Assembly: GCF_003060825.1 (NCBI RefSeq)
Contig: NZ_CP028922.1
Span: 3,744,001-3,808,000, forward strand
Length of the DNA: 64,000 bases
DNA from: Paenibacillus sp. CAA11
GTDB taxonomy: Bacteria; Bacillota; Bacilli; Paenibacillales; Paenibacillaceae
Direction: 5' to 3'
Shown: piece by piece, positions 1-64,000 of the stretch
How the letters are laid out: every line of letters begins with the position of its first letter
How positions within the stretch are numbered: position 1 is the first letter of the stretch
Notes under the pieces: model-generated
What the model was told of the DNA's origin: nothing
The model's database searches: none
What the model saw: only the letters and a program-made list of their open reading frames with translations
Made by a program: the position numbers and the translations under genes

Positions 1-1436
<1,436 letters not shown>

Positions 1437-1503
1437 CTACAACGGCCTCTCTACCGAAATTCAATTGACTTGGTCTCATCTTACCAAATTGGGACATACA
1501 ACA

Positions 1504-1538
1504 AGAGACCGGCTCAGAAATTTCTGATCCCGGCCTCT
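1504..1538 (-). terminator. Hairpin terminator after the MarR gene
   Basis: On the minus strand the sequence folds with outer arms AGAG.CCGG / CCGG.CTCT around an inner palindrome TCAGAAATTTCTGA, followed by TTGTTGT. It lies between the MarR stop (1549) and the glpK start (1424). The T-run is poor, so termination may be partial. Confidence 0.5.
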
Positions 1539-1548
1539 CTCGCATAGG

Positions 1549-1998
1549 CTACTTGTTCAAACCCGGCGGCTTCCCCATCGTCGACAGCTTCTCGAAGATG
1601 CCGGCCATGACCTCAAGATCCCGCTCATCGAGCTGGGACAAATACCATTTCATGATACTGCGCGATTTGATTCTCGCTTTACCCAGAATCTCGTTGCCTT
1701 CATCCGTTACACTGACCAGAACGGTTCTGCGATCCTCTTCATCATGACGACGAGATACATACCCACTTTGCACCAGCCGATCAATCATAACGGTAATTGC
1801 ACTCGGCTTAACTCCCAGCGTATCCGCTAAATAGCTAATATTACAGGTGCCTTCTTTATGGATTAACATCAGCATATGGAATTGAGGTCCAGTGAGTCCC
1901 AATTCCTTGTGCTGCATAATATCGTTCTCTACTTGTCTAAAAGTCTTCTTCCAAGCATCTTGAATACGGTCAATATATTGATCCAGATCGAGGCTCAA
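1549..1998 (-). CDS. MarR-family transcriptional regulator
   Basis: A winged-helix DNA-binding protein of about 149 residues, the usual MarR size. The recognition-helix region is around residues 45-80 (ISYLADTLGVKPSAITVMID) and the wing carries the family signature DEEDRRTVLVSVTDEG. I prefer the TTG start at 1998 because it follows AAAGGGGGA by about 7 bases; a GTG at 2022 would start 8 codons earlier with no clear ribosome binding site. It is monocistronic or read towards glpK. The ligand and targets cannot be told from sequence; MarR proteins usually repress their own gene and a neighbour in response to a small aromatic or oxidant. Confidence 0.88.
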   Translation of the reverse strand: MSLDLDQYIDRIQDAWKKTFRQVENDIMQHKELGLTGPQFHMLMLIHKEGTCNISYLADTLGVKPSAITVMIDRLVQSGYVSRRHDEEDRRTVLVSVTDEGNEILGKARIKSRSIMKWYLSQLDERDLEVMAGIFEKLSTMGKPPGLNK

Positions 1999-2169
1999 AT
2001 TGACTTCCCCCTTTCTGTTCACTTCTTAAAATGAGCATCAGTTTAACTGTACTTGAAGATAGTCAACCTGACAATCTATTATACGCCACTTTTTTCGCTA
2101 CAGGGTAGGATTTCTTCTGGTACTGCCTGTTTGCTTGCGCTTTCCCCAATTTTGCATTAAGATGATATC

Positions 2170-2213
2170 GAAATTATTTTCCCGTATATTTATATTTTAA
2201 TGAAAATAATTAC
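2170..2213. promoter_or_regulatory. Paired palindromic operator candidates upstream of the RpiR regulator
   Basis: GAAATTATTTTC (2170-2181) and GAAAATAATTAC (2202-2213) each resemble GAAAnnAnTTTC, the palindromic form usual for RpiR/MurR-family operators. Together they also form a 10-base inverted repeat (AATTATTTTC / GAAAATAATT) with a 20-base spacer. They lie 27-70 bases upstream of the rpiR-nagB-nagA operon in AT-rich DNA, where autoregulation would be expected. Binding is inferred. Confidence 0.55.
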
Positions 2214-2239
2214 CCAAATCATAAGAGTACATCTCTATC

Positions 2240-3121
2240 ATGAAAGTGGTGAGTATAATCCAATCCCCAATTCTTCATGCGCTTAAACAGCATTTAGACC
2301 AGCTGCCGCCGCAAGAACGGCGTCTGGGAGAATTGGTTCTGGAATCTCCCTCCCAGGTGATCCACTTGGGGATTACGGAACTCGCGGAACAGTGCGGCAT
2401 CAGCCCTTCAACCGTGACCCGATTCTGCAAGACATTCCACTTCAAAGGCTTTCCGGACTTCAAGGTGAAACTGGCTACTGAGCTTGCTCAGAAGTCTTCT
2501 GAGACCGAATATCAGGATGTCATTGCGGGCAACGATCTGCACAAGATCGTCTCCGCTATTGAAGCCAATCATCTGGCCTCTATTGCCGACACAACGCGGC
2601 TTCTGGATCTGGATCAGCTTGAATTGGCTGTAAGTGCCTTGTGTAGAGCTAACCGAACCGACCTTTATGGTGTAGCTACCTCGTCGGTTGTAGCGCAGGA
2701 TTTCTATCAGAAGCTCGTCCGAATCGGCAAGAACTGCACCGCCTTCGCGGATTCCCATATGCAGATTACTTCCGCTTCCAGCCTTGGTGAAGGCGATGTA
2801 GCCGTGGCCATATCCTATTCAGGAGAAACTCCTGAAACGATTGATGCCCTCAGATGCGCCAAGGACAGTGGCGCGACCACGATCTCGCTCACACAGTATG
2901 GAACAAACTCACTTGCCGCCTTTGCGGATGTCCACTTATTCTCCTCCTCTTTGGAAGAAGGTATGCGCCGCGGAGATATGGCTTCAAGGATAGCCCAGCT
3001 TCATATTGTTGATATTTTATTTACCGCCATGGCCAGTCGGAATTTCACAGAATATATACCCAAGCTTGAAAGCTCATATCAGAACGTACAGCATTATCGA
3101 AAAACTCGTGGGGGGTACTAG
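2240..3121 (+). CDS. RpiR/MurR-family regulator of the nag operon
   Basis: A 293-residue regulator with an N-terminal helix-turn-helix domain of the RpiR type (about residues 15-90, with ITELAEQCGISPSTVTRFCK) and a C-terminal SIS sugar-phosphate-binding domain (about 125-265, with AISYSGETPETID). It is the first gene of an operon with nagB, whose start is 1 base after this stop, and nagA. Context suggests it senses an amino-sugar phosphate such as GlcNAc-6-P or MurNAc-6-P and represses this operon. The ligand is inferred, and GlcN-6-P is also possible. The start ATG has no strong ribosome binding site, so a GTG two or three codons in is an alternative. Confidence 0.9.
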   Translation: MKVVSIIQSPILHALKQHLDQLPPQERRLGELVLESPSQVIHLGITELAEQCGISPSTVTRFCKTFHFKGFPDFKVKLATELAQKSSETEYQDVIAGNDLHKIVSAIEANHLASIADTTRLLDLDQLELAVSALCRANRTDLYGVATSSVVAQDFYQKLVRIGKNCTAFADSHMQITSASSLGEGDVAVAISYSGETPETIDALRCAKDSGATTISLTQYGTNSLAAFADVHLFSSSLEEGMRRGDMASRIAQLHIVDILFTAMASRNFTEYIPKLESSYQNVQHYRKTRGGY

Positions 3122-3122
3122 C

Positions 3123-3848
3123 ATGCTGAATATCCTCAAGGTTGACCATGAAGCGCAATTCAATGATATCGGAGCCGGTATTGTGGCGAGTCTTCTGCAA
3201 ACCCGGCCTCAGGCAGCTCTAGGGCTAGCTACAGGAAGCACCCCTGTAGGTATTTATCGCCGGCTCGTCGAGCTCTATCGGGAAGGCTCGGTTAACTTCT
3301 CCCAAGCCCGAACCTACAATCTGGATGAATATGTAGGCCTTCCGGCAGATCATCCGCAGAGCTACCGCCAGTTTATGGAGGAGCACCTTTTTCGGCACGT
3401 GAACATTCTGCCCCACAATACTTATATCCCTTCTGGCTCTGAGAATCCAGAAGCGGCGGTGACTGAGTATGACCGTTTGCTGGAGCAGGCGGGGCCGCTG
3501 GACCTGCAGATTCTCGGCTTAGGACACAACGGGCATATCGGCTTTAATGAACCTGCGAACAAGCTTCACAGCCGTACACATATCGTCGCCTTGGATGATC
3601 GGACCCGCGAGGCCAATGCCCGCTTCTTCAGATCTCCAGATGAGGTTCCCACCCATGCCATTACGATGGGGATCGCCTCTATATTGCATGCCAAGCAAAT
3701 CCTGCTGATGGCTAAAGGGGAGGACAAGGCGGAGATTGTGGCTAGAGCCCTTAAGGGACCTCTAACAACTCATTGCCCTGCTTCTTTGTTACAAACTCAC
3801 CCGAACGTCACGATTCTGGTCGATGCTAAAGCCGGGAGGTTTATATGA
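3123..3848 (+). CDS. nagB: Glucosamine-6-phosphate deaminase NagB
   Basis: Converts glucosamine 6-phosphate to fructose 6-phosphate and ammonia, the last step of GlcNAc catabolism. The 241-residue protein has LGLATGSTPVGIYRRL (phosphate loop), TYNLDEYVGL with the catalytic Asp, and LGLGHNGHIGFNEPA. The length matches the short Bacillus-type enzyme rather than the longer allosteric E. coli form. The start ATG at 3123 follows GTGGGGGG by about 7 bases; an in-frame extension upstream overlaps the regulator and is not credible. The stop overlaps the nagA start (ATGA), giving translational coupling. Confidence 0.95.
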   Translation: MLNILKVDHEAQFNDIGAGIVASLLQTRPQAALGLATGSTPVGIYRRLVELYREGSVNFSQARTYNLDEYVGLPADHPQSYRQFMEEHLFRHVNILPHNTYIPSGSENPEAAVTEYDRLLEQAGPLDLQILGLGHNGHIGFNEPANKLHSRTHIVALDDRTREANARFFRSPDEVPTHAITMGIASILHAKQILLMAKGEDKAEIVARALKGPLTTHCPASLLQTHPNVTILVDAKAGRFI

Positions 3849-5032
3849 TGAGCAGCACATTTCTTATTGTTCATGCCGAAGTTATAACGCCCACCCATAT
3901 CATTCATGATGGGGCCGTTGCTGTTCGGGATGGAATCATCGCTTTTACCGGCACTGCCCAAGGTATCCTGGAGGATCCCTATTGGAGACAGGCCGAACGG
4001 ATCGAGGCCAAGGGGAGCTATGTACTTCCAGGCTTTATTGATATTCACGTTCATGGCGGAATGCACGAGGACTTTACAACAGCCGATTCTTCCGGGATCG
4101 ACACCATTTTGAAATTTCACAGCAGCCAAGGCACTACCTCAATGCTGGCCACGACCATGACCGCACCGAAAGAGGTCATTGATCAAGTGTTAGCCGTAAC
4201 GGATACCTATCGCCGAGGCGAAATGCCCTATGCCCAACTGGAAGGTGTTCATTTGGAGGGCCCCTTCATCAGCCCTAAATGGCCTGGAGCACAGAACCCT
4301 GATCACATCACTCCCCCTAACCGTGCATGGATTGAAGCCTGGGAGGATCAGTATCCGGGCCTAATTAAGCAGGTGACCTTTGCCCCAGAGCGCGAAGGAG
4401 CACTGGAACTGATCCGCTATCTGCGGGAGAAAGGCATTGTTGCAGCAGCTGGGCATACAGATGCTACTTATGAAGAGATACAAGCTGCTGTACAGGCAGG
4501 GCTTCATCATGCGGTTCATACCTTCAATGCCATGACGCCGCTTCATCATCGTAAGCCAGGTACCGCTGGAGCCATCCTAAGCATGCCGGAAATTAGCGCC
4601 GAGGTCATTGCCGACGGCATTCATGTGCACCCCGCTGTCATTTCCCTTATTGCAGCTGTGAAGCATAACCGGAATCTGATCTTAATTACGGATGCCATGT
4701 CTGCTGCCGGACTTGGAGACGGTGACTATATGCTTGGAGACCTTCCAGTCGTGATGAAGAACAACGTATGCACCTTAAAGGATCAGGAAGGAACCCTTGC
4801 CGGGAGCACCCTGACAATGATTCGCGGCTTTCGGTATTTAGTTCAGCATGTAGGCCTGACCATCCAGCAAGCATCTGAAGCAGCCAGCGGCAATCCAGCA
4901 AGACTGATCAGAATTGACCATAAGACAGGAATGATAGAGACAGGCAAACAAGCCGATCTGCTGCTTGTCAATCATCAGCTTGAGCTTGAAAAGGTTTGGA
5001 TTAAAGGACGTATGATTCATAACTGCAATTAA
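3845..5032 (+). CDS. nagA: N-acetylglucosamine-6-phosphate deacetylase NagA
   Basis: Removes the acetyl group from GlcNAc 6-phosphate to feed NagB. The 395-residue amidohydrolase has the metal motif HVHGG near residue 68, LEGPFISP, GHTDATYEEI, HTFNAMTPLHHR, DGIHVHP and the catalytic Asp in LITDAMSAAG, all in the expected order. It is the last gene of the rpiR-nagB-nagA operon; the first ATG overlaps the nagB stop and a second ATG is the next codon. A hairpin at 5050-5096 follows. Substrate could come from exogenous chitin or from cell-wall turnover. Confidence 0.95.
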   Translation: MMSSTFLIVHAEVITPTHIIHDGAVAVRDGIIAFTGTAQGILEDPYWRQAERIEAKGSYVLPGFIDIHVHGGMHEDFTTADSSGIDTILKFHSSQGTTSMLATTMTAPKEVIDQVLAVTDTYRRGEMPYAQLEGVHLEGPFISPKWPGAQNPDHITPPNRAWIEAWEDQYPGLIKQVTFAPEREGALELIRYLREKGIVAAAGHTDATYEEIQAAVQAGLHHAVHTFNAMTPLHHRKPGTAGAILSMPEISAEVIADGIHVHPAVISLIAAVKHNRNLILITDAMSAAGLGDGDYMLGDLPVVMKNNVCTLKDQEGTLAGSTLTMIRGFRYLVQHVGLTIQQASEAASGNPARLIRIDHKTGMIETGKQADLLLVNHQLELEKVWIKGRMIHNCN

Positions 5033-5049
5033 GCAAATTAAGTAAATAA

Positions 5050-5096
5050 ACCAGCTCCCCCGACTGCATGAATCATGCTGTACTAGGAGAGCTGGT
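5050..5096. terminator. Convergent hairpin between nagA and the YhcN-like gene
   Basis: Arms ACCAGCTC and GAGCTGGT with a partly paired interior lie between two convergent genes. Read on the minus strand it is followed by a T-rich stretch (GGTTTATTTAC); on the plus strand there is no T-run. It probably serves both genes. Confidence 0.45.
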
Positions 5097-5117
5097 CATG
5101 TCATGATCTAATAATTA

Positions 5118-6131
5118 TTAACGGCTTGTACCTGCCCCGACTCCTGTACCTGTGCCGGTTTGATTTCTTCCTGGTCCCAGCGGGTTATTCGGAGAATAGC
5201 CATTTGGACCTGTCAGCGTTCCCCGTCTTGTAGGAAAGATGCGTTCAATCAGAGCACCAAAGTCATTTGCTGCACCGCGCAGTGCCCCGCCTACTCCGTC
5301 CCCAGTTCCAGTTCCAGTCCCAGTTCCTGTTCCTGTTCTGTATTCCTCGGTAGCGCCCAAGCGTCCGTTTGAATGTGTCGCAAATCCGTTTACACGGCTT
5401 ACAAATTCCGGATCGGAAGACACATAAACCTGTGTAATGCTCGGGTTTGATTTTTTAATCGTTCGTTCTATGCTGCTCTTCAGATGCTGAGGCACATCTG
5501 AGACAGCCTCCCTGCGAAGTGTACCCGCATCCGTCCCACCCGCGTGACCGTCTGTCAGACCAGCTCCATTGTGGGTTCCTCTTGGGGTATTATCGGTATT
5601 AACATTCACTCCCCCGTCAAGGCCTGTTCCGGACATGTTTGTTCCACCCATGGCGCCATCCATCACACTGCCGGCTGTACCGGAACGGCCGATACCGTGA
5701 CCAAGACCGCCAGCGGTTCCTTCAGCGCGGTAATCGCTGCCGCCAGGATTCACTCCTTGACCATGTGTACGATCATTATAAGAGGTTGTTCCTGTGCGTC
5801 GACCTTGCTGAGTCTGGTTCTTCAGAGAAACAGCAACGAAGGCTTCATGATCGGTGACCATAACATGAGCCGAACGAAGGCTGCCCATCCCTGCGACCTT
5901 GTTACTCAGCTCTGGGCTGTATTTCAGCCCGCTGAGACTTTGATCCTGATTGCCTCTAATCGTATAATCACGATTTTGCGGCATGGAGTTGACATTCAGA
6001 CGATGCGGAGCTTGATTTCTGGTATTTTGTGTTCTTACGTTGTTGTCACTACGTGTACACCCTGAGAGACCCATCATACCCACCAAAAGTGCAGCAGATA
6101 ACGATACGCTGACAGCTTTGCTTCCTCGCAT
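5118..6131 (-). CDS. YhcN/YlaJ-family sporulation lipoprotein with Gly/Thr-rich insert
   Basis: A 337-residue predicted lipoprotein. The signal peptide ends in a lipobox LSGC, with the lipidated Cys at residue 25. The YhcN/YlaJ family is associated with spores and germination in Bacillus. Its two conserved parts are visible: ELSNKVAGMGSLRSAHVMVT...AFVAVSL, and VPQHLKSSIERTIKKSNPSI...VYVSSDPEFVSRV. Between them is a long Gly/Thr/Asn-rich insert, and near the C-terminus a (GT)n tract. The ATG at 6131 is chosen because it follows GATGGGGG by 7 bases and opens directly on a signal peptide; a longer in-frame extension to 6257 has no such support. It marks the edge of the putative spore-glycan block. 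Confidence 0.8.
   Translation of the reverse strand: MRGSKAVSVSLSAALLVGMMGLSGCTRSDNNVRTQNTRNQAPHRLNVNSMPQNRDYTIRGNQDQSLSGLKYSPELSNKVAGMGSLRSAHVMVTDHEAFVAVSLKNQTQQGRRTGTTSYNDRTHGQGVNPGGSDYRAEGTAGGLGHGIGRSGTAGSVMDGAMGGTNMSGTGLDGGVNVNTDNTPRGTHNGAGLTDGHAGGTDAGTLRREAVSDVPQHLKSSIERTIKKSNPSITQVYVSSDPEFVSRVNGFATHSNGRLGATEEYRTGTGTGTGTGTGDGVGGALRGAANDFGALIERIFPTRRGTLTGPNGYSPNNPLGPGRNQTGTGTGVGAGTSR
5302..5338. repeat. Hexanucleotide tandem repeat coding (Gly-Thr)n
   Basis: About six copies of a hexamer (CAGTTC, CAGTCC, CTGTTC variants) encode Gly-Thr pairs near the C-terminus of the lipoprotein. Because the unit is 6 bases, copy-number change would keep the frame and only vary linker length. Confidence 0.7.
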
Positions 6132-6263
6132 GTACGAACCCCCATCCATATGATTAATGACTGACAGTCTATAGCTTGCGCCGAGCTGCCGAGCCATATG
6201 CTGAAAAGATTTTACACGCGAGGAATTTGAACTGTAGGCTCTACAACCTTTTATCACATAGCC

Positions 6264-6995
6264 TTAGCCACGAATTGCAGTCAAACTGGCACGAAGCTTA
6301 TCCTCATATTGGCCGCGGACAAGCTGTATTTCTTCACGAATCGCATCACTGTGTCGCAGCGTTCCCATCCGCTCATGCCAGCGGTAGGCGGTTAGAGGAA
6401 GATCCAGATAATCGAAGCGCACGCCCGACAGCAGGAGCCTGAACCAGAACTCCAAGTCATGAGTGTATGGCAATCTCTCGTCAAAAAGACCATATCTGTC
6501 GAAAACATCCCGCCGAATCATCACGGTGCATCCGTTAACAGGATTGCCGGACATAAAGCTCTCGGCAAGCGCCCGGGTTGAGGGATAGGTCCCTCCTGCC
6601 CTGCGCCGGGTAATCTTGCCTGCAGCGTTAATGTAATTGAAATTCGTATGGCTGACCTCAGCCCCCTGCTTCAGCATATATTGAAGCTGGGTGCTTACCT
6701 TATGTCGGTAGAACAAATCATCCGAGCTAAGCCAAGCGATATAATCTCCTGAAGAATGTCGTATTCCGTGATTAAGTGCAGTAGCCGTTCCCCCGTTGCT
6801 TTTCCCCAGACAGTACACTTTGGAGTTGGATAGATAGGGCAAGATTCGCTCTGCATACTGGGTAGACCCATCATCTACGATTATAATTTCCAGTGAGGAG
6901 TAAGTTTGCCGCAGTGCGCTTTCAATGGCCCGATGAACATAAGGACAGTTATAGAAGGGAATAATAATGCTGACTTTTTTTCTTCGGGGTTTCAT
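6264..6995 (-). CDS. Family 2 glycosyltransferase
   Basis: A 243-residue GT-A enzyme that should transfer a sugar from a nucleotide donor. It has VSIIIPFYNCPYVHRAIESA, EIIIVDDGST, NGGTATALNHGI, and WLSSDD as the metal-binding DxD-like motif near residue 93; FDERLPYTHDLEFWFRLL follows in the acceptor half. It has no membrane segments and no basic tail, unlike several neighbours. It is the last gene of a run of eight closely packed genes reading from 14791, 7 bases after the preceding stop. Acceptor and donor cannot be told from sequence. Confidence 0.88.
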   Translation of the reverse strand: MKPRRKKVSIIIPFYNCPYVHRAIESALRQTYSSLEIIIVDDGSTQYAERILPYLSNSKVYCLGKSNGGTATALNHGIRHSSGDYIAWLSSDDLFYRHKVSTQLQYMLKQGAEVSHTNFNYINAAGKITRRRAGGTYPSTRALAESFMSGNPVNGCTVMIRRDVFDRYGLFDERLPYTHDLEFWFRLLLSGVRFDYLDLPLTAYRWHERMGTLRHSDAIREEIQLVRGQYEDKLRASLTAIRG

Positions 6996-7002
6996 CTTTG
7001 GT

Positions 7003-7932
7003 TCACCCGCCTTGCCGATAGTATTGAAGAATATCTGTCAATGACTGCTTCCAGGGAATAGCTGGGGACCAGCCTAGCCCTAGCAGCCTTTCCGCAGCAA
7101 TATCAGACCAACTTGCTTCACTTGAGGATGAGTCCGCTGCAGCCCCCTTACCCTTAATGTGCACAGGTGGGCTAATGGCTACAAGCGCCTTCATCGCTTC
7201 CGTCACTTCTTCCAGCGAACGCATCTGACCTGAGCATACCGGATAAGTTTGGCCCGACTGTCCTTGCTGCATCAGGAGTTCATAGGCAACTACAGCATCT
7301 CTGACATCCAGGAAATCCCTTCTCTCTTCTGCAGAAGACAGCTGAAATGGCGGCGGCTGCTCTCCTCTCTCCCACTGTACGAGATACTTGGCGAACAAGG
7401 CGCAAATCCCCGTTGATGGGCCTGGACCGATGAGATTTGCCGGTTCGGCAATGACGATATCCAGGTTATACAGCTTTCCCCAGCATAGAGCCGCCGCTTC
7501 CCCAAGTGACTTACTAAGTCCGTAAGGATGATTAGGCTTCTGCGGGTAAGTCAGATCAAATTTGAGCATTGAACTAACCAAGAGAACCCTCGCCGTGCCC
7601 GAAGCTCTGACCGCCTCCAGCACGTGGAGAGCGGCCATCAGATTCGTCTCGATAAATAGCAGCGGAGTCAACCACGATTCGGCTACAGAATTATGTCCTG
7701 CCAAATGAAGCACATAATCCGCTTGGACATGGTACATCATCTTAAGAACAGCCGCAGCATCAGCCAGATCACAGCTCACATAGTTCACCCCTGCCGTATA
7801 GAACGTGCTCAATGAGGGGGTAAGCTCTCTGACAGCTGCAACGACCTCATATCCTTTGTACGCAAAATACTTAACGGCGTGACTGCCTGTAAATCCGGCT
7901 GCTCCGGTAATAAGAACCCTGTGCTTAGGCAT
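7003..7932 (-). CDS. NAD(P)-dependent sugar epimerase/dehydratase (extended SDR)
   Basis: A 309-residue extended short-chain dehydrogenase. The cofactor loop is GAAGFTGSH (about residues 10-18), the active site is SSM...YGLSKSLGEA (Tyr-x3-Lys), and a GPGPSTGICALFAKYL stretch follows, as in GDP-mannose dehydratase-like and other 4,6-dehydratase or epimerase enzymes. It overlaps the reductase gene upstream by 8 bases. It probably supplies or modifies a deoxy-sugar nucleotide for the neighbouring transferases; the exact reaction is not determinable here. GDP-6-deoxy-hexose reductase is another option. Confidence 0.82.
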   Translation of the reverse strand: MPKHRVLITGAAGFTGSHAVKYFAYKGYEVVAAVRELTPSLSTFYTAGVNYVSCDLADAAAVLKMMYHVQADYVLHLAGHNSVAESWLTPLLFIETNLMAALHVLEAVRASGTARVLLVSSMLKFDLTYPQKPNHPYGLSKSLGEAAALCWGKLYNLDIVIAEPANLIGPGPSTGICALFAKYLVQWERGEQPPPFQLSSAEERRDFLDVRDAVVAYELLMQQGQSGQTYPVCSGQMRSLEEVTEAMKALVAISPPVHIKGKGAAADSSSSEASWSDIAAERLLGLGWSPAIPWKQSLTDILQYYRQGG

Positions 7933-8755
7933 GAACCTTCATCCACTCGGCAAGTTCCCATAGCATCGTTCGGTACTCCGGCAGGTTCAGCCTGACATCC
8001 GGTCGGGTTGAGACCAAGGTACGATCTTGTACCATTTCATCATCCGGTACCACTTTCAGCTCGGGCCTTGGCCAAAATTCAGAGAAGAGGAGCAGCAGCT
8101 CATACTTACTCACCGTATGAGGATGGGCTAAGTGTATCAACCCTGATAGAGATCCGCTGAGGAGCTGCTCAGTGGTCTTGGCGAGCTGAAGCGTGGTCAC
8201 CCCGTTCCATAGAACACGGCGGTATCCGGGAACCTCCCCCTGCTGGCGAAAGAACCACTGCAGCAGCCCGATGCCGTTCTCCCGAATTTCCGGGCCTATA
8301 ATCGAAGTGCGAATCGTCAAATGTCCTGGAGCATGAACTTCGCCCAGCTTTTTGGTCAGCGCATAGGTCGAGCAGCCATCAGGGGAATCTGACTCGGTAT
8401 ATGCGCCCCGCTGTCCGCTAAACACACAATCCGTGCTAATATGGATCAGTCGGGCGCCGTATTGATCAGCAGCCTGGCGCAGCAGATGGGGAAACAGCCC
8501 GTTGACCTGATAAGCCGTTACCGGATCATGATCGGCAAATTGATTCAATATGCCAGCAGCATTAATAATCACATCCGGGCGCACGAGATCAATCGCTTTA
8601 TTCACACCTGCAGCGTCTTTGGCATCCAGGAACAGACTATAGGGATGACGGGCATCGCGGGTTGTATAGAAGACTCGGTACCCTTCCTGTTCTTGAAAAT
8701 ACCTCACCATGACATGGCCTGCCATACCATTTGCGCCAATGATCAACAGCTTCAT
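7925..8755 (-). CDS. RmlD-like NDP-4-keto-6-deoxysugar reductase
   Basis: A 276-residue SDR of the RmlD type. It has GANGMAGHVMV for cofactor binding, INAAG, STDCVFSG, and YALTKKLGE with the catalytic Tyr and Lys. RmlD enzymes reduce a 4-keto-6-deoxy sugar nucleotide. Here it sits directly between a CapE/WbjB-like dehydratase-epimerase and another SDR, with 4- and 8-base overlaps. The substrate is therefore more likely UDP-2-acetamido-4-keto-6-deoxy-L-hexose than dTDP-4-keto-rhamnose. No rmlC lies in the window, which fits this reading. Confidence 0.82.
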   Translation of the reverse strand: MKLLIIGANGMAGHVMVRYFQEQEGYRVFYTTRDARHPYSLFLDAKDAAGVNKAIDLVRPDVIINAAGILNQFADHDPVTAYQVNGLFPHLLRQAADQYGARLIHISTDCVFSGQRGAYTESDSPDGCSTYALTKKLGEVHAPGHLTIRTSIIGPEIRENGIGLLQWFFRQQGEVPGYRRVLWNGVTTLQLAKTTEQLLSGSLSGLIHLAHPHTVSKYELLLLFSEFWPRPELKVVPDDEMVQDRTLVSTRPDVRLNLPEYRTMLWELAEWMKVHA

Positions 8756-9738
8756 AACAGAAAGCCTCCGCGCACAAGAATGGCTTTGATCTCCTCTTTG
8801 CTCATCCAGTTCTGATCAGAGCTGAAGCGGCGGAAGGAGACGGGCGGGTAGGAGGCATAGCGCTCCCTCAGATTGGGGATGTCCAAGGCGGGGAGGATAA
8901 CCAAATACTCCTCATCGTAGACCACCGTATTATAACTTTCGAATTCGCTCATCAGAATTTCATGAATTTTTTCTCCAGGCCGAATCCCTGTCTCGATCAC
9001 CTTAACACCCTTGCGCCCAGAAGCTTCGATCAGCACTTCGGCCAATTCGGCAATCCGGCAGGTCGGCATGAACATCACAAAGATCTCTCCCCCGCTGCTC
9101 TCAATTGAAGCTTTGAACAACAGCTTGATCGCATCTGGCAAGGTCAGAAAAAAACGGGTCATGTTAAAATCGGTAATTTGCACCTGTCCCTTATGCTCAA
9201 TTTGATCCTTGAACAAATGAACTACACTTCCATTCGTTCCAAGCACATTTCCGCCGCGGACACAGACAAAGCGTGTGGCAGTCTGCAGCAGATTAGCATA
9301 CACGATCAGCTTCTCCCCGATGGCCTTGGTCATTCCATAGAAGTTTGCAGGATTAGCCGCTTTATCTGTCGAGATATACACCACTTTTTTGACCCCATTC
9401 TCAATAGCGGCTTCTATCACATTCTGGGTGCCGTAGACATTGGTCTTAAGTGCTTCATAGGGCTGATCTTCACATACCGGGACATGCTTAAGAGCGGCTA
9501 AATGGAAGACATAATCGACATTTTTGCAGGCCGCTCTTAGTGCCTCCTTATCGCGCACATCCCCGATTCTGAAGCTAAGACGCTTATCCTCGAATGTCCG
9601 GCTCATGGTCACTTGGGCGGATTCACTTCTTGAAAAGACAATGATCTGGCTCGGATTTTGCGGCAGCAGCTGCCGAATCAGCTCATAGCCCCAAGACCCG
9701 GTTCCCCCCGTCACCAGGATGACTTGATTATTGAACAT
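8752..9738 (-). CDS. UDP-GlcNAc 4,6-dehydratase/5-epimerase, CapE/FnlA/WbjB-like
   Basis: A 328-residue SDR of the polysaccharide-biosynthesis type that converts UDP-GlcNAc to UDP-4-keto-6-deoxy-L-hexosamines. It has VTGGTGSWGYELIRQLL, HLAALKHVPVCEDQPYEA, the STDKAANPANFYGMTKAIGEK active-site stretch, and RGGNVLGTNGSV followed by GEIFVMFMPTCRIAEL. ALKHVP and MTRFF are typical of the CapD/FnlA group. The ATG at 9738 follows GGAGGG by 7 bases, and a TTG five codons upstream is the alternative. It overlaps the UDP-GlcNAc 2-epimerase gene at its 5' end and the reductase at its 3' end, forming a three-gene cassette. Confidence 0.88.
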   Translation of the reverse strand: MFNNQVILVTGGTGSWGYELIRQLLPQNPSQIIVFSRSESAQVTMSRTFEDKRLSFRIGDVRDKEALRAACKNVDYVFHLAALKHVPVCEDQPYEALKTNVYGTQNVIEAAIENGVKKVVYISTDKAANPANFYGMTKAIGEKLIVYANLLQTATRFVCVRGGNVLGTNGSVVHLFKDQIEHKGQVQITDFNMTRFFLTLPDAIKLLFKASIESSGGEIFVMFMPTCRIAELAEVLIEASGRKGVKVIETGIRPGEKIHEILMSEFESYNTVVYDEEYLVILPALDIPNLRERYASYPPVSFRRFSSDQNWMSKEEIKAILVRGGFLL

Positions 9739-10822
9739 GTCTTTTCCCTCCAAGCAAAAATTTGACTACCTTATGAGATACCTTCTCCGCCATATAGCCC
9801 TGCGGAATTTCCCACTCCGGCGGCAGCTCCGACATGAGTACGGCAGCGGCCGCGATGCGCTCTGCATCTAATCCGGAAACTACATTGCTGCCGCAATCCA
9901 CCGTCTCCGGACGCTCTGTAGTTCGGCGAAGCGTGACTGTCGGGACGCCCATAATACAGCACTCTTCTTGCACGGTTCCGCTGTCTGTCAGAGCACACTT
10001 TGCATACTGTTCAAGCTTCATAAAATCGAAGAAGCCGAACGGCTCATAAAACTCAATCAGCGGGTTAAGCTGTAATCCGAAGTCACTGTCCAGCCTGGAT
10101 CGGGTTCTAGGATGAACACTGCAGATGAGTCTTAGGCCGGTTATCTCTGCGATCCGGTTAAGCCCCTTCATAATTTCGAGTAAATGCTCCCTCACATCCA
10201 CATTCTCTGCCCGGTGGACCGTCACCAGAAAATACTGCCCCGGCGTCAAGCCCAGCTTCTTCATAATTAGGCTCTGCGCAGCCTGCGGTTCATAATGCTT
10301 CATCACTTCATAAATAGGATTGCCGGTAAGCACGATTCTGCTGCTGGGGACTCCTTCCCGCAGCAAATGCTGCCGGCTCTGCTCGGTATAAGGCATATTG
10401 ATGCTGGAGATGGCATCAATGACCTTGCGGTTCTTCTCCTCCGGAACCTGTAGGTCAAAGCAGCGGTTGCCTGCCTCCATGTGAACAACCTCAATTCCCA
10501 TGCGCTCAGCGAGCAGTGCGCACAAGGCGCTGTTGGTATCTCCGAGCAGAAGCACCTTGTCGGGGCGCTCCTGCAGCAGAATTCTCTCCACCTCGGCAAA
10601 CATCGCTGAGAGCTGCTCTCCAAGAGAGGCTTGATGATTCAGTACCACATAATCCGGCGCCCGGAGCCCGAGCTCCCGAAAAAAAACGCCGCTCAGGCTC
10701 TCGGTAAAGTTCTGTCCCGTATGCACCAGTGTATGCTTCGCGGCATACCGGTCGAGCAGCGGGATGATCAGACTGAGACGGATAATTTCAGGCCGGGTGC
10801 CTAAAATGGTCATCAGCTTCAT
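9728..10822 (-). CDS. UDP-N-acetylglucosamine 2-epimerase family (WecB/CapG/FnlC-like)
   Basis: A 364-residue non-hydrolysing 2-epimerase. It has LGTRPEIIRLSLIIP at the N-terminus, LGDTNSALCALLAERM, VVHMEAGNRCFDLQVPEE, TGNPI, VTVHRAENVD, and DSGTVQEECCIMGVPTVTLR with the family catalytic and UDP-binding residues. It carries MEAGNRCF rather than the MEAGLR of housekeeping WecB/MnaA, which matches CapG/FnlC-type enzymes acting on 6-deoxy-L-hexosamines. With the next two genes it makes a plausible route to UDP-L-FucNAc, UDP-L-RhaNAc or UDP-L-QuiNAc. Confidence 0.88.
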   Translation of the reverse strand: MKLMTILGTRPEIIRLSLIIPLLDRYAAKHTLVHTGQNFTESLSGVFFRELGLRAPDYVVLNHQASLGEQLSAMFAEVERILLQERPDKVLLLGDTNSALCALLAERMGIEVVHMEAGNRCFDLQVPEEKNRKVIDAISSINMPYTEQSRQHLLREGVPSSRIVLTGNPIYEVMKHYEPQAAQSLIMKKLGLTPGQYFLVTVHRAENVDVREHLLEIMKGLNRIAEITGLRLICSVHPRTRSRLDSDFGLQLNPLIEFYEPFGFFDFMKLEQYAKCALTDSGTVQEECCIMGVPTVTLRRTTERPETVDCGSNVVSGLDAERIAAAAVLMSELPPEWEIPQGYMAEKVSHKVVKFLLGGKRHVQ

Positions 10823-12465
10823 CGTTTCACTCCCTTTGCAAATTGCCCGGACTTCGAACTGCTTCCAGCCTTTTTGGGGCTGCCCTCAACTTTTTTGGAG
10901 CTGCCCCCGCTCTTCTTAGAGCGGGCTGCTTGCCCGGATCTTCTCTTCAGACTTCGACTTGTGTTACCGAGTGTTCTGGAAGCGGTTCGCTGTTTTTGGT
11001 GAACAGCCGCTTTATTTCCTTGATGGCGCAGATTCCGGGTCTTAGGCGTCCGTTTCTGCTTCAGGCCCTTTCGCCTCCGATGAACTCCCGCCAATCTTCG
11101 TTTCCGCCTGCGAGCCGCAGTCATCCGACGCCCTCGTCCTGAAGGCCCTTGCTGGCGCAGGGAAATCACAGCCATGCCGCCGTCCTGCTGCTCCATGCGC
11201 AAGCGATCCGGCAGGGCTTCTACCCATTTGGATACCTCCAGGCGAAGCCCTTCTTCATGACTGTCCGGCCCGTAAAGAGCTGCCGCCTTCTCCTTGGCTT
11301 GCTGCAGCATGGGCACCATATCCTCATGCCTCTGGCTCAGCAAGTGGGCCGCCTTCGCTATGAGCTCGGCCGTGTTCCCGGAAGCGGCCAGATTCTCCTG
11401 CAGTCCGCAGGCCTGAAGGATCTCCGCAAGCCCGCCGGAGGCATATGCGCATACCGGCTTGCCGAAATTGATTGCTTCCACAGCGGTCATGCCGAAGCCC
11501 TCGGGAATCAAGCTGGGAATGACTACAAGATCCATCGCACAATAGGCTTCCGCCACATGTGCCAGATAAGGAATAAAGCAGAACCGGGATCTGTACCCTG
11601 CATTTTCGATTTTGGTCATACAGGCCTGATAGTAGCTCTCATCATTGTTCTGGCCGATAACAAGAAAGCGAACATCCTCACGGTCAGCGCACAGTGCAAG
11701 CGCCATATCCACGAAATGCGCCCATCCTTTCTCCGCAATCAGGAAGGAAGAGATGTAACCGACAAGCTTCTGGTCCTTCTTCACGCCCAGCTCCTTGCGC
11801 TTGTGCTCGCGCAGAAGAGGCCAGTAGACGGGTTGATACTCTTCAGGCTCCCACGATGGGGGGAGCAGTCCAACCTTATCCGTGAACTCCTGCCCGGAGA
11901 AGCGTTCCAATACGGTAGAGGAGACACCGATAATTCGGCTGCTGCAGCTATGAATCAGCTCAATGGCTTGGGCCGTAAAGTTTGTCTCGGTAATCCTCTC
12001 ATTAATGTTCCAGATCACTGGAACCCCTCGTTCTTTTCCCGCAAGAGCGGGCAGTACGTTCACACAGGAATTAACTAATAACAGATCCGCCTGCTCCCTC
12101 TCAAGCAGCTGACAAAGGCTATTTAATATAGGACTGCCTCTCAATTCCTCCAGCTCAGCCTGAAGGAGCGGGCTTGGGTTATACATGCTGTACACGCCAG
12201 GGTAATCGTGAACGATCGTTCGGATGCCCGCATATCTCGCCCGGCGCGTCAACTCCCCTTCCTTAGGTACCACCAGCGTACAGCAGAAGTAACGAGATAG
12301 CCTTCGGGCGAGAAGCAGAACCAGCTTCTCCGCCCCCGTTATGCTCTTCGTGTTGCCGACATGGGAGAACAGCAACAGGTTTGCTCGATAGTCCATGTCT
12401 TGTGTCTGCCCGGACGTTAGCCGGTAAGACGCTCCCCCCTCCTCCGGTAACTTACTCCATGACAA
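10819..12465 (-). CDS. Family 4 glycosyltransferase with long basic C-terminal tail
   Basis: A 548-residue GT-B enzyme. The core (about residues 25-430) has TGAEKLVLLLARRL, VGYISSFLIAEKGWAHFVDM, and the donor-site VIPSLIPEGFGMTAVEA with the E-x7-E spacing. The last 105 or so residues are low-complexity, rich in Arg, Lys and Ser (RRRKRR, HRRRKG, KKSGGSSKK, KKAGSSSK), with no predicted fold. Such a tail is not part of GT4 catalysis and recalls basic spore-coat proteins; attachment or assembly is my inference. The start is uncertain: a TTG at 12465 inside the upstream gene, or ATG at 12396. It overlaps the genes on both sides. Confidence 0.85.
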   Translation of the reverse strand: MSWSKLPEEGGASYRLTSGQTQDMDYRANLLLFSHVGNTKSITGAEKLVLLLARRLSRYFCCTLVVPKEGELTRRARYAGIRTIVHDYPGVYSMYNPSPLLQAELEELRGSPILNSLCQLLEREQADLLLVNSCVNVLPALAGKERGVPVIWNINERITETNFTAQAIELIHSCSSRIIGVSSTVLERFSGQEFTDKVGLLPPSWEPEEYQPVYWPLLREHKRKELGVKKDQKLVGYISSFLIAEKGWAHFVDMALALCADREDVRFLVIGQNNDESYYQACMTKIENAGYRSRFCFIPYLAHVAEAYCAMDLVVIPSLIPEGFGMTAVEAINFGKPVCAYASGGLAEILQACGLQENLAASGNTAELIAKAAHLLSQRHEDMVPMLQQAKEKAAALYGPDSHEEGLRLEVSKWVEALPDRLRMEQQDGGMAVISLRQQGPSGRGRRMTAARRRKRRLAGVHRRRKGLKQKRTPKTRNLRHQGNKAAVHQKQRTASRTLGNTSRSLKRRSGQAARSKKSGGSSKKVEGSPKKAGSSSKSGQFAKGVKR

Positions 12466-13585
12466 GGCTGACCAGCTCGTTCAGCCTATGGCTGTACGTG
12501 TGCTCGCTCCAAGTCCGCTCGAGTGCCCGCAAGGCGATTTCCCGGCGCTCTTCCTCATGGGTCAAATAATAGTCCACCTTCTCCAGCAGCTCCTGCTGCG
12601 TGCTGAAGGTCACAATTTCTACTCCAGGGGTATAGAACCGGGAAAGGTCAGTTCGTGCATCGACCAATTGAAGCGTGCCGGACGCGGCAATTTCAAAAGT
12701 ACGCGGATTGGGAGATATCGCTTCTAGTCCTAAGGAATTGTTGTTAATCTGCTCATCATCGTGCGCCCGGTGCAGATTTATCACAAGCTTGCTGCCGCTG
12801 TAAGTTCTGGCCGTCTCCGCAGCTTCCATCCACTTGCCCAACTCCACCTGTCCAGGGTAATTCGAAGCTTCGGGAAGACGATCCCACCAGATCCCGCTGA
12901 TATGAAGCCCCCGGTTCATCAGCTCGCCAATGACAGGGCGGAAGAAGTTGACTCTGTTCCAGTATCCAGAACCGACAAAGCTGATATTTCTGCGGATAGC
13001 TGAGCGTTCCAGTGTCGGTCTATAGTGCTCCGTGAACGCCCCGAACGGCAGGTAGAATACATTTGCACAGCCATGCTGACGGTAAAAATTTACACAGTTC
13101 AGCTCAAGGGTGAAAACATAATCATAATGCCGGGCAATCTCTAACGTTCGGTCCGTATAGTAAGGATCATCTGTCAGCCATATCGCCGTCTTGACCCCGC
13201 AGCTGCGGATTGAATCCACCGTCTCAAGCGGCATCTCCATTCCATCCAGCACAAGCATCATATCAGGTCTAGTCTCCTGTACCAGCTCGGTTACAGACTG
13301 AACAGGGGTGGTCACTGTGACGTCAGCAACCAAGCTGCGCAGGGTCGCTTCAATTCCTTCATCGATAGGGGAATAAGGGTATCCCTTGCCAGAGGTCACA
13401 TATAAGACATGCAGCTGGCGCTTTGGAAAGTCTGGCTTGGGCTTCCGAACAATGTAACTCGCGCGGCCTCGAAGATAACCCTCCTCATAACCGTCCCGGT
13501 ATCCCTGCTCTCTGCCCTTTTCAAGCTCCGTCGGCAGATTTTTGCGGGCAGGCGCCGCATGCTTTTTTAGGCGATGTCTGTACAT
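12452..13585 (-). CDS. CgeB-like glycosyltransferase with N-terminal GY repeat
   Basis: A 377-residue protein of the CgeB type (spore-maturation glycosyltransferase of Bacillus). Core features are WLTDDPYYTD, DYVFTLELNCVNFY, FVGSGYWNRVNFF, KLVINLHRAHDDE and NPRTFEIAASGTLQLVDARTDL; the last resembles the C-terminal nucleotide-binding half of these GT-B enzymes. Before the core, residues about 22-37 read GREQGYRDGYEEGYLRG, a 4-residue-spaced Gly-Tyr repeat shared with other proteins of this locus. The start ATG follows AAAGGAGTGG. It is a tandem paralogue of the gene at 13601-14791. The carbohydrate acceptor is unknown; B. subtilis CgeB acts on the spore surface. Confidence 0.87.
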   Translation of the reverse strand: MYRHRLKKHAAPARKNLPTELEKGREQGYRDGYEEGYLRGRASYIVRKPKPDFPKRQLHVLYVTSGKGYPYSPIDEGIEATLRSLVADVTVTTPVQSVTELVQETRPDMMLVLDGMEMPLETVDSIRSCGVKTAIWLTDDPYYTDRTLEIARHYDYVFTLELNCVNFYRQHGCANVFYLPFGAFTEHYRPTLERSAIRRNISFVGSGYWNRVNFFRPVIGELMNRGLHISGIWWDRLPEASNYPGQVELGKWMEAAETARTYSGSKLVINLHRAHDDEQINNNSLGLEAISPNPRTFEIAASGTLQLVDARTDLSRFYTPGVEIVTFSTQQELLEKVDYYLTHEEERREIALRALERTWSEHTYSHRLNELVSLVME

Positions 13586-13600
13586 AAGCCCACTCCTTTA

Positions 13601-14791
13601 TCAAATTGATGCTGGATCTCCTTTGCCAAAGGCGATTTGCAGCAGCCGTGAAATTCGTTCATGGTAGGAATGCTTCGTTCTTGTGGTCCATAAACCGCGC
13701 CAGGCAAGCTGCAGCCTCAAAGGCTCGTTAGCTAGATAGAACTCGATTTTTTGACTCAGTTCCTCTGGAGAGCTGAATGTCTCGAGATCATAGCCTGGTC
13801 GATAGTAGGCGGACAGATCTTCCCGCACATCCGTAATCTGCAGTGTACCGCAGGCACTGATTTCATAAGTGCGGGGGTTAATTGAGCGGGCGGAAAGATC
13901 TCTTCCATTGCGATTGTCCTGACCCGCACCTGCGGGCCGATGCAGATTAATCACAATTTTGGCTCCGTTATAGTAGCGAACGGTCTCATCCGTCTCAACC
14001 CAGCCGCTGCGGATGTAGGGCCCTAGCAAATCGAGCCGGCTCAGACGGTCCCAATGGCCTCCGGCGATCACGACTTTTTTTCCTACCAAAGAAGGCGCCA
14101 GCGCATCGAACAGTGCAGCCCGGTTGCGGAACGCATTACCGATAAAGCACACATCTGTCCGGTATTCTCTCTTAGACTCTAGAGGACGGAAGATTTCAGC
14201 GTCCGCTGCAAGCGGCAAATAATGAACCTGACTTGCCCCCGAAGCCCGGTACAGCGGAATACACGACAATTCATGGGTAAAGACCACATCATAATGAGGA
14301 GCTATACCCGCGGTATCATCTGAAAAATAAGGGTCATCCACAAACCAGACAGCGGTCCGAATACCTACGGAGCGTAAATAGTCGATTTGCTCCAGGTGGT
14401 CAGCGGGAAATACGTGGAGCGAGTTCATGACCAGTACCAGATCAGGCTGCCATGCCTTCGCTTGGGCCAGCATGTCTGCAGGTTCTGCTACTGTAAGCTC
14501 TGCCGTCACCTCCCTTAGGGCTCGAATTACACTTCGATCGATGGCATCAAAGCCCTGGGGCACATACATGACCCGCCACTTTTCCCTCACAGGAAGCGGG
14601 GCGCTGGTCCGCTCCAAGACAGCCTGGCAGCCTCCATAGCGAACCCCTTCCTCATATCCGCTCTCATATGCATTCCTGGAACCGGAAGGCCTTTTCACAG
14701 TCTTCAAGGCGCTCATTCCTATCTTCAGATTTGCCTTACTCAGGACTTTATGGGTCTTAATAAATATATGCGGAGGGTACATGTGCATCAT
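13601..14791 (-). CDS. CgeB-like glycosyltransferase, tandem paralogue
   Basis: A 396-residue paralogue of the next gene, with matching landmarks: WFVDDPYFSDD, DVVFTHELSCIPLYR, DVCFIGNAFRNR, KIVINLHRPAG, SINPRTYEISACGTLQITDVREDL. The Gly-Tyr repeat is short (AYESGYEEGVRYGG, about residues 42-55). An in-frame TAG precedes the first ATG, so the start lies at 14791 or at a later Met; ATG 14716 (MSALKTVKRP) would suit the sigma-K-like promoter at 14799. It heads an eight-gene run down to 6264 and begins 48 bases past a perfect hairpin. Confidence 0.85.
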   Translation of the reverse strand: MMHMYPPHIFIKTHKVLSKANLKIGMSALKTVKRPSGSRNAYESGYEEGVRYGGCQAVLERTSAPLPVREKWRVMYVPQGFDAIDRSVIRALREVTAELTVAEPADMLAQAKAWQPDLVLVMNSLHVFPADHLEQIDYLRSVGIRTAVWFVDDPYFSDDTAGIAPHYDVVFTHELSCIPLYRASGASQVHYLPLAADAEIFRPLESKREYRTDVCFIGNAFRNRAALFDALAPSLVGKKVVIAGGHWDRLSRLDLLGPYIRSGWVETDETVRYYNGAKIVINLHRPAGAGQDNRNGRDLSARSINPRTYEISACGTLQITDVREDLSAYYRPGYDLETFSSPEELSQKIEFYLANEPLRLQLAWRGLWTTRTKHSYHERISRLLQIAFGKGDPASI

Positions 14792-14798
14792 GGACGAC

Positions 14799-14828
14799 TA
14801 CCCTATGAACGGCGAAATTGGCGGATGT
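14799..14828 (-). promoter_or_regulatory. Sigma-K-like promoter candidate for the cgeB operon
   Basis: Minus-strand CATAGGGTA (14799-14807) matches the sigma-K -10 pattern CATAnnnTA fully. ACA (14826-14828) lies 18 bases upstream, 1-2 longer than usual. The site is very close to the first ATG, so if real the gene probably starts at ATG 14716. Confidence 0.35.
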
Positions 14829-14855
14829 CCCCCTTATTCATACACTTAGGAAAAG

Positions 14856-14905
14856 CACAAGCAGGCCAAAGCACTGAGAGAATTCAGTGCTTTGGCCTGC
14901 TTGTG
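14856..14905 (-). terminator. Perfect 22-bp hairpin with CTTTTCC tail
   Basis: Arms of 22 bases (14856-14877 and 14884-14905) pair without a mismatch around a 6-base loop. On the minus strand it is followed by CTTTTCC. It separates the four-gene small-protein operon from the cgeB operon. Its length exceeds an ordinary terminator. Confidence 0.65.
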
Positions 14906-14944
14906 AATCCAATACTGCAAACAATACTGTCCGGGCAGTAATCG

Positions 14945-14989
14945 GGGCCGCCAAAGTTAGCCTGATCAACAGGCTAACTTTGGCGGCCC
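14945..14989. terminator. Second perfect 20-bp hairpin
   Basis: Arms of 20 bases (14945-14964 and 14970-14989) pair perfectly around a 5-base loop, and there is no T-run on either side. It lies just after the stop of the 116-residue GY-repeat protein and 40 bases from the hairpin at 14856. It may be an mRNA 3'-end stabiliser, a terminator, or the residue of a small mobile palindrome. Confidence 0.5.
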
Positions 14990-15006
14990 TCAAGCACCCG
15001 CTTTAA

Positions 15007-15357
15007 TTATTGCTTCTCCTGCCCGCGGTACGCCAGCTTATGTCCATCCTCATATCCTTTAGAGAAACCTGCATTAAAGCCTTCCTGATAGGACTGGTCA
15101 TACCCCTGCTGATAGAGGCCGGCAGCATCCCCCTCTGGCTGAACTTCAGCAAGAGGACTTACAACTCGGAGCTTCCTATTCTTTAAGGCAGATATTTTTC
15201 TGCGGCTTCTTTTCTTGCGCAGCCTGCGAGCGGCGGCTCTATGGCCAAGGGGTCTGCGAAGAGCCTTGCGTGAACGTTTTACGCTCCCTTTGCGCTTCTT
15301 CCCGACAATCGCTCTTTTGCGGCGGCGGGCTGAAATTGCTTTTTTTCTCAACTTCAT
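15007..15357 (-). CDS. Small protein: Arg/Lys-rich head plus GY repeat, no catalytic domain
   Basis: I do not recognise a family. The 116-residue protein has two parts. Residues 1-65 are extremely basic (RRRKR, KKRKGSVKRSRK, RRLRKKRSRRK). Residues about 80-112 are a run of six Gly-aromatic units with 4-residue spacing (YQQGYDQSYQEGFNAGFSKG, then YEDG). The same two modules occur as attachments on neighbouring glycosyltransferases, so this looks like the bare form of the tag. The start ATG follows GGAGG by 6 bases and overlaps the upstream stop (ATGA). It is the last of four coupled small genes. A scaffold or glycan-acceptor role in the spore coat is inference; FliH-type repeats have a similar GxxxG pattern. 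Confidence 0.75.
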   Translation of the reverse strand: MKLRKKAISARRRKRAIVGKKRKGSVKRSRKALRRPLGHRAAARRLRKKRSRRKISALKNRKLRVVSPLAEVQPEGDAAGLYQQGYDQSYQEGFNAGFSKGYEDGHKLAYRGQEKQ

Positions 15358-15665
15358 TGGGCTACCTCCAGTTCTCTCATAAACGGACCTGCAATTAGAG
15401 GAATCAAATCCTTATTCATCCAAGGCGATTCAGGAGTTCCATGATAAACAGGGGGAAAAGCGATTCCCGTCAGAAGCTGCGCCATCGCCTGCTGATATTT
15501 CGCCATTTGCCCAATATGGACTGCCAAATGCCCGGCCGTCTCTTCTGAATAGCTAGAGAGATCTGCAATACTATCAAGAATGCGCGCTACGGCAGTCTGG
15601 CTCTGCGCAATAGCCCCAATCAGATTTAGCTTGGCTTCACGCTCTTCCGAAAGTCCTGTAATCAT
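15354..15665 (-). CDS. Small helical protein of unknown function
   Basis: Not assigned to a family. The 103-residue protein has an N-terminal amphipathic helical half (AIAQSQTAVARILDSIADLS, about residues 18-37) and a second helix with HIGQMAKYQQAMAQLL. The C-terminus is Pro-rich (FPPVYHGTPESPW). The segment AQSQTAVARILDS aligns with AHSHQQMARVLDA and AKMQWNVAMMLEA in the next two genes, so the three are probably divergent relatives. It overlaps both neighbours by 4 bases (ATGA), which argues for equal expression. Confidence 0.7.
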   Translation of the reverse strand: MITGLSEEREAKLNLIGAIAQSQTAVARILDSIADLSSYSEETAGHLAVHIGQMAKYQQAMAQLLTGIAFPPVYHGTPESPWMNKDLIPLIAGPFMRELEVAQ

Positions 15666-16012
15666 TTTTCATCTTCTCCAAACCCCGCGCCGCCCCCATA
15701 CATTCCGGCCATACCTCCCATGCCGCCTTCTCCGGAACCTTCATCTGAAGCAAGAAGGGTCTTTAAATTGCTGCATAGTCCATTCTCCATCTTGGTTAAC
15801 CCTTCTATGACCTCTACCAAACCTTCATGGAAGCCTAGGGGCTGCTCCAGCTGCTTTGCGTGGCTTTCAAAGCTATGAGCATGAAAATGGTTCAAAGCCC
15901 AATTACGCGCTTTCTCTGCCTCTACCGCCTTAGCCTCAAGCATCATGGCAACATTCCACTGCATCTTGGCAGCAGCATCCAACATATTCACGAAGGCGTG
16001 TTCCCTGCTCAA
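15662..16012 (-). CDS. Small helical protein with Gly/Met-rich C-terminus
   Basis: Unrecognised 116-residue protein. Residues 1-85 are predicted helical, with NMLDAAAKMQWNVAMMLEAK near the start and a His/Phe-rich stretch (NHFHAHSFESH). The last 25 residues are Gly- and Met-rich (GEGGMGGMAGMYGGGAG), ending acidic. The TTG start at 16012 is supported by GGAGGGG 7 bases upstream. It is the second gene of the four-gene set and is coupled to the next by ATGA. Gly/Met-rich ends are common in structural spore-coat proteins, but no specific role can be given. Confidence 0.7.
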   Translation of the reverse strand: MSREHAFVNMLDAAAKMQWNVAMMLEAKAVEAEKARNWALNHFHAHSFESHAKQLEQPLGFHEGLVEVIEGLTKMENGLCSNLKTLLASDEGSGEGGMGGMAGMYGGGAGFGEDEK

Positions 16013-16032
16013 CGTAAATCCCCTCCGTTCAT

Positions 16033-16323
16033 TTACTCCTCATCCTCTAAGCTTTTAAGCTCTGACATCACATGAGTTAAGTTCTCCGCCATAGCTTCCT
16101 GAAGATCAGCAATAACATTCAGGTAAGAAACCAAGCTTTTATTAATCCGTCCGGCGCTCTCCATCATACCGTCAATACCATCGAATTCTGGCTGTTTATC
16201 CGGCAGCTCATGAATAATCTGCGCCATGCGTACAGCAATTTGGCGTTCCGCATCAAGCACACGGGCCATTTGTTGATGAGAATGAGCCATGTGCGTGATG
16301 ATATCGGTTACCTTCTGCTCCAC
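16033..16323 (-). CDS. Small helical protein, first of four-gene set
   Basis: Unrecognised 96-residue, largely helical and acidic protein. It shares MAHSHQQMARVLDAERQIA with the two following genes and has a second helix SLVSYLNVIADLQEAMAEN. The GTG start at 16323 lies 6 bases after AAGGAGGA; a GTG two codons earlier would overlap that site. A sigma-K-like promoter candidate lies about 60 bases upstream. The N- and C-terminal halves show a weak similarity of pattern, which suggests four-helix packing or coiled-coil assembly. Confidence 0.7.
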   Translation of the reverse strand: MEQKVTDIITHMAHSHQQMARVLDAERQIAVRMAQIIHELPDKQPEFDGIDGMMESAGRINKSLVSYLNVIADLQEAMAENLTHVMSELKSLEDEE

Positions 16324-16384
16324 TTCCACTCCTCCTTGCCCATGACCGGAACAGGCACAAACCGCCCGGCATCTTTGCTTCTGC

Positions 16385-16412
16385 CAGCATATGCCGGAGC
16401 GGTTCGTTAGGT
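16385..16412 (-). promoter_or_regulatory. Sigma-K-like promoter candidate for the small-protein operon
   Basis: On the minus strand ACC (16410-16412), a 16-base spacer and CATATGCTG (16385-16393) match the sigma-K pattern, with one change in the last -10 base. It lies 62 bases upstream of the GTG start at 16323. Confidence 0.45.
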
Positions 16413-16441
16413 GACAGCAATTAAGCCTATCGTCTCCCGCT

Positions 16442-17755
16442 TTACAAATCCTCAGCTAGAATACGGTTTGGCGCCAGAAGCGGCAGTCCGTGGGAGTAGG
16501 CTGTCAGAACCTTGGGGTTTTGGACCTCTTTAGCCTGAAATCCCCAGGCCATGGCAGCCCATGGCGTCACAAATGGACGCAGCTGACCGCCGTACACCTG
16601 ACAGACCTCCTCCTGTGAAAGAGCGATCACGTCTCCTTCCTGAAGTTCGTCAAGCCCGCTCGCTTCCTGCCTCTCCTTCATGAAGGGCAGCTGCCTCCAG
16701 CTCTTCTCTCCTTGAAGAGGCATTTTGCTCAAGTCTCTTTGGGAGACTCGTACAGCCTTGCCGGCTTGCTTCGCCTTCGGCGGAATATCGCTTACCCGGT
16801 AGCGCCGCCCGTCCTCCAGCCAATATAGACAGCCGCTGCTGCTCTTGAGCAGCACATGCGTGGGATAAAAATCTTGATAAGGACGCGGCGGACAAGGGCT
16901 GTTCAGGTTCACGCCGAGCTTCTGAAGAAGCTTGGCTGGTTCTCCCCACTTCTGCGCAAAATAGCTCCGGTTGTCTTCGTTGATCTGCTGAAATTGTGCA
17001 GCAGCCAAGCTCTTCATCGTGACGCTTCCAAAGTGATGTATAAATGCATCGCCAGCGATCATCAACCTTCGTCCCTGAACCCTCACTCGCAATCCCCAAT
17101 CATCATCCTCAAAATTACCAGTCCGAAAGCCTTCATCCAAATAACCCGTCTGTTCAGCGAATTTCCTGTCCATCAGCAGACAGAAACCCACAAGCCGGTC
17201 CGTCTCCCGCCATTTGCCCGGGTCCCCAGCATTATAGGCGGCGGCAAAGGTCCACATGTCCCGAACTTCCCGGTAGGGGACATCGATCTGCTGCTCACCG
17301 CCAATATAATTCGTTACCGGCCCGACAGCACCAATATCTGTTCCGCTGTGCAGGCAATGCAGCATATTGTCCAGCCACCTGGGCGTTACTAGAATATCGT
17401 TGTTCAGCAGAACCACTGTACTCCCTTTGGCCATCATTAGCCCGGTATTCACTGAAGCGGCGAAGCCGGCATTGCGGGCATGGACCGCAACGCGGATTTT
17501 GCGCGAGCTCAGCGCCTGAAGCGTTCCATCTGTGGAGGCATCATCAACCACAATGATCTCATAAGGAAGCCGGGTATGCGCTTCAATGGATTCTAAGCAG
17601 CTCAGCACCATCTCCTTCTGATTATAAGTGGGAATTATGATGCTGGTTCCCTCAAAGGGAAAGTAGAAATCCGTCCGTCCGGCCTGTTGCCCTCGTTCAT
17701 AGCCTGCGCGAAAGCCTGCTTCATAACTTGCCTCACGCTTGGTCGCCTTTGCCAC
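16442..17755 (-). CDS. Family 2 glycosyltransferase with N-terminal GY repeat and C-terminal extension
   Basis: A 437-residue protein. Residues about 10-28 carry the Gly-aromatic repeat (ASYEAGFRAGYERGQQAG). A GT-A domain follows (about 35-275): TSIIIPTYNQKEMV, EIIVVDDASTDGTL, VVLLNNDILVTPRW, GFRTGNFEDDDWGLR. This is close to the rhamnosyltransferase-like GT2 group. The last 150 residues contain LLKSSSGCLYWLEDGRRYRV and are not assigned. The GTG start at 17755 follows AGGAGGTGAT by 6 bases; the GTG at 17764 lies inside that site. It is the last gene of the run beginning at 22716. Confidence 0.86.
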   Translation of the reverse strand: MAKATKREASYEAGFRAGYERGQQAGRTDFYFPFEGTSIIIPTYNQKEMVLSCLESIEAHTRLPYEIIVVDDASTDGTLQALSSRKIRVAVHARNAGFAASVNTGLMMAKGSTVVLLNNDILVTPRWLDNMLHCLHSGTDIGAVGPVTNYIGGEQQIDVPYREVRDMWTFAAAYNAGDPGKWRETDRLVGFCLLMDRKFAEQTGYLDEGFRTGNFEDDDWGLRVRVQGRRLMIAGDAFIHHFGSVTMKSLAAAQFQQINEDNRSYFAQKWGEPAKLLQKLGVNLNSPCPPRPYQDFYPTHVLLKSSSGCLYWLEDGRRYRVSDIPPKAKQAGKAVRVSQRDLSKMPLQGEKSWRQLPFMKERQEASGLDELQEGDVIALSQEEVCQVYGGQLRPFVTPWAAMAWGFQAKEVQNPKVLTAYSHGLPLLAPNRILAEDL

Positions 17756-17775
17756 TACGATCACCTCCTTTCCGA

Positions 17776-18855
17776 TTAGAAGGTCAGTTCCCCCGTACCC
17801 AGCTTGTCGGCAGCATGGCCGAAATCCAGGGCGATCTTCCCCTTTCGTTCAGCAAGTTCAACGCAGATAAGAACAGCTGCGATTCCTGCCGAGACCAAGG
17901 CGATGTCGAAGTCTACCTGTGTTGCACGGTCTAGAATCATCGGTACATCTTTGACCCCCTGCACAGAGGCAATGACCCCAGCAACCTCAATCCCCGCCCC
18001 TCTTAGAACCTTCGCCAAAGCCTCGGCTTTATTTCCAATGGCAAGAATTCTTCGGCCTCTGAGCAGCTGGCTCATCAGACCAGCCTCACATAATCCAAAG
18101 TTAATTGTGGAGGTGGTAAGCGGCAGCTGCCTGAGGCTCAGGCCAGCATGCTTAAGTAAGGGAAAGAGCAAGCCTTGAAAGGAAGGATGTCGGGATTCCG
18201 GAACGCCGATGAGGTGCGCACGGCGCAATGCGTCTAGGAGCGCATCACGAACCGAAGGTGCTGGCAGCTCGACACCGGCATAAGGCAGAAAGGGCCCGCG
18301 CTTCACGGCCTCTTCTGTCGGAATGAGCACCTCATGCGCCAAGGTGAGCAGCTCGCCATCCCCTAAACGAATCAGCGATAGGGGTCTGGACTCTGCTACG
18401 GCAGTTTGCAGGATGTGAAATACAGACTCAGGGCCGGCAAGCTTCACGAAATGATCTTCAGGCAGCTGCTTAAGCCCGGCGGCGATCAAGCTTTCAGCCG
18501 TGCTGCCGGGCAGCAAGGTGTAGCGGGGGAGCAGCTTGCCGACAATCCCCTCTCCCCCTTCAAAGATCCCCTCCCGATAGCCCTCTCGATAGGCGTGCTC
18601 CTTCAAGCGCTTGAGCTCGGCTTCAGGGGGAGCCTTCTCAGCAGGACTAGTAGGCTGCCGGAAGGGGATTTCAGACGGCATAGAGGATTCTTCTTCTCTG
18701 ATCTTAAACCTAGAGAGGCGGGAACGCAGCCTGTTGTGCTGTGCCGAGGCTCGACGCTTAGCCCGGCCCCGCCGATACAGATTCCTCCTGCTTTTAGAAG
18801 CTCTCGGCTTAAGCGAGGAGGCCTTCTTGTTTTTTTTACGCTGCGGCATTGCCAC
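17776..18855 (-). CDS. GT-D fold glycosyltransferase with basic head and GY repeat
   Basis: A 359-residue protein in three parts. The N-terminal 55 residues are very basic (QRKKNKK, SRRNLYRRGRAKRR). Residues about 87-100 carry AYREGYREGIFEGG. The C-terminal domain (about 130-359) has LSLIRLGDGELLTL, the hallmark of the GT-D/DUF1792 fold, with RILAIGNKAEALAKVLRG and GVKDVPMILDRATQVDFD later. GT-D enzymes transfer glucose onto glycoproteins in streptococci. Acceptor and donor here are unknown, but protein glycosylation suits the locus. The start is GTG 18855 or ATG 18849, after GGAGCTGGGTGG. Confidence 0.82.
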   Translation of the reverse strand: MAMPQRKKNKKASSLKPRASKSRRNLYRRGRAKRRASAQHNRLRSRLSRFKIREEESSMPSEIPFRQPTSPAEKAPPEAELKRLKEHAYREGYREGIFEGGEGIVGKLLPRYTLLPGSTAESLIAAGLKQLPEDHFVKLAGPESVFHILQTAVAESRPLSLIRLGDGELLTLAHEVLIPTEEAVKRGPFLPYAGVELPAPSVRDALLDALRRAHLIGVPESRHPSFQGLLFPLLKHAGLSLRQLPLTTSTINFGLCEAGLMSQLLRGRRILAIGNKAEALAKVLRGAGIEVAGVIASVQGVKDVPMILDRATQVDFDIALVSAGIAAVLICVELAERKGKIALDFGHAADKLGTGELTF

Positions 18856-18919
18856 CCAGCTCCTTTAAATATGGGAACATTCGAAATTCGCTGTGTTTTC
18901 AGCTCGTTTCGTGAGAGTT

Positions 18920-19906
18920 TTATATAAACCTGTACTTCCCGCTTTCAATACGGTAGAGCCATTCTCCCGCTTGTGAGTACCAGGCTACAGTGCTTGTAAG
19001 CCCCTCCTTCAGACCAATCTCCGGCTTCCACCCCAGTTCCGCATAGATCTTAGAGGGGTCGATAGCGTAGCGGCGGTCATGTCCCAAACGGTCAGGCACC
19101 TGCTTGATCAGACTATGAGACTTGCCCAGCAAATCCAAGATCATCTCGACCAGGGTGCGGTTGTTCACCTCATGATGGCCCCCAATGTTATAGACCTCTC
19201 CCGGCTTTCCGAGCCGGAGAACAAGATCAACCGCACGGCAGTGATCGTGAACATGAAGCCAGTCCCGCACGTTCATACCGTCCCCGTAGAGCGGAATCTC
19301 CTCATTTTTCAGAGCACGGGATATGACCGTAGGGATCAGCTTCTCCGGAAACTGCCTCGGGCCATAATTGTTGGAGCATCGCGTAATTACCGCCGGAAAA
19401 CCATAGGTTTGGAAGAAAGAACGCACCATCAGGTCGGACCCGGCCTTGCTCGCCGAGTAGGGGCTGTTGGGCGCAAGCGGCGAATCCTCTGTGAAGAAGC
19501 CTTCAGCTTGAAGGGAGCCATAGACCTCATCTGTCGAAATGTGTACGAACTTTTTGACACCGGCCTGACGGGCAGCTTCCAGCAATTTGAGCGTCCCCAG
19601 CACATTGGTGCGGACAAACTGCTCGGGTGCCGAAATGCTGCGGTCTACGTGGGACTCTGCCGCAAAATGTACAACCGCGTCCACTTTTTCGGCGAAAGCC
19701 TTCGCTATATCCGTCTCGTTCGTGATATCCCCGCGAATCCAGCGGTAGTGCGGATGATTCTTAAAAGCTGCCGCGTTGTCAGGATTGCCCGCATAAGTGG
19801 CAGCATCCAGATTGACAATCCGCAAAGACGGATACTTGTTCAGCATATATTCAATGAAATAACTTCCGATAAAGCCGAGTCCTCCGGTTACCAGCACTGA
19901 AATCAT
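18920..19906 (-). CDS. rmlB: dTDP-glucose 4,6-dehydratase (RmlB/SpsJ)
   Basis: Makes dTDP-4-keto-6-deoxyglucose from dTDP-glucose. The 328-residue SDR has VTGGLGFIGSYFIEY, HFAAESHVDRSI, STDEVYGSL with the catalytic Asp-Glu pair, YSASKAGSD with the Tyr/Lys pair, and TRCSNNYGPRQFPEKLIP, all diagnostic. It overlaps rmlA by 4 bases. In B. subtilis the equivalent pair spsI-spsJ belongs to the sigma-K-dependent spore-coat polysaccharide operon and is followed by rmlC/rmlD homologues. Here no rmlC is present in the window, so the keto sugar may feed another pathway. Confidence 0.94.
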   Translation of the reverse strand: MISVLVTGGLGFIGSYFIEYMLNKYPSLRIVNLDAATYAGNPDNAAAFKNHPHYRWIRGDITNETDIAKAFAEKVDAVVHFAAESHVDRSISAPEQFVRTNVLGTLKLLEAARQAGVKKFVHISTDEVYGSLQAEGFFTEDSPLAPNSPYSASKAGSDLMVRSFFQTYGFPAVITRCSNNYGPRQFPEKLIPTVISRALKNEEIPLYGDGMNVRDWLHVHDHCRAVDLVLRLGKPGEVYNIGGHHEVNNRTLVEMILDLLGKSHSLIKQVPDRLGHDRRYAIDPSKIYAELGWKPEIGLKEGLTSTVAWYSQAGEWLYRIESGKYRFI

Positions 19907-20634
19907 GGCTTATCCTCCCTCAGTCGTTCTGCAGCCTCCCTTAAGGATTCGAAGGTTCCTGCGTCAGTCCACCATTTTTCCAGTACGTCATATTCCAATT
20001 TCCCGGCCTGTGCATATAAATTGTTGACATCGGTGATCTCCAGCTCTCCTCTGGCTGAAGGTGCGATCGCAGCAATTCGCTCAAATACCTCGTCATCATA
20101 CATATATATCCCGGTTACACAAAAGTTTGATTTAGGCTGCTCCGGCTTCTCCTCAATACAGCGGATCAGCTGCGGATGAGCCTCATCAAAGACCGGCACT
20201 CCATAGCGCCTGGGGTCCTTCACCTGCTTGAGCAGCACACGGGCACTGCCAGGCTTCTGGGCTTCGAACCTTTTGAGGTACGGCGTCAAATCATCCATAA
20301 ACAAATTATCCCCCAGAAGCACGACAAATCGGCCCGCTTCAGGAATAACCTCTCTCGCAAGCTGAAGCGCTTCGGCGATACCGCCCGCACCCTCCTGAAT
20401 CTTGTAGGTCAAATTAACGCCATACTCCTTGCCGCTCCCTAGAAAATCCGTATACAACCCAGCAGATTGCTTGCTGATCACGATGAGGATATCCGTAATT
20501 CCCGCCTGCCTCAGCGAAGCAATTGCGTAATAGATCATCGGCTGCTTCCCTACCGGAAGCAGATGCTTATTTAACAGCCGGGTCAAGGGAAGCAGCCGGG
20601 TGCCTGTACCGCCTGCCAATATAACGCCTTTCAC
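19903..20634 (-). CDS. rmlA: Glucose-1-phosphate thymidylyltransferase (RmlA/SpsI)
   Basis: Forms dTDP-glucose from dTTP and glucose 1-phosphate. The 243-residue protein has the nucleotidyltransferase signature ILAGGTGTRLLPLT, then NKHLLPVGKQPMIYY, LLGDNLFMDD, IEEKPEQPKSNF and TGIYMYDDEVF. It belongs to the short class resembling SpsI rather than the longer E. coli RmlA. It overlaps the GT2 gene upstream and rmlB downstream, so the three are translationally coupled. Confidence 0.94.
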   Translation of the reverse strand: MKGVILAGGTGTRLLPLTRLLNKHLLPVGKQPMIYYAIASLRQAGITDILIVISKQSAGLYTDFLGSGKEYGVNLTYKIQEGAGGIAEALQLAREVIPEAGRFVVLLGDNLFMDDLTPYLKRFEAQKPGSARVLLKQVKDPRRYGVPVFDEAHPQLIRCIEEKPEQPKSNFCVTGIYMYDDEVFERIAAIAPSARGELEITDVNNLYAQAGKLEYDVLEKWWTDAGTFESLREAAERLREDKP

Positions 20635-21884
20635 GGCTCTCCTCCTCCTGGGTCCGTCTTCCTCTTTTTGTGATGAACTGATTGCTCTGACCTTAACGAC
20701 AAATTTCGTTCAGCCGCCAGAACTGCCCTTGAATTCGTCTGCCACAGCAGTCTGCGTCCATGTCTTCTCATCGCTTCCTGCAGCGCTTCTACATGATCTC
20801 CGACAATCAGCTTCGCTACCTGGTTGCCCATTCCTGTATTGCTCGGGCGGATTCGGTTGCGCCCTATGACGTCAACACTGCAGGGAGCGCATACTTGCAG
20901 CCCCTCCAGAATTGCAATCGCCTGGGCCTTAGGGGGCACCCCTAGGGCCGAACTGCCTACGGTTGCAATCGCCTTCCTGGACAGCGCATGCGGTACAGCT
21001 GTCAGTGAATTGGCCTGAAGGTCCGGCCGGCCCAGCGCCTGATTTAAGAAGAGCTTGCATCTTGTCACCTGATCCTGCTGGGGAAAGCTTGGTAGAAACG
21101 GAGTGATGTCATTGAGCGCTGCATCTGCGCCTCCGTCTACAGCATATAGGAACGCCGCTAATTCTTCGGCAGGCACCAGCATATCCCCATCCAGAAATAG
21201 AACGATATCGCCAGAAGTAAGAGTGGCCCCTATAGCGCGGCCAACATCATGCCCGAGGCGCTCTCGGTAAGACACCATTATCGTGTCCGGTGATTCTGCA
21301 GCTCTCTCCAGGCTCCGGTCGGTACAGCCATTCAGAACAACAACCTTCTCACGGACGGGCAGACGGCCCAGCTCATGCAGCAGCTGGCCGATGGTCTCCT
21401 CTTCATTGCACACAGTAATGACAACCGAAGCGCTGCCCCGCAGCGGAAGAGGAACGCTTCTTTGCAGCTCTGCCTTTATTCCGGCTGCATCGGCATAGCC
21501 CTGGCGATAAGCAAGGCATACCTGAGCAGCATCCGCAAAGGATGGCCTTGGGACCATGTATTGATGAAACCAAGCGTTAAGGCCGCGCTGATAAGCCTCG
21601 ACAACCCGACGTTTGTCCTCATCGCTCATGGGCTTCTGGACAACCAGCGCCCGGTCCCTGGCTCCATCTGCCGCCCCGGCCTCATAGGCAAGCTGTTGCT
21701 GGGCAAGGGTATGCTGTTTTATGGACGGCTGCTTCCTAGCCTGCCTGGTCACATTAGGATGAAGCCGGACTCTGCGCTTCAGCTGTTTCTTCCGGCGAAT
21801 CCTCCTTGCCAGCCTCCGCCGGAGAGGCTTTCCCCGCTTTACCCTCGCTGTTCGCAGGCCGCGCACAAGCTTCGCTTTCCTCAA
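20631..21884 (-). CDS. Family 2 glycosyltransferase with basic head and degenerate GY repeat
   Basis: A 417-residue protein. The first 55 residues are strongly basic (RRRLARRIRRKKQLKRR). Gly-aromatic units follow in AYEAGAADGARD (about 67-78), AYQRGLNAWF and LAYRQGYADAAG. A GT-A domain covers about 150-370: SVVITVCNEEETIGQLL, VVLNGCTDRS, GDIVLFLDGDMLVPAEE with its DGD metal site, and LTAVPHALSRKA. The TTG start at 21884 is placed after GAGGTGAG. It is paralogous to the upstream gene at 21892. Among its neighbours it is the clearest case of a catalytic domain joined to both tag modules. Confidence 0.84.
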   Translation of the reverse strand: MRKAKLVRGLRTARVKRGKPLRRRLARRIRRKKQLKRRVRLHPNVTRQARKQPSIKQHTLAQQQLAYEAGAADGARDRALVVQKPMSDEDKRRVVEAYQRGLNAWFHQYMVPRPSFADAAQVCLAYRQGYADAAGIKAELQRSVPLPLRGSASVVITVCNEEETIGQLLHELGRLPVREKVVVLNGCTDRSLERAAESPDTIMVSYRERLGHDVGRAIGATLTSGDIVLFLDGDMLVPAEELAAFLYAVDGGADAALNDITPFLPSFPQQDQVTRCKLFLNQALGRPDLQANSLTAVPHALSRKAIATVGSSALGVPPKAQAIAILEGLQVCAPCSVDVIGRNRIRPSNTGMGNQVAKLIVGDHVEALQEAMRRHGRRLLWQTNSRAVLAAERNLSLRSEQSVHHKKRKTDPGGGEP

Positions 21885-21891
21885 TGTTCAC

Positions 21892-22716
21892 TCACCTCAA
21901 TTTATCCCGTAGGCGGTTCAGGTCGGGAAATCCGCCGCGGCTTCCTAAGGAATCGGTCAGTAGCCCCACAGCCTCCAGGTGATCTCCTGCAACGAGCGCC
22001 GTTAACGGGTCATCCCCGCTGCCAGGCCTCCGGCGCTTGCGATTCATCCGGCCCACAGCCACCGTGTGAACCGCCTTGATATCGAGGCCAAGCATCACAG
22101 CGGCGGCCTGGGCCAGCGGTGGTGTGCCCAGTGCATCAAGGCCGATGGCCCTGGCTGCTCGCCAGCTTAAAGCATGCGGAACCGCTGTAAGGGAGGCACC
22201 GCCCAGATCAGGACGGGCTAGCATCACATTCAGCACATGCTTTGCAAGCACAACCGGATGGACAGGCCGCTGTTTGCGCGGTCCCGGATACCCGTTCAGA
22301 GCTACATCCACACCGTGGAAGACTGCACTTACATAAGGCCTTAGATCCTCTGCAGGAATGACCATATCTCCATCGGTAAACAGCAGGATATCTCCTTTGG
22401 CTGCTTCCGCTCCATAGCGTCTTGGAACATCATGTCCTAAAGGAGCCTCGAATTCCAACACTCTTGCCCCCATCGCCTTGGCCAAAGCCGCTGTAGCATC
22501 CGTGCATCCATTAGCTACGACAATAACTTCGGAGCAGGGATGCACGGCGAACGCCTCGGCAACAGCGCCTTGGATCGTCCTGCTTTCGTTCATCGCCGGA
22601 ATGATAACAGATACGATCGGATGCGGATGATTATGATATCTGGGCTTGGAGGAGGAGGGATTCCTTCTCTTCCGATGCCGATGCGGCCGCCTCCGGAGTC
22701 TGCTTCGCTTACGCAT
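21892..22716 (-). CDS. Family 2 glycosyltransferase with short basic head
   Basis: A 274-residue GT-A enzyme and paralogue of the next gene. It has VSVIIPAMNESRTIQGAV, VVANGCTDATAALAKAMG, GDILLFTDGDMVIPAEDL, and LTAVPHALSWRAARAIGLDA. The N-terminal 25 residues are Arg/Lys/His-rich (RKRSRLRRRPHRHRKRR), a shorter form of the basic head. No GY repeat is seen. The start ATG follows GGGAGGAAAG by 3-8 bases. It is the first gene of a six-gene run down to 16442. Confidence 0.85.
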   Translation of the reverse strand: MRKRSRLRRRPHRHRKRRNPSSSKPRYHNHPHPIVSVIIPAMNESRTIQGAVAEAFAVHPCSEVIVVANGCTDATAALAKAMGARVLEFEAPLGHDVPRRYGAEAAKGDILLFTDGDMVIPAEDLRPYVSAVFHGVDVALNGYPGPRKQRPVHPVVLAKHVLNVMLARPDLGGASLTAVPHALSWRAARAIGLDALGTPPLAQAAAVMLGLDIKAVHTVAVGRMNRKRRRPGSGDDPLTALVAGDHLEAVGLLTDSLGSRGGFPDLNRLRDKLR

Positions 22717-22831
22717 CGCTTTCCTCCCACCTTAGGCTAATTTCATAGTGCATGTGTACATCAACAGTTTATGCGTTCTGCCCCAGGTCCGGGAACGGCA
22801 AACGTACAGACCTTGAGCCAGGCATCCGCAA

Positions 22832-22868
22832 CAAAAAAGGAGGGCTGAATCATCCTGTTCAGCCCTCC
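22832..22868 (-). terminator. Intrinsic terminator of the GT4 gene at 22875
   Basis: Minus-strand arms GGAGGGCTGAA / TTCAGCCCTCC with an 8-base loop are followed at once by TTTTTTG. The hairpin begins 6 bases after the stop codon. It isolates this gene from the next operon. Confidence 0.9.
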
Positions 22869-22874
22869 TCCTTG

Positions 22875-24071
22875 CTATGCATTCAGCCTCTCTTCCCGAG
22901 CCGCCTTGACGGCAAGCTCAGGCGAGGTCCCCTTCACGACAATCTGCACCCAACGTTCGGCGGTATGGTTCCATCTGAATCTTGTACGGACCTCCTCCCG
23001 TCCGGCAAGCCCCATCTGCCGACGAAGCTCCTCGTTTTGAAGCAACGCTGAAATTGTTGCTCCAAGCTTTGAAGGCAGCTCTTCGGGCGGCAGAAGCAAT
23101 CCGGTATAACCCTCCTTGATAATCTCCGGAATCCCCCCTACTCGCGTGGCAATCACGGGAACCCCAGCAGCCATCGCTTCTACGTTAACCAGCCCAAAGG
23201 CTTCATCGTCCAGAGACGGAACGACGGCAACATCCGCCAGGTTATACCAGTCGCTCACCTGGGGGTACGGCGTGTAAGGGAGAAACACTGCATGATCCGG
23301 ATAACGTGAGGCCGCCTCCCTTAGGCGCCGCATGTACCCCGTCTCTGCTCCTCCCCCGTAATGGGCACTGCCGACAATAACAAGTAAAGCGTTCCGATCT
23401 TGTTGAATGATGCTCGGCAAAGCATCCAGCAGATGATGAACTCCTTTTCTAGGCAGAAGTCTCCCGATGTACAGCACGACTCTTCGATTCTGCCAGCCAA
23501 GACTAGCAAGTCTGGCTTTGCGCAGCGCTTCCCCCAGCGGCGTCCAGCGGGGCAGGAAATCCTCGAGGCTGCATCCAAGATGATTGACGAATACCGGAGG
23601 GAGCAGCGCGGGGAAGCGGCGATTGAGTTCGCTCTTCAGGTAACTGCTGTTCACCACGATCCCGTCCAGCAGGTTCAGCGTATGCTCGGCACGGGCCGAA
23701 GATAAATTGCCCGGACGAATAAAAGAGGTAGAGTGCAGAGTGAGCAGCACCCGGGTTTGGGGCATCTTGCGCTTTAGCCGGCAGGCTAGCAATGGACGGT
23801 TATGAACATCTACCGTGTCTGGCCGCCAGACGCGCAAATGTCTAAGGATGGACGGCAAATAGGATTCGCCGCCAGGTACACGGTAACAGGGTACAGACCC
23901 CAACCAGCTCTTGGGCGGAAATCCCTCCCCGATTCTGCCAAATACGCGGATATCCAGCCTTCCGGCGGAGAGCGGTGCCATCTTCTCGACAACCCGCTCC
24001 ACCGAGCTGCTCCATCCCGAAGGGATCATGAAAGACCCCGGGGTAATCACGGCCACTTTTTGAGGGCTCAT
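22875..24071 (-). CDS. Family 4 glycosyltransferase
   Basis: A 398-residue GT-B enzyme with VAVITPGSFMIPSGWSSSVE, an acceptor half containing DTVDVHNRPLL, and a donor half with VLYIGRLLPRKGVHHLLDAL and VVPSLDDEAFGLVNVEAMAA (E-x7-E), then GVPVIATRVGGIPEII. It resembles spore-coat-associated GT4 proteins of the CotSA type. It is monocistronic: ATG after AAAGGAGTG, terminator at 22832. It is divergent from the YheC/D gene, with about 205 bases between. Confidence 0.87.
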   Translation of the reverse strand: MSPQKVAVITPGSFMIPSGWSSSVERVVEKMAPLSAGRLDIRVFGRIGEGFPPKSWLGSVPCYRVPGGESYLPSILRHLRVWRPDTVDVHNRPLLACRLKRKMPQTRVLLTLHSTSFIRPGNLSSARAEHTLNLLDGIVVNSSYLKSELNRRFPALLPPVFVNHLGCSLEDFLPRWTPLGEALRKARLASLGWQNRRVVLYIGRLLPRKGVHHLLDALPSIIQQDRNALLVIVGSAHYGGGAETGYMRRLREAASRYPDHAVFLPYTPYPQVSDWYNLADVAVVPSLDDEAFGLVNVEAMAAGVPVIATRVGGIPEIIKEGYTGLLLPPEELPSKLGATISALLQNEELRRQMGLAGREEVRTRFRWNHTAERWVQIVVKGTSPELAVKAAREERLNA

Positions 24072-24112
24072 GCTCTTTCACTCCTTTAAACAGCCCTGAT
24101 CCTGTATAGAAC

Positions 24113-24140
24113 AAATATACGAGAAAAGCCCCCACATGGT
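24113..24140 (-). promoter_or_regulatory. Weak sigma-K-like promoter candidate for the GT4 gene
   Basis: On the minus strand ACC (24138-24140), 16 bases and CGTATATTT (24113-24121) match the sigma-K pattern at four of six fixed -10 positions. The placement 42 bases before the ATG is reasonable. Confidence 0.25.
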
Positions 24141-24210
24141 GATTCACACTCCCCCTATTTTCAGAGGAATAACGCGAAAATAAGGCAACTGGAAGGCCAC
24201 AGCCGTCCAT

Positions 24211-24238
24211 ACCCGATAGGGACAGACTTCATATACTA
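24211..24238 (+). promoter_or_regulatory. Sigma-K-like promoter for the YheC/YheD gene
   Basis: ACC (24211-24213), a 16-base spacer and CATATACTA (24230-24238) fit the sigma-K pattern exactly. The -10 lies 38 bases upstream of the ATG at 24277, leaving room for the AAGGAGGG ribosome binding site. Confidence 0.6.
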
Positions 24239-24276
24239 AAAATAAAGTCGGCCCAGGGAAAGAAGGAGGGACACCC

Positions 24277-25368
24277 ATGCATCAGAACATGATTGGCATC
24301 CTCTTAAGTGCAAAGATGCACCGGGGAATCCCCCAGGGCAGAACAGCCTGGGAATCCCTATCATTCTATGAAAAATCAGCGCGTAAATACGGGCTGATCC
24401 CCTGTTATCTCCAGTTAAAAGATATAGATTTAGAATCGGGCACCTGTCTCGCATACATGCCTAGCGGAACAGAGTATCAGCTTGTAAGGCTAAAAATCCC
24501 TCTCGTTATTCATAATCGGGCAATCTATAAAGATCCTGCCGCCATTCAGAAGCTTCAGCGTTTGCTAGCACGGGGAGTTATCGTCTTCAACTCAAATAAC
24601 CGGTACGGCAAGCAAGAAATATATAACCTGTTAAGCAAGGACCCTGAGCTTGCCTCCTGCCTTCCCATGTCGCACCCAGCAAATTCAGCTTCCATGCAGA
24701 TGATGATGCATCGGTATAAAGATCTCATTCTCAAGCCGGATCGCGGATCTGTCGGGCGAGGGATTTACCGGCTTCAGAAGGCCCAGTACGGCTGGAAGCT
24801 GGTCTATCCTGAAGGCAGGAAGCGCTCCTATTGGAAGGAGCAGCCCTTGAGGCAGGGAGCTCTGCCCGGCTGGCTGATCCGCCGCTTCAGCAAGACACCG
24901 TACCTGGTGCAGCAGCGGCTGGATTTAGCCGAAGTGGATGGACGACCGTTCGATCTCCGCGTCACCGTGCAGCGTGGACTGCATGGAAGCTGGGGAATTA
25001 CGGGGATGTTCGCCAAGTTGTCCGCGCCTGGCAGATTTCTCTCCAACATTGCTCAAGGAGGAACTCCTTATCCTGCCGAGCTTCTTATCAAGCAGGCCCT
25101 TCCCTCTACAGCTGCAGTCGATGCCTTGGAGCGCACAAGATCGCTGGCCCTCGCGGCAGCGTCTAGACTGTCCCATGAGCTCCCTATCCTGGCCGATCTT
25201 GGCATCGATATCGGCATTACTCAAGACGGGCAGGCCTATATTATTGAATGCAACGGACGAGATCAGAGATATGGCTTCCGCCAAGCGGGAATGACCGAGG
25301 CTTGGGAAGCTTCATATGACCAGCCTATGTCTTATGCGGCCTACTTGCTACAGCTAATAAGAGAATAA
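24277..25368 (+). CDS. YheC/YheD-family endospore coat-associated ATP-grasp protein
   Basis: A 363-residue protein of the YheC/YheD family, found on Bacillus spores and built on an ATP-grasp fold. Visible features are IGILLSAKMHRGIPQGR at the N-terminus, DLILKPDRGSVGRGIYRL (the nucleotide-binding lysine loop), PYLVQQRLDLAEVDGRPFDLRVTVQR, and IDIGITQDGQAYIIECNGRDQRYGF, where the Asn and Glu should bind metal. ATP-grasp enzymes ligate a carboxylate to an amine, but no substrate is established for this family. It is the only plus-strand gene between 5032 and 34227. The start follows AAGGAGGG by 7 bases. Confidence 0.9.
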   Translation: MHQNMIGILLSAKMHRGIPQGRTAWESLSFYEKSARKYGLIPCYLQLKDIDLESGTCLAYMPSGTEYQLVRLKIPLVIHNRAIYKDPAAIQKLQRLLARGVIVFNSNNRYGKQEIYNLLSKDPELASCLPMSHPANSASMQMMMHRYKDLILKPDRGSVGRGIYRLQKAQYGWKLVYPEGRKRSYWKEQPLRQGALPGWLIRRFSKTPYLVQQRLDLAEVDGRPFDLRVTVQRGLHGSWGITGMFAKLSAPGRFLSNIAQGGTPYPAELLIKQALPSTAAVDALERTRSLALAAASRLSHELPILADLGIDIGITQDGQAYIIECNGRDQRYGFRQAGMTEAWEASYDQPMSYAAYLLQLIRE

Positions 25369-25381
25369 TACCGCTAATGAG

Positions 25382-25440
25382 CCCCTTACCTATCATTCGG
25401 TACTGCTTGTTTAGTACCGGATTAGGTAAGGGGTCTTTCA
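25382..25440. terminator. Convergent hairpin terminator
   Basis: Arms CCCCTTACCT..CGGTACT and AGTACCG..AGGTAAGGGG form a long stem with a small internal bulge (25382-25433), then TCTTTC on the plus strand. It separates the convergent YheC/D and GT4 genes. Confidence 0.75.
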
Positions 25441-25468
25441 TTCAAAAAGGCAGTCTGCCAAAATCCCC

Positions 25469-26530
25469 TCAGATCGCCTTCAGCATTTGTATAAAATGAT
25501 GGCAATACACGTCCAGATTAAATCCTTCTCTCACATGTGCCTGCGCTCGTCCCCTAATCCTGGACCTGAGCTTGGCATTTTGCATCAGCTCCCGCGCTTC
25601 ACGTACCGCCTGAACCATATCACCCTGCACATAATTTTTTCCTGTAACATTATGAATAATGGTCGAAGCGGTGCCATCGGAATTCGTAGCCAATACTGGG
25701 CATCTGCAGCTCATAGCCTCCAAAACAGATAACGGAGCCCCCTCAACCTTCGAGGTCGAGCATAAAAATCCCCCGGAATCCCCTACCAGTGAATAGAAGG
25801 CTCTCATATCATGATTGGGCACATTCGCCAGCAGCTTCAGCCGCTGCTCCAAGCCAAGCCGCTTAGTGAGCTCTACGAATTTCTCTCTTTCAGAAGCTAT
25901 AGAGAGATTGCTGTCCTCGAACATCCAAAGTTCCAGCTGAGGGTAATCGTAGGTGAGTGAATGACCCAGATAGAGAAACTCCCGCCAGTTCTTATTATCC
26001 TCAAGCCGTCCGATCCAGGCGATGGCTGGAGCCGCTGGCGGGTCGGTCTTCTGATACGTGAAGGACGCGGTATCTATACAATTATTGAAATGAAATTGAG
26101 GGATGGCAGCGAACAGCTCTTTGAACAATGCTGCGATATACGGCGTGTTCGGATTCAGCAGGGCGGAAGCATGGGCAAGAATGGCCGGTCGCCCAAGCGT
26201 CAGCTGTTCTCTGGCCACTTCCTTGGAACTGTATCCCTGGATTTCCAGCACCAGCTTGCCTGTAAAACCAAGCCTCCGAAACCGTTCAAAGCTGAGATAG
26301 TCCGAAGTAACAACAATGACATCATATGCTCGCTCCTGCAGCAGCTCCTGAATCTCATGATCCTCACAGGTTACATAGAGCGGAAAGCCGGAAGCATTCT
26401 GCAATCCAGCCCCCCATTCATAATAAAGACAGTCCGCTTCAATCCCATAATGCCGCAAAGCTCTGCACCGGGAGCGGTTCAGCGTCTCCATCCCCCCGCT
26501 TGGCACGTAAAATACAAACAATACCTTCAC
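25469..26530 (-). CDS. Family 4 glycosyltransferase
   Basis: A 353-residue GT-B enzyme. It starts VLFVFYVPSGGMETLNRSRC, followed by an acceptor-binding half with DVIVVTSDYLSFERFRRLG, then IAWIGRLEDNKNWREFL, CSTSKVEGAPLSVLEAMSCR with the donor-site Glu residues, and CPVLATNSDGTASTI. The GTG start is supported by AGGAGG 9 bases upstream. It follows the 91-residue gene by 59 bases with only a weak hairpin between, so it may be the last cistron of the operon from 30976. No basic or GY module is present. Confidence 0.86.
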   Translation of the reverse strand: MKVLFVFYVPSGGMETLNRSRCRALRHYGIEADCLYYEWGAGLQNASGFPLYVTCEDHEIQELLQERAYDVIVVTSDYLSFERFRRLGFTGKLVLEIQGYSSKEVAREQLTLGRPAILAHASALLNPNTPYIAALFKELFAAIPQFHFNNCIDTASFTYQKTDPPAAPAIAWIGRLEDNKNWREFLYLGHSLTYDYPQLELWMFEDSNLSIASEREKFVELTKRLGLEQRLKLLANVPNHDMRAFYSLVGDSGGFLCSTSKVEGAPLSVLEAMSCRCPVLATNSDGTASTIIHNVTGKNYVQGDMVQAVREARELMQNAKLRSRIRGRAQAHVREGFNLDVYCHHFIQMLKAI

Positions 26531-26588
26531 CCTAACGACCTCCTGTCTTACATGATCTGGCCAAAAACCTTAGACTAAGGGTTCACCT

Positions 26589-26864
26589 TTAGGTTTCAAG
26601 CTGCCGCTTGAGCAGCGCCAAATCAGGAATTGTATAGGTACTCGGCAGCCTGGAGGCAATCTGGGCCCATAGGGGATCCTCCGCAGACCAGGCGCTGGGG
26701 GTCATTGCCCTCAGCTCCATGAGATGCTGCTCGGCTTCGCCTGTAAGGTCCAAGGTTTGGATGAACGAGGGGTCGGGAAACTGCAGCGTATCCGGAAGAA
26801 GACTGCTCAAGGCCTGCCAAACTGCGACATCTTCTTCGGATTGTAAGCCATTAGCTATCCTCAT
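26589..26864 (-). CDS. Small protein with an internal duplication, function unknown
   Basis: A 91-residue protein I cannot place. Its two halves resemble one another: residues about 14-36 (VAVWQALSSLLPDTLQFPDP) and 63-88 (PLWAQIASRLPSTYTIPD) share Trp, Ala, a Leu-Pro pair, a Pro-Asp pair and a downstream Leu. It looks like two copies of a 30-residue helix-loop unit. The start follows AAGGGGGGAC and overlaps the stop of the FG-GAP/GT4 gene, so the two proteins are made together. It may be a partner of that enzyme. Confidence 0.65.
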   Translation of the reverse strand: MRIANGLQSEEDVAVWQALSSLLPDTLQFPDPSFIQTLDLTGEAEQHLMELRAMTPSAWSAEDPLWAQIASRLPSTYTIPDLALLKRQLET

Positions 26865-29407
26865 AGCCGTCCCCCCTTATCAAGTGCCTCTTCATAAACC
26901 TCCATCGTCCGCTCAAGAAGACTTTCCAGCGACCACTGCTGCTCAGCCCATGCGAAGGCCCGCCTAGCAAGGTCTTCCCGAAGCGCTGAATCCTTCATGA
27001 TACGCACCAGCTGCTCGGCCAGTTGTTCTTCACTTCCCGCCTTGAACAGCAGTCCGGTCTGCTCATGCTGAATCATCTCCGGCAATCCCCCTGCATCCGA
27101 TGCCACAATCGGTGTTCCAGCCAGCTGGGCTTCCATCACGGAGAAAGGAAGGTTATCTTGCAGCGAAGGCAGCACCATGACATCGGATCGTTTCAAAATA
27201 GCAGGCACATCCTTCCGGTCGCCCAGCAGCGTGATCCGGTCTGTCAGCTTAAGGCTCTGTATAAGCAGTTCAAGCTCACCGCGCAGCTCGCCGTCTCCTA
27301 GCAGGCAGCAATGCCACTGCGGATCATTCGCAAGGAGGTGCAGCGCGCCTATAAGCGTCCGATGTCCCTTAACAGGAACCAGCCGCGCTGGACAGCTAAT
27401 CAGGAAGCTTCCCTTGGTTGGGATCGGCTCGGAGAGTGGCTGCTGCGTCTTTTCTAAAAATGCTACGGTATCCATGCCGTAAGGAATGACGTGGAGGGCC
27501 GCATTCGGAACCGCAAATTGAGCCATCTCCTTAGCCAACCAGTCTGTAGGGACAATGGTCCGGTCTGCGGAGATACATCCGTAATACTCTTCATCCGCAA
27601 CGTACTTCCAAGCCAGGGATTCCTTCGTTTCGATACTGCCGGAGAAAAGATGTTCCTTGGCCAGAAGCCCATGGATCGTGGCAACAAGGGCGGTAGACTT
27701 GGGCCTGACTCGGGAAAGGGCTCTGGTGGAGATAATGTCCTGCGTATGGATCAGGTCATATTGCTCCAGATCAAACAAGGTCGCGGCAAGCTCAAAGCAG
27801 TAGCGCTCTATGTCGCGGTACCGAATCCATGGATCCACATGGGCCAAATACTGCTGATAGAACCGCATTACTTTGTCATAGACTGTATGTTTGACCTTCC
27901 ACTTATTGATGATCTTGTCGCCATTCACGAGATAATAATGAGCCATGTCAGGATGATGGGCCAGCACATCCACGTGATGCCCCTGCCGTTCCAGCTCCTG
28001 CTTAAGCAGCCAGACATAAGCATCCACACCGCCAACATGGGGCAGGTACCAATAAGTAGCCAGCAAAATCCGCTTCGGAGTCAGCCTTCCTGGGCGCGAA
28101 GAATCTGTTCGAACGGGTTCAGAAGAAGCAGGGACATCACCTGATGATTCTGTCTCCTCGGTGTTCACAGGCTGAGAAGCCAGCCCCGGAGAGCTGCCGG
28201 TCATGAAATACACGCAGCCCGACATCCAATGAGCCGTATTCAGACCGGAAACAGCGCCAACTGCAATAGCCTTCTCCCCTGCCGCATCCATACGGGCAAG
28301 CGTGTGCCCGAATACTTCCGCTTCCTGGCCGTTGAACTCGTGAACCAGCTTCCCGTCCATATCCAGTAAATAAACAGCACCCGATGTGGAACCAGCCAAT
28401 AAACGGCGCTGATTGTTATCCGGGCCCGGATAAGGTGTTAAGGAAAGGCCCAGCTCCTGTCTAGCAAACCAGCCTTCCTTGCTCATAATCAACTTGTTCT
28501 TAGCAATAGAGAATATCTTGATCCAGCCGCCGCGGACTGCGGTTCCACTCGCTTTAGGACTGCCGATAATCAAATCCGCCGCGCCGTCTCCATCCATATC
28601 TTCCGCAGTGACAACCGTTCCGAACTCGTCATAAGGATGCCTTCCGTAAGCCTCATAGAGCAGCCCCGTATCTCTGCGGTGAACCAGAACCCGGCCAATG
28701 CGGCTGAGTCCTTCAGCAGTGTAACGGGGTGCTCCGATAATCAGCTCTTCATGGCCATCTCCGTCTACATCTCCTGCAGCCAGCGCAAAGCCAAGGCCCT
28801 CGTCTCCTTTACCACTAAATTGTTCCAGAATTCCTCTATGCGCTCCCGAGAAGATCGTAATCCGGCCACCCAAATAGCGGCCGTCCGGGTCCGTATCATG
28901 GGAGTACGCAGCTACATCAAGGACCCCGTCCTGATCCCAATCGAGTATAGTCATATTCTTACCCAGCCTGCTGTAATCTTCATTGCCTGCCCATTTATGC
29001 AGCAAACGGCCTGTCTTTCCGGAAAATACTGAAATCTCCCCGGATTCAATCCAGCGACCATTACTGGCACCCGGGGAACCAACCAGAATTTCCTGAACCC
29101 CGTCCCCATCCAAATCGGCTAGAGCAAGAGACGTTCCAAACCCCTCTCCGTATCGTCTTCCATTTAGTGTAAAAAGCAGCTGCAGGTCATGAGAATATAC
29201 ATATACCCTGCCGCAATAATAGTGCGGAATAGGGTTAACACCATGCTCATCCTCAATGAATGTTGCCGTGCTTGCGGCGATGACCCATTCCTTCTGCCCG
29301 TCACCGTTGACATCACCGACAGCAATCCGGTGGCCAAAACGGTCATTCTCCCGTTCACCCTCAAGCCGCTTCCACAGATAGAAGGGCAGCTGATTGCTCA
29401 AATGCAT
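26861..29407 (-). CDS. Fusion of FG-GAP beta-propeller with family 4 glycosyltransferase
   Basis: An 848-residue two-domain protein. Residues about 10-410 hold FG-GAP/VCBS-type blades with repeated calcium-binding loops DVNGDGQKE, DLDGDGVQE, DWDQDGVLD, DVDGDGHEE and DMDGDGAAD, followed by blades that lack the loop. After a Ser/Glu-rich linker (about 415-445) comes a full GT4 enzyme: ILLATYWYLPHVGGVDAYVW, LIHTQDIISTRAL, VATIHG, VPVKGHRTLIGALHLL, VLPSLQDNLPFSVMEAQLAG. The GT4 part is close to the genes at 29414 and 32650. There is no signal peptide, so the propeller works inside the cell, perhaps gripping the acceptor or a coat protein. ATG 29407 overlaps the AGGAGG; TTG 29401 is better placed. 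Confidence 0.88.
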   Translation of the reverse strand: MHLSNQLPFYLWKRLEGERENDRFGHRIAVGDVNGDGQKEWVIAASTATFIEDEHGVNPIPHYYCGRVYVYSHDLQLLFTLNGRRYGEGFGTSLALADLDGDGVQEILVGSPGASNGRWIESGEISVFSGKTGRLLHKWAGNEDYSRLGKNMTILDWDQDGVLDVAAYSHDTDPDGRYLGGRITIFSGAHRGILEQFSGKGDEGLGFALAAGDVDGDGHEELIIGAPRYTAEGLSRIGRVLVHRRDTGLLYEAYGRHPYDEFGTVVTAEDMDGDGAADLIIGSPKASGTAVRGGWIKIFSIAKNKLIMSKEGWFARQELGLSLTPYPGPDNNQRRLLAGSTSGAVYLLDMDGKLVHEFNGQEAEVFGHTLARMDAAGEKAIAVGAVSGLNTAHWMSGCVYFMTGSSPGLASQPVNTEETESSGDVPASSEPVRTDSSRPGRLTPKRILLATYWYLPHVGGVDAYVWLLKQELERQGHHVDVLAHHPDMAHYYLVNGDKIINKWKVKHTVYDKVMRFYQQYLAHVDPWIRYRDIERYCFELAATLFDLEQYDLIHTQDIISTRALSRVRPKSTALVATIHGLLAKEHLFSGSIETKESLAWKYVADEEYYGCISADRTIVPTDWLAKEMAQFAVPNAALHVIPYGMDTVAFLEKTQQPLSEPIPTKGSFLISCPARLVPVKGHRTLIGALHLLANDPQWHCCLLGDGELRGELELLIQSLKLTDRITLLGDRKDVPAILKRSDVMVLPSLQDNLPFSVMEAQLAGTPIVASDAGGLPEMIQHEQTGLLFKAGSEEQLAEQLVRIMKDSALREDLARRAFAWAEQQWSLESLLERTMEVYEEALDKGGRL

Positions 29408-29413
29408 CTCCTC

Positions 29414-30976
29414 CTAGAACATCATTTCAATTTCCAACGGTTCTATTGACTGAACAGCAATCTTCTGGCTTTTCATGCCTGCAGCGGCATGAAAACCAGC
29501 CATCTCATAATTGCCCGGTTGTACATCTTGAAATGTGAACTTTCCTTCACGATTGCTTTTGGTACTTCGCAGCACGACCCCGGTTATGTCAATAAGATGG
29601 ATGTCCCCATCGGGAATGGGCAAACGCGTGCTTGCTTGTATAATGGTTCCCTGAAGTGTTGTTACTTCCGGAGTTTGCACGCTTTGAACAAGCCCCTTTT
29701 CTAAGTAGCGCTGCTGCAAACTCGTAACGAAATCAAGCTCCATGCTTTGCGATTGCTTCTTGCAGAGAGCTTGTTGATAAACCTCCAATGTCCGCTGAGC
29801 CATATGAGTGTCGCTCCAGACCTCTGCAGCATGCTTTCTCGCTTCAACGGACTGCGCCTTTCGAAGGTCCTCGTCTTCCAGAAGGAGCTTCAGCTTCTCA
29901 TATATATCCTCAGGACTCCGGGGCTCTGTCAGCAGGCCGGTGACCCCGTCCTCAATCATTTCTACAATCCCTCCGATTCTGGAAGCAATGACCGGTCTGC
30001 CCAGGCTTTGCGCCTCAATCACAGCAAAAGGCAAGTTATCCTGCAAGGATGGAAGTACAACGAGATCGGCTGCGGCAACCAACGGCAGAACATCTTTTTG
30101 ATATCCCAGCATTTTCACGTGTTCGATCAAGCCCAGCTCCTGAATCCGTTTCTCCAACTCCTTGCGCATGACCCCATCCCCTATGAGCCAACAAACCACA
30201 TCCTTCCGTTCCTGGGCCAGCATCCGCATCGCTTCAATTAGAAAAGTTTGCCCTTTGATGGACACCAGTCTGGCGGGGCAAGCTATAATTTTCTGCCCTT
30301 CTTCCCGTACCCAACCATTTAGATGACTGCTAGAGGAGCTATTCTCCAGTAAAGTGCCGTAAACAGTCTGATCGACGCCATAAGGAATTAGAGACGTTTG
30401 CGGATGTTTAATTTGAAAAGATGACAGGCTGTCAGACAGCCAGCGGCTGGGTAAAATTAAAGCATCCGGCGACATGGCCCCATAGTACTCCTCGGCACGC
30501 AGATATTCCCACTCATGCGGGGAACGGGTCCGAATCTCGTTGTTAGCGATCCACTCTGTAGCCAGACAGCCATGGATTGTGGCGACCAGAGGAATCGCTG
30601 CCGGCTTTGCTCTGCGACAAACATAGGTAGACAGAATATCCTGAGCGTGTATTAGGTCGTAATCGAGAAATCGGATTTGTTGACAGGCGAGCTCAAAGGC
30701 GTATTTTTCCCCTTCCCTCCAAATCATCCAAGGCGTTGCCTTGATGCCGGCCTGCTCAAAATAATTTTTCACCGTCATCTCAGCCTGTTTCAGAAGCGGC
30801 CTCTTATCCACGCACTGTCCGCTACGACATAAATAATAATGAGATAAGTCGGGATGCTGGGCTAGTATTTCAACCTCATGCCCAGCTTCCTCCAGGCAAC
30901 GCATGAGAATATTCAGGTAAGTGGTTACACCGCCCAAGTGCGGTATCGGCCAGTAGGTCGCCAGCAAAATCTTCAT
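29414..30976 (-). CDS. Family 4 glycosyltransferase with C-terminal carboxypeptidase-regulatory-like domain
   Basis: A 520-residue protein. Residues 1-405 are a GT4 enzyme paralogous to those at 26861 and 32650: ILLATYWPIPHLGGVTTYLN, HDLSHYYLC-like region, LIHAQDILSTYV, VATIHGCLATEWI, VLPSLQDNLPFAVIEAQSLG. Residues about 440-520 form a beta-sandwich of the carboxypeptidase-regulatory/Cna-B type (TLQGTIIQASTRLPIPDGDI, then GKFTFQDVQPGNYEMAGF). Such domains bind other proteins or carbohydrates; here the target is unknown. ATG follows AAGGAGGAAGGG. It heads the operon 30976-26589, behind a sigma-K-like promoter. Confidence 0.88.
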   Translation of the reverse strand: MKILLATYWPIPHLGGVTTYLNILMRCLEEAGHEVEILAQHPDLSHYYLCRSGQCVDKRPLLKQAEMTVKNYFEQAGIKATPWMIWREGEKYAFELACQQIRFLDYDLIHAQDILSTYVCRRAKPAAIPLVATIHGCLATEWIANNEIRTRSPHEWEYLRAEEYYGAMSPDALILPSRWLSDSLSSFQIKHPQTSLIPYGVDQTVYGTLLENSSSSSHLNGWVREEGQKIIACPARLVSIKGQTFLIEAMRMLAQERKDVVCWLIGDGVMRKELEKRIQELGLIEHVKMLGYQKDVLPLVAAADLVVLPSLQDNLPFAVIEAQSLGRPVIASRIGGIVEMIEDGVTGLLTEPRSPEDIYEKLKLLLEDEDLRKAQSVEARKHAAEVWSDTHMAQRTLEVYQQALCKKQSQSMELDFVTSLQQRYLEKGLVQSVQTPEVTTLQGTIIQASTRLPIPDGDIHLIDITGVVLRSTKSNREGKFTFQDVQPGNYEMAGFHAAAGMKSQKIAVQSIEPLEIEMMF

Positions 30977-31034
30977 GGACTTCCCTTCCTCCTTTGCCTG
31001 ATTTAATAACAGCAGTCCCGAATCAGGATGCTAT

Positions 31035-31062
31035 TAATATATTCATTCGGGAGAGCTTTTGT
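31035..31062 (-). promoter_or_regulatory. Sigma-K-like promoter candidate for the GT4 operon
   Basis: On the minus strand ACA (31060-31062), 16 bases and AATATATTA (31035-31043) match the sigma-K pattern except for the first -10 base. The -10 lies 59 bases upstream of ATG 30976. Confidence 0.45.
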
Positions 31063-31155
31063 AATATACAGACGTTCAGAAGTACGTAAAAAGAAGTAGC
31101 CACTAGACTAGAGTCTGGTGGCCTTAACAATTCCTAAATGTGCTGTTTGTGCCAA

Positions 31156-31587
31156 TTATTTGTGTGAGCCTGGCTCATCATCCTCAATCTCTATTTCCTC
31201 AATGTCTATCTCATCATCTCCATGGAGATCCGAAGACTTCACTTCATCGTCTTCATAATAGTCAGGATTAGGGCTTAGATAGAGCGGAATATCGAGATCC
31301 TCATCCAGCTCCGGGGACTCCGATGTTCCATCAAAGGTACCCGTGCCTGGGCCAGTGCCTGGGCCGGTTCCAGGTCCGGTATACAATCCGGAGCCAGGTG
31401 CGCGGTTAAGCCATTTGAAGAAAGGCTTTGTCGTAAATATCCCTTTGCTTTCCTGTTCTTCGAAAAATGCTACAGTCTCCTCATCCGACATATCCGCCGG
31501 GATCAAATGACGATAAATCGGGGGAACCTTAGCCAGCAAAGCACGAGCGTTGTCTTGAACAGATCTTGCGGGCTCCTTGCTGCTCAT
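31156..31587 (-). CDS. Acidic protein with GPGT repeats, unknown function
   Basis: Unrecognised 143-residue protein. Residues 1-65 look folded (PPIYRHLIPADMSDEETVAF, FFKWLNRAPGSG). Residues about 68-85 are GPGTGPGTGPGTGT, coded by a tandem DNA repeat. The last 55 residues are dominated by Asp and Glu (DEDLDIPLYLSPNP, DDEIDIEEIEIEDDEP). The net charge is strongly negative, opposite to the Arg/Lys-rich proteins nearby, which suggests possible electrostatic partnership. It has its own ribosome binding site (GGAGGAG) and promoter candidate at 31649. Confidence 0.72.
   Translation of the reverse strand: MSSKEPARSVQDNARALLAKVPPIYRHLIPADMSDEETVAFFEEQESKGIFTTKPFFKWLNRAPGSGLYTGPGTGPGTGPGTGTFDGTSESPELDEDLDIPLYLSPNPDYYEDDEVKSSDLHGDDEIDIEEIEIEDDEPGSHK
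31341..31382. repeat. Twelve-base tandem repeat coding Gly-Pro-Gly-Thr
   Basis: About three copies of a 12-base unit (CCTGGGCCAGTG and variants) encode the GPGT run in the acidic protein. Multiples of 12 keep frame, so copy number may vary among strains. Confidence 0.65.
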
Positions 31588-31648
31588 CCTTGTTTCAACT
31601 CCTCCACAAAATATAGAATTCTCAGCAGAAACATATAGTTGCAGTAAC

Positions 31649-31675
31649 TAATATATTCACAAAGGAGCAATAGGT
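31649..31675 (-). promoter_or_regulatory. Weak sigma-K-like promoter candidate for the acidic-protein gene
   Basis: AATATATTA (31649-31657) on the minus strand is identical to the -10 at 31035. ACC lies 15 bases upstream (31673-31675), one shorter than ideal. The distance to ATG 31587 is 61 bases, almost the same as at the other site. Confidence 0.35.
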
Positions 31676-31716
31676 ATGGACCATTCGCCAGGCGGATGAA
31701 ATCTCTTTAATCCGCT

Positions 31717-32634
31717 CTATTGCTGTGAAGAACCGGAATCCTCTTCCGGTGTTTCTCCTTCGACTGGCACGGCTAGGTCCGCATCCGGAGGAGAGACCTG
31801 CCCGGCCAGGAAGGTTATTGCCTCTGGCGGAAGAACCGCGCCTGCCGCTTCATCCACCTCCACCCGGTTTATATCCGTTCCCGGTCCTGCGACCCCAGCA
31901 GAATCCGAGGCCAGCACCTGCACGAACGCCGGGTCAGGCGCCACCGCACTCTCCCAGGCCTCCCACGCAGGAGCCACCGGCTGTATGGCGACAGGCTCCG
32001 CTGTTACTGGCGGTGCCTCGACAACTGCTGGGGCTACGGGAAGAGGCGGAGCAGGAGGTGTAATCGCCGGATCGGGCAGGAGAGGAGGCGGTGGCGGCTC
32101 AGTCCCGGCAGTGATCTGGGCTGGCGGGGCGCCAACCGGAGGAAGATTCACCGGGGCAGGACCTGCTGGCGGCGGTGCTGCTGGAGGTTCACCAGGCTGT
32201 GGTGCAAGAGCCGGTGAGACCGGTGCAGGCTGACCTGCCGGCTCAGGATGCAGTGTCAGCGGCGGGGAAGGTGGAATGACTTGTGGAGTCGGCCGATGTG
32301 AAGCACGCTTAAGATATTTAAGCCGGAGCTTACGTCTTATCGCAGCCCTTCTCTTCCAAGTCATTCTGCGTCCCCGGTACCAGCACATTCTGTTCTTGTG
32401 TCTGGAGAACAGCTTTTTTTTGCGGCTTAGCTTTTTCACGGCAACGCGTTTCTTAAGAACGGTCACATGATGAATATCCACAATCTCAACAGGACGGTGC
32501 TTTCTACGCGCTTTTGTGTACGGCTTGGAATGAATATAGAGTCTTTTTCCCGACCGAAATGAACGCTTAAGACCATACGCTCCAGATATATATACTCGTC
32601 TGCCTTTCACAAAGGGGGGGATTGCATGTAACAT
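31717..32634 (-). CDS. Low-complexity protein: basic N-terminus, Pro-rich centre, acidic end
   Basis: A 305-residue protein with no recognised domain. Residues about 10-118 are highly basic (KRSFRSGKRLYIHSKPYTKA, KKRVAVKKLSRKKKLF, RRAAIRRKLRLKYLKR). Residues about 120-215 are Pro/Ala-rich (PPPPPLLPDP, PPAPPLPVAP). The last 90 are acidic and Val/Ala-rich, ending in EETPEEDSG-like sequence. The layout suggests an extended structural or adaptor protein. It follows the GT4 gene at 32650 by 15 bases and has GGAGG 10 bases before its ATG, so the two should be co-transcribed from the promoter at 33896. A coat-structural role is inferred. Confidence 0.72.
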   Translation of the reverse strand: MLHAIPPFVKGRRVYISGAYGLKRSFRSGKRLYIHSKPYTKARRKHRPVEIVDIHHVTVLKKRVAVKKLSRKKKLFSRHKNRMCWYRGRRMTWKRRAAIRRKLRLKYLKRASHRPTPQVIPPSPPLTLHPEPAGQPAPVSPALAPQPGEPPAAPPPAGPAPVNLPPVGAPPAQITAGTEPPPPPLLPDPAITPPAPPLPVAPAVVEAPPVTAEPVAIQPVAPAWEAWESAVAPDPAFVQVLASDSAGVAGPGTDINRVEVDEAAGAVLPPEAITFLAGQVSPPDADLAVPVEGETPEEDSGSSQQ

Positions 32635-32649
32635 TAGCGAACAACCTCC

Positions 32650-33864
32650 TTAACGATTGGCCTGGGTCTGTACAGACCCGTAAGCCTCTAATGTTTTTTG
32701 CATCAAGGTCTCTTTTGACCACTGCTTCTCTGCCCAACGTCTTGCCTGCTCTCCCAGCCGCAATCTCAAATGATCGTCGCTAAGCAGCCGTTTTAAGCTT
32801 TTAAACAGCTGTCCGCTGTTCCCGCTGGGAAAGATTACACCTGTTTTGCCGTGTGACACCATCTCTGGAATCCCGCCCGCATCCGAGACAACGACTGCCT
32901 TTGCGGACAGCTGTGCCTCCATGATGGAGAAGGGAAGATTATCCTGAAGACTCGGAAGCACAAATATATTAGCCTGCTTAAGCAGTGCCGGCACATCTGA
33001 GCGGTCTCCTAAGAATTGAACAAATGGCTCTAGTCCCTGCCGCCTGGATTGCTCCATAAGCTCCTCTTTCAGCGGGCCGTCACCTACAAGCCAGCACACC
33101 CAATCTTTGCGCACCTCCTTCAGCATAGCCAGTGCATCCAGCAGATGCTTATGCCCTTTTACATGCACAAGGCGTGCCGGACAGATCAGCACCGTCTTGC
33201 CTGCCGGCGCCTGAAGCGTTGTCGGCTGGTCGGCCCGTCTCCGGAAGGAGTCGATATCCAGCCCGTATGGGATCACCTTCAAATGATTGCCGGGAACCCC
33301 AAACTCGGTCATGGATTGCTTCTTCAGCCAGCGTGTAGGGGTAATTGTCAAATTGCTGGATACTGCACCGTAGAACTCTTCCGCGGCAGCATACTTCCAG
33401 GGCAGCGTATCTTTCCCTGTAACTTCTCCCGAGTGAATAAACTCCGTAGCCAGACAGCCATGTATAGTAGCGATCAAGGGAGTTCCTTTAGGCTTTACAC
33501 GCCAGAGCGCCCGGGTGGACACAATATCCTGGGTGTGAATCAGATCATAATGTTGAAGCCCAAATGCCGCCGCTGCCGCTTCGAAAGCGTAGCGCTCAAT
33601 ATCCCGCCATCTAATCCACGGGTCCACATGCTTCATTTCCCGCTCATAATATCCGTAAACCTGTTCATAAATTCGGTCCTTCACTATGGCCTTCTCCAGC
33701 CTGCGTCCATTATTCGGCATATAGTAGCTCTGCATATCTGGATGATGCGCGAAAATGTCAACCCGATGCCCAAGCCGTTCCAATTCTTGCTTCAGAACAT
33801 CTACATAGGTGGAGACGCCACCCACATGAGGCAAGTAAAAGTAAGTGGTCAACAGAATGTTCAT
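32650..33864 (-). CDS. Family 4 glycosyltransferase, YtcC-like
   Basis: A 404-residue GT-B enzyme with NILLTTYFYLPHVGGVSTYV, HHPDMQSYYMPNNG, DLIHTQDIVSTRALWRV, ATIHGCLATEFIHSGEV, ILICPARLVHVKG-type donor loop and FVLPSLQDNLPFSIMEAQLS. It resembles B. subtilis YtcC, whose gene adjoins ytcA and ytcB, as here in divergent arrangement. The ATG at 33864 is chosen over an in-frame extension to 33945 because it follows GGACGGGGGAT and lies just downstream of a good sigma-K-like promoter, which the longer form would overlap. Confidence 0.88.
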   Translation of the reverse strand: MNILLTTYFYLPHVGGVSTYVDVLKQELERLGHRVDIFAHHPDMQSYYMPNNGRRLEKAIVKDRIYEQVYGYYEREMKHVDPWIRWRDIERYAFEAAAAAFGLQHYDLIHTQDIVSTRALWRVKPKGTPLIATIHGCLATEFIHSGEVTGKDTLPWKYAAAEEFYGAVSSNLTITPTRWLKKQSMTEFGVPGNHLKVIPYGLDIDSFRRRADQPTTLQAPAGKTVLICPARLVHVKGHKHLLDALAMLKEVRKDWVCWLVGDGPLKEELMEQSRRQGLEPFVQFLGDRSDVPALLKQANIFVLPSLQDNLPFSIMEAQLSAKAVVVSDAGGIPEMVSHGKTGVIFPSGNSGQLFKSLKRLLSDDHLRLRLGEQARRWAEKQWSKETLMQKTLEAYGSVQTQANR

Positions 33865-33895
33865 ATCCCCCGTCCTTCCTTTATGGAACTGGTTA

Positions 33896-33923
33896 TAATC
33901 TATGCGAATCCCCAGCATGCTGT
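33896..33923 (-). promoter_or_regulatory. Sigma-K-like promoter, best match in the window
   Basis: Minus-strand ACA (33921-33923), exactly 16 bases, then CATAGATTA (33896-33904). All fixed positions of the sigma-K pattern are met. The -10 ends 31 bases upstream of ATG 33864. Confidence 0.65.
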
Positions 33924-33924
33924 A

Positions 33925-34226
33925 AGGGACAAATAACCAATTCATGGGACAATTTTCTTATTCTGCTGTCCACGCTCTCAATTTTCTATAAGGTCTCTGT
34001 CTTGATTCCCCTCCCCCTAACCTACCTTCTCTTCCAGCAAATCTACCCTAAACACTGCCGAATATTGGCTAGGATGTATTCAGCTTCTTTCGGTCATTTA
34101 ATGAGGATAAACCATCCAGCCAGACTACGGGTTGTTATACCAATTTCCTCTACCTTAGTGCTTCTATCTATACCACTTTAGAGACTAGATGAGTAGGATA
34201 TACAAACTAGAAAAGGAGTGAAAAAA
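33925..34226. other. Divergent intergenic region
   Basis: About 300 bases between the minus-strand YtcC-like gene and the plus-strand dehydrogenase. I see no open reading frame with a ribosome binding site and no strong hairpin. The plus-strand promoter should lie here; no clean sigma-A, sigma-E or sigma-K match stands out. AGGAG at 34215-34219 serves the dehydrogenase. Confidence 0.4.
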
Positions 34227-35504
34227 ATGAGTCAAGCCAAACCGAATATCGCCGTCATTGGCTTAGGTTATGTAGGGCTGCCTTTGGCAGAGTTATTCCT
34301 AAGTAACGAACACACCGTATATGGCATAGACGTGGATCCTACAAAAATCCAAAAGCTCGAAAACCGCCAAAGCTATTTATCCGACTATTCATCTAAAGAA
34401 ATTCGCGCGCTGTTTGCAGGCGGCCGCTTTCATGTTGGCGATTCCTTCTCGGCTGTAGAGCAGGCCCGTGCCATCATTATATGCGTGCCCACTCCGTTAG
34501 ATCAGGACAGCAAGCCGGACCTAACCTATATTAGATCCGCCATGCAGAGTATGCTTCCCCATCTGAAAAGAGGACATCTAATCGTACTGGAAAGCTCGAC
34601 TTACCCGGGAACAACGGAAGAAGAGCTGAAGCCATTGATCGAATCGACAGGGCTTATCGTTGGAAAAGATGTATTTCTGGCCTATTCCCCAGAACGCATT
34701 GATCCCGGCCCGCATCAGACTCCGCTTCATGACATCCCCAAGGTGATGGGCGGAGTTACCGAGGAGTGCACAGCCCTCGCCAAAGACATCTATGGGGGTG
34801 TCTTCCACCGTGTCGTCGTAGTCTCTTCGCCCCGAGTGGCTGAATTCACCAAACTGCTGGAGAATTGCCAGCGTCTGGTTAACATCTCCTTCATGAATGA
34901 GCTTGCCATCCTCTGCAAGAAGATGGACATCAACCTGTGGGAGGCCATCGATGCAGCCAGTACCAAGCCCTATGGCTTTACCTCTTATTATCCTGGCCCA
35001 GGCATAGGCGGACACTGCATTCCTGTTGACCCTCTATACCTTCAGTGGAAGGCCCAGCAATATGGAACCGACCTGAAGTTTATTGAGCTGGCTCACCGCA
35101 TCAATGAGTCTATGCCGGATTATATCGTCCAAAAGGTCTCCGAGGCGCTCAAGGCAGAGAAGCCTTTGAACCAGAGCAGCGTCCTCGTGCTGGGCGTTAC
35201 CTACAAGAAGGATGTCAACGATTTGCGAGAATCCTCTTCCCTGCCTATCATGACTAAGCTGATCGAGCTTGGAGTCAAGGTCAGCTTCTTTGATCCATAT
35301 ATTCAGGAGGTTCAACTGAAGGACTGCACTCTAGCCTCGACCCCTTTAACCAAGAGAAACATCCAGCAGCATGACTGTGTGCTTATATTGACAGACCATT
35401 CAACCATACCTTACGGGACACTGGCGCAAATCTCCAAGCTGATTATCGACACCCGCAACGCCACGAAGCAGATTAATGACCGCACGAACATCGTGCTGAT
35501 CTAA
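34227..35504 (+). CDS. UDP-sugar 6-dehydrogenase, YtcA/WbpA-like
   Basis: A 425-residue enzyme of the UDP-glucose/GDP-mannose dehydrogenase family, oxidising C6 of a nucleotide sugar to a uronate in two NAD-dependent steps. It has IAVIGLGYVGLPLAELF, CVPTPLDQDSKPDL, SSTYPGTTEE, AYSPERIDPG, TKLLENCQRLVNISFMNEL with the conserved Lys and Asn, and GPGIGGHCIPVDP with the catalytic Cys. The PTPLDQDSKPDL and ERIDPG forms resemble UDP-GlcNAc-type (WbpA) rather than UDP-glucose enzymes, so the substrate is open. ATG 34227 follows GGAG by 8 bases. It is the first gene of a three-gene operon with two epimerases. Confidence 0.9.
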   Translation: MSQAKPNIAVIGLGYVGLPLAELFLSNEHTVYGIDVDPTKIQKLENRQSYLSDYSSKEIRALFAGGRFHVGDSFSAVEQARAIIICVPTPLDQDSKPDLTYIRSAMQSMLPHLKRGHLIVLESSTYPGTTEEELKPLIESTGLIVGKDVFLAYSPERIDPGPHQTPLHDIPKVMGGVTEECTALAKDIYGGVFHRVVVVSSPRVAEFTKLLENCQRLVNISFMNELAILCKKMDINLWEAIDAASTKPYGFTSYYPGPGIGGHCIPVDPLYLQWKAQQYGTDLKFIELAHRINESMPDYIVQKVSEALKAEKPLNQSSVLVLGVTYKKDVNDLRESSSLPIMTKLIELGVKVSFFDPYIQEVQLKDCTLASTPLTKRNIQQHDCVLILTDHSTIPYGTLAQISKLIIDTRNATKQINDRTNIVLI

Positions 35505-35533
35505 GCCAATGTAGAGAAGGGACGAGAACAACC

Positions 35534-36511
35534 ATGAAAATACTAGTTACAGGGGGAGCCGGATTTATAGGGTCCCACCTGGTAGAGCGACTGCTTGAAT
35601 TAGGCCACTCGGTGTGGACACTCGATAATATGTCCACAGGCCGGCTTGACTTTCTTAACAAGGTTACAGAGAACAACCGCCATTCCGTCATTCACGGCTC
35701 TGTCACCGACAAATATTTGCTTCGTGGCCTCATGGAACGCGTAGATGTTGTATTTCACCTTGCTGCCGTACTGGGAGTAAAGAACACGGTAGAGAACCCG
35801 CTCAAGGTCATCGAAGGTAATATCGACGGTACGCGAAATATACTGGAGCTTGCTTATCAGAACAGGGTCAAGGTCGTGTTCTCTTCAACGTCGGAGGTTT
35901 ATGGCCGGAACACCAAGCTTCCCTTCAGCGAAGACTCAGACCGTGTGCTTGGCGCACCGTCCATTCACCGCTGGTGCTATGCTACCGCTAAGGCCCTAGA
36001 CGAGCATTTGTGCTTCGCCTATGCAGAGAAGGGACTGCCTGTGAGCATTGTCCGTTACTTCAACGCCTATGGGCCCCGGCAAACCTCCTCACAATACGGA
36101 GGCGTCATTCCGCGCTTTATCAAAGCAGCTCTGCGAAATGAGCCGATTGAAGTACACCATGACGGTTCGCAAATCCGCTGCTTCACTTATATTCAAGATA
36201 CTGTGGAAGGAACTGTAGCAACGATATCATCCCAAGCGAACGGGCTGGCTTTTAATATTGGTTCCGAACACTCCATCACGATCTTGAATTTGGCTCAAAA
36301 AATCCGCGAACTGGCCGACTCTTCCTCTCCTATTGTCCATGTTCCCTATGAAAGAGCCTACGGACCTGGCTATGAGGATATGCCGATACGTATTCCCGAT
36401 ATCTCACGAGCCAGACGCCTACTGCAGTACGAGCCAAGCATTACGTTAGAGGAAGGGCTTTCCCGATCTATTGCATGGTTCAGACAGCAGCTGCAGGAAG
36501 GTCGATTATAA
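35534..36511 (+). CDS. NAD-dependent epimerase or uronate decarboxylase-like SDR
   Basis: A 325-residue extended SDR with VTGGAGFIGSHLVERL, HLAAVLGVKNTVENP, SSTSEVYG, RWCYATAKALDEHLC as the Tyr-x3-Lys site, and RYFNAYGPRQTSSQYGGVIP. The HRWCYATAKALDEH stretch resembles UDP-glucuronate decarboxylase/UDP-xylose synthase-type enzymes more than classical GalE. Placed after a 6-dehydrogenase it could act on the uronate, for example giving UDP-xylose or a 4-epimer. This is inference. The ribosome binding site GAAGGGA lies 11 bases before the ATG. Confidence 0.84.
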   Translation: MKILVTGGAGFIGSHLVERLLELGHSVWTLDNMSTGRLDFLNKVTENNRHSVIHGSVTDKYLLRGLMERVDVVFHLAAVLGVKNTVENPLKVIEGNIDGTRNILELAYQNRVKVVFSSTSEVYGRNTKLPFSEDSDRVLGAPSIHRWCYATAKALDEHLCFAYAEKGLPVSIVRYFNAYGPRQTSSQYGGVIPRFIKAALRNEPIEVHHDGSQIRCFTYIQDTVEGTVATISSQANGLAFNIGSEHSITILNLAQKIRELADSSSPIVHVPYERAYGPGYEDMPIRIPDISRARRLLQYEPSITLEEGLSRSIAWFRQQLQEGRL

Positions 36512-37432
36512 ATGAAGGCCGTCGTTACTGGAGGAGCCGGATTTATAGGATCGCACCTTGTGGAAGCACTTCTGGCTCAGGGAGCGGACGTGGCCGTCAT
36601 TGATAACCTGTCTACCGGACATACCGAATATGTGCCTAAGGGTGTCCAGCTCTATCAGATGGATATACGAAGTGAGGATCTAGAGAAAGTACTGCGCAGC
36701 CTGCAGCCAGAGATTGTATTCCACCAGGCAGCTCAAGTGGATGTCCAGCACTCTGTCAAACAGCCAGGATATGACGCTGCAGTAAATATTGCGGGAACGG
36801 CCAATCTGCTGAAGGCCTGCCAGCTTACGGGGGTTCGGAAGGTCATTTACGCTTCCTCCTGTGCGGTATATGGAGAACTGGAGGCAGAACTGATCCGCGA
36901 GGGAGACCCTACAGAGCCCATTTCTTTCTACGGCCTATCCAAGAAGACCCCGGAAATCTACCTTCAACTCTTCCATCAGCTGTACGGATTATCCTATACC
37001 ATTCTTAGATATGCTAATGTATACGGCCCAAGACAAACCCCCAAGGGCGAGGGAGGAGTGGTATCCATCTTCCTGGACCGGATTCGGCGGGGAGAGCCGC
37101 TTATGGTCTTCGGGGATGGCGAACAGACACGCGACTTTGTATATGTGAAAGATGTTGCAGCCGCCAATGTTGCCGCAGCCTTTCAGGCAGACCAGCAGAT
37201 TGTTCAGGTAAGCACTGCAGCGCCGACCTCTGTGAACCAGCTTCTGGACCTGCTGAGTCAAATTCACGGCCAGAAGCTCACCCCTGAATATCATGAAGCG
37301 AGAGCTGGGGATATTAAGCACAGCTGCCTCTCCAACAGCAGGGCTGACAAACTGCTCGGGTGGAAGCCTAAGTATAATCTTGAGGCCGGCTTGAAGGAGA
37401 CCTATCAGTATATGATCACTGAAGCTAAATAG
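36512..37432 (+). CDS. UDP-sugar 4-epimerase, YtcB-like
   Basis: A 306-residue extended SDR. It has VTGGAGFIGSHLVEALL, HQAAQVDVQHSVKQP, ASSCAVYGE, SFYGLSKKTPEIYLQ as the active site and RYANVYGPRQTPKGEGGVVS, typical of bacterial UDP-glucose or UDP-GlcNAc 4-epimerases. It begins directly after the stop of the preceding SDR and shares much of its N-terminal sequence with it, so the two are old paralogues. With ytcA- and ytcC-like genes it mirrors the B. subtilis ytcABC group, which is associated with the spore coat. Confidence 0.87.
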   Translation: MKAVVTGGAGFIGSHLVEALLAQGADVAVIDNLSTGHTEYVPKGVQLYQMDIRSEDLEKVLRSLQPEIVFHQAAQVDVQHSVKQPGYDAAVNIAGTANLLKACQLTGVRKVIYASSCAVYGELEAELIREGDPTEPISFYGLSKKTPEIYLQLFHQLYGLSYTILRYANVYGPRQTPKGEGGVVSIFLDRIRRGEPLMVFGDGEQTRDFVYVKDVAAANVAAAFQADQQIVQVSTAAPTSVNQLLDLLSQIHGQKLTPEYHEARAGDIKHSCLSNSRADKLLGWKPKYNLEAGLKETYQYMITEAK

Positions 37433-37447
37433 GTGTACTTGGAAAAA

Positions 37448-37484
37448 ACGAGGCCGCTCTCCCAAAATGGGAAAGCGGCCTCGT
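37448..37484 (-). terminator. Convergent intrinsic terminator
   Basis: Stem ACGAGGCCGCT / AGCGGCCTCGT with an inner CCC/GGG pair around AAAAT. On the minus strand it ends in TTTTTTCC, so it terminates the ECF transporter operon, and it probably also blocks the plus-strand operon. Confidence 0.88.
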
Positions 37485-37489
37485 GCCTG

Positions 37490-38293
37490 TTAATGATACC
37501 GGACATCACTCAGGCCGAACCAGGGAAAGGCGGCTGTGAGCAGCACTGCTGCTGCTACCGCCCCGGCTAGCAGCAAAGCAAGCTGAAGATCGGATGCCGA
37601 GTACACCGAAGGATAATAGTAGCTGCGGGAGCGTTTATCATCAAATTGCTTGGATTCCATCGCCGTGGCCACCCGGTGCGCTCTTCGGATGCTCTGTGCC
37701 AGGAGCGGCACCCCATACAACTTGACCAGGCGCAGATACCCACGCGGCCCTCGCGGCCTTCTGACTCCGCGGATGCGAAGCGCTTCCCTTCTCGTCTTGA
37801 ATTCTTCCCATACCATCGGCAGCAGACGGATGGAGGCCATGAAACTGTATGCATATTTAGGACGGAGCCTCGCCTTCTGCATCAAAGCATAGAACAGCGA
37901 GACAGAAGATGTGGACAGGACAAACAGAAGCCCCTCCGTCCCCAAAGCTACGGACTTGAAACCAAGATGAATGCCTCGATAGAAGCTCTCCTCCGTGATG
38001 CGGATCAGCCCCCACTGCCACCACAGCTGGTCTCCCTTACCAAACAGAATCATGGAGACGGCGGAAGATACGAACACAAGCAGAAAGGGCAGCATAATCA
38101 CAAGAATCTTCCACGGCGGAAGACCGGTTAGCCCGAACAGCAATAACAAGAGCAGCACCGTCTGATAGGCGATAAAATCAAGACTGTATGTAAACAGCGT
38201 AATCAGAAACATCGTTATCACCAGGACTAGCTTAACGACCGGATTAGCCCGGTGAAGCGGTGTTTGAAATATAGGGGTTAAGAAAGCACTCAT
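37490..38293 (-). CDS. ECF transporter T component, YkoC-like
   Basis: The 267-residue transmembrane coupling protein (EcfT/CbiQ family) of an energy-coupling-factor importer. It has several hydrophobic segments in the N-terminal half and the cytoplasmic coupling helix EALRIRGVRRPRG carrying the A-R-G type motif, then ...AHRVATAMESKQFDD with a second Arg/Ala-rich contact. It adjoins the ATPase gene directly. The operon order on the transcript is S component, dual ATPase, T component, as in B. subtilis ykoEDC, which imports the thiamine precursor hydroxymethylpyrimidine. The upstream TPP riboswitch agrees. Confidence 0.9.
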   Translation of the reverse strand: MSAFLTPIFQTPLHRANPVVKLVLVITMFLITLFTYSLDFIAYQTVLLLLLLFGLTGLPPWKILVIMLPFLLVFVSSAVSMILFGKGDQLWWQWGLIRITEESFYRGIHLGFKSVALGTEGLLFVLSTSSVSLFYALMQKARLRPKYAYSFMASIRLLPMVWEEFKTRREALRIRGVRRPRGPRGYLRLVKLYGVPLLAQSIRRAHRVATAMESKQFDDKRSRSYYYPSVYSASDLQLALLLAGAVAAAVLLTAAFPWFGLSDVRYH

Positions 38294-39892
38294 CTAATGC
38301 AGCTCCTCTCTATATGCTGCAATTTGCCGTTTAAGAACCCTTCCACGGTCTGTCGTCACCTGCTTCACTACCCGGCCCTGCCTGAGCTCCCAGACCTCTG
38401 TCGCCCACAGCCTCGCAATGTGCTCTTCATGCGTCACCATAATAATGATGGTGCCCTGCCTGCGCAGCTTCTCGCAAAGCTCCAATATAGCAATAGTATT
38501 GACCGCATCCTGTCCGAACGTCGGTTCATCCAGCAGCAGCACAGGCTTACTCACAACCATTGCGGTAGCTACGCTAAGCCGCCGCTTCTGGCCCATCGAC
38601 AGCTGATAGGGATGGCGGTGGCCTAGCGAGCTTAGTCCAAAGCGCTCCAGACAGCGCTGGACCAGCAGAGCGCTTTCCGCTGGCGGCATCCCCTTCTCCT
38701 GAAGAGAGAAGCCGGTTTCAGCTTCGACGGTCTCGGCAACAAATTGAAATTCAGGATTCTGAAACACAAATCCGAGCTTCTCCATTGTGCGCTCCACTTG
38801 GCGCTTGCGCAGTGATCTTCTCCCGCCTTTTTGGCTTTTGCCCGCAGGCTGTCCGTCCAGAGAATAGACCCCTTCCGAAGTCAGCAGTCCCATTAGACTT
38901 GATAGCAGGGTGCTCTTCCCCGCTCCGTTGGGTCCCATCACGGCGATGAAATCTCCGGGAGCGGCCTCCGCCTTCTCTACGGCAATGGCTTCCCGGTCTC
39001 CGCGGAAGCCGCGGAACTCGGCAAGTTCCAGCCTTGAAGATGGGCCAGGCTGCGATTCCGCCGCAGCTGCTTCCACCGGTGCCGGAGACAACTGCTGCCG
39101 TCCCCGGACAGACCGGGCGTAATCCTCCCATACGCCCGGGTACCAAATGCCATATTCCTGCAGTTCCTGCCGGTAACGGGCAAAGATTTCCTCGGGCTTC
39201 CCTTGCCCAAGGATCCTTCCCTCCGGGCCCAGAAGGATTACCCGGTCAACGTAGTCCAGCACCTCCTCAATTCGGTGCTCTACAATGACTACGGTTCGGC
39301 CCTCCGACGAATGCCGAACCGCTTGCCAGATCTGCTCCCGCCCTATCGGGTCCAGAAGCGCTGAAGGCTCATCCAGCAGCAGCACTTCCGGGTCCATAAG
39401 CAGCACAGAGGCAAGCGCGAGACGCTGCTTCATTCCCTGTGACAATGAAGCGATCGGCACATGCCGGTCCGGCAGGCTGAGGCCGACCTTCTCCAGCGCA
39501 TCATCCATGCACGCAGGCATCTCTTCTCGCGGAATACCGAGGTTCTCCAACACGAAAGCCAGCTCCTCATCTGCATATGGCATGCAGAACTGGGTATCCG
39601 GGTCCTGAAATACAAACCCCCATGACTTTGGAATAATGCCTGCTTCCCATTTCATAGGAACTTCAATTACGCCTGGAATGAGTCCGCTAAATACTTGGAG
39701 CAGGGTTGATTTGCCGCAGCCGCTCGGCCCAAGCAGAAGCACCTTCTCCCCCGTATATATGCTTAGTGAGAAATCCTTGAATACGAAGCCGGGCTCACCG
39801 GCAAACTTTAGCCTCAGGTTCCGCACCTCTGCTGCTACCCATGCAGGACAAGCATTCGTCTTTTCTTCAACGATATGTTCTTGTAAGCTCAT
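38294..39892 (-). CDS. ECF transporter dual ATPase, YkoD-like
   Basis: A 532-residue protein with two fused ABC domains. First domain: Walker A LLLGPSGCGKSTLL, signature SLSQGMKQRLALA, Walker B LLLDEPSALLDP. Second: Walker A MGPNGAGKSTLL, signature QLSMGQKRRLSVA, Walker B LLLDEPTFGQD. It powers import through the T and S components. Fusion of the two ATPases is characteristic of YkoD. The start ATG overlaps the stop of the S-component gene by one base (TAATG). Confidence 0.93.
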   Translation of the reverse strand: MSLQEHIVEEKTNACPAWVAAEVRNLRLKFAGEPGFVFKDFSLSIYTGEKVLLLGPSGCGKSTLLQVFSGLIPGVIEVPMKWEAGIIPKSWGFVFQDPDTQFCMPYADEELAFVLENLGIPREEMPACMDDALEKVGLSLPDRHVPIASLSQGMKQRLALASVLLMDPEVLLLDEPSALLDPIGREQIWQAVRHSSEGRTVVIVEHRIEEVLDYVDRVILLGPEGRILGQGKPEEIFARYRQELQEYGIWYPGVWEDYARSVRGRQQLSPAPVEAAAAESQPGPSSRLELAEFRGFRGDREAIAVEKAEAAPGDFIAVMGPNGAGKSTLLSSLMGLLTSEGVYSLDGQPAGKSQKGGRRSLRKRQVERTMEKLGFVFQNPEFQFVAETVEAETGFSLQEKGMPPAESALLVQRCLERFGLSSLGHRHPYQLSMGQKRRLSVATAMVVSKPVLLLDEPTFGQDAVNTIAILELCEKLRRQGTIIIMVTHEEHIARLWATEVWELRQGRVVKQVTTDRGRVLKRQIAAYREELH

Positions 39893-40497
39893 TACTTCTC
39901 ATCCAGCGCCGCATAATCCTGGTCCTGAACAGGCCGAAGCTGGTTCGTTACCCCGGTTGCCTCCACTGCTTTGACCAACGCATATGCCAAATACCCTGCG
40001 AGGACAGCAGAGCTTACCATTCGCAGACCGTATTTATAAATTAGCATCCAAGTCTCATAATCCGCATATCCGTACAGCACATCAGGGATTAGGGAACCGA
40101 TCGCCGCCCCAACGCCTGCCAGAGCTGCAACACCGGCAGAGAACTTCTTATACCGGAAGGCCGCGAAGACCAGCTCCGCTCCAAGTCCTTGAATAAGCCC
40201 ATATAAGACCAGCTGCAGACCCCACCCGCTCCCGAATAGAATTTCTACATGCGCGGCTGCGAGCTCTGCAATCAGGGCTACCCCCGGCTTGCGAATTAAC
40301 AAGAAGACAAGCGTTGGCGCCAGGAACCATACACCGTATACCAATTCATCGGCCTGAATGAACAAGGGGTCCAGCAGATTCGAAACCGAGCCCCAGAAGT
40401 GGTACACCACCCCAAGAACCAGCGATACAAGCACGGTAACCAGCAAATCGCTTAAGCTTAATCCCTTTCCTTTTCGAGTGTTTACTAAAGCCTCCAT
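39892..40497 (-). CDS. ECF transporter S component, YkoE-like thiamine precursor binder
   Basis: A 201-residue integral membrane protein that should bind the substrate. It has at least five hydrophobic segments, the first being LLVTVLVSLVLGVVYHFWGS, and a LVLYGLIQGLGAELVFAAFR stretch typical of the YkoE family. The ATG at 40497 follows AAGGAGAGG by 6 bases; an extension to 40536 lacks this. Thiamine or hydroxymethylpyrimidine specificity follows from the riboswitch and family, not from a visible binding residue. No ykoF is present. Confidence 0.9.
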   Translation of the reverse strand: MEALVNTRKGKGLSLSDLLVTVLVSLVLGVVYHFWGSVSNLLDPLFIQADELVYGVWFLAPTLVFLLIRKPGVALIAELAAAHVEILFGSGWGLQLVLYGLIQGLGAELVFAAFRYKKFSAGVAALAGVGAAIGSLIPDVLYGYADYETWMLIYKYGLRMVSSAVLAGYLAYALVKAVEATGVTNQLRPVQDQDYAALDEK

Positions 40498-40538
40498 ACA
40501 ATCCTCTCCTTTTTCCCTAATCGAATTGAATTGCACGC

Positions 40539-40567
40539 AAAAAAACCGTCAGGACATGCGCAGACGG
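40539..40567 (-). terminator. Riboswitch expression-platform terminator
   Basis: Minus-strand stem CCGTC...GACGG followed by TTTTTTT lies between the TPP aptamer and the YkoE start. TPP binding should favour this hairpin and stop transcription. Confidence 0.8.
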
Positions 40568-40589
40568 GTAACCGAAAAAAAGAGTACGG

Positions 40590-40686
40590 ACGATTCTCTA
40601 CGCTGGCATTATCCAGTTCAGATTGACGGTCAGCAGCGGATATATGTAGCTGCAATCTCAGCCCGGCTATCATCCCCGGGCACCCG
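40590..40686 (-). ncRNA. TPP riboswitch (THI element)
   Basis: The minus strand shows the conserved TPP aptamer blocks: GGGTGCCC at the 5' side, GGGCTGAGA, then CTGAACTGGATAATGCCAG and CGTAGAGAA. It lies upstream of the ykoEDC-like operon with a terminator behind it, so high thiamine pyrophosphate should shut off precursor uptake. The downstream ACCC-type pairing element is divergent. Confidence 0.93.
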
Positions 40687-40707
40687 TATCGCTATGCAAT
40701 TGTCAAT

Positions 40708-40737
40708 AACATACACCAGAAAGATGTGAACAATCAA
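40708..40737 (-). promoter_or_regulatory. Sigma-A promoter candidate for the TPP riboswitch
   Basis: TTGATT (40732-40737), an 18-base spacer and TATGTT (40708-40713) on the minus strand, about 20 bases before the aptamer. Confidence 0.5.
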
Positions 40738-40858
40738 GGGTATTTTTTCACACTGTAACCTTTGTTATGTTGATTTACCCTCTGTTTTATGTCAATATTA
40801 GCGGAAGCGGTTTAGATTAACTACACCTGCCTGCAATGGATTTGAAAGGGGATTTCCC

Positions 40859-41680
40859 ATGGCTAAAAGAATGATGCGGCTCTTTACGGAACTATCCTCC
40901 CGAAAGTGGATTGCGGCGATGACAGGCCGTTTCTCCCACTCGAGCCTAAGCCGCCATATCATTCCTATGTTTGCAAAGGCTTATCATATTCCGCTCCATG
41001 AAGCGGAAAAGGAACTCAGCGAATATCGGACACTTAATGAATTTTTTACCCGCCGCCTCAAACCCGGCATGCGTCCCATTCATAGCGAGCCCGACATGAT
41101 GATCAGTCCTGTGGATTCTCTGATTACAGCGATGGGGCCGATTGATGCGGGGACCATTTTGAATGTTAAAGGTCAGAATTATACGATTGCAGAACTGCTG
41201 AATCACTCTCCTTATATGGACAAGTATAAGCACGGTTTCTTTTTTGTGCTCTACTTAAGCCCTACCGACTATCACCGGATTCACACTCCGGTAGCAGGGC
41301 GTAAGCTGGAAAGCGAGCATATCAAAGGCAAGGTATACCCTGTTAATGATTTCGGTATGACCCATATGAAGTCGGTACTAAGCCGGAACGAGCGGCTGAT
41401 CACGTATATCTCCCATGAGCTTGGTGAGGTGGCTGTGGTCAAGGTAGGTGCCATGAATGTCAGCAGCATTAAATATGTGGATGAAGCAGCCGGAGAATGG
41501 AACCGGGGCGATGATCTCGCTTATTTTGAATTCGGTTCTACGGTGGTGCTGCTGACGCAAACGAGAACCTTCGAGCCTCTTCCGCAGCTGGCCCCCGGAG
41601 TCTCTGTCAAGATGGGGCAGCCGCTTGGCCGATTTCATCGGCCCACCAAGGCCTCTACGAAGGAGCCTGGTGTGCAATAA
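40859..41680 (+). CDS. psd: Phosphatidylserine decarboxylase
   Basis: Produces phosphatidylethanolamine from phosphatidylserine at the membrane. The 273-residue proenzyme has RTLNEFFTRRLKPG, SPVDSLITAMG with the catalytic Asp, DYHRIHTPVAG with the His, PVNDFGM, and EFGSTVVLL, where cleavage before the Ser should create the pyruvoyl group (FGST instead of the usual LGST). It is monocistronic, with no pssA neighbour. The start follows GAAAGGGGA by 7 bases. Confidence 0.94.
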   Translation: MAKRMMRLFTELSSRKWIAAMTGRFSHSSLSRHIIPMFAKAYHIPLHEAEKELSEYRTLNEFFTRRLKPGMRPIHSEPDMMISPVDSLITAMGPIDAGTILNVKGQNYTIAELLNHSPYMDKYKHGFFFVLYLSPTDYHRIHTPVAGRKLESEHIKGKVYPVNDFGMTHMKSVLSRNERLITYISHELGEVAVVKVGAMNVSSIKYVDEAAGEWNRGDDLAYFEFGSTVVLLTQTRTFEPLPQLAPGVSVKMGQPLGRFHRPTKASTKEPGVQ

Positions 41681-41713
41681 ACATTAAGAGTCCTTAAGAT
41701 CCAGATGCTAACA

Positions 41714-41754
41714 AGCAAGGAGCTAAGCGGTTGATTCTCGCTTAGCTCCTTGCT
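41714..41754 (+). terminator. Perfect 16-bp hairpin after psd
   Basis: Arms AGCAAGGAGCTAAGCG / CGCTTAGCTCCTTGCT with a 9-base loop. There is no T-run, so it may act with the second hairpin at 41785. Confidence 0.55.
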
Positions 41755-41784
41755 CGTTAACGAATAGTATCCTATTTTGTTGGT

Positions 41785-41825
41785 GAGGGTGTTCCAAAAT
41801 TAACTTTTGGGGCACCCTCTTCTCT
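41785..41825 (+). terminator. Second hairpin after psd
   Basis: Arms GAGGGTGTTCCAAAA / TTTTGGGGCACCCTC, with two G-T pairs and a 5-base loop, are followed by TTCTCT. Confidence 0.55.
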
Positions 41826-41860
41826 ATGATATAAATGAGTTTCAGAGATTCCTCTAAGTA

Positions 41861-41974
41861 TTAAAACCAGTAATCTTCGCTTCTACCTGGGGGCTTTAGC
41901 CGGCGCAGGCGATTTCGAAAAATGCTCCAGCCTGGCGAGTAGGAGCTGCGGCTGCGCATCCGTCGTCTGCTCAT
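41861..41974 (-). CDS. Very small basic protein, 37 residues
   Basis: A short frame with a strong AAAGGAGGTG 10 bases upstream of its ATG. The product begins MSRRRMRSRSSYSPGWSIFR and ends in an aromatic SEDYWF. Nine of the first 26 residues are Arg. I do not recognise it. It lies 82 bases downstream of the AraC-type regulator on the same strand. The ribosome binding site is the main support; conservation would decide. Confidence 0.5.
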   Translation of the reverse strand: MSRRRMRSRSSYSPGWSIFRNRLRRLKPPGRSEDYWF

Positions 41975-42056
41975 GATATACTTACACCTCCTTTTCCAGA
42001 GTCTAAAAAAGGCTATAACCACTCATTACCCTCTATCGCATCGAACGAATCATATA

Positions 42057-42848
42057 TTAACGAATTTCAGAAGGGCTCTTGCCGGTATACTGCTTAAATT
42101 GCCGACTGAAGAAGAAGATATCGCGGTAACCAAGCGCGTCAGCAACCTCCGTTACATTCATGCCCTCATGAAGAAGCAGGTGCCGGGCACGATCAATCCG
42201 GCATTTAATAATATAAGATTGTACCGAGGAGCCCGTGATCTCTTTGAACTTAATGGAAAAATAACGTGGTGACAATCCTGCCCGCGTCGCAAGATCCTTG
42301 GTTCGATGAGGAAGACCCGGATGCTGCAGCACATAATTGGCCACCTCCTGAATGACCTCAGCCAGCTGGTTCGTAGCTTTCGGTTCGATGAGCTGTTCCT
42401 GCCGCTCCTCCCTTAAAAGATAGATCATCAGCTGCTTCAAAATTAAGCGTGCCTCTTCCTCTGCCCCGTATATCTCCTTATTTAGAGACAGACGCACATA
42501 GCGGGACAGCAAGTATTCGAAGTCCAGCGCATTTTCCAGCTTCCGGTATGAAGCGGGAAGCTCCGTAACGGGTACATTAACATCAAAATGAATATAGGTA
42601 AGCACAAGCGGCTTCTGAGGGTTATGGGTGGCACTTGTAAAATCACCGGGTCTGAATAAGAAGCAGCTTCCCTTGCCGACCTGTGTTGGGCGATCGTTCA
42701 ATACAACCGTACCTTCCCCGCTCCAAACATAGAAAAGGTCATAGTTCTCTAAAGGTTTTTCCCGCTTTTGCCATTTCCAGCCGGGCTCGCAGACGATTTT
42801 GGCGAAAGCCCGTTTTAGCACAAATGAAGACGGCGAAGCGTTCAACAT
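42057..42848 (-). CDS. AraC-family transcriptional regulator
   Basis: A 263-residue regulator with an N-terminal cupin-like sensor (about 30-110, GEGTVVLNDRPTQVGKGSCF, then FRPGDFTSATHNP) and a C-terminal double helix-turn-helix (about 165-263: LATRAGLSPRYFSIKFKEI, and VTEVADALGYRDIFFFSRQF with KQYTGKSPSEIR at the end). Such regulators usually respond to a sugar and act on a nearby operon, but no sugar-use genes adjoin it. ATG 42848 is preferred over 42869 because it follows GGGAGGA by 8 bases. Confidence 0.9.
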   Translation of the reverse strand: MLNASPSSFVLKRAFAKIVCEPGWKWQKREKPLENYDLFYVWSGEGTVVLNDRPTQVGKGSCFLFRPGDFTSATHNPQKPLVLTYIHFDVNVPVTELPASYRKLENALDFEYLLSRYVRLSLNKEIYGAEEEARLILKQLMIYLLREERQEQLIEPKATNQLAEVIQEVANYVLQHPGLPHRTKDLATRAGLSPRYFSIKFKEITGSSVQSYIIKCRIDRARHLLLHEGMNVTEVADALGYRDIFFFSRQFKQYTGKSPSEIR

Positions 42849-43027
42849 AAGGTCTTCCTCCCTGTACAAATATGCTTGTATTATACTATTTCAAGGCGAA
42901 GACAGAAAAGCGTCCTGGATCCGCTTGTTTTGATTCGTGACGTTTCGCTAAACAAGATGCTATAATGTTAGGCAGTAAATTCGGAAGTTATGCTTGAAAA
43001 TAACCGTGGTTGGAAGGATGGAAGCGA

Positions 43028-44326
43028 ATGAGTTCACTTGCGGAGCAGTTAAATGAGAAATTAAAAGCCAACAGTCCTGATGTTTATGAGATGCTGTCCA
43101 CACTTGGCCGGGAAATTTATTTCCCGAAAGAAGGGATATTGAGCCAATCGGCAGAGGCATCCAGCCATGCCAAGAAATACAACGCAACCATCGGAATTGC
43201 TACCGAGAATGGCGGTCCGATGCACTTGTCTGTGATTCAGGATACCTTGTCGGCCTATCAGCCCAAGGATTTGTATCCCTATGCTCCTCCTGCAGGAAAA
43301 CCTGAGCTTCGCAGCCTATGGCGCGAGAAAATGCTGAAGGAGAACCCTTCGCTTCAGGGCAAAGCAACGAGTCAGCCTATTGTCACCAATGCGCTAACCC
43401 ACGGGCTGAGCATCGTAGCCGATCTGTTCGTTGATGAAGGAGATGCCGTTATTTATCCGGACAAGAATTGGGAGAATTACGAGCTTACATTCGGAATTCG
43501 CCGTCATGCCGAGATTATTAATTACCCTCTGTTCACCGAGGAAATGACCTTTAACAGTGAGGGGCTCAGACAAGCCCTGCTGTCCCGTAAATCTCAAGGC
43601 AAGGCCATCGTCGTTCTGAATTTCCCTAACAACCCTACAGGCTATACACCGGGCGTCAAGGAAGGCGAAGAGATTGTAGCGGCCATTCACGAGGCTGCAG
43701 AAGCCGGAATTCGAGTAGTTGTCGTAACGGATGATGCTTATTTTGGATTGTTCTTTGAGGATTCTCTCCATGAATCGCTGTTCGGCAAACTCGCCAATCT
43801 TCATCCACGTATTCTGCCTATCAAAATAGACGGGGCGACTAAAGAAGAGTACGTCTGGGGATTCCGCGTAGGCTTCCTAACCTATGCGCTGGACGATGCG
43901 GAGGCGCTTGCTGCTCTGGAGCAAAAGACGCTCGGCATTATCCGCGCCACCATCTCAAGCGGCGCTCATCCTTCTCAGACCTTCGTGCTTGAAGCGCTCA
44001 AATCTCCGCAATTCGAAGCCCAGAAGGAAGAGAAATATGCGGTGATGAAAGGCAGAGCCAACAAAGTTAAAGCCCTACTCGACAGCGGAAAATATAGCGG
44101 AGTCTGGGAATACTACCCGTTCAATTCCGGCTACTTCATGTGCTTGAAGCTGAAGACGGTCAAGGCTGAAGCCTTGCGCCAGCATCTTCTTCATGAGTAT
44201 GGAGTCGGCACCATCGCTCTAGGCGATCATGACCTGCGCATAGCCTTCTCCTGCATTGCAGAAGAGAATCTCGAAGAATTGTACGACCTGATTTATCAAG
44301 GTGTTCTAGATCTTCAGAAAGCCTAA
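43028..44326 (+). CDS. Pyridoxal-phosphate-dependent aminotransferase (class I/II)
   Basis: A 432-residue fold-type I aminotransferase. It shows ATENGGPMHLSVIQD, PYAPPAGKPELRSLWREKM (the N-terminal substrate region), NALTHGLSIVADLFVDEGD, FPNNPTGYTPG with the PLP-binding Asn, VVVTDDAYFGLFF with the Asp, and DGATKEEYVWGFRVGF, where the Lys should form the Schiff base and the Arg binds phosphate. Amino-acid specificity is not evident. The ATG at 43028 has GGAAGG about 10 bases upstream. It is monocistronic with a terminator at 44389. Confidence 0.88.
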   Translation: MSSLAEQLNEKLKANSPDVYEMLSTLGREIYFPKEGILSQSAEASSHAKKYNATIGIATENGGPMHLSVIQDTLSAYQPKDLYPYAPPAGKPELRSLWREKMLKENPSLQGKATSQPIVTNALTHGLSIVADLFVDEGDAVIYPDKNWENYELTFGIRRHAEIINYPLFTEEMTFNSEGLRQALLSRKSQGKAIVVLNFPNNPTGYTPGVKEGEEIVAAIHEAAEAGIRVVVVTDDAYFGLFFEDSLHESLFGKLANLHPRILPIKIDGATKEEYVWGFRVGFLTYALDDAEALAALEQKTLGIIRATISSGAHPSQTFVLEALKSPQFEAQKEEKYAVMKGRANKVKALLDSGKYSGVWEYYPFNSGYFMCLKLKTVKAEALRQHLLHEYGVGTIALGDHDLRIAFSCIAEENLEELYDLIYQGVLDLQKA

Positions 44327-44388
44327 TTCTGAGCTTATGCATCATACTCTAGACGCCGAATTACCTAGCATCGCGCATGGCAAAGGGA

Positions 44389-44424
44389 AAGGGCCGGAAG
44401 CAAATCGCTTCCGGCCCTTCTTTA
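44389..44424. terminator. Bidirectional terminator
   Basis: Arms AAGGGCCGGAAGC / GCTTCCGGCCCTT with a 5-base loop lie between the convergent aminotransferase and ecsB genes, followed by CTTTAG on plus and CCCTTT on minus. Confidence 0.85.
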
Positions 44425-44449
44425 GATGGTGCAAGGTATAAAAAATGGC

Positions 44450-45664
44450 TTATTCGTCCTCTTCTTCCTTCCACTTGCGAAGGCGTGCACCATGCATGAA
44501 GAGACTCAGCAACAAACCCGCGGCAAGACTGCCTAGGGCCAGCGCTGGCTGATTGTAGGCAAGCACAACAATCGGAAGCCACAGAATAAAGGTGACCGAG
44601 AGCTGAACATTGCGTGCAAGCTTAACCGCAGCTCTTAAGCGAGACAGCGGGGGCAGCGGATAGAATGCTGCCGCTGGCGAATCGGCATGCAGCCTGTGCA
44701 AGGAAGACAGCTGTGCTCCAAGCAGGAACACAAAGAAGAGATAAATGCCCGCCCCCCACCAGCTCGTCGCATTCCACAGGATCAGCAGAATGCCCAGGAG
44801 GCTGAGCCGCACCGTAATGCCAAGCAGTTCACTGCGTATAAATGTCTTGATCAGTAAATATCCGAACGCATGGCTGGGTCCCCACGGAATTCGCTGGCCC
44901 ACACCTGACAGCCAGCGACGCCGGCTGATTTTCTGGCCTTCGGCCGGAATATCCACAAACCAGCCAAGGATCATAAGCACACGCGAAGCCTGTGTTTTCT
45001 CTACTGCAATAAGGGTATCCCAGGGAGTTCTATGTTTGGGAATGACCTTTAGAATAACAAGATAGGTAGCAAGGACCAGCAGAATAAAGATTAGGCTGCG
45101 CTCTGCCGGCTGCCACAGCCAGGCCGCAATCATCAGAAGGAGCAGCGCCCAACGAAGCAGGCGAAGGCCCTGTCTGGCCCGTATAGATACACTCCGCAGC
45201 TCCTGCCACCCTCCGTAGGAGGATATCAGCTTAAGAACAAGCAGCACTGCCGCTGTAGCAAGAAACGGTTTAGCGTCCAGCTCTGCACGTGTATACATCG
45301 GCCATGCGAGGAGGAGCAAAATATATAGTCCTATTAATTTATAAATTACACCGCTCTTAAAGGCCGGTTTGAAATATTCACGCATCCTCTGTTCCATCGG
45401 TAGCAGAAAGACGGTGTCTGCCGGCTGCAAATATGTACGGAAGCTGGCGGCAACCGTAAGAGGGGCCAGCAGGATCAGCATGATCAGCCTAATCGGAATT
45501 CCCTCCGGAATATTCCTGAGGAAGGATGTATACCAAGCGGAAAATGCGATGATAAGCCCTAAGAGAACTACGGCGACTCCGCTCTGCATCATGTAAGGGA
45601 AATAAGGGAGGACCTTGCCCCAGAAAGCGGTCTTTCTTCGGGCTTGCAGGGATCTCAATTCCAT
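44450..45664 (-). CDS. ecsB: ABC transporter permease EcsB
   Basis: A 404-residue polytopic membrane protein of the EcsB family. It shows multiple hydrophobic segments (VAVVLLGLIIAFSAWY, LLLLMIAAWLW, LGILLILWNATSWWGAGIYL) with a short charged C-terminus (KWKEEEDE). It begins 3 bases after the ecsA stop. In B. subtilis the EcsAB transporter affects protein secretion, competence, sporulation and intramembrane proteolysis; the substrate is thought to be peptide-like. No ecsC follows here. Confidence 0.88.
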   Translation of the reverse strand: MELRSLQARRKTAFWGKVLPYFPYMMQSGVAVVLLGLIIAFSAWYTSFLRNIPEGIPIRLIMLILLAPLTVAASFRTYLQPADTVFLLPMEQRMREYFKPAFKSGVIYKLIGLYILLLLAWPMYTRAELDAKPFLATAAVLLVLKLISSYGGWQELRSVSIRARQGLRLLRWALLLLMIAAWLWQPAERSLIFILLVLATYLVILKVIPKHRTPWDTLIAVEKTQASRVLMILGWFVDIPAEGQKISRRRWLSGVGQRIPWGPSHAFGYLLIKTFIRSELLGITVRLSLLGILLILWNATSWWGAGIYLFFVFLLGAQLSSLHRLHADSPAAAFYPLPPLSRLRAAVKLARNVQLSVTFILWLPIVVLAYNQPALALGSLAAGLLLSLFMHGARLRKWKEEEDE

Positions 45665-45667
45665 ACG

Positions 45668-46414
45668 CTACACTCCGTTCTTCACAAGCGCATAAAAGGT
45701 CTCCTCCAGTGAGGAGCCATCCGTTCCCGCCTGCATCGCCACTTCACTTAACGTCCCCTGCGCGATAACACTCCCTTGGTGAAGCACTATAAACCGGTCA
45801 CAATAATTCTCAATGGTAGACAAAATATGAGAGCTAAGCAGAATGGACGCCCCCTCCCGCTTCGTCTCCAGCATAAAATCAAGCAGGGAGCGAATGCCCA
45901 GCGGATCCAGCCCCAGAAACGGCTCATCAATAATATAGAGGGGAGGATGCGCCAGGAATGCGCTCATAATCATGACTTTTTGCTTCATCCCTTTGGACAA
46001 ATGCATCGACAAGCTATCCGCTTTATTCTGCATATGAAATAGATCCAGCAGACGCTCTGAGCGCCGCTCATAATCGGATGGGTCAACTCCATAGGCTCTG
46101 GCGGTAAACTCCAGATGCTCTCTAACCGTGAGCTCCTCATACAGCAGCGGCGATTCCGGCACAAAAGCCAGCGAGGATTGATAGCCTTCAGCTCCCTCCT
46201 CGCGAGTCTTCCCCTGAACGCGGACACTGCCCTGCTGGGGAAGCATCAGACCCAGGATATGCTTCATCGTCGTGCTCTTTCCCGCACCGTTGAGGCCGAT
46301 TAACCCGATCATCTCACCTGGGTTCACATGGAATGAAATATCATGCAGCACCGGCTTACCCAGGCTGTAGCCGCCGCTTAAATGGTCCACCTGCAATATG
46401 GGCTGTTGCGACAA
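45668..46414 (-). CDS. ecsA: ABC transporter ATPase EcsA
   Basis: A 248-residue ATP-binding subunit with Walker A GLNGAGKSTTMKHI, Q-loop in LAFVPESPLLYEELTV, signature HLSKGMKQKVMIM and Walker B YIIDEPFLGLDPLG. These forms are characteristic of EcsA. The TTG start follows GGGAGGG by 8 bases. It pairs with EcsB in a two-gene operon 38 bases after the helicase-gene stop, with no clear terminator between. Confidence 0.92.
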   Translation of the reverse strand: MSQQPILQVDHLSGGYSLGKPVLHDISFHVNPGEMIGLIGLNGAGKSTTMKHILGLMLPQQGSVRVQGKTREEGAEGYQSSLAFVPESPLLYEELTVREHLEFTARAYGVDPSDYERRSERLLDLFHMQNKADSLSMHLSKGMKQKVMIMSAFLAHPPLYIIDEPFLGLDPLGIRSLLDFMLETKREGASILLSSHILSTIENYCDRFIVLHQGSVIAQGTLSEVAMQAGTDGSSLEETFYALVKNGV

Positions 46415-46451
46415 AACTTAATCCCTCCCTACAGACCCAATTCGGTCTGTC

Positions 46452-47810
46452 CTATTCTTCGGCTCCTTCAGGACGAGCCGCTTTATTCTTCAGCCACTTC
46501 GGTGCCCCTTTATTCTTGCGGTCCTTGTGCCGATCTTCCTTACGGGCGGCCGCAGGTGAGGATTCACGAGCCACCTTGGCTGATTTCCGCGAAGCGGATG
46601 GAGAAGGAGCCGAGCTTTTTGCAGAGCGAGGTCCTTTGCCATTCACTGTTCGCGGTGCATGCTCCCGCTCTTCTCTTGGAACGATAATCTTCCCGCCGGA
46701 CAGCACCCGATGCCCGAATTCAATACCGAGCGCTCTGGAGAATTTACGGATAATAAACAGCTCCCGGGGGTTGACGATGCTTACCGCCACACCCTTCCGT
46801 CCCATGCGGCCCGTCCGGCCGGCACGGTGAACATAATGTTCCGCATCCATCGGTGGGTCCAGGTTGACCACAAGGGTCAAGCCTTCAATATCCAGTCCTC
46901 TTGCCGCTACATCACTAGCGACCAGCACCCGGTACTCCCCTTCGCGGAAGCGGCGGAGCACAAGGCTTCGTGTGGTCTTGTCCGCATCACCATACAGAGC
47001 ACCGGCAGAGAGCCCTACATAATTCATTTTCGCCTCAACCTCGCCGATATCCTCCGTGTTATTCACGAAAACGAGCACTTTCTGAGCATCATAAGTCCGG
47101 ATAATCCGGCGCAGCTGATCGATCTTATCCCGCTGCTCGCAAATGAAATACAGATGCTCCAAGCTCTCGGAGGTGCGCTGCTCCGGCTTGATGCCGACCT
47201 CGACTGGATCGCGCATCTCACGTCCAGCCAGCTCACGAATCTCAGGTGTCACGGTCGCTGACAAGAACAGCAGCTGACGGTCCCGCAGCGTCCCCTTCAA
47301 GATCTGCTCGACGTCACCTGATCCGCCCAGCTGAAACAGCTGGTCTACTTCGTCAATAACGACCAGCTTCACCGTATGCAGCTTCAGCTTCCGCAGGGCA
47401 AGAAGCTCTCGAACTCGTCCAGGTGTACCCACAACCAGCTGCGGATGCTTACGCAGACGCTCCACCTGACGACCGATCGCAGCTCCCCCAATTAGGGCCT
47501 GCACCTCGATCTCCCGATTCTCGCCATACCGCTGGCTTTCATGCAGAATCTGCATAGCCAGCTCCTGCGTCGGCGCCAGAATTAGAACTTGGGTTGTTCT
47601 CGAAGCTGGATCAATCTTCTGCAGCGCCGGCAGAAGATAAGCCAGCGTCTTCCCCGTTCCTGTCTGGGATTCAGCCAGCACATCTCTTCCAGCAAGTACA
47701 GCAGGAATCGTCTCCGCCTGAACCGGCGAAGGCGCAGTGATCTCATATTCGGCGAGCTTAGCTGTTAAGGCCTCTTCTACGCCCAAATCGGTAAACGTGT
47801 GATTCATCAT
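46452..47810 (-). CDS. DEAD-box RNA helicase with DEVD motif II
   Basis: A 452-residue superfamily 2 helicase. It has the Q-motif region (SPVQAETIP), motif I SQTGTGKT, Ia LAPTQELAMQI, TPGRVRELL, motif II DEVD instead of DEAD, motif III SATV, motif V ASDVAARGLDIEGL and motif VI HRAGRTGRMG. After residue 380 comes a Ser/Lys/Arg-rich tail (RKEDRHKDRKNKGAPKWLKN) likely to bind RNA. It resembles B. subtilis YfmL, which helps 50S ribosome assembly. The start follows AAAGGATGG by 6 bases. Confidence 0.9.
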   Translation of the reverse strand: MMNHTFTDLGVEEALTAKLAEYEITAPSPVQAETIPAVLAGRDVLAESQTGTGKTLAYLLPALQKIDPASRTTQVLILAPTQELAMQILHESQRYGENREIEVQALIGGAAIGRQVERLRKHPQLVVGTPGRVRELLALRKLKLHTVKLVVIDEVDQLFQLGGSGDVEQILKGTLRDRQLLFLSATVTPEIRELAGREMRDPVEVGIKPEQRTSESLEHLYFICEQRDKIDQLRRIIRTYDAQKVLVFVNNTEDIGEVEAKMNYVGLSAGALYGDADKTTRSLVLRRFREGEYRVLVASDVAARGLDIEGLTLVVNLDPPMDAEHYVHRAGRTGRMGRKGVAVSIVNPRELFIIRKFSRALGIEFGHRVLSGGKIIVPREEREHAPRTVNGKGPRSAKSSAPSPSASRKSAKVARESSPAAARKEDRHKDRKNKGAPKWLKNKAARPEGAEE

Positions 47811-47902
47811 TTAGTCCATCCTTTGTCCATGAAGTCATTATTGTCATTATATGCGATTATTGTGGTTCCCACCAAATCCGGGTTCTCTTCCGTCTTACGA
47901 AT

Positions 47903-47943
47903 AAACAAAAGCGCCTCCTCATCCAAGTGATTTCGGAGACGCT
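47903..47943 (-). terminator. Terminator of the yqjQ-like gene
   Basis: Minus-strand stem AGCGTCTCC / GGAGGCGCT (one mismatch) with a 16-base loop and TTTTGTTT after it. The hairpin begins 5 bases after the stop. Confidence 0.7.
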
Positions 47944-47948
47944 CCTCT

Positions 47949-48722
47949 TTACTTCTTATTGATGAATTTATAGGTCAGTTTGTCCGCCAGGCGGGGCACC
48001 AGTTGATATAGCCGGGTTCCAAATCCAGCAATCCACGGCAAATCAACTTCCGCCTTCCTTCGTTCAATCACCTTAACGATGGCCTTCGATACTCTCTGGG
48101 GCTTCATCATCATCCAGCCGACGTTCTTGACATAGTCCCCTCCGGGATCCGCTAAAGTAAAGAACGGTGTATCAATCGGCCCTGGATTCACAGCAGATAT
48201 GACAATTCCTGTCCCTCTGACCTCTTGCCTAAGAGCATTTGTGAATCCCAACACTGCATGCTTGGTTGCTGAGTAAGCCGTTGACTTGGCTGTAGCCAGC
48301 TTGCCGGCCATGGAGGCTACGTTCACGATCTGTCCCCCGCCCTGCTCAAGCATTCGAGGCAGCACCGCACGAGTGCAGCGCACAATCCCCAGATAATTAA
48401 CGTTCATCATGTCTTCAAATTCAGAGACGGTTGTGTCTACAAACCGCTCGAACCTGCCGTATCCCGCATTGTTTAATAGACAGTCAATCCGGGGATTGGA
48501 GGCCCATATCTGTTCAAAAGCATGACCTACCGAAGCATCGCTGCCGACATCCAGCTCTATAATCTCATAAGGGCCCTTTAAGGTCCGGCCCACCGCCTCA
48601 AGCTTGTCCAAGGAACGTGCTGCCAAAATGACCTTAGCTCCCTGTTCCGATAGAAGTCTTGCCGTCTCTGCACCAATGCCGCTCGAAGCTCCGGTAATGA
48701 CAATCACCTGGTTCTTCAACAT
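47949..48722 (-). CDS. Short-chain dehydrogenase, YqjQ-like
   Basis: A 257-residue classical SDR with TGASSGIGAETARLL for cofactor binding, NNAGYG, catalytic Ser in VNVASMAGKLA and YSATKHAVLGF with Tyr and Lys, then NPGPIDTPF. The C-terminal extension has IAGFGTRLYQLVPRLADKL, possibly membrane-associated. Length and sequence pattern match B. subtilis YqjQ. The substrate is unknown. It is monocistronic. Confidence 0.88.
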   Translation of the reverse strand: MLKNQVIVITGASSGIGAETARLLSEQGAKVILAARSLDKLEAVGRTLKGPYEIIELDVGSDASVGHAFEQIWASNPRIDCLLNNAGYGRFERFVDTTVSEFEDMMNVNYLGIVRCTRAVLPRMLEQGGGQIVNVASMAGKLATAKSTAYSATKHAVLGFTNALRQEVRGTGIVISAVNPGPIDTPFFTLADPGGDYVKNVGWMMMKPQRVSKAIVKVIERRKAEVDLPWIAGFGTRLYQLVPRLADKLTYKFINKK

Positions 48723-48814
48723 CAGATCTTCGCACCTTTCTGCTATGTCGGCGTACCGATTGTGACCGAAGAAGCCCCCTCGCTTCCTATCCGGTACTAC
48801 CCTGCAGTTCTATT

Positions 48815-49267
48815 TTACGAGATCATCACCTGAATATCCAGCTCGCCAATACCGTCCATAACAAGGGGAATGCACAAGGCCATACGCGGCAGTTCTGTTA
48901 CTTCCGATTTCATCACTTTTGGTGGAGTAATATCCACTGCAAAGCCCTGAGAGGAGAGAATCGTGCTGGCATTGCCGCTGATCATGTTGCCAAGCTCCGA
49001 AATCGCGCTCTTCCCCATCTCATCCATCTCGGTCAAAACAAATCCGCCCATCATCAGGGACACGATTCGCAAAGCGACGTCCTCCTGCAGTCCAAAGACT
49101 ACATTACCGCTCAGCTGTCCTGTCATGCCGACCTGGATCCAAATATGATTATCGATATGTGCGACCTCTTTGACGCCAAGGTTGCCTGTGGACGGCGAAA
49201 TCTGTATGACTTGTTCTATAACGAGCCTAGCGGATTCCAAAAAAGGATTAATCACTTCTGCTTTCAC
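48815..49267 (-). CDS. cheX: CheX-family chemotaxis phosphatase
   Basis: A 150-residue protein of the CheC/CheX/FliY type, which dephosphorylates CheY-P. It has a single E-x2-N active site in SAISELGNMISGNAST (Glu and Asn), as expected for CheX; the second half ends in GIGELDIQVMI. It is isolated from other chemotaxis genes. The GTG start lies 9 bases after AAAGGGGC. A TATAAT hexamer at 49334-49339 on the minus strand may be its -10 element, but the -35 is poor. Confidence 0.88.
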   Translation of the reverse strand: MKAEVINPFLESARLVIEQVIQISPSTGNLGVKEVAHIDNHIWIQVGMTGQLSGNVVFGLQEDVALRIVSLMMGGFVLTEMDEMGKSAISELGNMISGNASTILSSQGFAVDITPPKVMKSEVTELPRMALCIPLVMDGIGELDIQVMIS

Positions 49268-49547
49268 TATATGCGCCCCTTTACTCTGGGAAGTAGGTTG
49301 TTCGAATCAAAAGTCCCGTTATTTGTTACATCGATTATACTTTATTCCTAGAAATAAATCATTAATATTCCAAAATTTCTATGAAATAAGACCCTTTTTG
49401 TCGATAAATGTCTAATTCAGCATTCTTTAGAACTATTTGCAGACTCCTCGTCATGCCGTTGCTAGGCCCAAACGTTTCCCCTATAATAAATGAAAACCAT
49501 GCATTCGGAAAGATAAAACAGCCATTATATATTAAGGGAGGGATTCT

Positions 49548-50450
49548 GTGAACATCAGTCAATTAGAGACACTAATCACCATCTCCAAGACCAGAAGCTT
49601 TCGTAAGGCCGGCGAGCTGCTTAACTTAACTCAGCCAGCCGTGTCCGCCCAGATTAAGAGTCTTGAGGACGAATTCAAAGCTGTGTTGGTGGACCGTAAT
49701 CAACCAGTAACCTTAACAGACCGGGGACAGGTATTTTTGGAGCAGGCAGAACGCATTTTGGATATTGTCGAAGAATTGAAGCAAAAATTATCTGATATGG
49801 AGCAGACCCCTCAAGGACACATCGTGCTGGGAACGACGACCTCCATTGCGATTCAGATTCTGCCGCGCATTCTTTCTTATTTCCAGGATCAATTCCCGTT
49901 GATTAAGACAACGATTCAATCCATGCCCTCCTCCCAGATCTACCAGAATGTAGAGCAGGGTCTAGTGGATATTGGGATCGGCTATCTCATTGAACGAAAT
50001 CCGCAGATTCATGCCTCGGTGCTTTACTATGACACCTTTGAGGTTGTGGTCTCTCCCCTTCACCCTCTCGCTAAAGAGAAGCATCCAAACCTTGGAATGC
50101 TGAAGGATGTTCCGCTGATTCTGCTCTCTCCAGATACAGTTGGACGCCGATTTGTTGAGGATGTATTCCGCGAGAACCAGATGGAACCGCATGTTGTCAT
50201 GGAATTGTCCAGCAGCGAGGAGGTTAAGCGTATGGTTGAGATCAACCTCGGGGCCGCTATTATTTCCAAACAGTCTATCACCCGTGAGCTTCGTCAAGGT
50301 ACACTGCAAATTGTGCCAATTGAGGAGCTTGAGGTTACACATCCTGTTGGAGTGATCTACAAATCGAGCCGCTACATCAACTCGGCTATGCAGCAGTTCC
50401 TTGGCGATCTCAAAGGAATGCCCGAGACCAACTTCACCAGCTCGGAATAA
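49548..50450 (+). CDS. LysR-family transcriptional regulator
   Basis: A 300-residue regulator with the N-terminal winged HTH (ISQLETLITISKTRSFRKAG, LTQPAVSAQIKSLEDEF, residues 1-60) and a periplasmic-binding-like effector domain (about 90-295). The GTG start follows GGGAGGG by 6 bases. It lies 31 bases upstream of the hisK-like gene on the same strand and may be read with it. The effector is unknown. Confidence 0.9.
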   Translation: MNISQLETLITISKTRSFRKAGELLNLTQPAVSAQIKSLEDEFKAVLVDRNQPVTLTDRGQVFLEQAERILDIVEELKQKLSDMEQTPQGHIVLGTTTSIAIQILPRILSYFQDQFPLIKTTIQSMPSSQIYQNVEQGLVDIGIGYLIERNPQIHASVLYYDTFEVVVSPLHPLAKEKHPNLGMLKDVPLILLSPDTVGRRFVEDVFRENQMEPHVVMELSSSEEVKRMVEINLGAAIISKQSITRELRQGTLQIVPIEELEVTHPVGVIYKSSRYINSAMQQFLGDLKGMPETNFTSSE

Positions 50451-50481
50451 TTTTGACAGACCACCGGAAGGAGCCATCATC

Positions 50482-51297
50482 ATGAAATTCGATCTCCATA
50501 CTCACCACTATCGCTGCGGGCATGCTGACGGAGATATCAGGGACTATGTTGAGGCAGGCATCGCCGCCGGTCTCAAAGTGATCGGGATTAGCGATCATAC
50601 TCCGTACTTTGGCAGCCCGGAAGAACAGCCCTTTCCACGGATCGCTATGGCCAAACGAGAACTGGCCCATTATGTCGAAGAGGTGCTCCGGCTTAAAGCG
50701 GAGTACGCCGGTAAAATCGATGTCCTGCTTGGCATTGAATCGGATTTTTTTCCAGAGCATATTGAAGTCTACCGGAAGACATTAGCAAAGTATCCATTTG
50801 ATTATATTATCGGCTCCGTACACAGCACTTATAATACCAGCATTTTTAACAAGAACCGCTGGAAGGGGCTAAGTCCCGAGGAGCATATTGTCCAAAAGGA
50901 AACCTATTATGACTATATCCGCCAATCCGCACGCAGCGGTATGTTTCAAATTCTGGGACATATAGATGCTATGAAAGGCAACTATCCTGCCTTCTCCGAT
51001 ATCCCTGCCGCGAAGGCCATTGACGACACTCTCCAGACCATTGCAGAGCATGGCGTCTCCATTGAGATCAATACGTCCGGCAAGACGAAGCTGAGCGGCG
51101 GCTGGTACCCTGCGGATGATATCCTTGAGCGGGCACTGCATTACGGAGTCGAGGTTACCTTTGGCTCCGATGCGCACAAGCCCTCACGAGTTGGGGATGA
51201 GTGGGATCAGGTTGCCGCCAGGTTATATGATATTGGCTATAGAAGCTGGGTATATTACAAAAATAAACAGAAGCAAACCGTGCCACTGGAGACTTGA
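50482..51297 (+). CDS. hisK: Histidinol-phosphatase, PHP family (HisK/HisJ)
   Basis: A 271-residue metal-dependent phosphatase that dephosphorylates L-histidinol phosphate. It has the PHP motif LHTHHYRCGHADG, SDHTPYFG, GIESDFFPEH, DYIIGSVHS, GHIDAMK and GSDAHKPSRVGD, which carry the metal ligands in family order. ATG 50482 follows GGAAGGAG by 8 bases; an upstream in-frame extension overlaps the LysR gene and lacks a site. As in Bacillus, it stands apart from the other his genes. Confidence 0.9.
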   Translation: MKFDLHTHHYRCGHADGDIRDYVEAGIAAGLKVIGISDHTPYFGSPEEQPFPRIAMAKRELAHYVEEVLRLKAEYAGKIDVLLGIESDFFPEHIEVYRKTLAKYPFDYIIGSVHSTYNTSIFNKNRWKGLSPEEHIVQKETYYDYIRQSARSGMFQILGHIDAMKGNYPAFSDIPAAKAIDDTLQTIAEHGVSIEINTSGKTKLSGGWYPADDILERALHYGVEVTFGSDAHKPSRVGDEWDQVAARLYDIGYRSWVYYKNKQKQTVPLET

Positions 51298-51339
51298 GTT
51301 CCAGCGGCTCTTTTTTTACGCTTGGGCGGCCAGGTAAGC

Positions 51340-51374
51340 AAAAAAAGGGAACCCGAGCCATTTCGCCGAGTTCC
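51340..51374 (-). terminator. Terminator of the GNAT gene
   Basis: Minus-strand stem GGAACTCG / CGGGTTCC (one G-T pair), 11-base loop, then CTTTTTTT. It lies 80 bases after the stop of the GNAT gene. The plus strand has a separate CTTTTTTT just after hisK. Confidence 0.75.
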
Positions 51375-51453
51375 AATCAGAAGATATATATTCAAAAGGG
51401 GGTCATGTATGTATAATAACCCGTTTCTGTTAGAGCTAAATCACAGTAATATT

Positions 51454-52122
51454 TCATTTGTGTAACAAAGTATCACTATTTGAAGACGCTTTCCCGAGGG
51501 GGTGCCGAACATACCTGCTTAATCGATGCAATCGACCTTGTTCATTCACGATCCCTTCATGCGACAATAGCTCCTCTGTGAAGCCGCACTTATGCAGAAC
51601 CTGAATGGAGGCCAGATTCGCCGGGTCGCAGCGGGCCGTAATTTCATTAAGCCGCATTTGCTCGAAGCCAAACGTCATGACGGTCCTCACGGCTTCAGTA
51701 GCCAGGCCTTGATTCCAGCAATCGGGAGAGAGCATGTATCCGAGAGCAGCTCTGCCTTCGTTCTCCTGCCAATGCTGGAATGAACACAGACCGATAAACC
51801 GGCAGCTGCCCCGCAGAATCAAGGCGAAATGCAGCGCCGAGAGCGTATGGTAGCTTTCCATAAAGTGGCCAAACAGCCGTCCGGGCAATCCGGTCGTCTC
51901 GCGGCTGAAGGAAATGTATCTTTGCACAGACGGCTCATTCATAATCCGGTGCAGCTCCCCTTGGTCAGAAGGTTTAAGCTTCCTCAGCTGCAGCCGCCCT
52001 GACCATAACTCTGGAAAATGATCTCTATATTCGATCTTAAGTGATTCGATCAATTGGCGTAACCTCCAAGCTCTTAGGCTTTTAATTCTCTGCCTTCTCT
52101 CTTTAGTCCTGCTCTTTGTCAT
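51454..52122 (-). CDS. GNAT-family N-acetyltransferase, RimJ/RimL-like
   Basis: A 222-residue acetyl-CoA-dependent acetyltransferase. The GNAT core lies at about 38-205: GRLQLRKLKPSD, FIGLCSF, EGRAALGYMLSPDCWNQGLA with the acetyl-CoA loop, ATEAVRTVMTFGFEQ, and NLASIQVLHKCGFTEE. The first 35 residues are unusually basic for the family (SRTKERRQRIKSLRAWRLRQ) and may bind RNA or be an overlong start; ATG codons further in are absent. The substrate, a protein N-terminus or small molecule, is not determinable. Confidence 0.85.
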   Translation of the reverse strand: MTKSRTKERRQRIKSLRAWRLRQLIESLKIEYRDHFPELWSGRLQLRKLKPSDQGELHRIMNEPSVQRYISFSRETTGLPGRLFGHFMESYHTLSALHFALILRGSCRFIGLCSFQHWQENEGRAALGYMLSPDCWNQGLATEAVRTVMTFGFEQMRLNEITARCDPANLASIQVLHKCGFTEELLSHEGIVNEQGRLHRLSRYVRHPLGKASSNSDTLLHK

Positions 52123-52189
52123 AGTTCCCTACAGCCTCTTCCGAATACACTTACCCAGAATAACCACTTTATCAATCAGTTAGAGCACA

Positions 52190-52232
52190 ATAAAACGAAA
52201 AGAAGCCGCTGCCAGACATTCCTGGCAGCGGC
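52190..52232 (-). terminator. Terminator of the sdhCAB operon
   Basis: Minus-strand arms GCCGCTGCCAG / CTGGCAGCGGC with a 6-base loop, then TTCTTTTCGTTTTATT. It lies about 45 bases after the sdhB stop. Confidence 0.88.
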
Positions 52233-52275
52233 CTTGCAAGCCAAAGCTTGTATTCATTATCATTTGCAGCATTCA

Positions 52276-53040
52276 TTACATGCCAAGCCAGCGCTTGAAC
52301 ATATGCTTGGTAGTCGCCTTATTCATCTCCGCGATCGAGGTCGTAAGCGGGATGCCTTTGGGACACGAACGAACACAGTTCTGCGAGTTGCCGCAGCCCT
52401 CAATTCCCCCATCTTCCATCAGAGCCTCAAGCCGCTCTTCCGCATTCATCTCTCCCGTAGGGTGTGCATTAAATAAGCGGACCTGTGAAATCGGGGCTGG
52501 ACCCATGAAGTTTGTCTTCTCGTTCACATTCGGACAAGCCTCAAGACAGACGCCACAGGTCATACACTTCGAGAGCTCATAAGCCCACTGGCGCTTCTTC
52601 TCCGCCATTCTCGGTCCCGGACCAAGGTCATAGGTTCCGTCGATGGGAATCCAGGCCTTGACCTTCTTCAGCGCGTTAAACATGCGGCTTCGATCAATCA
52701 CCAGGTCGCGAACCACCGGGAAGGTCTTCATCGGTTCCACCCGAATCGGCTGCTCCAGCTTATCGACCAGTGCTGCGCATGCTTGACGGGGCTTCCCGTT
52801 AATAACCATCGAGCAGGCTCCGCAGACTTCCTCCAGACAGTTAGACTCCCAGCATACCGGCGCGGTCTTCTGACCGCTGGCATTCACAGGCTTACGCTGA
52901 ATTTCCATGAGCGCGCTAATCACATTCATGCCCGGGCGGTAGTCGAGCTCAAACTCTTCATGATATGACGCCGATTCCGGCTGGTCCTGGCGCGTAATGA
53001 TGAACTTTACTTTTTTGGCGGCTGTTGTGATTTCGGCCAT
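52276..53040 (-). CDS. sdhB: Succinate dehydrogenase iron-sulfur subunit
   Basis: A 254-residue electron-transfer subunit of respiratory complex II. The N-terminal 2Fe-2S domain has CWESNCLEEVCGACSMVING; the C-terminal domain has CMTCGVCLEACP and a further CGNSQNCVRSCPKG for the 4Fe-4S and 3Fe-4S centres. ATG 53040 follows GGGAGGGG by 8 bases. It is the third gene of sdhCAB, 58 bases after the sdhA stop. Confidence 0.95.
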   Translation of the reverse strand: MAEITTAAKKVKFIITRQDQPESASYHEEFELDYRPGMNVISALMEIQRKPVNASGQKTAPVCWESNCLEEVCGACSMVINGKPRQACAALVDKLEQPIRVEPMKTFPVVRDLVIDRSRMFNALKKVKAWIPIDGTYDLGPGPRMAEKKRQWAYELSKCMTCGVCLEACPNVNEKTNFMGPAPISQVRLFNAHPTGEMNAEERLEALMEDGGIEGCGNSQNCVRSCPKGIPLTTSIAEMNKATTKHMFKRWLGM

Positions 53041-53098
53041 AACCCATTCCCCTCCCATGTCCTATTGTTACAGCTTGCTCGCTTAAGCTCTGCCCCTG

Positions 53099-54844
53099 CT
53101 ACTTGTCTTTGGAATAATCGCGGACCCGCGGAGCGATCAGCGAGACATCCACATCGTCATATGAGATTTGCGGGCCGTCCGGCGTCCAGGACGCTTTTGT
53201 CGTCTTCAGGAACTCTTCGTCATTACGCTGCGGATAATCCGGCTTGTAATGCGCACCCCGGCTCTCATTGCGCAGCAGCGCGCCCAGTGTCATCGCTTCG
53301 GCAAGCTCAAGCATATTCCAGAGCTGCCGGGTAAAAGAAGCACCCGTATTGTTCCAGCGTGAGGTATCGTTAATATTAATCTTTGTGTAACGCTCCTTCA
53401 GTTCCTTAATCTTGTGAATTGTCGCCTCAAGCTTACTGTTATACCGGACGACCGTCATATTGTCTGTCATCCATTCCCCCAGCTCCTTATGAATGACATA
53501 AGCATTCTCTGTGCCGTTCATGCCAAGGAGGCGCTCGTATTTCGCCGTCTGCTCTTTCTTCGCCTTATCATAAACTTGAGAGGAGACGTCCTCTGCAGAT
53601 TTCTTAAGGCCCCGCACATATTCTACAGCCTTAGGACCTGCCGTCATTCCGCCAAAGATCGCGGAGACCAGCGAGTTAGCGCCAAGCCGATTGGCGCCGT
53701 GATATTGATATTCGCATTCCCCAGCAGCGAACAGCCCGGGAATATTCGTCATTTGATTATAATCGACCCACATGCCGCCCATGGAATAATGGACCGCCGG
53801 GAAAATTTTCATCGGAATTTTACGGGGATCGTCTCCCATGAACTTCTCATAAATTTCAATTATCCCGCCAAGCTTCACATCAAGCTCCTTCGGGTCTTTA
53901 TGGGACAGATCGAGGTAAACCATGTTCTCTCCATTGATCCCAAGCTTCATATCAACACAGACATGGAAGATCTCCCGGGTGGCAATATCCCGCGGTACAA
54001 GGTTGCCGTAAGCAGGATATTTCTCCTCTAGGAAATACCATGGCTTGCCATCCTTATAGGTCCAAATGCGGCCGCCTTCCCCCCGAGCGGATTCCGACAT
54101 CAGCCGCAGCTTGTCGTCACCCGGAATCGCGGTAGGATGGATCTGAATAAATTCACCATTCGCATAATGAACTCCCTGCTGGTACACCGCACTTGCGGCC
54201 GTCCCTGTATTAATGACAGAGTTAGTCGTCTTCCCGAAAATAATCCCCGGCCCGCCTGTAGCCAGAATCGTAGCATCCGAGGCAAAGGTCACGGTCTCCA
54301 TCGAGCGCAGATTCTGCGCACAGATTCCGCGGCAGACCCCCTCATCGTCAATGACGGCCGAGAGAAACTCCCAGGACTCGTATTTCGTTACCAAACCGGC
54401 CGCCTCATAACGACGAACCTGCTCATCCAGCGCATACAGCAGCTGCTGTCCTGTCGTCGCGCCGGCAAATGCCGTGCGATGCCGCTTCGTTCCCCCAAAT
54501 CGGCGGAAGTCGAGGAGTCCCTCCGGCGTACGGTTGAACATAACGCCCATCCGGTCCATCAGGTGAATGATGCCGGGAGCCGCCTCACACATGGCTTTCA
54601 CCGGCGGCTGATTTGCCAGAAAATCACCGCCATACACGGTGTCGTCAAAGTGCTCCCACGGAGAATCTCCTTCTCCTTTAGTGTTGACCGCGCCATTGAT
54701 CCCACCTTGAGCACAAACTGAATGAGAGCGCTTAACCGGCACCAATGAGAACAATGCCACATGGACACCTGCCTCGGCCGCCTTGATCGTAGCCATCAGG
54801 CCCGCCAGTCCGCCGCCAACGATAATTATACTTTGCTTAGCCAT
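53099..54844 (-). CDS. sdhA: Succinate dehydrogenase flavoprotein subunit
   Basis: A 581-residue FAD-binding subunit that oxidises succinate to fumarate. It has IIVGGGLAGLMATIKAAEAG, HSVCAQGGINGAVN with the His for covalent flavin, GGTKRHRTAFAG, ATGGPGIIFG, MSESARGEGG, HYSMGGMWVDYNQMTNIPGL and GANRLGANSLVSAIFGG. It matches the long Bacillus-type SdhA. ATG follows AAGGAGTTGAG by 8 bases. Confidence 0.96.
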   Translation of the reverse strand: MAKQSIIIVGGGLAGLMATIKAAEAGVHVALFSLVPVKRSHSVCAQGGINGAVNTKGEGDSPWEHFDDTVYGGDFLANQPPVKAMCEAAPGIIHLMDRMGVMFNRTPEGLLDFRRFGGTKRHRTAFAGATTGQQLLYALDEQVRRYEAAGLVTKYESWEFLSAVIDDEGVCRGICAQNLRSMETVTFASDATILATGGPGIIFGKTTNSVINTGTAASAVYQQGVHYANGEFIQIHPTAIPGDDKLRLMSESARGEGGRIWTYKDGKPWYFLEEKYPAYGNLVPRDIATREIFHVCVDMKLGINGENMVYLDLSHKDPKELDVKLGGIIEIYEKFMGDDPRKIPMKIFPAVHYSMGGMWVDYNQMTNIPGLFAAGECEYQYHGANRLGANSLVSAIFGGMTAGPKAVEYVRGLKKSAEDVSSQVYDKAKKEQTAKYERLLGMNGTENAYVIHKELGEWMTDNMTVVRYNSKLEATIHKIKELKERYTKININDTSRWNNTGASFTRQLWNMLELAEAMTLGALLRNESRGAHYKPDYPQRNDEEFLKTTKASWTPDGPQISYDDVDVSLIAPRVRDYSKDK

Positions 54845-54861
54845 AACTATATCTCAACTCC

Positions 54862-55533
54862 TTATCCGATGACTGTATGAAGGGTCTGAAGCAGGGCCGT
54901 GCCCTGCGCTTGAAAGTCCGCTCCGCGGAACGCAATGAGCGACCAGACAAACATTACTGTAACGATCGCAAACAAGCTCATGCAAATGTAAGTGGATACC
55001 CGCTGCGCGCGAGGTCCAACCGTGATTCCCCAGCTTACGCAGAAGGACCATAGCCCGTTCGTAAAGTGAAAAGAAGCCGCCACAACGCCGATTAAATAAA
55101 GCACAAAGAAGACCGGCTGGGACACGATATCATGCATTAGACCCCCCAGCTCTTCATGAGTAACATTGCCGAGAGAAACTTGTACACGCGTCTCCCAGAC
55201 GTGCCACACAATAAACACCAGGGCAATGATGCCGGTGACCCGCTGCAGCAGATATCTTAAATTCCGCTCGTTCGTAAACCGCCCATTATTCGGCTTAGCC
55301 TGGAAAGCTATATAGGTTCCATATACACCGTGATACAATAAAGGCAGCCAAATGCCGAAGATTTCAAGAATGAGAACAAGCGGCAGGCTGTTAAGCCAGG
55401 TCACACTGTCCCGGAAGCCCTCGCTGCCCCCTTCAACGGCAGAGAAATTGGTAATCATGTGTTCGAGGATAAAAAAACCGAGCGGAATAACACCTAATAA
55501 AGAGTGCAGCTTTCTGGAATAAAACCCTTTCAT
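54862..55533 (-). CDS. sdhC: Succinate dehydrogenase cytochrome b558 subunit
   Basis: A 223-residue membrane anchor with five hydrophobic segments that binds two haems b. Histidines in suitable places are seen in SRKLHSLLG, LEHMITNF, LYHGVYG, IVWHVWETR and FHFTNGLW. It starts at ATG 55533, 11 bases after GGGG; upstream in-frame sequence to 55671 has no ribosome binding site. It is the first gene of sdhCAB and divergent from a LysR gene. Confidence 0.93.
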   Translation of the reverse strand: MKGFYSRKLHSLLGVIPLGFFILEHMITNFSAVEGGSEGFRDSVTWLNSLPLVLILEIFGIWLPLLYHGVYGTYIAFQAKPNNGRFTNERNLRYLLQRVTGIIALVFIVWHVWETRVQVSLGNVTHEELGGLMHDIVSQPVFFVLYLIGVVAASFHFTNGLWSFCVSWGITVGPRAQRVSTYICMSLFAIVTVMFVWSLIAFRGADFQAQGTALLQTLHTVIG

Positions 55534-55792
55534 AAATATGCGTACCCCTTTCAAATTCCGTCGTTGCCGAGCTAATGATGGAAGCAGGAATGACTTAAAT
55601 TCTGTCTGTATGTGATTTACACCACAGATTATGAAGTTCATTGCCCTTCTCTTTCCATGAGATGTGAACAACTTGTGTCGCTTTTATGTTACTCCTTATT
55701 ATCTTATAATGGAATTGCAATATATTTATTAATTGTTATAACTAATCAGCATAAGTAAATAGGGAATAAGAACAGAAAGAGGGAGTTGTCTG

Positions 55793-56704
55793 ATGTATGA
55801 GGATTTGATGGTTTTTATAACGGTTGTGGAGCAATCAAGCTTGAATCGCGCCTCCAAACAGCTTAACCTCTCCCAGCCTGCACTTTCCCGTAAAATTGCC
55901 AAACTGGAGGAGGAGCTGGGCGTCCAGCTGTTCGTTCGTAAGGGAAAAAAGCTCGAGCTGACCCGTACCGGACAGGCCACCTATACTTATGCACTGGAAC
56001 AACGGCAGCGACATCATCACTTTCTGCAGTCCATCTCCCGCTATAAGGAGGCAGAGCGCCGGGTCGTTACTCTGGGAGCGAGCCTTACCACCATCCAGAC
56101 TACCCTTCCGCCGCTGATTGAAGCGCTGATGAACAAATATCCCGGCACTGAGCTGAAGCTCGTTACCGGGAAGACGCACGAGATTGTCTCCTATGTAAAA
56201 GATAAAAAAGCCGATTTCGGTGTCATCGCTTCTTCCATTGAAGAGCCCGGGCTCCGGTGTATCCCTCTGTTCCAGGATCATTTGGAACTGGTGGTTCCCA
56301 AGAAACATAAACTCGCCCGCAAGGGCTTTACACCGAAGATGAAAAGTCTAGACGGACTGCCTATGATTATTTTCTCCAAAGGGACCTGGTACCGCCGGCT
56401 GGTGGACGAGCTGATCGGCAAATACGGCATCATTCCCGATGTCCGTATGGAGATCGACTCCTTCGAGGCTATTGTCCGGCTTCTGCCCACCTGCGGCGCA
56501 GCTGCCCTGCTCCCTCGCTCCTATCTGCGCCCCCAGCTGCTCAGGGATAATGAACTGACTGCCATTCCGCTGCAAGAGCTGGAACAGACCGGGCGGGCCA
56601 CCTGTCTGATCTATCCGGACAAGCCGGAAACAGGACTTGAGACCATCCAATGGATCATGGAGATGAGGGATCTGTTCAGCACCCATCTGATTTCTGGGGG
56701 ATAA
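55793..56704 (+). CDS. LysR-family regulator divergent from sdhCAB
   Basis: A 303-residue LysR protein. The HTH (MVFITVVEQSSLNRASKQLN, LSQPALSRKIAKLEEELG) covers residues 6-60, and the effector domain runs to 295. It is divergent from sdhC with 259 bases between; an imperfect dyad centred on GTTATAAC near 55735 could be its operator. Control of sdhCAB is plausible, by analogy with CcpC/CitR regulation of TCA genes, but unproved. Confidence 0.88.
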   Translation: MYEDLMVFITVVEQSSLNRASKQLNLSQPALSRKIAKLEEELGVQLFVRKGKKLELTRTGQATYTYALEQRQRHHHFLQSISRYKEAERRVVTLGASLTTIQTTLPPLIEALMNKYPGTELKLVTGKTHEIVSYVKDKKADFGVIASSIEEPGLRCIPLFQDHLELVVPKKHKLARKGFTPKMKSLDGLPMIIFSKGTWYRRLVDELIGKYGIIPDVRMEIDSFEAIVRLLPTCGAAALLPRSYLRPQLLRDNELTAIPLQELEQTGRATCLIYPDKPETGLETIQWIMEMRDLFSTHLISGG

Positions 56705-56716
56705 GGCTGTTTCCGA

Positions 56717-56770
56717 CAAAAAAGCCGATAGATTGCTCCTTCTCTTCTCCAAACAGCGATCTACCGGCTT
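56717..56770. terminator. Convergent terminator
   Basis: Arms AAGCCGATAGATTGCT / AGCGATCTACCGGCTT (two wobble pairs), with TTTTTTG on the minus strand. It serves the antiporter gene and, on plus, the LysR gene. Confidence 0.8.
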
Positions 56771-56785
56771 CAATTTATGCTCGTG

Positions 56786-58015
56786 TTAGGTTTTGACTTC
56801 TAGTCCCAGCTTGCGGGCTACGGCCCCTGTGGTGCTTGCCTGGATCATAATCGTAAGCACAATTGACATAAAGGTAATACCCGCTATCACATCCGCATGC
56901 GCAACCCCCATCCCGACGATCATGCCAGACAAGGCAGCAGGAATAACTCCTGTCTCGCGCACCCAGCACATAAACAGCATTTCCTTCACCGTCCACTTCA
57001 CCTTCCGATCGGCAAGGGCGCACAGGAAGACCGTTAGCGGCCGGGCTACAAACATCAGCACCAGCACAGCCGCCAGACTTGGCCAGAAATAATCGATAAG
57101 CGTTCCGAAATTGACATGGCTGCCAAGCAGCACAAAGATCAGCATCCGCATCATCACGGTGATATTTTCCGCAAAAGAGCTCACTTCAAGCTTCTTCTCT
57201 TCCATAGAAAGGCCGAATACCTCGGCATTCCCCCATATGACACCAGCAACAAAGGTAGCCATAAACCCGCTTACCCCCAGAAGGTCACCGATCAGATAAG
57301 AGCCTAGCCCTGTGATCAGCATGACGATGGTCGTATAATCCCGAAGAAGACCATGCCGGGCATGGGCGGTCAGATAAGTCAGAATTCCCGACACCACGAC
57401 TCCAACCAGGATCCCCCCTAGCGCTGTCTTCAGGAAATCCAGGGTCATCTGTCCTGCCGAGAGTGTACCGCTGCCCGCCACAACAGCCAGCAGAGAGAAG
57501 GTTAGAATTGAGCCTGTTGCGTCATTGAAGGCGGACTCGCTCTCTACGGTCTCGCGCACGCTTTCCTTAATCCGGACCTGGCGAAATACAGGAATGATGG
57601 AGGCAGGGTCGGTTGAAGCGATAACTGCAGCAGTCAGCAGAGAGAAGAGCCAGTCTACACCGAACAGATAGTGTATCCCTACCCCCACTACGCCAACCGT
57701 AATCAGTACACCCGGCACGCTCAGTAAAGCTACCGTGATCCACACCTTGCGAAGACCACCGAGTGCAAGGCCCCTTCCTCCATCAAATAAAATTAGAGCA
57801 GAGCCTACAGTTAGAATCAGTTGGTTTACCGCCGAGCTCTCGGGTTCACTTAGGAGATGCAAGCCCGGCCCCAGCAGCATGCCTGCTGCAATAAAGACCG
57901 CTACGTCTGGAAGACGGAGCAAACCTGCAATCTTTCCGGAGATCAGCCCTACACTCAGTACAAATAAGATAAGAATAAGAAAATGATGGATCACTTCAGT
58001 CGTTGCCGAATCCAT
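56786..58015 (-). CDS. Cation:proton antiporter, CPA1/NhaP type
   Basis: A 409-residue polytopic membrane protein that should exchange Na+ or K+ for protons. It has about a dozen hydrophobic segments, GSALILFDGGRGL, the core STDPASIIPVFRQV and ESESAFNDATGSIL with the Asn-Asp pair expected for an ion-binding site, and VRETGVIPAALSGMIVGMG. It lacks the C-terminal RCK domain of NhaP2-type proteins. It lies 46 bases downstream of ktrA and could be part of a K+ homeostasis operon; no terminator is seen between. Confidence 0.86.
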   Translation of the reverse strand: MDSATTEVIHHFLILILFVLSVGLISGKIAGLLRLPDVAVFIAAGMLLGPGLHLLSEPESSAVNQLILTVGSALILFDGGRGLALGGLRKVWITVALLSVPGVLITVGVVGVGIHYLFGVDWLFSLLTAAVIASTDPASIIPVFRQVRIKESVRETVESESAFNDATGSILTFSLLAVVAGSGTLSAGQMTLDFLKTALGGILVGVVVSGILTYLTAHARHGLLRDYTTIVMLITGLGSYLIGDLLGVSGFMATFVAGVIWGNAEVFGLSMEEKKLEVSSFAENITVMMRMLIFVLLGSHVNFGTLIDYFWPSLAAVLVLMFVARPLTVFLCALADRKVKWTVKEMLFMCWVRETGVIPAALSGMIVGMGVAHADVIAGITFMSIVLTIMIQASTTGAVARKLGLEVKT

Positions 58016-58061
58016 GGCTGGTCACTCCTGGCTTGAAAGATGTCTTAGGAAATAGCTGAAT

Positions 58062-58727
58062 TTACTCTTCATTGACCGCAGCTTCAAACTGTTCAATATT
58101 GTCATTGGAGCCGATGATGACCATGATATCATTCTCATTCAGCTGATCCATCGCTGTTGGAGCCACAATGCAGCCGCTAGGCTTATGAAGGGCCACAACA
58201 CTGCAGCCAAATCTAGCTCTGGAATTCAAATCTCCAAGGATCTTGCCGTGTAATCCGGCAGGAACCGTCATCTCAACAATGCTGTAGTCCTTGGACAGCT
58301 CAATATAGTCAAGCAGGTTCGGTGTGATCAGCTGATGGGCTACACGAATGCCCATATCCCGTTCGGGATAAACGATACGGTCAACACCAAGCTTCTCCAA
58401 AGCCCGTCCGTGAAGAACCGAAATCGCCTTCGCTACGACGGTTTTGATCCCTAGCTCCTTAAGCAGAATGGTGGCCAGAATGCTTGGCTGGATATCGTCG
58501 CCAATAGCGACAATACCGCAGTCAAAATTCCGGATTCCGAGAGAGCGCAGCATCTCTTCATCTGTAGCATCAGCCGTAACTGTATAAGTTAAGTAATTGC
58601 TCATTTGATTTACGACCTCTTCATTCCGGTCCACACCCAGAACTTCATACCCTAAATCCATAAGCTCCAGGGCCAGACTTGAGCCGAAGCGGCCAAGGCC
58701 AATGACCGCAAACTGTTGTTTTTTCAT
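58062..58727 (-). CDS. ktrA: Potassium uptake regulatory subunit KtrA
   Basis: A 221-residue cytoplasmic RCK protein that gates KtrB. The RCK_N Rossmann domain has FAVIGLGRFGSSLALEL and D in GVDRNEE; the RCK_C domain follows (about 135-221, SIVEMTVPAGLHGKILGD, MVIIGSNDNIEQF). In Bacillus, ATP/ADP bind the first and c-di-AMP the second domain. It begins 18 bases after the ktrB stop. Confidence 0.93.
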   Translation of the reverse strand: MKKQQFAVIGLGRFGSSLALELMDLGYEVLGVDRNEEVVNQMSNYLTYTVTADATDEEMLRSLGIRNFDCGIVAIGDDIQPSILATILLKELGIKTVVAKAISVLHGRALEKLGVDRIVYPERDMGIRVAHQLITPNLLDYIELSKDYSIVEMTVPAGLHGKILGDLNSRARFGCSVVALHKPSGCIVAPTAMDQLNENDIMVIIGSNDNIEQFEAAVNEE

Positions 58728-58745
58728 AATAGATGGTCAAACTCC

Positions 58746-60080
58746 TTATCCAATAATCATTTTGCCTTCAGGGTGTTTATATAATTCCTTACCCTTCTTC
58801 GGCCCTAACGCATAGGCTAAAGTTAAAGGCCCCAGCCGGCCTGCAAACATGGTGAAGCTAATAAGCAGCTTGCCGATCAGGGTCAGCTTGCCTGTCAATC
58901 CCATCGTTAAGCCCACCGTCCCGAACGCGGATGTCGTCTCAAAGAGAATGCTGAGGAAGCTGCTGTCCTCCGTGGTCGACAGAATCATCGCAATAGCCAC
59001 GACGAGGAACAACGCAAGCAGAGTAATGGTCAGCGCCTTCAATATCCGCTCTTGAACCAGGCGGTAACGGAAGAGCACCAGATCGTCCCGCCCCCGAATC
59101 ATAGAGAACATAGATCCGATCAGGATGGTAAAGGTTGTCGTCTTAATCCCGCCCCCGGTCGAGCTTGGAGAAGCCCCAATAAACATCAAGATGATCATGA
59201 AGAACTGGGTCGCCTGACGGAGGGAGCCGATATCCAGCGTATTTGCGCCGGCTGTACGCGGCGTCACAGACTGGAACAGCGAGCCCCAGAACTTGCCTGC
59301 CCAGCTAAGCGGCTCAAGCGTCTTCGGATTGGTGAATTCAAAGACAAAGATAACCAAGGCGCCGATCACAATCAAGGCGGCCGTCATGGACAGAACCACT
59401 TTGGAATGCAGAGACAGCTTGCGGTTCTTCCGGTAATCCACGACATCTGAGATTACGATAAAGCCAATTCCTCCAGATACTATCAAAAACATCGCCACGA
59501 AATTTACAAGCGGGTCGCTCACGAACTGGGTCAAGCTCCGGTACCCTCCAAACAGGTCGAATCCTGCATTGTTAAACATGGACACTGCATGGAAGATGCC
59601 GAAGTAAACCGCTCGTCCAAAGGGCATATCCACGGCCCAACGAATCGTAAATAGCACGGCTGCGCAAGCTTCAATGACAAGAGAATATAATAATACCTTG
59701 CGAATTAGCCGTACGATGCCTTCCATCGTGTTCTGATTCATGGCCTCCTGCAGCAGCAGCCGATCCTTCAGGGAAATCTTCCGTTTGAATACTAGTGAGA
59801 ATAGTGTGGCCATGGTCATAAAGCCCAAGCCTCCGACCTGAATCAGCAGCATGATGACGACCTGACCAAAGGTCGTAAAATAAGTCCCTGTATCCACAAC
59901 GACAAGCCCTGTTACACAGGTCGCTGAGGTCGCAGTAAATAATGCATCCACGAACGAAAGGCGGCCTTCCGGATGAATGGAAATCGGAAGCATGAGCAGC
60001 AGAGATCCAATAAAAATAATTGCGGCAAAGCCAATCACCAGAATCTGAGGCGGAGATAATTTGAAGCGTTTGTTGTTCAA
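58746..60080 (-). CDS. ktrB: Potassium uptake channel subunit KtrB
   Basis: A 444-residue TrkH/KtrB membrane protein. It contains the four pseudo-repeats with filter sequences TSATCVTGLV, NNAGFDLF, GASPSSTGGGIK and TSAFGTVGLTMG. The start is TTG 60080, 11 bases after AGAGGTGA. The c-di-AMP riboswitch upstream implies shut-off when c-di-AMP, and hence K+, is high. Confidence 0.94.
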   Translation of the reverse strand: MNNKRFKLSPPQILVIGFAAIIFIGSLLLMLPISIHPEGRLSFVDALFTATSATCVTGLVVVDTGTYFTTFGQVVIMLLIQVGGLGFMTMATLFSLVFKRKISLKDRLLLQEAMNQNTMEGIVRLIRKVLLYSLVIEACAAVLFTIRWAVDMPFGRAVYFGIFHAVSMFNNAGFDLFGGYRSLTQFVSDPLVNFVAMFLIVSGGIGFIVISDVVDYRKNRKLSLHSKVVLSMTAALIVIGALVIFVFEFTNPKTLEPLSWAGKFWGSLFQSVTPRTAGANTLDIGSLRQATQFFMIILMFIGASPSSTGGGIKTTTFTILIGSMFSMIRGRDDLVLFRYRLVQERILKALTITLLALFLVVAIAMILSTTEDSSFLSILFETTSAFGTVGLTMGLTGKLTLIGKLLISFTMFAGRLGPLTLAYALGPKKGKELYKHPEGKMIIG

Positions 60081-60110
60081 CTGTAAGGGTCACCTCTTGT
60101 GTTTTGGTCA

Positions 60111-60140
60111 AAAGAAAAAAGACACTGGAAATCCAATGCC
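60111..60140 (-). terminator. Expression-platform terminator of the c-di-AMP riboswitch
   Basis: Minus-strand stem GGCATTGGA / TCCAGTGTC with two wobble pairs and a 2-base tip, then TTTTTTC. It lies between the aptamer and the ktrB start. Confidence 0.75.
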
Positions 60141-60159
60141 TTCAAGGTTTGGGTTCCTG

Positions 60160-60300
60160 CTGCATAGGCCTACGAGGTTAGCTGACGGATTCGGGCATGC
60201 ACAGGTCGCCCTATTCAACTGTCCTTCTGCTGCTGTACCCTGCAGAAGAGACAGTAAGAAATTCACCCCAAAAGATTGGTTCCCCCGTTTTCATGATCAT
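60160..60300 (-). ncRNA. c-di-AMP riboswitch (ydaO/yuaA leader)
   Basis: The minus strand carries the conserved ydaO/yuaA blocks in order: GGGGGAACCA, TTTTGGGGTGAAT, GCAGGGTA, AGGGCGACCTGTGCATG, then CCGAATCCGTCAGCTAACCT followed by CGTAGGC. It is followed by a terminator and ktrBA, matching the ktrAB leader of B. subtilis. c-di-AMP should turn expression off. Confidence 0.95.
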
Positions 60301-60340
60301 GAAATTCGGCTCATATTCCGTTTCTCATATTTCATCATGG

Positions 60341-60369
60341 ATTATAAGCCTTATTTCTAATGACTACAA
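60341..60369 (-). promoter_or_regulatory. Sigma-A promoter of the ktrBA leader
   Basis: TTGTAG (60364-60369), a 17-base spacer and a perfect TATAAT (60341-60346) on the minus strand, about 40 bases before the riboswitch aptamer. Confidence 0.75.
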
Positions 60370-60595
60370 AGTGAATTTTCCATGAAACAGAATGAAAACA
60401 TGTTGAATATCGCTGCATTAGGAATGTAATCTCGGATTCTCTGAGCTTTGCTGTTTATTATATAGTTTTATGTGCATTTACACGTTGATTTCCCCACAGT
60501 TTCTGGCAGGTGCCCCTTCTTTATGTTATCTTTACTTTGAAGTATTCCCGTAACTATCGTTCATACACGCAAATACACACAAAGGAGTTGTAAGC
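60370..60595. other. Divergent intergenic region before the CPBP gene
   Basis: About 225 AT-rich bases. No credible coding frame or strong hairpin was seen. The promoter of the protease gene should be here; TTGATT at 60485-60490 and AT-rich hexamers near 60455-60470 do not make a convincing pair. AAAGGAGTTG at about 60581-60590 is the ribosome binding site. Confidence 0.4.
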
Positions 60596-62269
60596 TTGAA
60601 ACCAAAATTATTATGGAGTCTGGCGGCCCTGGGATTTGTTATTTTCATCCTGACCCAAGTTCTGCCGTCCGTGGTCCAAGATCCCGCTTCCTCGGAATCA
60701 AGCAAAGCGATTTCCAAGGAGCAGGCGATCAAGGCAGCGTCTTCCTTTGCCGAAGAGACACTGAAGATCAATACCTCGAATGTGGAGAATCCCCTCGTTA
60801 CTTATTCGACCGATTCGGACTTATACGGTTACCTGAGCAAAGAGAAGTTGCTCCAAGACTATACGAAGAAATATGACCAGAAGTTTCCGACAGAGCGCTT
60901 CCGCGTAAAGTTTGAGCAGCCCGAGCCGCAGCTTTCTGCCCTCGTCATCGATGTTGGCATGTCCACGGGCAATGTTGTCGGCTTTGAAATGATAGATTCC
61001 TGGTCGTCTGAAGACAAGAAACTGATTCTGGACACAGACCAGAATGGCCTGTCCAAGCTGCAGGCGCTGGAGGGCAGCATAACCCTCGAGGATAAAGCGG
61101 CTGGGGCCGAGCCTTATCTTAAAGCGCTGGGATACGATCCCAAGGGGCTCACCGTACAGCAGAATCAAACACTGGGGCTGACTTATCAGGTGAACGGCTA
61201 TAAGATTGGCAATTCTCATGCCGAGCTGGTGTTTGGCTATGAATACGGGCAGGTCACTTCGATGCAGTCCAAATTTACAGTGCCGGCAGTACATACGGAT
61301 TATGTGAAAAGCCAAACCAAGCTAGCCACCTGGCTAACATTCGGTGGATACGGACTCCTGTCATTTATTCTTGGCATCCTGGCCATCGTTTATAGTGCAA
61401 GGACTCGGCCCCATGCTTCCTTTGGCCGCGGAGTCTTCCTGACACTCTTCTATCTGTTCATCAATGTTGTCAGCACGCTCAATATGCTGCCTGTCTTTAA
61501 GTCTCAAGGACTTGATGGAATTGCACTGGATCTCGCTCTAATCATGCAGGGGCTGATTACGGTCGCTATGACAGCATCCATTTATTTCTCCCTGGTCGGA
61601 GGCGATGGGCTATGGAGACAAAAGGGACAGAATCTATGGATGAGAACACGCGAACCCGGCTATGGCCGCCATGTTCTGCAAAGTGCTATAAATGGCTATG
61701 CTTGGGCATTCATTCTTCTAGGCCTGCAATCCGTCATCTTCATTGTTCTTGGGCTCACTCTGAACATGTGGACAACGACGGATGAATCGCAATCTCCTTA
61801 CAATATGGTCTATCCTTGGGTCTTCCCGATTATGGCATGGATGGCCGGCATTGGAGAAGAAGCCGTATACCGGCTGTTCGGAATTCCTATGCTGAAAAAA
61901 ATCGTGCGCAGCACCTTTATCGCCAGCCTGATCACTACGCTCATCTGGGCATTCGGACACACGCTGTATCCGATCTATCCGGTGATTTCCCGGCCAATTG
62001 AGCTTACTTTTATCGGCCTTATGTTCAGCTACATTTTCCTTCGTTCCGGGTATATCGGAGCCATGTTTGCCCACGTGGTGTTTGACAGTATCCTGATGGG
62101 ACTCAGCCTGGTTCTTATGGGCGGCACGACCAACATCCTTACAGGAGTGATCACCTTTGCTGCTCCGGCGATTGTCGGGTATATCGTGTACCTGTTCAAT
62201 CCGCCAAGTAAAGAGCGCACAAAAAAGGAGCCGCTTATCACGACTCCTCATCCCGAAGGGCAGCTATAA
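60596..62269 (+). CDS. CPBP-family (CAAX-like) intramembrane protease with large N-terminal domain
   Basis: A 557-residue protein. An N-terminal hydrophobic segment ([20 protein letters not shown]) leads into an extracytoplasmic domain of about 220 residues, then about eight hydrophobic segments. The protease motifs are [11 protein letters not shown] (Glu-Glu-x3-Arg), FGHTLYP and HVVFDSI near residues 420-500, in the CPBP order. The family includes Rce1-like and bacteriocin-immunity proteases; the substrate is unknown. TTG start after AAAGGAGTTG. Its 3' end overlaps the uvrC 3' end by 32 bases. Confidence 0.86.
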
Positions 62270-64000
62270 TTTGCTTGGCGAGCTTATCGCCGATACTAAG
62301 AGGCCGGAAGTCTTCGACGGAGGCCTCTTTTATTTTCTTCAGAGAACCAAAATGCTTCAGCAGAAGCTTCCGTCGCTTCTCTCCAATCCCCGGAATGGCA
62401 TCCAGACGGGAGGTTACCATCGATTTTCCCCGCTGTTCTCGGTGGAAGGAAATCGCAAATCTATGCACTTCCTCCTGTATCCGCTGCAGCAAGTAGAACT
62501 CCTGACTGTCCCGTGGCAGGTTCACCGGTTCCGGTGGGTCGCCAACCATCAGCTGGGCCGTCTTGTGCTTCGCATCTTTGACCAGACCGCACACCGGAAT
62601 GTACAGGCCGAGCTCATTCTCCAGCACATCGACCGCTGCAGATATCTGGCCTTTCCCGCCATCGACAACGATCAGATCAGGCATCGTAAGATTCTCCTTC
62701 AGCACGCGTTCGTACCTGCGCCGAATCACCTCTCGCATCGTCTCATAATCGTCAGGACCTTGAACGGTCTTAACTTTGTACTTGCGGTACTCCTTCTTAT
62801 CGGGCTTCCCGTCCGTGAAGACGACCATCGCCGATACCGGGTTGGTGCCCTGAATGTTGGAGTTATCGAACGCCTCGATCCGGCGGACGGAGTCAAGGCC
62901 AATCCACTCGCCAAGGCTTTCAGCGGCCTTCGAAGTCCGCTCTTCATCCCGTTCAATCAGGCGGAACTTCTCATCGAGCGCAACCCGGGCATTCTCTGCT
63001 GCCATGGTGACCATCTGCTTCTTAAGCCCACGCTGTGGCAGCAGCACCTTGATCCCCAGCCACTGCTGAAGCGAGGCAGCTCCAGCGGCTGCGTCAAGTC
63101 CTTCTGTGTCCACTGCAGAACCAGCCGCATTCTCCTCAGTCCCATCAGCCTGGAACTCAATTTCAGTTCCTTGGCCTTCCCCAGCGGCTTCTGAGCCCGG
63201 CTTCATATCTGGAGGCAGTAAAATTTCCTGCGGCAGGGCCGGGTTATCACTATAATATTGGGTCACATAGGATAAGAAATCACTATAGGGCTCCCCATAA
63301 AAAGGAAAGCTTGAAGCATGCCGTTCAATCATCTTGCCTTGGCGCATATATAGAATTTGTACGCACATCCAGCCTTTATCCACAGCAAAGCCGAAGACGT
63401 CGCGGTCGCGGGCGTCCGCCATGGTGATCTTCTGCTTCTCCATAAGAGCTTCGATATTTATAATCTGATCCCGCAGTTCCTTAGCACGTTCGAAATAAAG
63501 CTCTTCCGCAGCTTCTTCCATTTTCCGCTGAAGCTCTTTCTTGATTTCCTCATGACCCCCGCTCAGGAAGCTGGCGATCTCCTGCGTAATTTCTTCATAG
63601 GTAGTCTTAGGCACCTCTTGAACACATGGAGCCAGACACTGGCCCATATGATAGTAAAGACAGACCTCCTTCGGCATTACATTACACTTGCGCAGCGGAT
63701 ACATCCGGTCAAGCAGCTTCTTGGTCTGCTGGGCAGCGTAAGCATTCGGATAGGGACCGAAATACTTCGCCTTATCCTTAAGAATGCGTCTAGTTACCTC
63801 CAGCCTTGGGTGAGGCTCATTCGTTATTTTAATATAAGGGAAAGTCTTATCGTCTTTGAGCAATATATTGTACCTGGGCTGATGCGTCTTGATCAGGTTA
63901 CACTCCAAGATCAGAGCTTCCATGTTGCTAGCCGTTACAATATACTCGAAATCGCGAATTTCCGAGACCAGCCGCTGGGTCTTACCGTTATGACTTCCTG
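62238..64000 (-). CDS. uvrC: Excinuclease ABC subunit UvrC (5' end off window)
   Basis: Cuts damaged DNA on both sides of the lesion in nucleotide excision repair. The reading frame stays open to the window edge, so an apparent start at 63923 is internal; about 587 codons are visible. The GIY-YIG domain is partly present ([20 protein letters not shown]), then the Cys-containing [23 protein letters not shown] motif ([20 protein letters not shown]), the RNase H-like nuclease ([32 protein letters not shown]) and the C-terminal HhH ([20 protein letters not shown]). An Ala/Gly/Glu-rich insert of about 45 residues sits before [15 protein letters not shown]. Confidence 0.95.

Follow-up and report, generated by a model that had tools for sequence, protein, structure and literature searches.

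Why do glycosyltransferases of unrelated folds, encoded side by side, share a short glycine-repeat segment, and why does a small neighbouring protein carry this segment as well? The question is raised by a locus in the window, the whole stretch of 64,000 nucleotides analysed here, which belongs to a genome of 4,888,410 bp in a single contig. On the minus strand, a block running from 24071 to 5118 contains nucleotide-sugar genes (RmlA-like, RmlB, UDP-GlcNAc 2-epimerase and Polysacc_synt_2), several glycosyltransferase families and one YhcN/YlaJ sporulation lipoprotein. A YheC/D ATP-grasp gene (24277) is divergent from this block. The grouping of glycosyltransferases with nucleotide-sugar genes resembles that of the B. 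subtilis cge and sps genes, which are reported to shape the spore crust; however, such a tag is not mentioned in the excerpts of that report used here (PMC7439481).

The tagged genes and ladders described below are on the minus strand. Five proteins encoded between 12452 and 18855 have a glycine at each fourth position of the segment, with an aromatic residue usually next after the glycine; we refer to this arrangement as the GX3 ladder, or tag. Two of them are CgeB-like enzymes, CgeB1 (12452..13585) and CgeB2 (13601..14791). Both match PF13524 and PF12996 above cut-off; these two matches underlie their likeness to CgeB, a label of the earlier note. Their catalytic fold is taken to be GT-B, and Foldseek matched CgeB1 to GT4-type structures. 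A GT2 enzyme, presumably of the GT-A fold, was identified by domain search at 16442..17764. The gene at 17776..18855 encodes a GT-D fold enzyme with a basic N-terminus, which matches PF22882 / NF040628 above cut-off and, structurally, DUF1792. The fifth protein, of 116 residues (15007..15357), is made of an Arg/Lys-rich N-terminal half (15166..15357) and a C-terminal tag. As domain and homologue searches found no catalytic domain in it, we call it the bare-tag protein. Its basic half varies in sequence among 19 aligned homologues while keeping its basic character. Small genes (15354-16329) sit between the GT2 gene and the bare-tag gene, and their homologues occur nearby in relatives (sm_16033 in 27, sm_15662 in 21 and sm_15354 in 18 of 40 loci).

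In alignments of orthologues from Paenibacillaceae, with 57-92 rows per family, conservation of the core glycines of the ladder was 85-100%, amid N-terminal sequence that is for the most part variable. In CgeB1, the ladder spans residues 24-40 (13466..13516), with G24, 28, 32, 36 and 40 conserved at 96-98% (92 rows). The CgeB2 ladder (residues 42-53, 14633..14668; G45, 49, 53) and that of the GT2 enzyme (residues 14-29, 17678..17725; G17, 21, 25, 29) are 100% conserved in 79 and 57 rows, respectively. In the GT-D enzyme, residues 89-100 (18556..18591) contain G92, 96 and 100, conserved at 85-94% (57 rows). The tag of the bare-tag protein covers residues 82-110 (15028..15114), with G85, S89, G93, 97, 101, 105 and A109. 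Here, G93, 97, 101 and 105 are invariant in 19 rows and in 65 rows, part of the loci behind the 65 rows having been picked with a motif that includes both G97 and G101. G85 is 67% conserved, with a small residue at this position in at least 80%. Since tag matches served to select the loci, the bare-tag motif is to some extent bound to look conserved. Overall, the data show a glycine-ladder segment under purifying selection, gene-specific, on GT-B, GT-A and GT-D enzymes and on a domainless basic protein.

These data modify the description given in the earlier note, which had counted six proteins from four or more unrelated fold groups, each with the run ahead of its catalytic domain. Sharing of one module by unrelated folds is confirmed, and five of the six proteins do carry the ladder. 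As CgeB1 and CgeB2 are paralogues of each other, the catalytic folds are three, in addition to the bare-tag protein. In the latter, the tag is C-terminal, behind the Arg/Lys-rich half, and its supposed six units are five glycines and one serine at period 4 (85-105), followed by A109. The sixth protein, a second GT2 with a basic N-terminus found by domain search and alignment (20631..21884), had been described as having a degenerate tag. It has instead two conserved half ladders, A66-G70-x74 (residues 66-74, 21663..21689; G70 97% conserved in 48 rows) and x125-G129 (residues 125-135, 21480..21512), where G129 is 100% conserved and positions 126 and 130 are aromatic in at least 80%.

The resemblance to the GxxxG repeats of FliH pointed out earlier is borne out by the composition of the units and by weak matches of FliH models to the bare-tag protein (E 3e-4 to 1e-3). 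The layout AxxxG(xxxG)mxxxA and Tyr/Phe at x1 are common to the tags and to FliH/YscL, and Glu/Gln/Ala at x3 is a partial likeness. According to the excerpts of PMC2674601 used here, Tyr/Phe make up more than 45% of x1 in FliH repeats and Glu/Gln/Ala about two thirds of x3, aromatics being very rare at x2 and x3. In our tags, Tyr/Phe/Trp account for 59-84% of units at x1, depending on the gene family, and Glu/Gln/Ala at x3 for 40, 42, 47, 58 and 71%. At x1 the tags agree well with these published FliH values, and at x2 and x3 they agree in part. Departures are the 40-58% Glu/Gln/Ala at x3 in four of the five families, and the aromatics at x2 in GT-D (43%) and at x3 in CgeB2 (32%), which are near zero in the others. 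Over its full length, the FliH model reached at best 19.9 bits on the bare-tag protein against a cut-off of 192, with 30-45 model positions matched, and the FliH family was absent from a Pfam search of this protein. A second likeness is to Yae1-Lto1, where glycines at period 4 occur in a soluble protein, as in 15007 (PMC4523923, in excerpt). Yae1_N (PF09811) scored 24.3 bits on 15007, 13.9 on 12452 and 12.9 on 16442, all under the cut-off of 27.5, which some places in relatives passed (4/29 genomes).

Within the window, YxxG[YF]xxG occurs in 6 of 325 ORFs of at least 50 aa, namely the five named proteins and 43010, where the match is isolated. Searched against the whole genome, a profile of the segments from the six proteins of the earlier note returned its own six source segments at E 5e-8 to 5e-4, by construction, and four weaker places, the best at E 0.31 in a 39-aa frame; this locus is thus the only convincing hit. 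The DNA pattern for YxxGYxxG was not enriched genome-wide (61 sites as compared to 70 for the reversed control). What is distinctive about the tag is its concentration and length at the locus, not the bare YxxGYxxG count.

The same concentration was found in the named relatives, which are Paenibacillus and kin. In 40 loci selected for a match of any member to the tag or to Yae1_N, a score of at least 10 was reached by 26/26 bare-tag proteins, 28/31 GT2, 30/36 CgeB1, 29/33 CgeB2 and 22/30 GT-D, as compared to 3/31 for GT2_20631, 2/368 unassigned ORFs and none in the other named groups. In a set of 80 named loci selected by the bare-tag motif, so that bare-tag proteins scored 51/51 by construction, the same threshold was reached by 36/39 GT2, 46/59 CgeB2, 40/70 CgeB1 and 25/41 GT-D, with 7/46 for GT2_20631 and 8/869 for unassigned ORFs. 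At a score of at least 9, these values became 39/39, 56/59, 69/70, 31/41, 21/46 and 68/869, respectively, and nine full-length GT-D orthologues among the 41 scored below 9. Shuffled group sequences reached the tag score in 0-3% of cases in both sets. Overlapping frames in the greedy ORF lists cost some bare-tag genes (real ones were read at L217-L219), and group sizes are therefore lower bounds. With a profile of the bare-tag segments alone, the top 25 of 821 other ORFs were only CgeB1, CgeB2, GT2 and GT-D; scores were weak, from 13.1 to 6.2 bits, and 16 exceeded the best of 4926 decoys (6.6).

The tag does not follow the catalytic domains outside this system. A GT2 paralogue of about 250 aa present in many of the same loci carried it in 0/24 cases in the 40 loci and 1/40 in the 80 loci. 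It was found in none of 45 places with GT2 or GT-D paralogues outside the system, read by alignment (L202 separately): 0/13 GT2 relatives in genomes lacking the bare-tag protein, 0/21 further GT2 paralogues read (23 of 53 places without a locus being left out) and 0/11 GT-D paralogues. In many untagged GT2 and GT-D paralogues, the N-terminal extension is almost absent. The possibility that the repeat is a general feature of these glycosyltransferase families, mentioned in the earlier note, is rejected on the basis of these paralogues. Among the best 120 of 314 GT-D homologues, the start of the domain could be recognised in 117, and 115 of these have a ladder by a loose rule of at least two glycines. 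In the two others, the called start falls inside the ladder; one is the window's own protein, whose public version (P0003, 263 aa) begins within its ladder.

A protein search with 15007 gave only two relatives, whereas genome searches gave many. At E 1e-3, a bare-tag profile that takes in the basic half had matches in 149 of the 198 genomes searched from the order, not all matches having been read. At class level, 27 of 299 Bacilli genomes were matched, 25 of them from the window's family. The two beyond the family are weak, one FliH-like by eye and one Gln/Tyr-rich with a weak Yae1_N match. As to the history of the tag, the nearest non-identical relative of a tag core belonged to the same gene family in 343 of 349 cases, and similarity across families was not raised within genomes (26.18 against 26.06 between genomes, P 0.15). 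Each tag thus belongs to its own gene and seems to be old. The earlier note had suggested addition or exchange of the module; that genes exchanged it recently is not supported by these data. An original spread of tags among genes, or a convergent origin, may account for their likeness. In six genomes of genus g7, about 26-40 kb separate the bare-tag gene from those of GT2 and GT-D, which are nevertheless tagged. One relative (L207) has an unlinked GT4-like enzyme, with Pfam matches below cut-off, carrying the same basic leader and ladder, and another (L213) has a second bare-tag protein.

A link to spore formers, as anticipated in the earlier note, is supported: in the genomes searched, matches of the bare-tag profile were confined to the window's order apart from the two weak ones, the non-spore formers being covered by one genus. 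Neither outcome named in that note as refuting its reading was observed. In this genus (g8), the bare-tag protein and SpoIVA are both absent in 8/8 genomes. SpoIVA was present in all 22 other genomes of a hand-chosen set, of which 10 have the bare-tag protein and 12 lack it. Hence, the bare-tag protein was seen only alongside SpoIVA, yet not in every genome having SpoIVA. The loss in g8, a single genus, perhaps reflects one event. The link of the tag system to sporulation is thus supported, resting largely on this genus; the locus also has YheC/D ATP-grasp and YhcN/YlaJ genes as sporulation neighbours.

The length of the bare-tag ladder was compared with the presence of tagged partners. Outside the window's family, 15 genomes that have a tagged GT2 show 4-7 glycines in this ladder, as compared to 3-5 in 13 genomes that lack one (P 3e-5, uncorrected for kinship). 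Absence was checked across whole genomes; presence was checked in this way in three genomes and at the locus in the others. The GT-D ladder was not found in some of the 15 genomes, and 13 genomes lacking tagged GT2/GT-D nonetheless retain the bare-tag protein. No such contrast was observed within the window's family, where four g14 genomes without tagged GT2/GT-D have long ladders. Correlations of ladder length were 0.40 for the bare-tag protein with GT2 and 0.57 for GT2 with CgeB2, the other eight pairs giving -0.18 to 0.22. In this comparison, the bare-tag protein was misassigned in at least three loci (L057, L071, L204), and four enzyme assignments are doubtful (GT-D L062, L071, L081; GT2 L208). 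Bare-tag ladder length was uncorrelated with CgeB1, CgeB2 and GT-D (rho -0.07, -0.15 and 0.16).

Predicted structures were considered for two enzymes. The CgeB1 model has a GT4-type fold, with N-terminal helices 20-31 and 33-47 placed over the ladder at moderate confidence (64 and 76 in 10-residue blocks, below most of the domain). The 17776 model matches the GT-D fold and has a helix at 78-94 that breaks at residue 95, inside the ladder. Given this predicted break, an uninterrupted helix in the monomer is not favoured.

We propose that the ladder is a helix-helix docking module by which spore-glycan enzymes co-assemble with the bare-tag protein, the basic half serving as an anchor; we give this reading about an even chance of being correct. 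In its favour are the conserved core glycines, the untagged paralogues, the tags kept by GT2 and GT-D at a distance in g7, the likeness to FliH and Yae1-Lto1, the sporulation link and the longer bare-tag ladder where a tagged GT2 is present. Against it are the helix break in the GT-D model, the absent correlation of bare-tag ladder length with CgeB1, CgeB2 and GT-D, the low-scoring GT-D orthologues, the genomes with a bare-tag protein but no tagged GT2/GT-D, and the departures from FliH composition. Tag segments would form helices whose glycine faces pack mutually, as a GX3 zipper, bringing the tagged enzymes and the bare-tag protein into one assembly within the mother cell. As hub or adaptor, the bare-tag protein would have its polycationic half hold the assembly on an anionic surface, such as the forespore coat, membrane or nascent glycan, where the local enzyme cluster would build the spore-surface polysaccharide. 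In Yae1-Lto1, an adaptor pair, glycine mutants fail to form the complex, and the ladders pair two different proteins (PMC4523923, in excerpt). Because ladder pairing was demonstrated there by mutation and has been proposed for FliH, we infer by analogy that it may occur here too. The present ladders nevertheless differ from those of Yae1-Lto1 in being shorter, in being unconnected with Fe-S assembly and in serving as a tag on several enzymes. A broader version, plausible but falling somewhat short of an even chance, is that the GX3 helix is a portable docking code, often with a polybasic leader, recruiting unrelated glycosyltransferases to the bare-tag scaffold. With the same reserve, this code may cover GT-A, GT-B and GT-D enzymes, and in one relative a GT4-like enzyme, and set up a glycan factory of several enzymes on the spore as it develops, so that it would be to glycosyltransferases what the adaptor is in Yae1-Lto1.

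A less likely alternative, which still deserves weight, is homotypic: as in FliH, each tag would bring about dimers of the enzyme that carries it, the bare-tag protein being a further self-associating basic component, of coat or crust. The gene-specificity of the tags agrees with this, as does the persistence of CgeB ladders where tagged GT2/GT-D are absent, and the FliH study argues, in its excerpts, that dimerisation would be between two repeat-bearing helices (PMC2674601). Homotypic pairing leaves unexplained, however, why several unrelated folds at one locus carry the tag and paralogues elsewhere do not, and why bare-tag ladder length tracks GT2 presence outside the window's family. We consider it improbable that the segment is instead a localisation signal, a basic tail and Gly/Tyr helix read by another coat factor such as the small proteins of 15354-16329, or that its tyrosines are crosslinked into the coat without enzyme-enzyme docking, both variants being taken together. 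Basic tails do recur on several locus proteins, the small genes are situated between the GT2 and bare-tag genes and have homologues nearby in relatives, and x1 is occupied by Tyr/Phe. Yet Tyr can be replaced by Phe, Trp or other residues, whereas the core glycines are not replaced; thus, glycine packing rather than tyrosine chemistry seems to be selected.

That the ladder is an ordinary structural helix packing on its own catalytic domain appears very improbable. In the CgeB1 model, it leads into helix 33-47 directly ahead of the first strand, but the lower predicted confidence there than in most of the domain argues against this packing. Moreover, the ladder is found in four enzyme families and in one protein without a domain to pack on, and GT2 and GT-D domains occur in paralogues without it. 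Chance or low-complexity Gly/Tyr composition has practically no probability left: isolated YxxGYxxG sites are indeed no commoner than the reversed control, but the glycines are near-invariant in 57-92 rows per family and shuffling seldom restores the score. It was rejected on this conservation of the ladder.

If docking through the ladder is the correct reading, it bears on a poorly known matter, the gathering of glycosyltransferases and their placement at the surface of the spore. Little seems to be known of Paenibacillus coats; of the anchor genes of B. subtilis, a search in P. polymyxa found only cotE, according to excerpts of PMC11278568. GX3 helices themselves are already known, and what is new here is their sharing by several glycosyltransferase folds; our literature search found no prior description of the tag. 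Besides FliH and Yae1-Lto1, the ladder provides a further context in which GX3 helices occur. With its changeable glycines, it offers a short handle for testing enzyme co-assembly and is a candidate short fusion tag for enzyme clustering.

Finally, Arg/Lys-rich tails, unmentioned in the earlier note, occur on 15007, 17776, 20631 and 21892 and at the C-terminus of 10819. Basic coat proteins of the CotB/CotG type are spore-associated and have Arg/Lys-rich low-complexity tails. The tail of 15007 may be comparable to these.

A public version of the tagged GT-D enzyme (17776-18855, minus strand) is 263 residues long, and its start falls within the tag, the segment with a glycine at every fourth residue. 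A second homologue of this protein has its start likewise placed within the tag. N-terminal tags of this kind may be hidden by the called starts.

A basic leader followed by the glycine ladder was also observed on a GT4-like enzyme encoded in one other genome, at a position distant from the locus (L207:7974-9242). This protein is an additional enzyme type bearing the tag.

Three small genes (products of 98-116 residues; 15354-16329) lie between the tagged GT2 gene (16442-17764) and the gene of the bare-tag protein (15007-15357), which has a basic N-terminal half and a C-terminal tag. An NCBIfam search with the three small proteins gave no family match. Homologues of these genes are also found close by in many relatives. 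One relative's locus encodes a second bare-tag protein (L213:14418-14747).

Outside the Paenibacillaceae, a protein rich in Gln and Tyr (L220:2990-3718) contains a YNQGFNQGFNQG run; its match to the glycine-ladder family Yae1_N (PF09811) is weak.

Two further enzymes of the window have Arg/Lys-rich tails without a glycine ladder, at the C-terminus of a GT4-like enzyme (10819-12465) and at the N-terminus of a GT2 (21892-22716). The window also encodes an 848-residue protein with a GT4-type domain fused to FG-GAP repeats (26861-29407), and carries a TPP riboswitch (40578-40697) and a c-di-AMP riboswitch (60152-60321), both on the minus strand.
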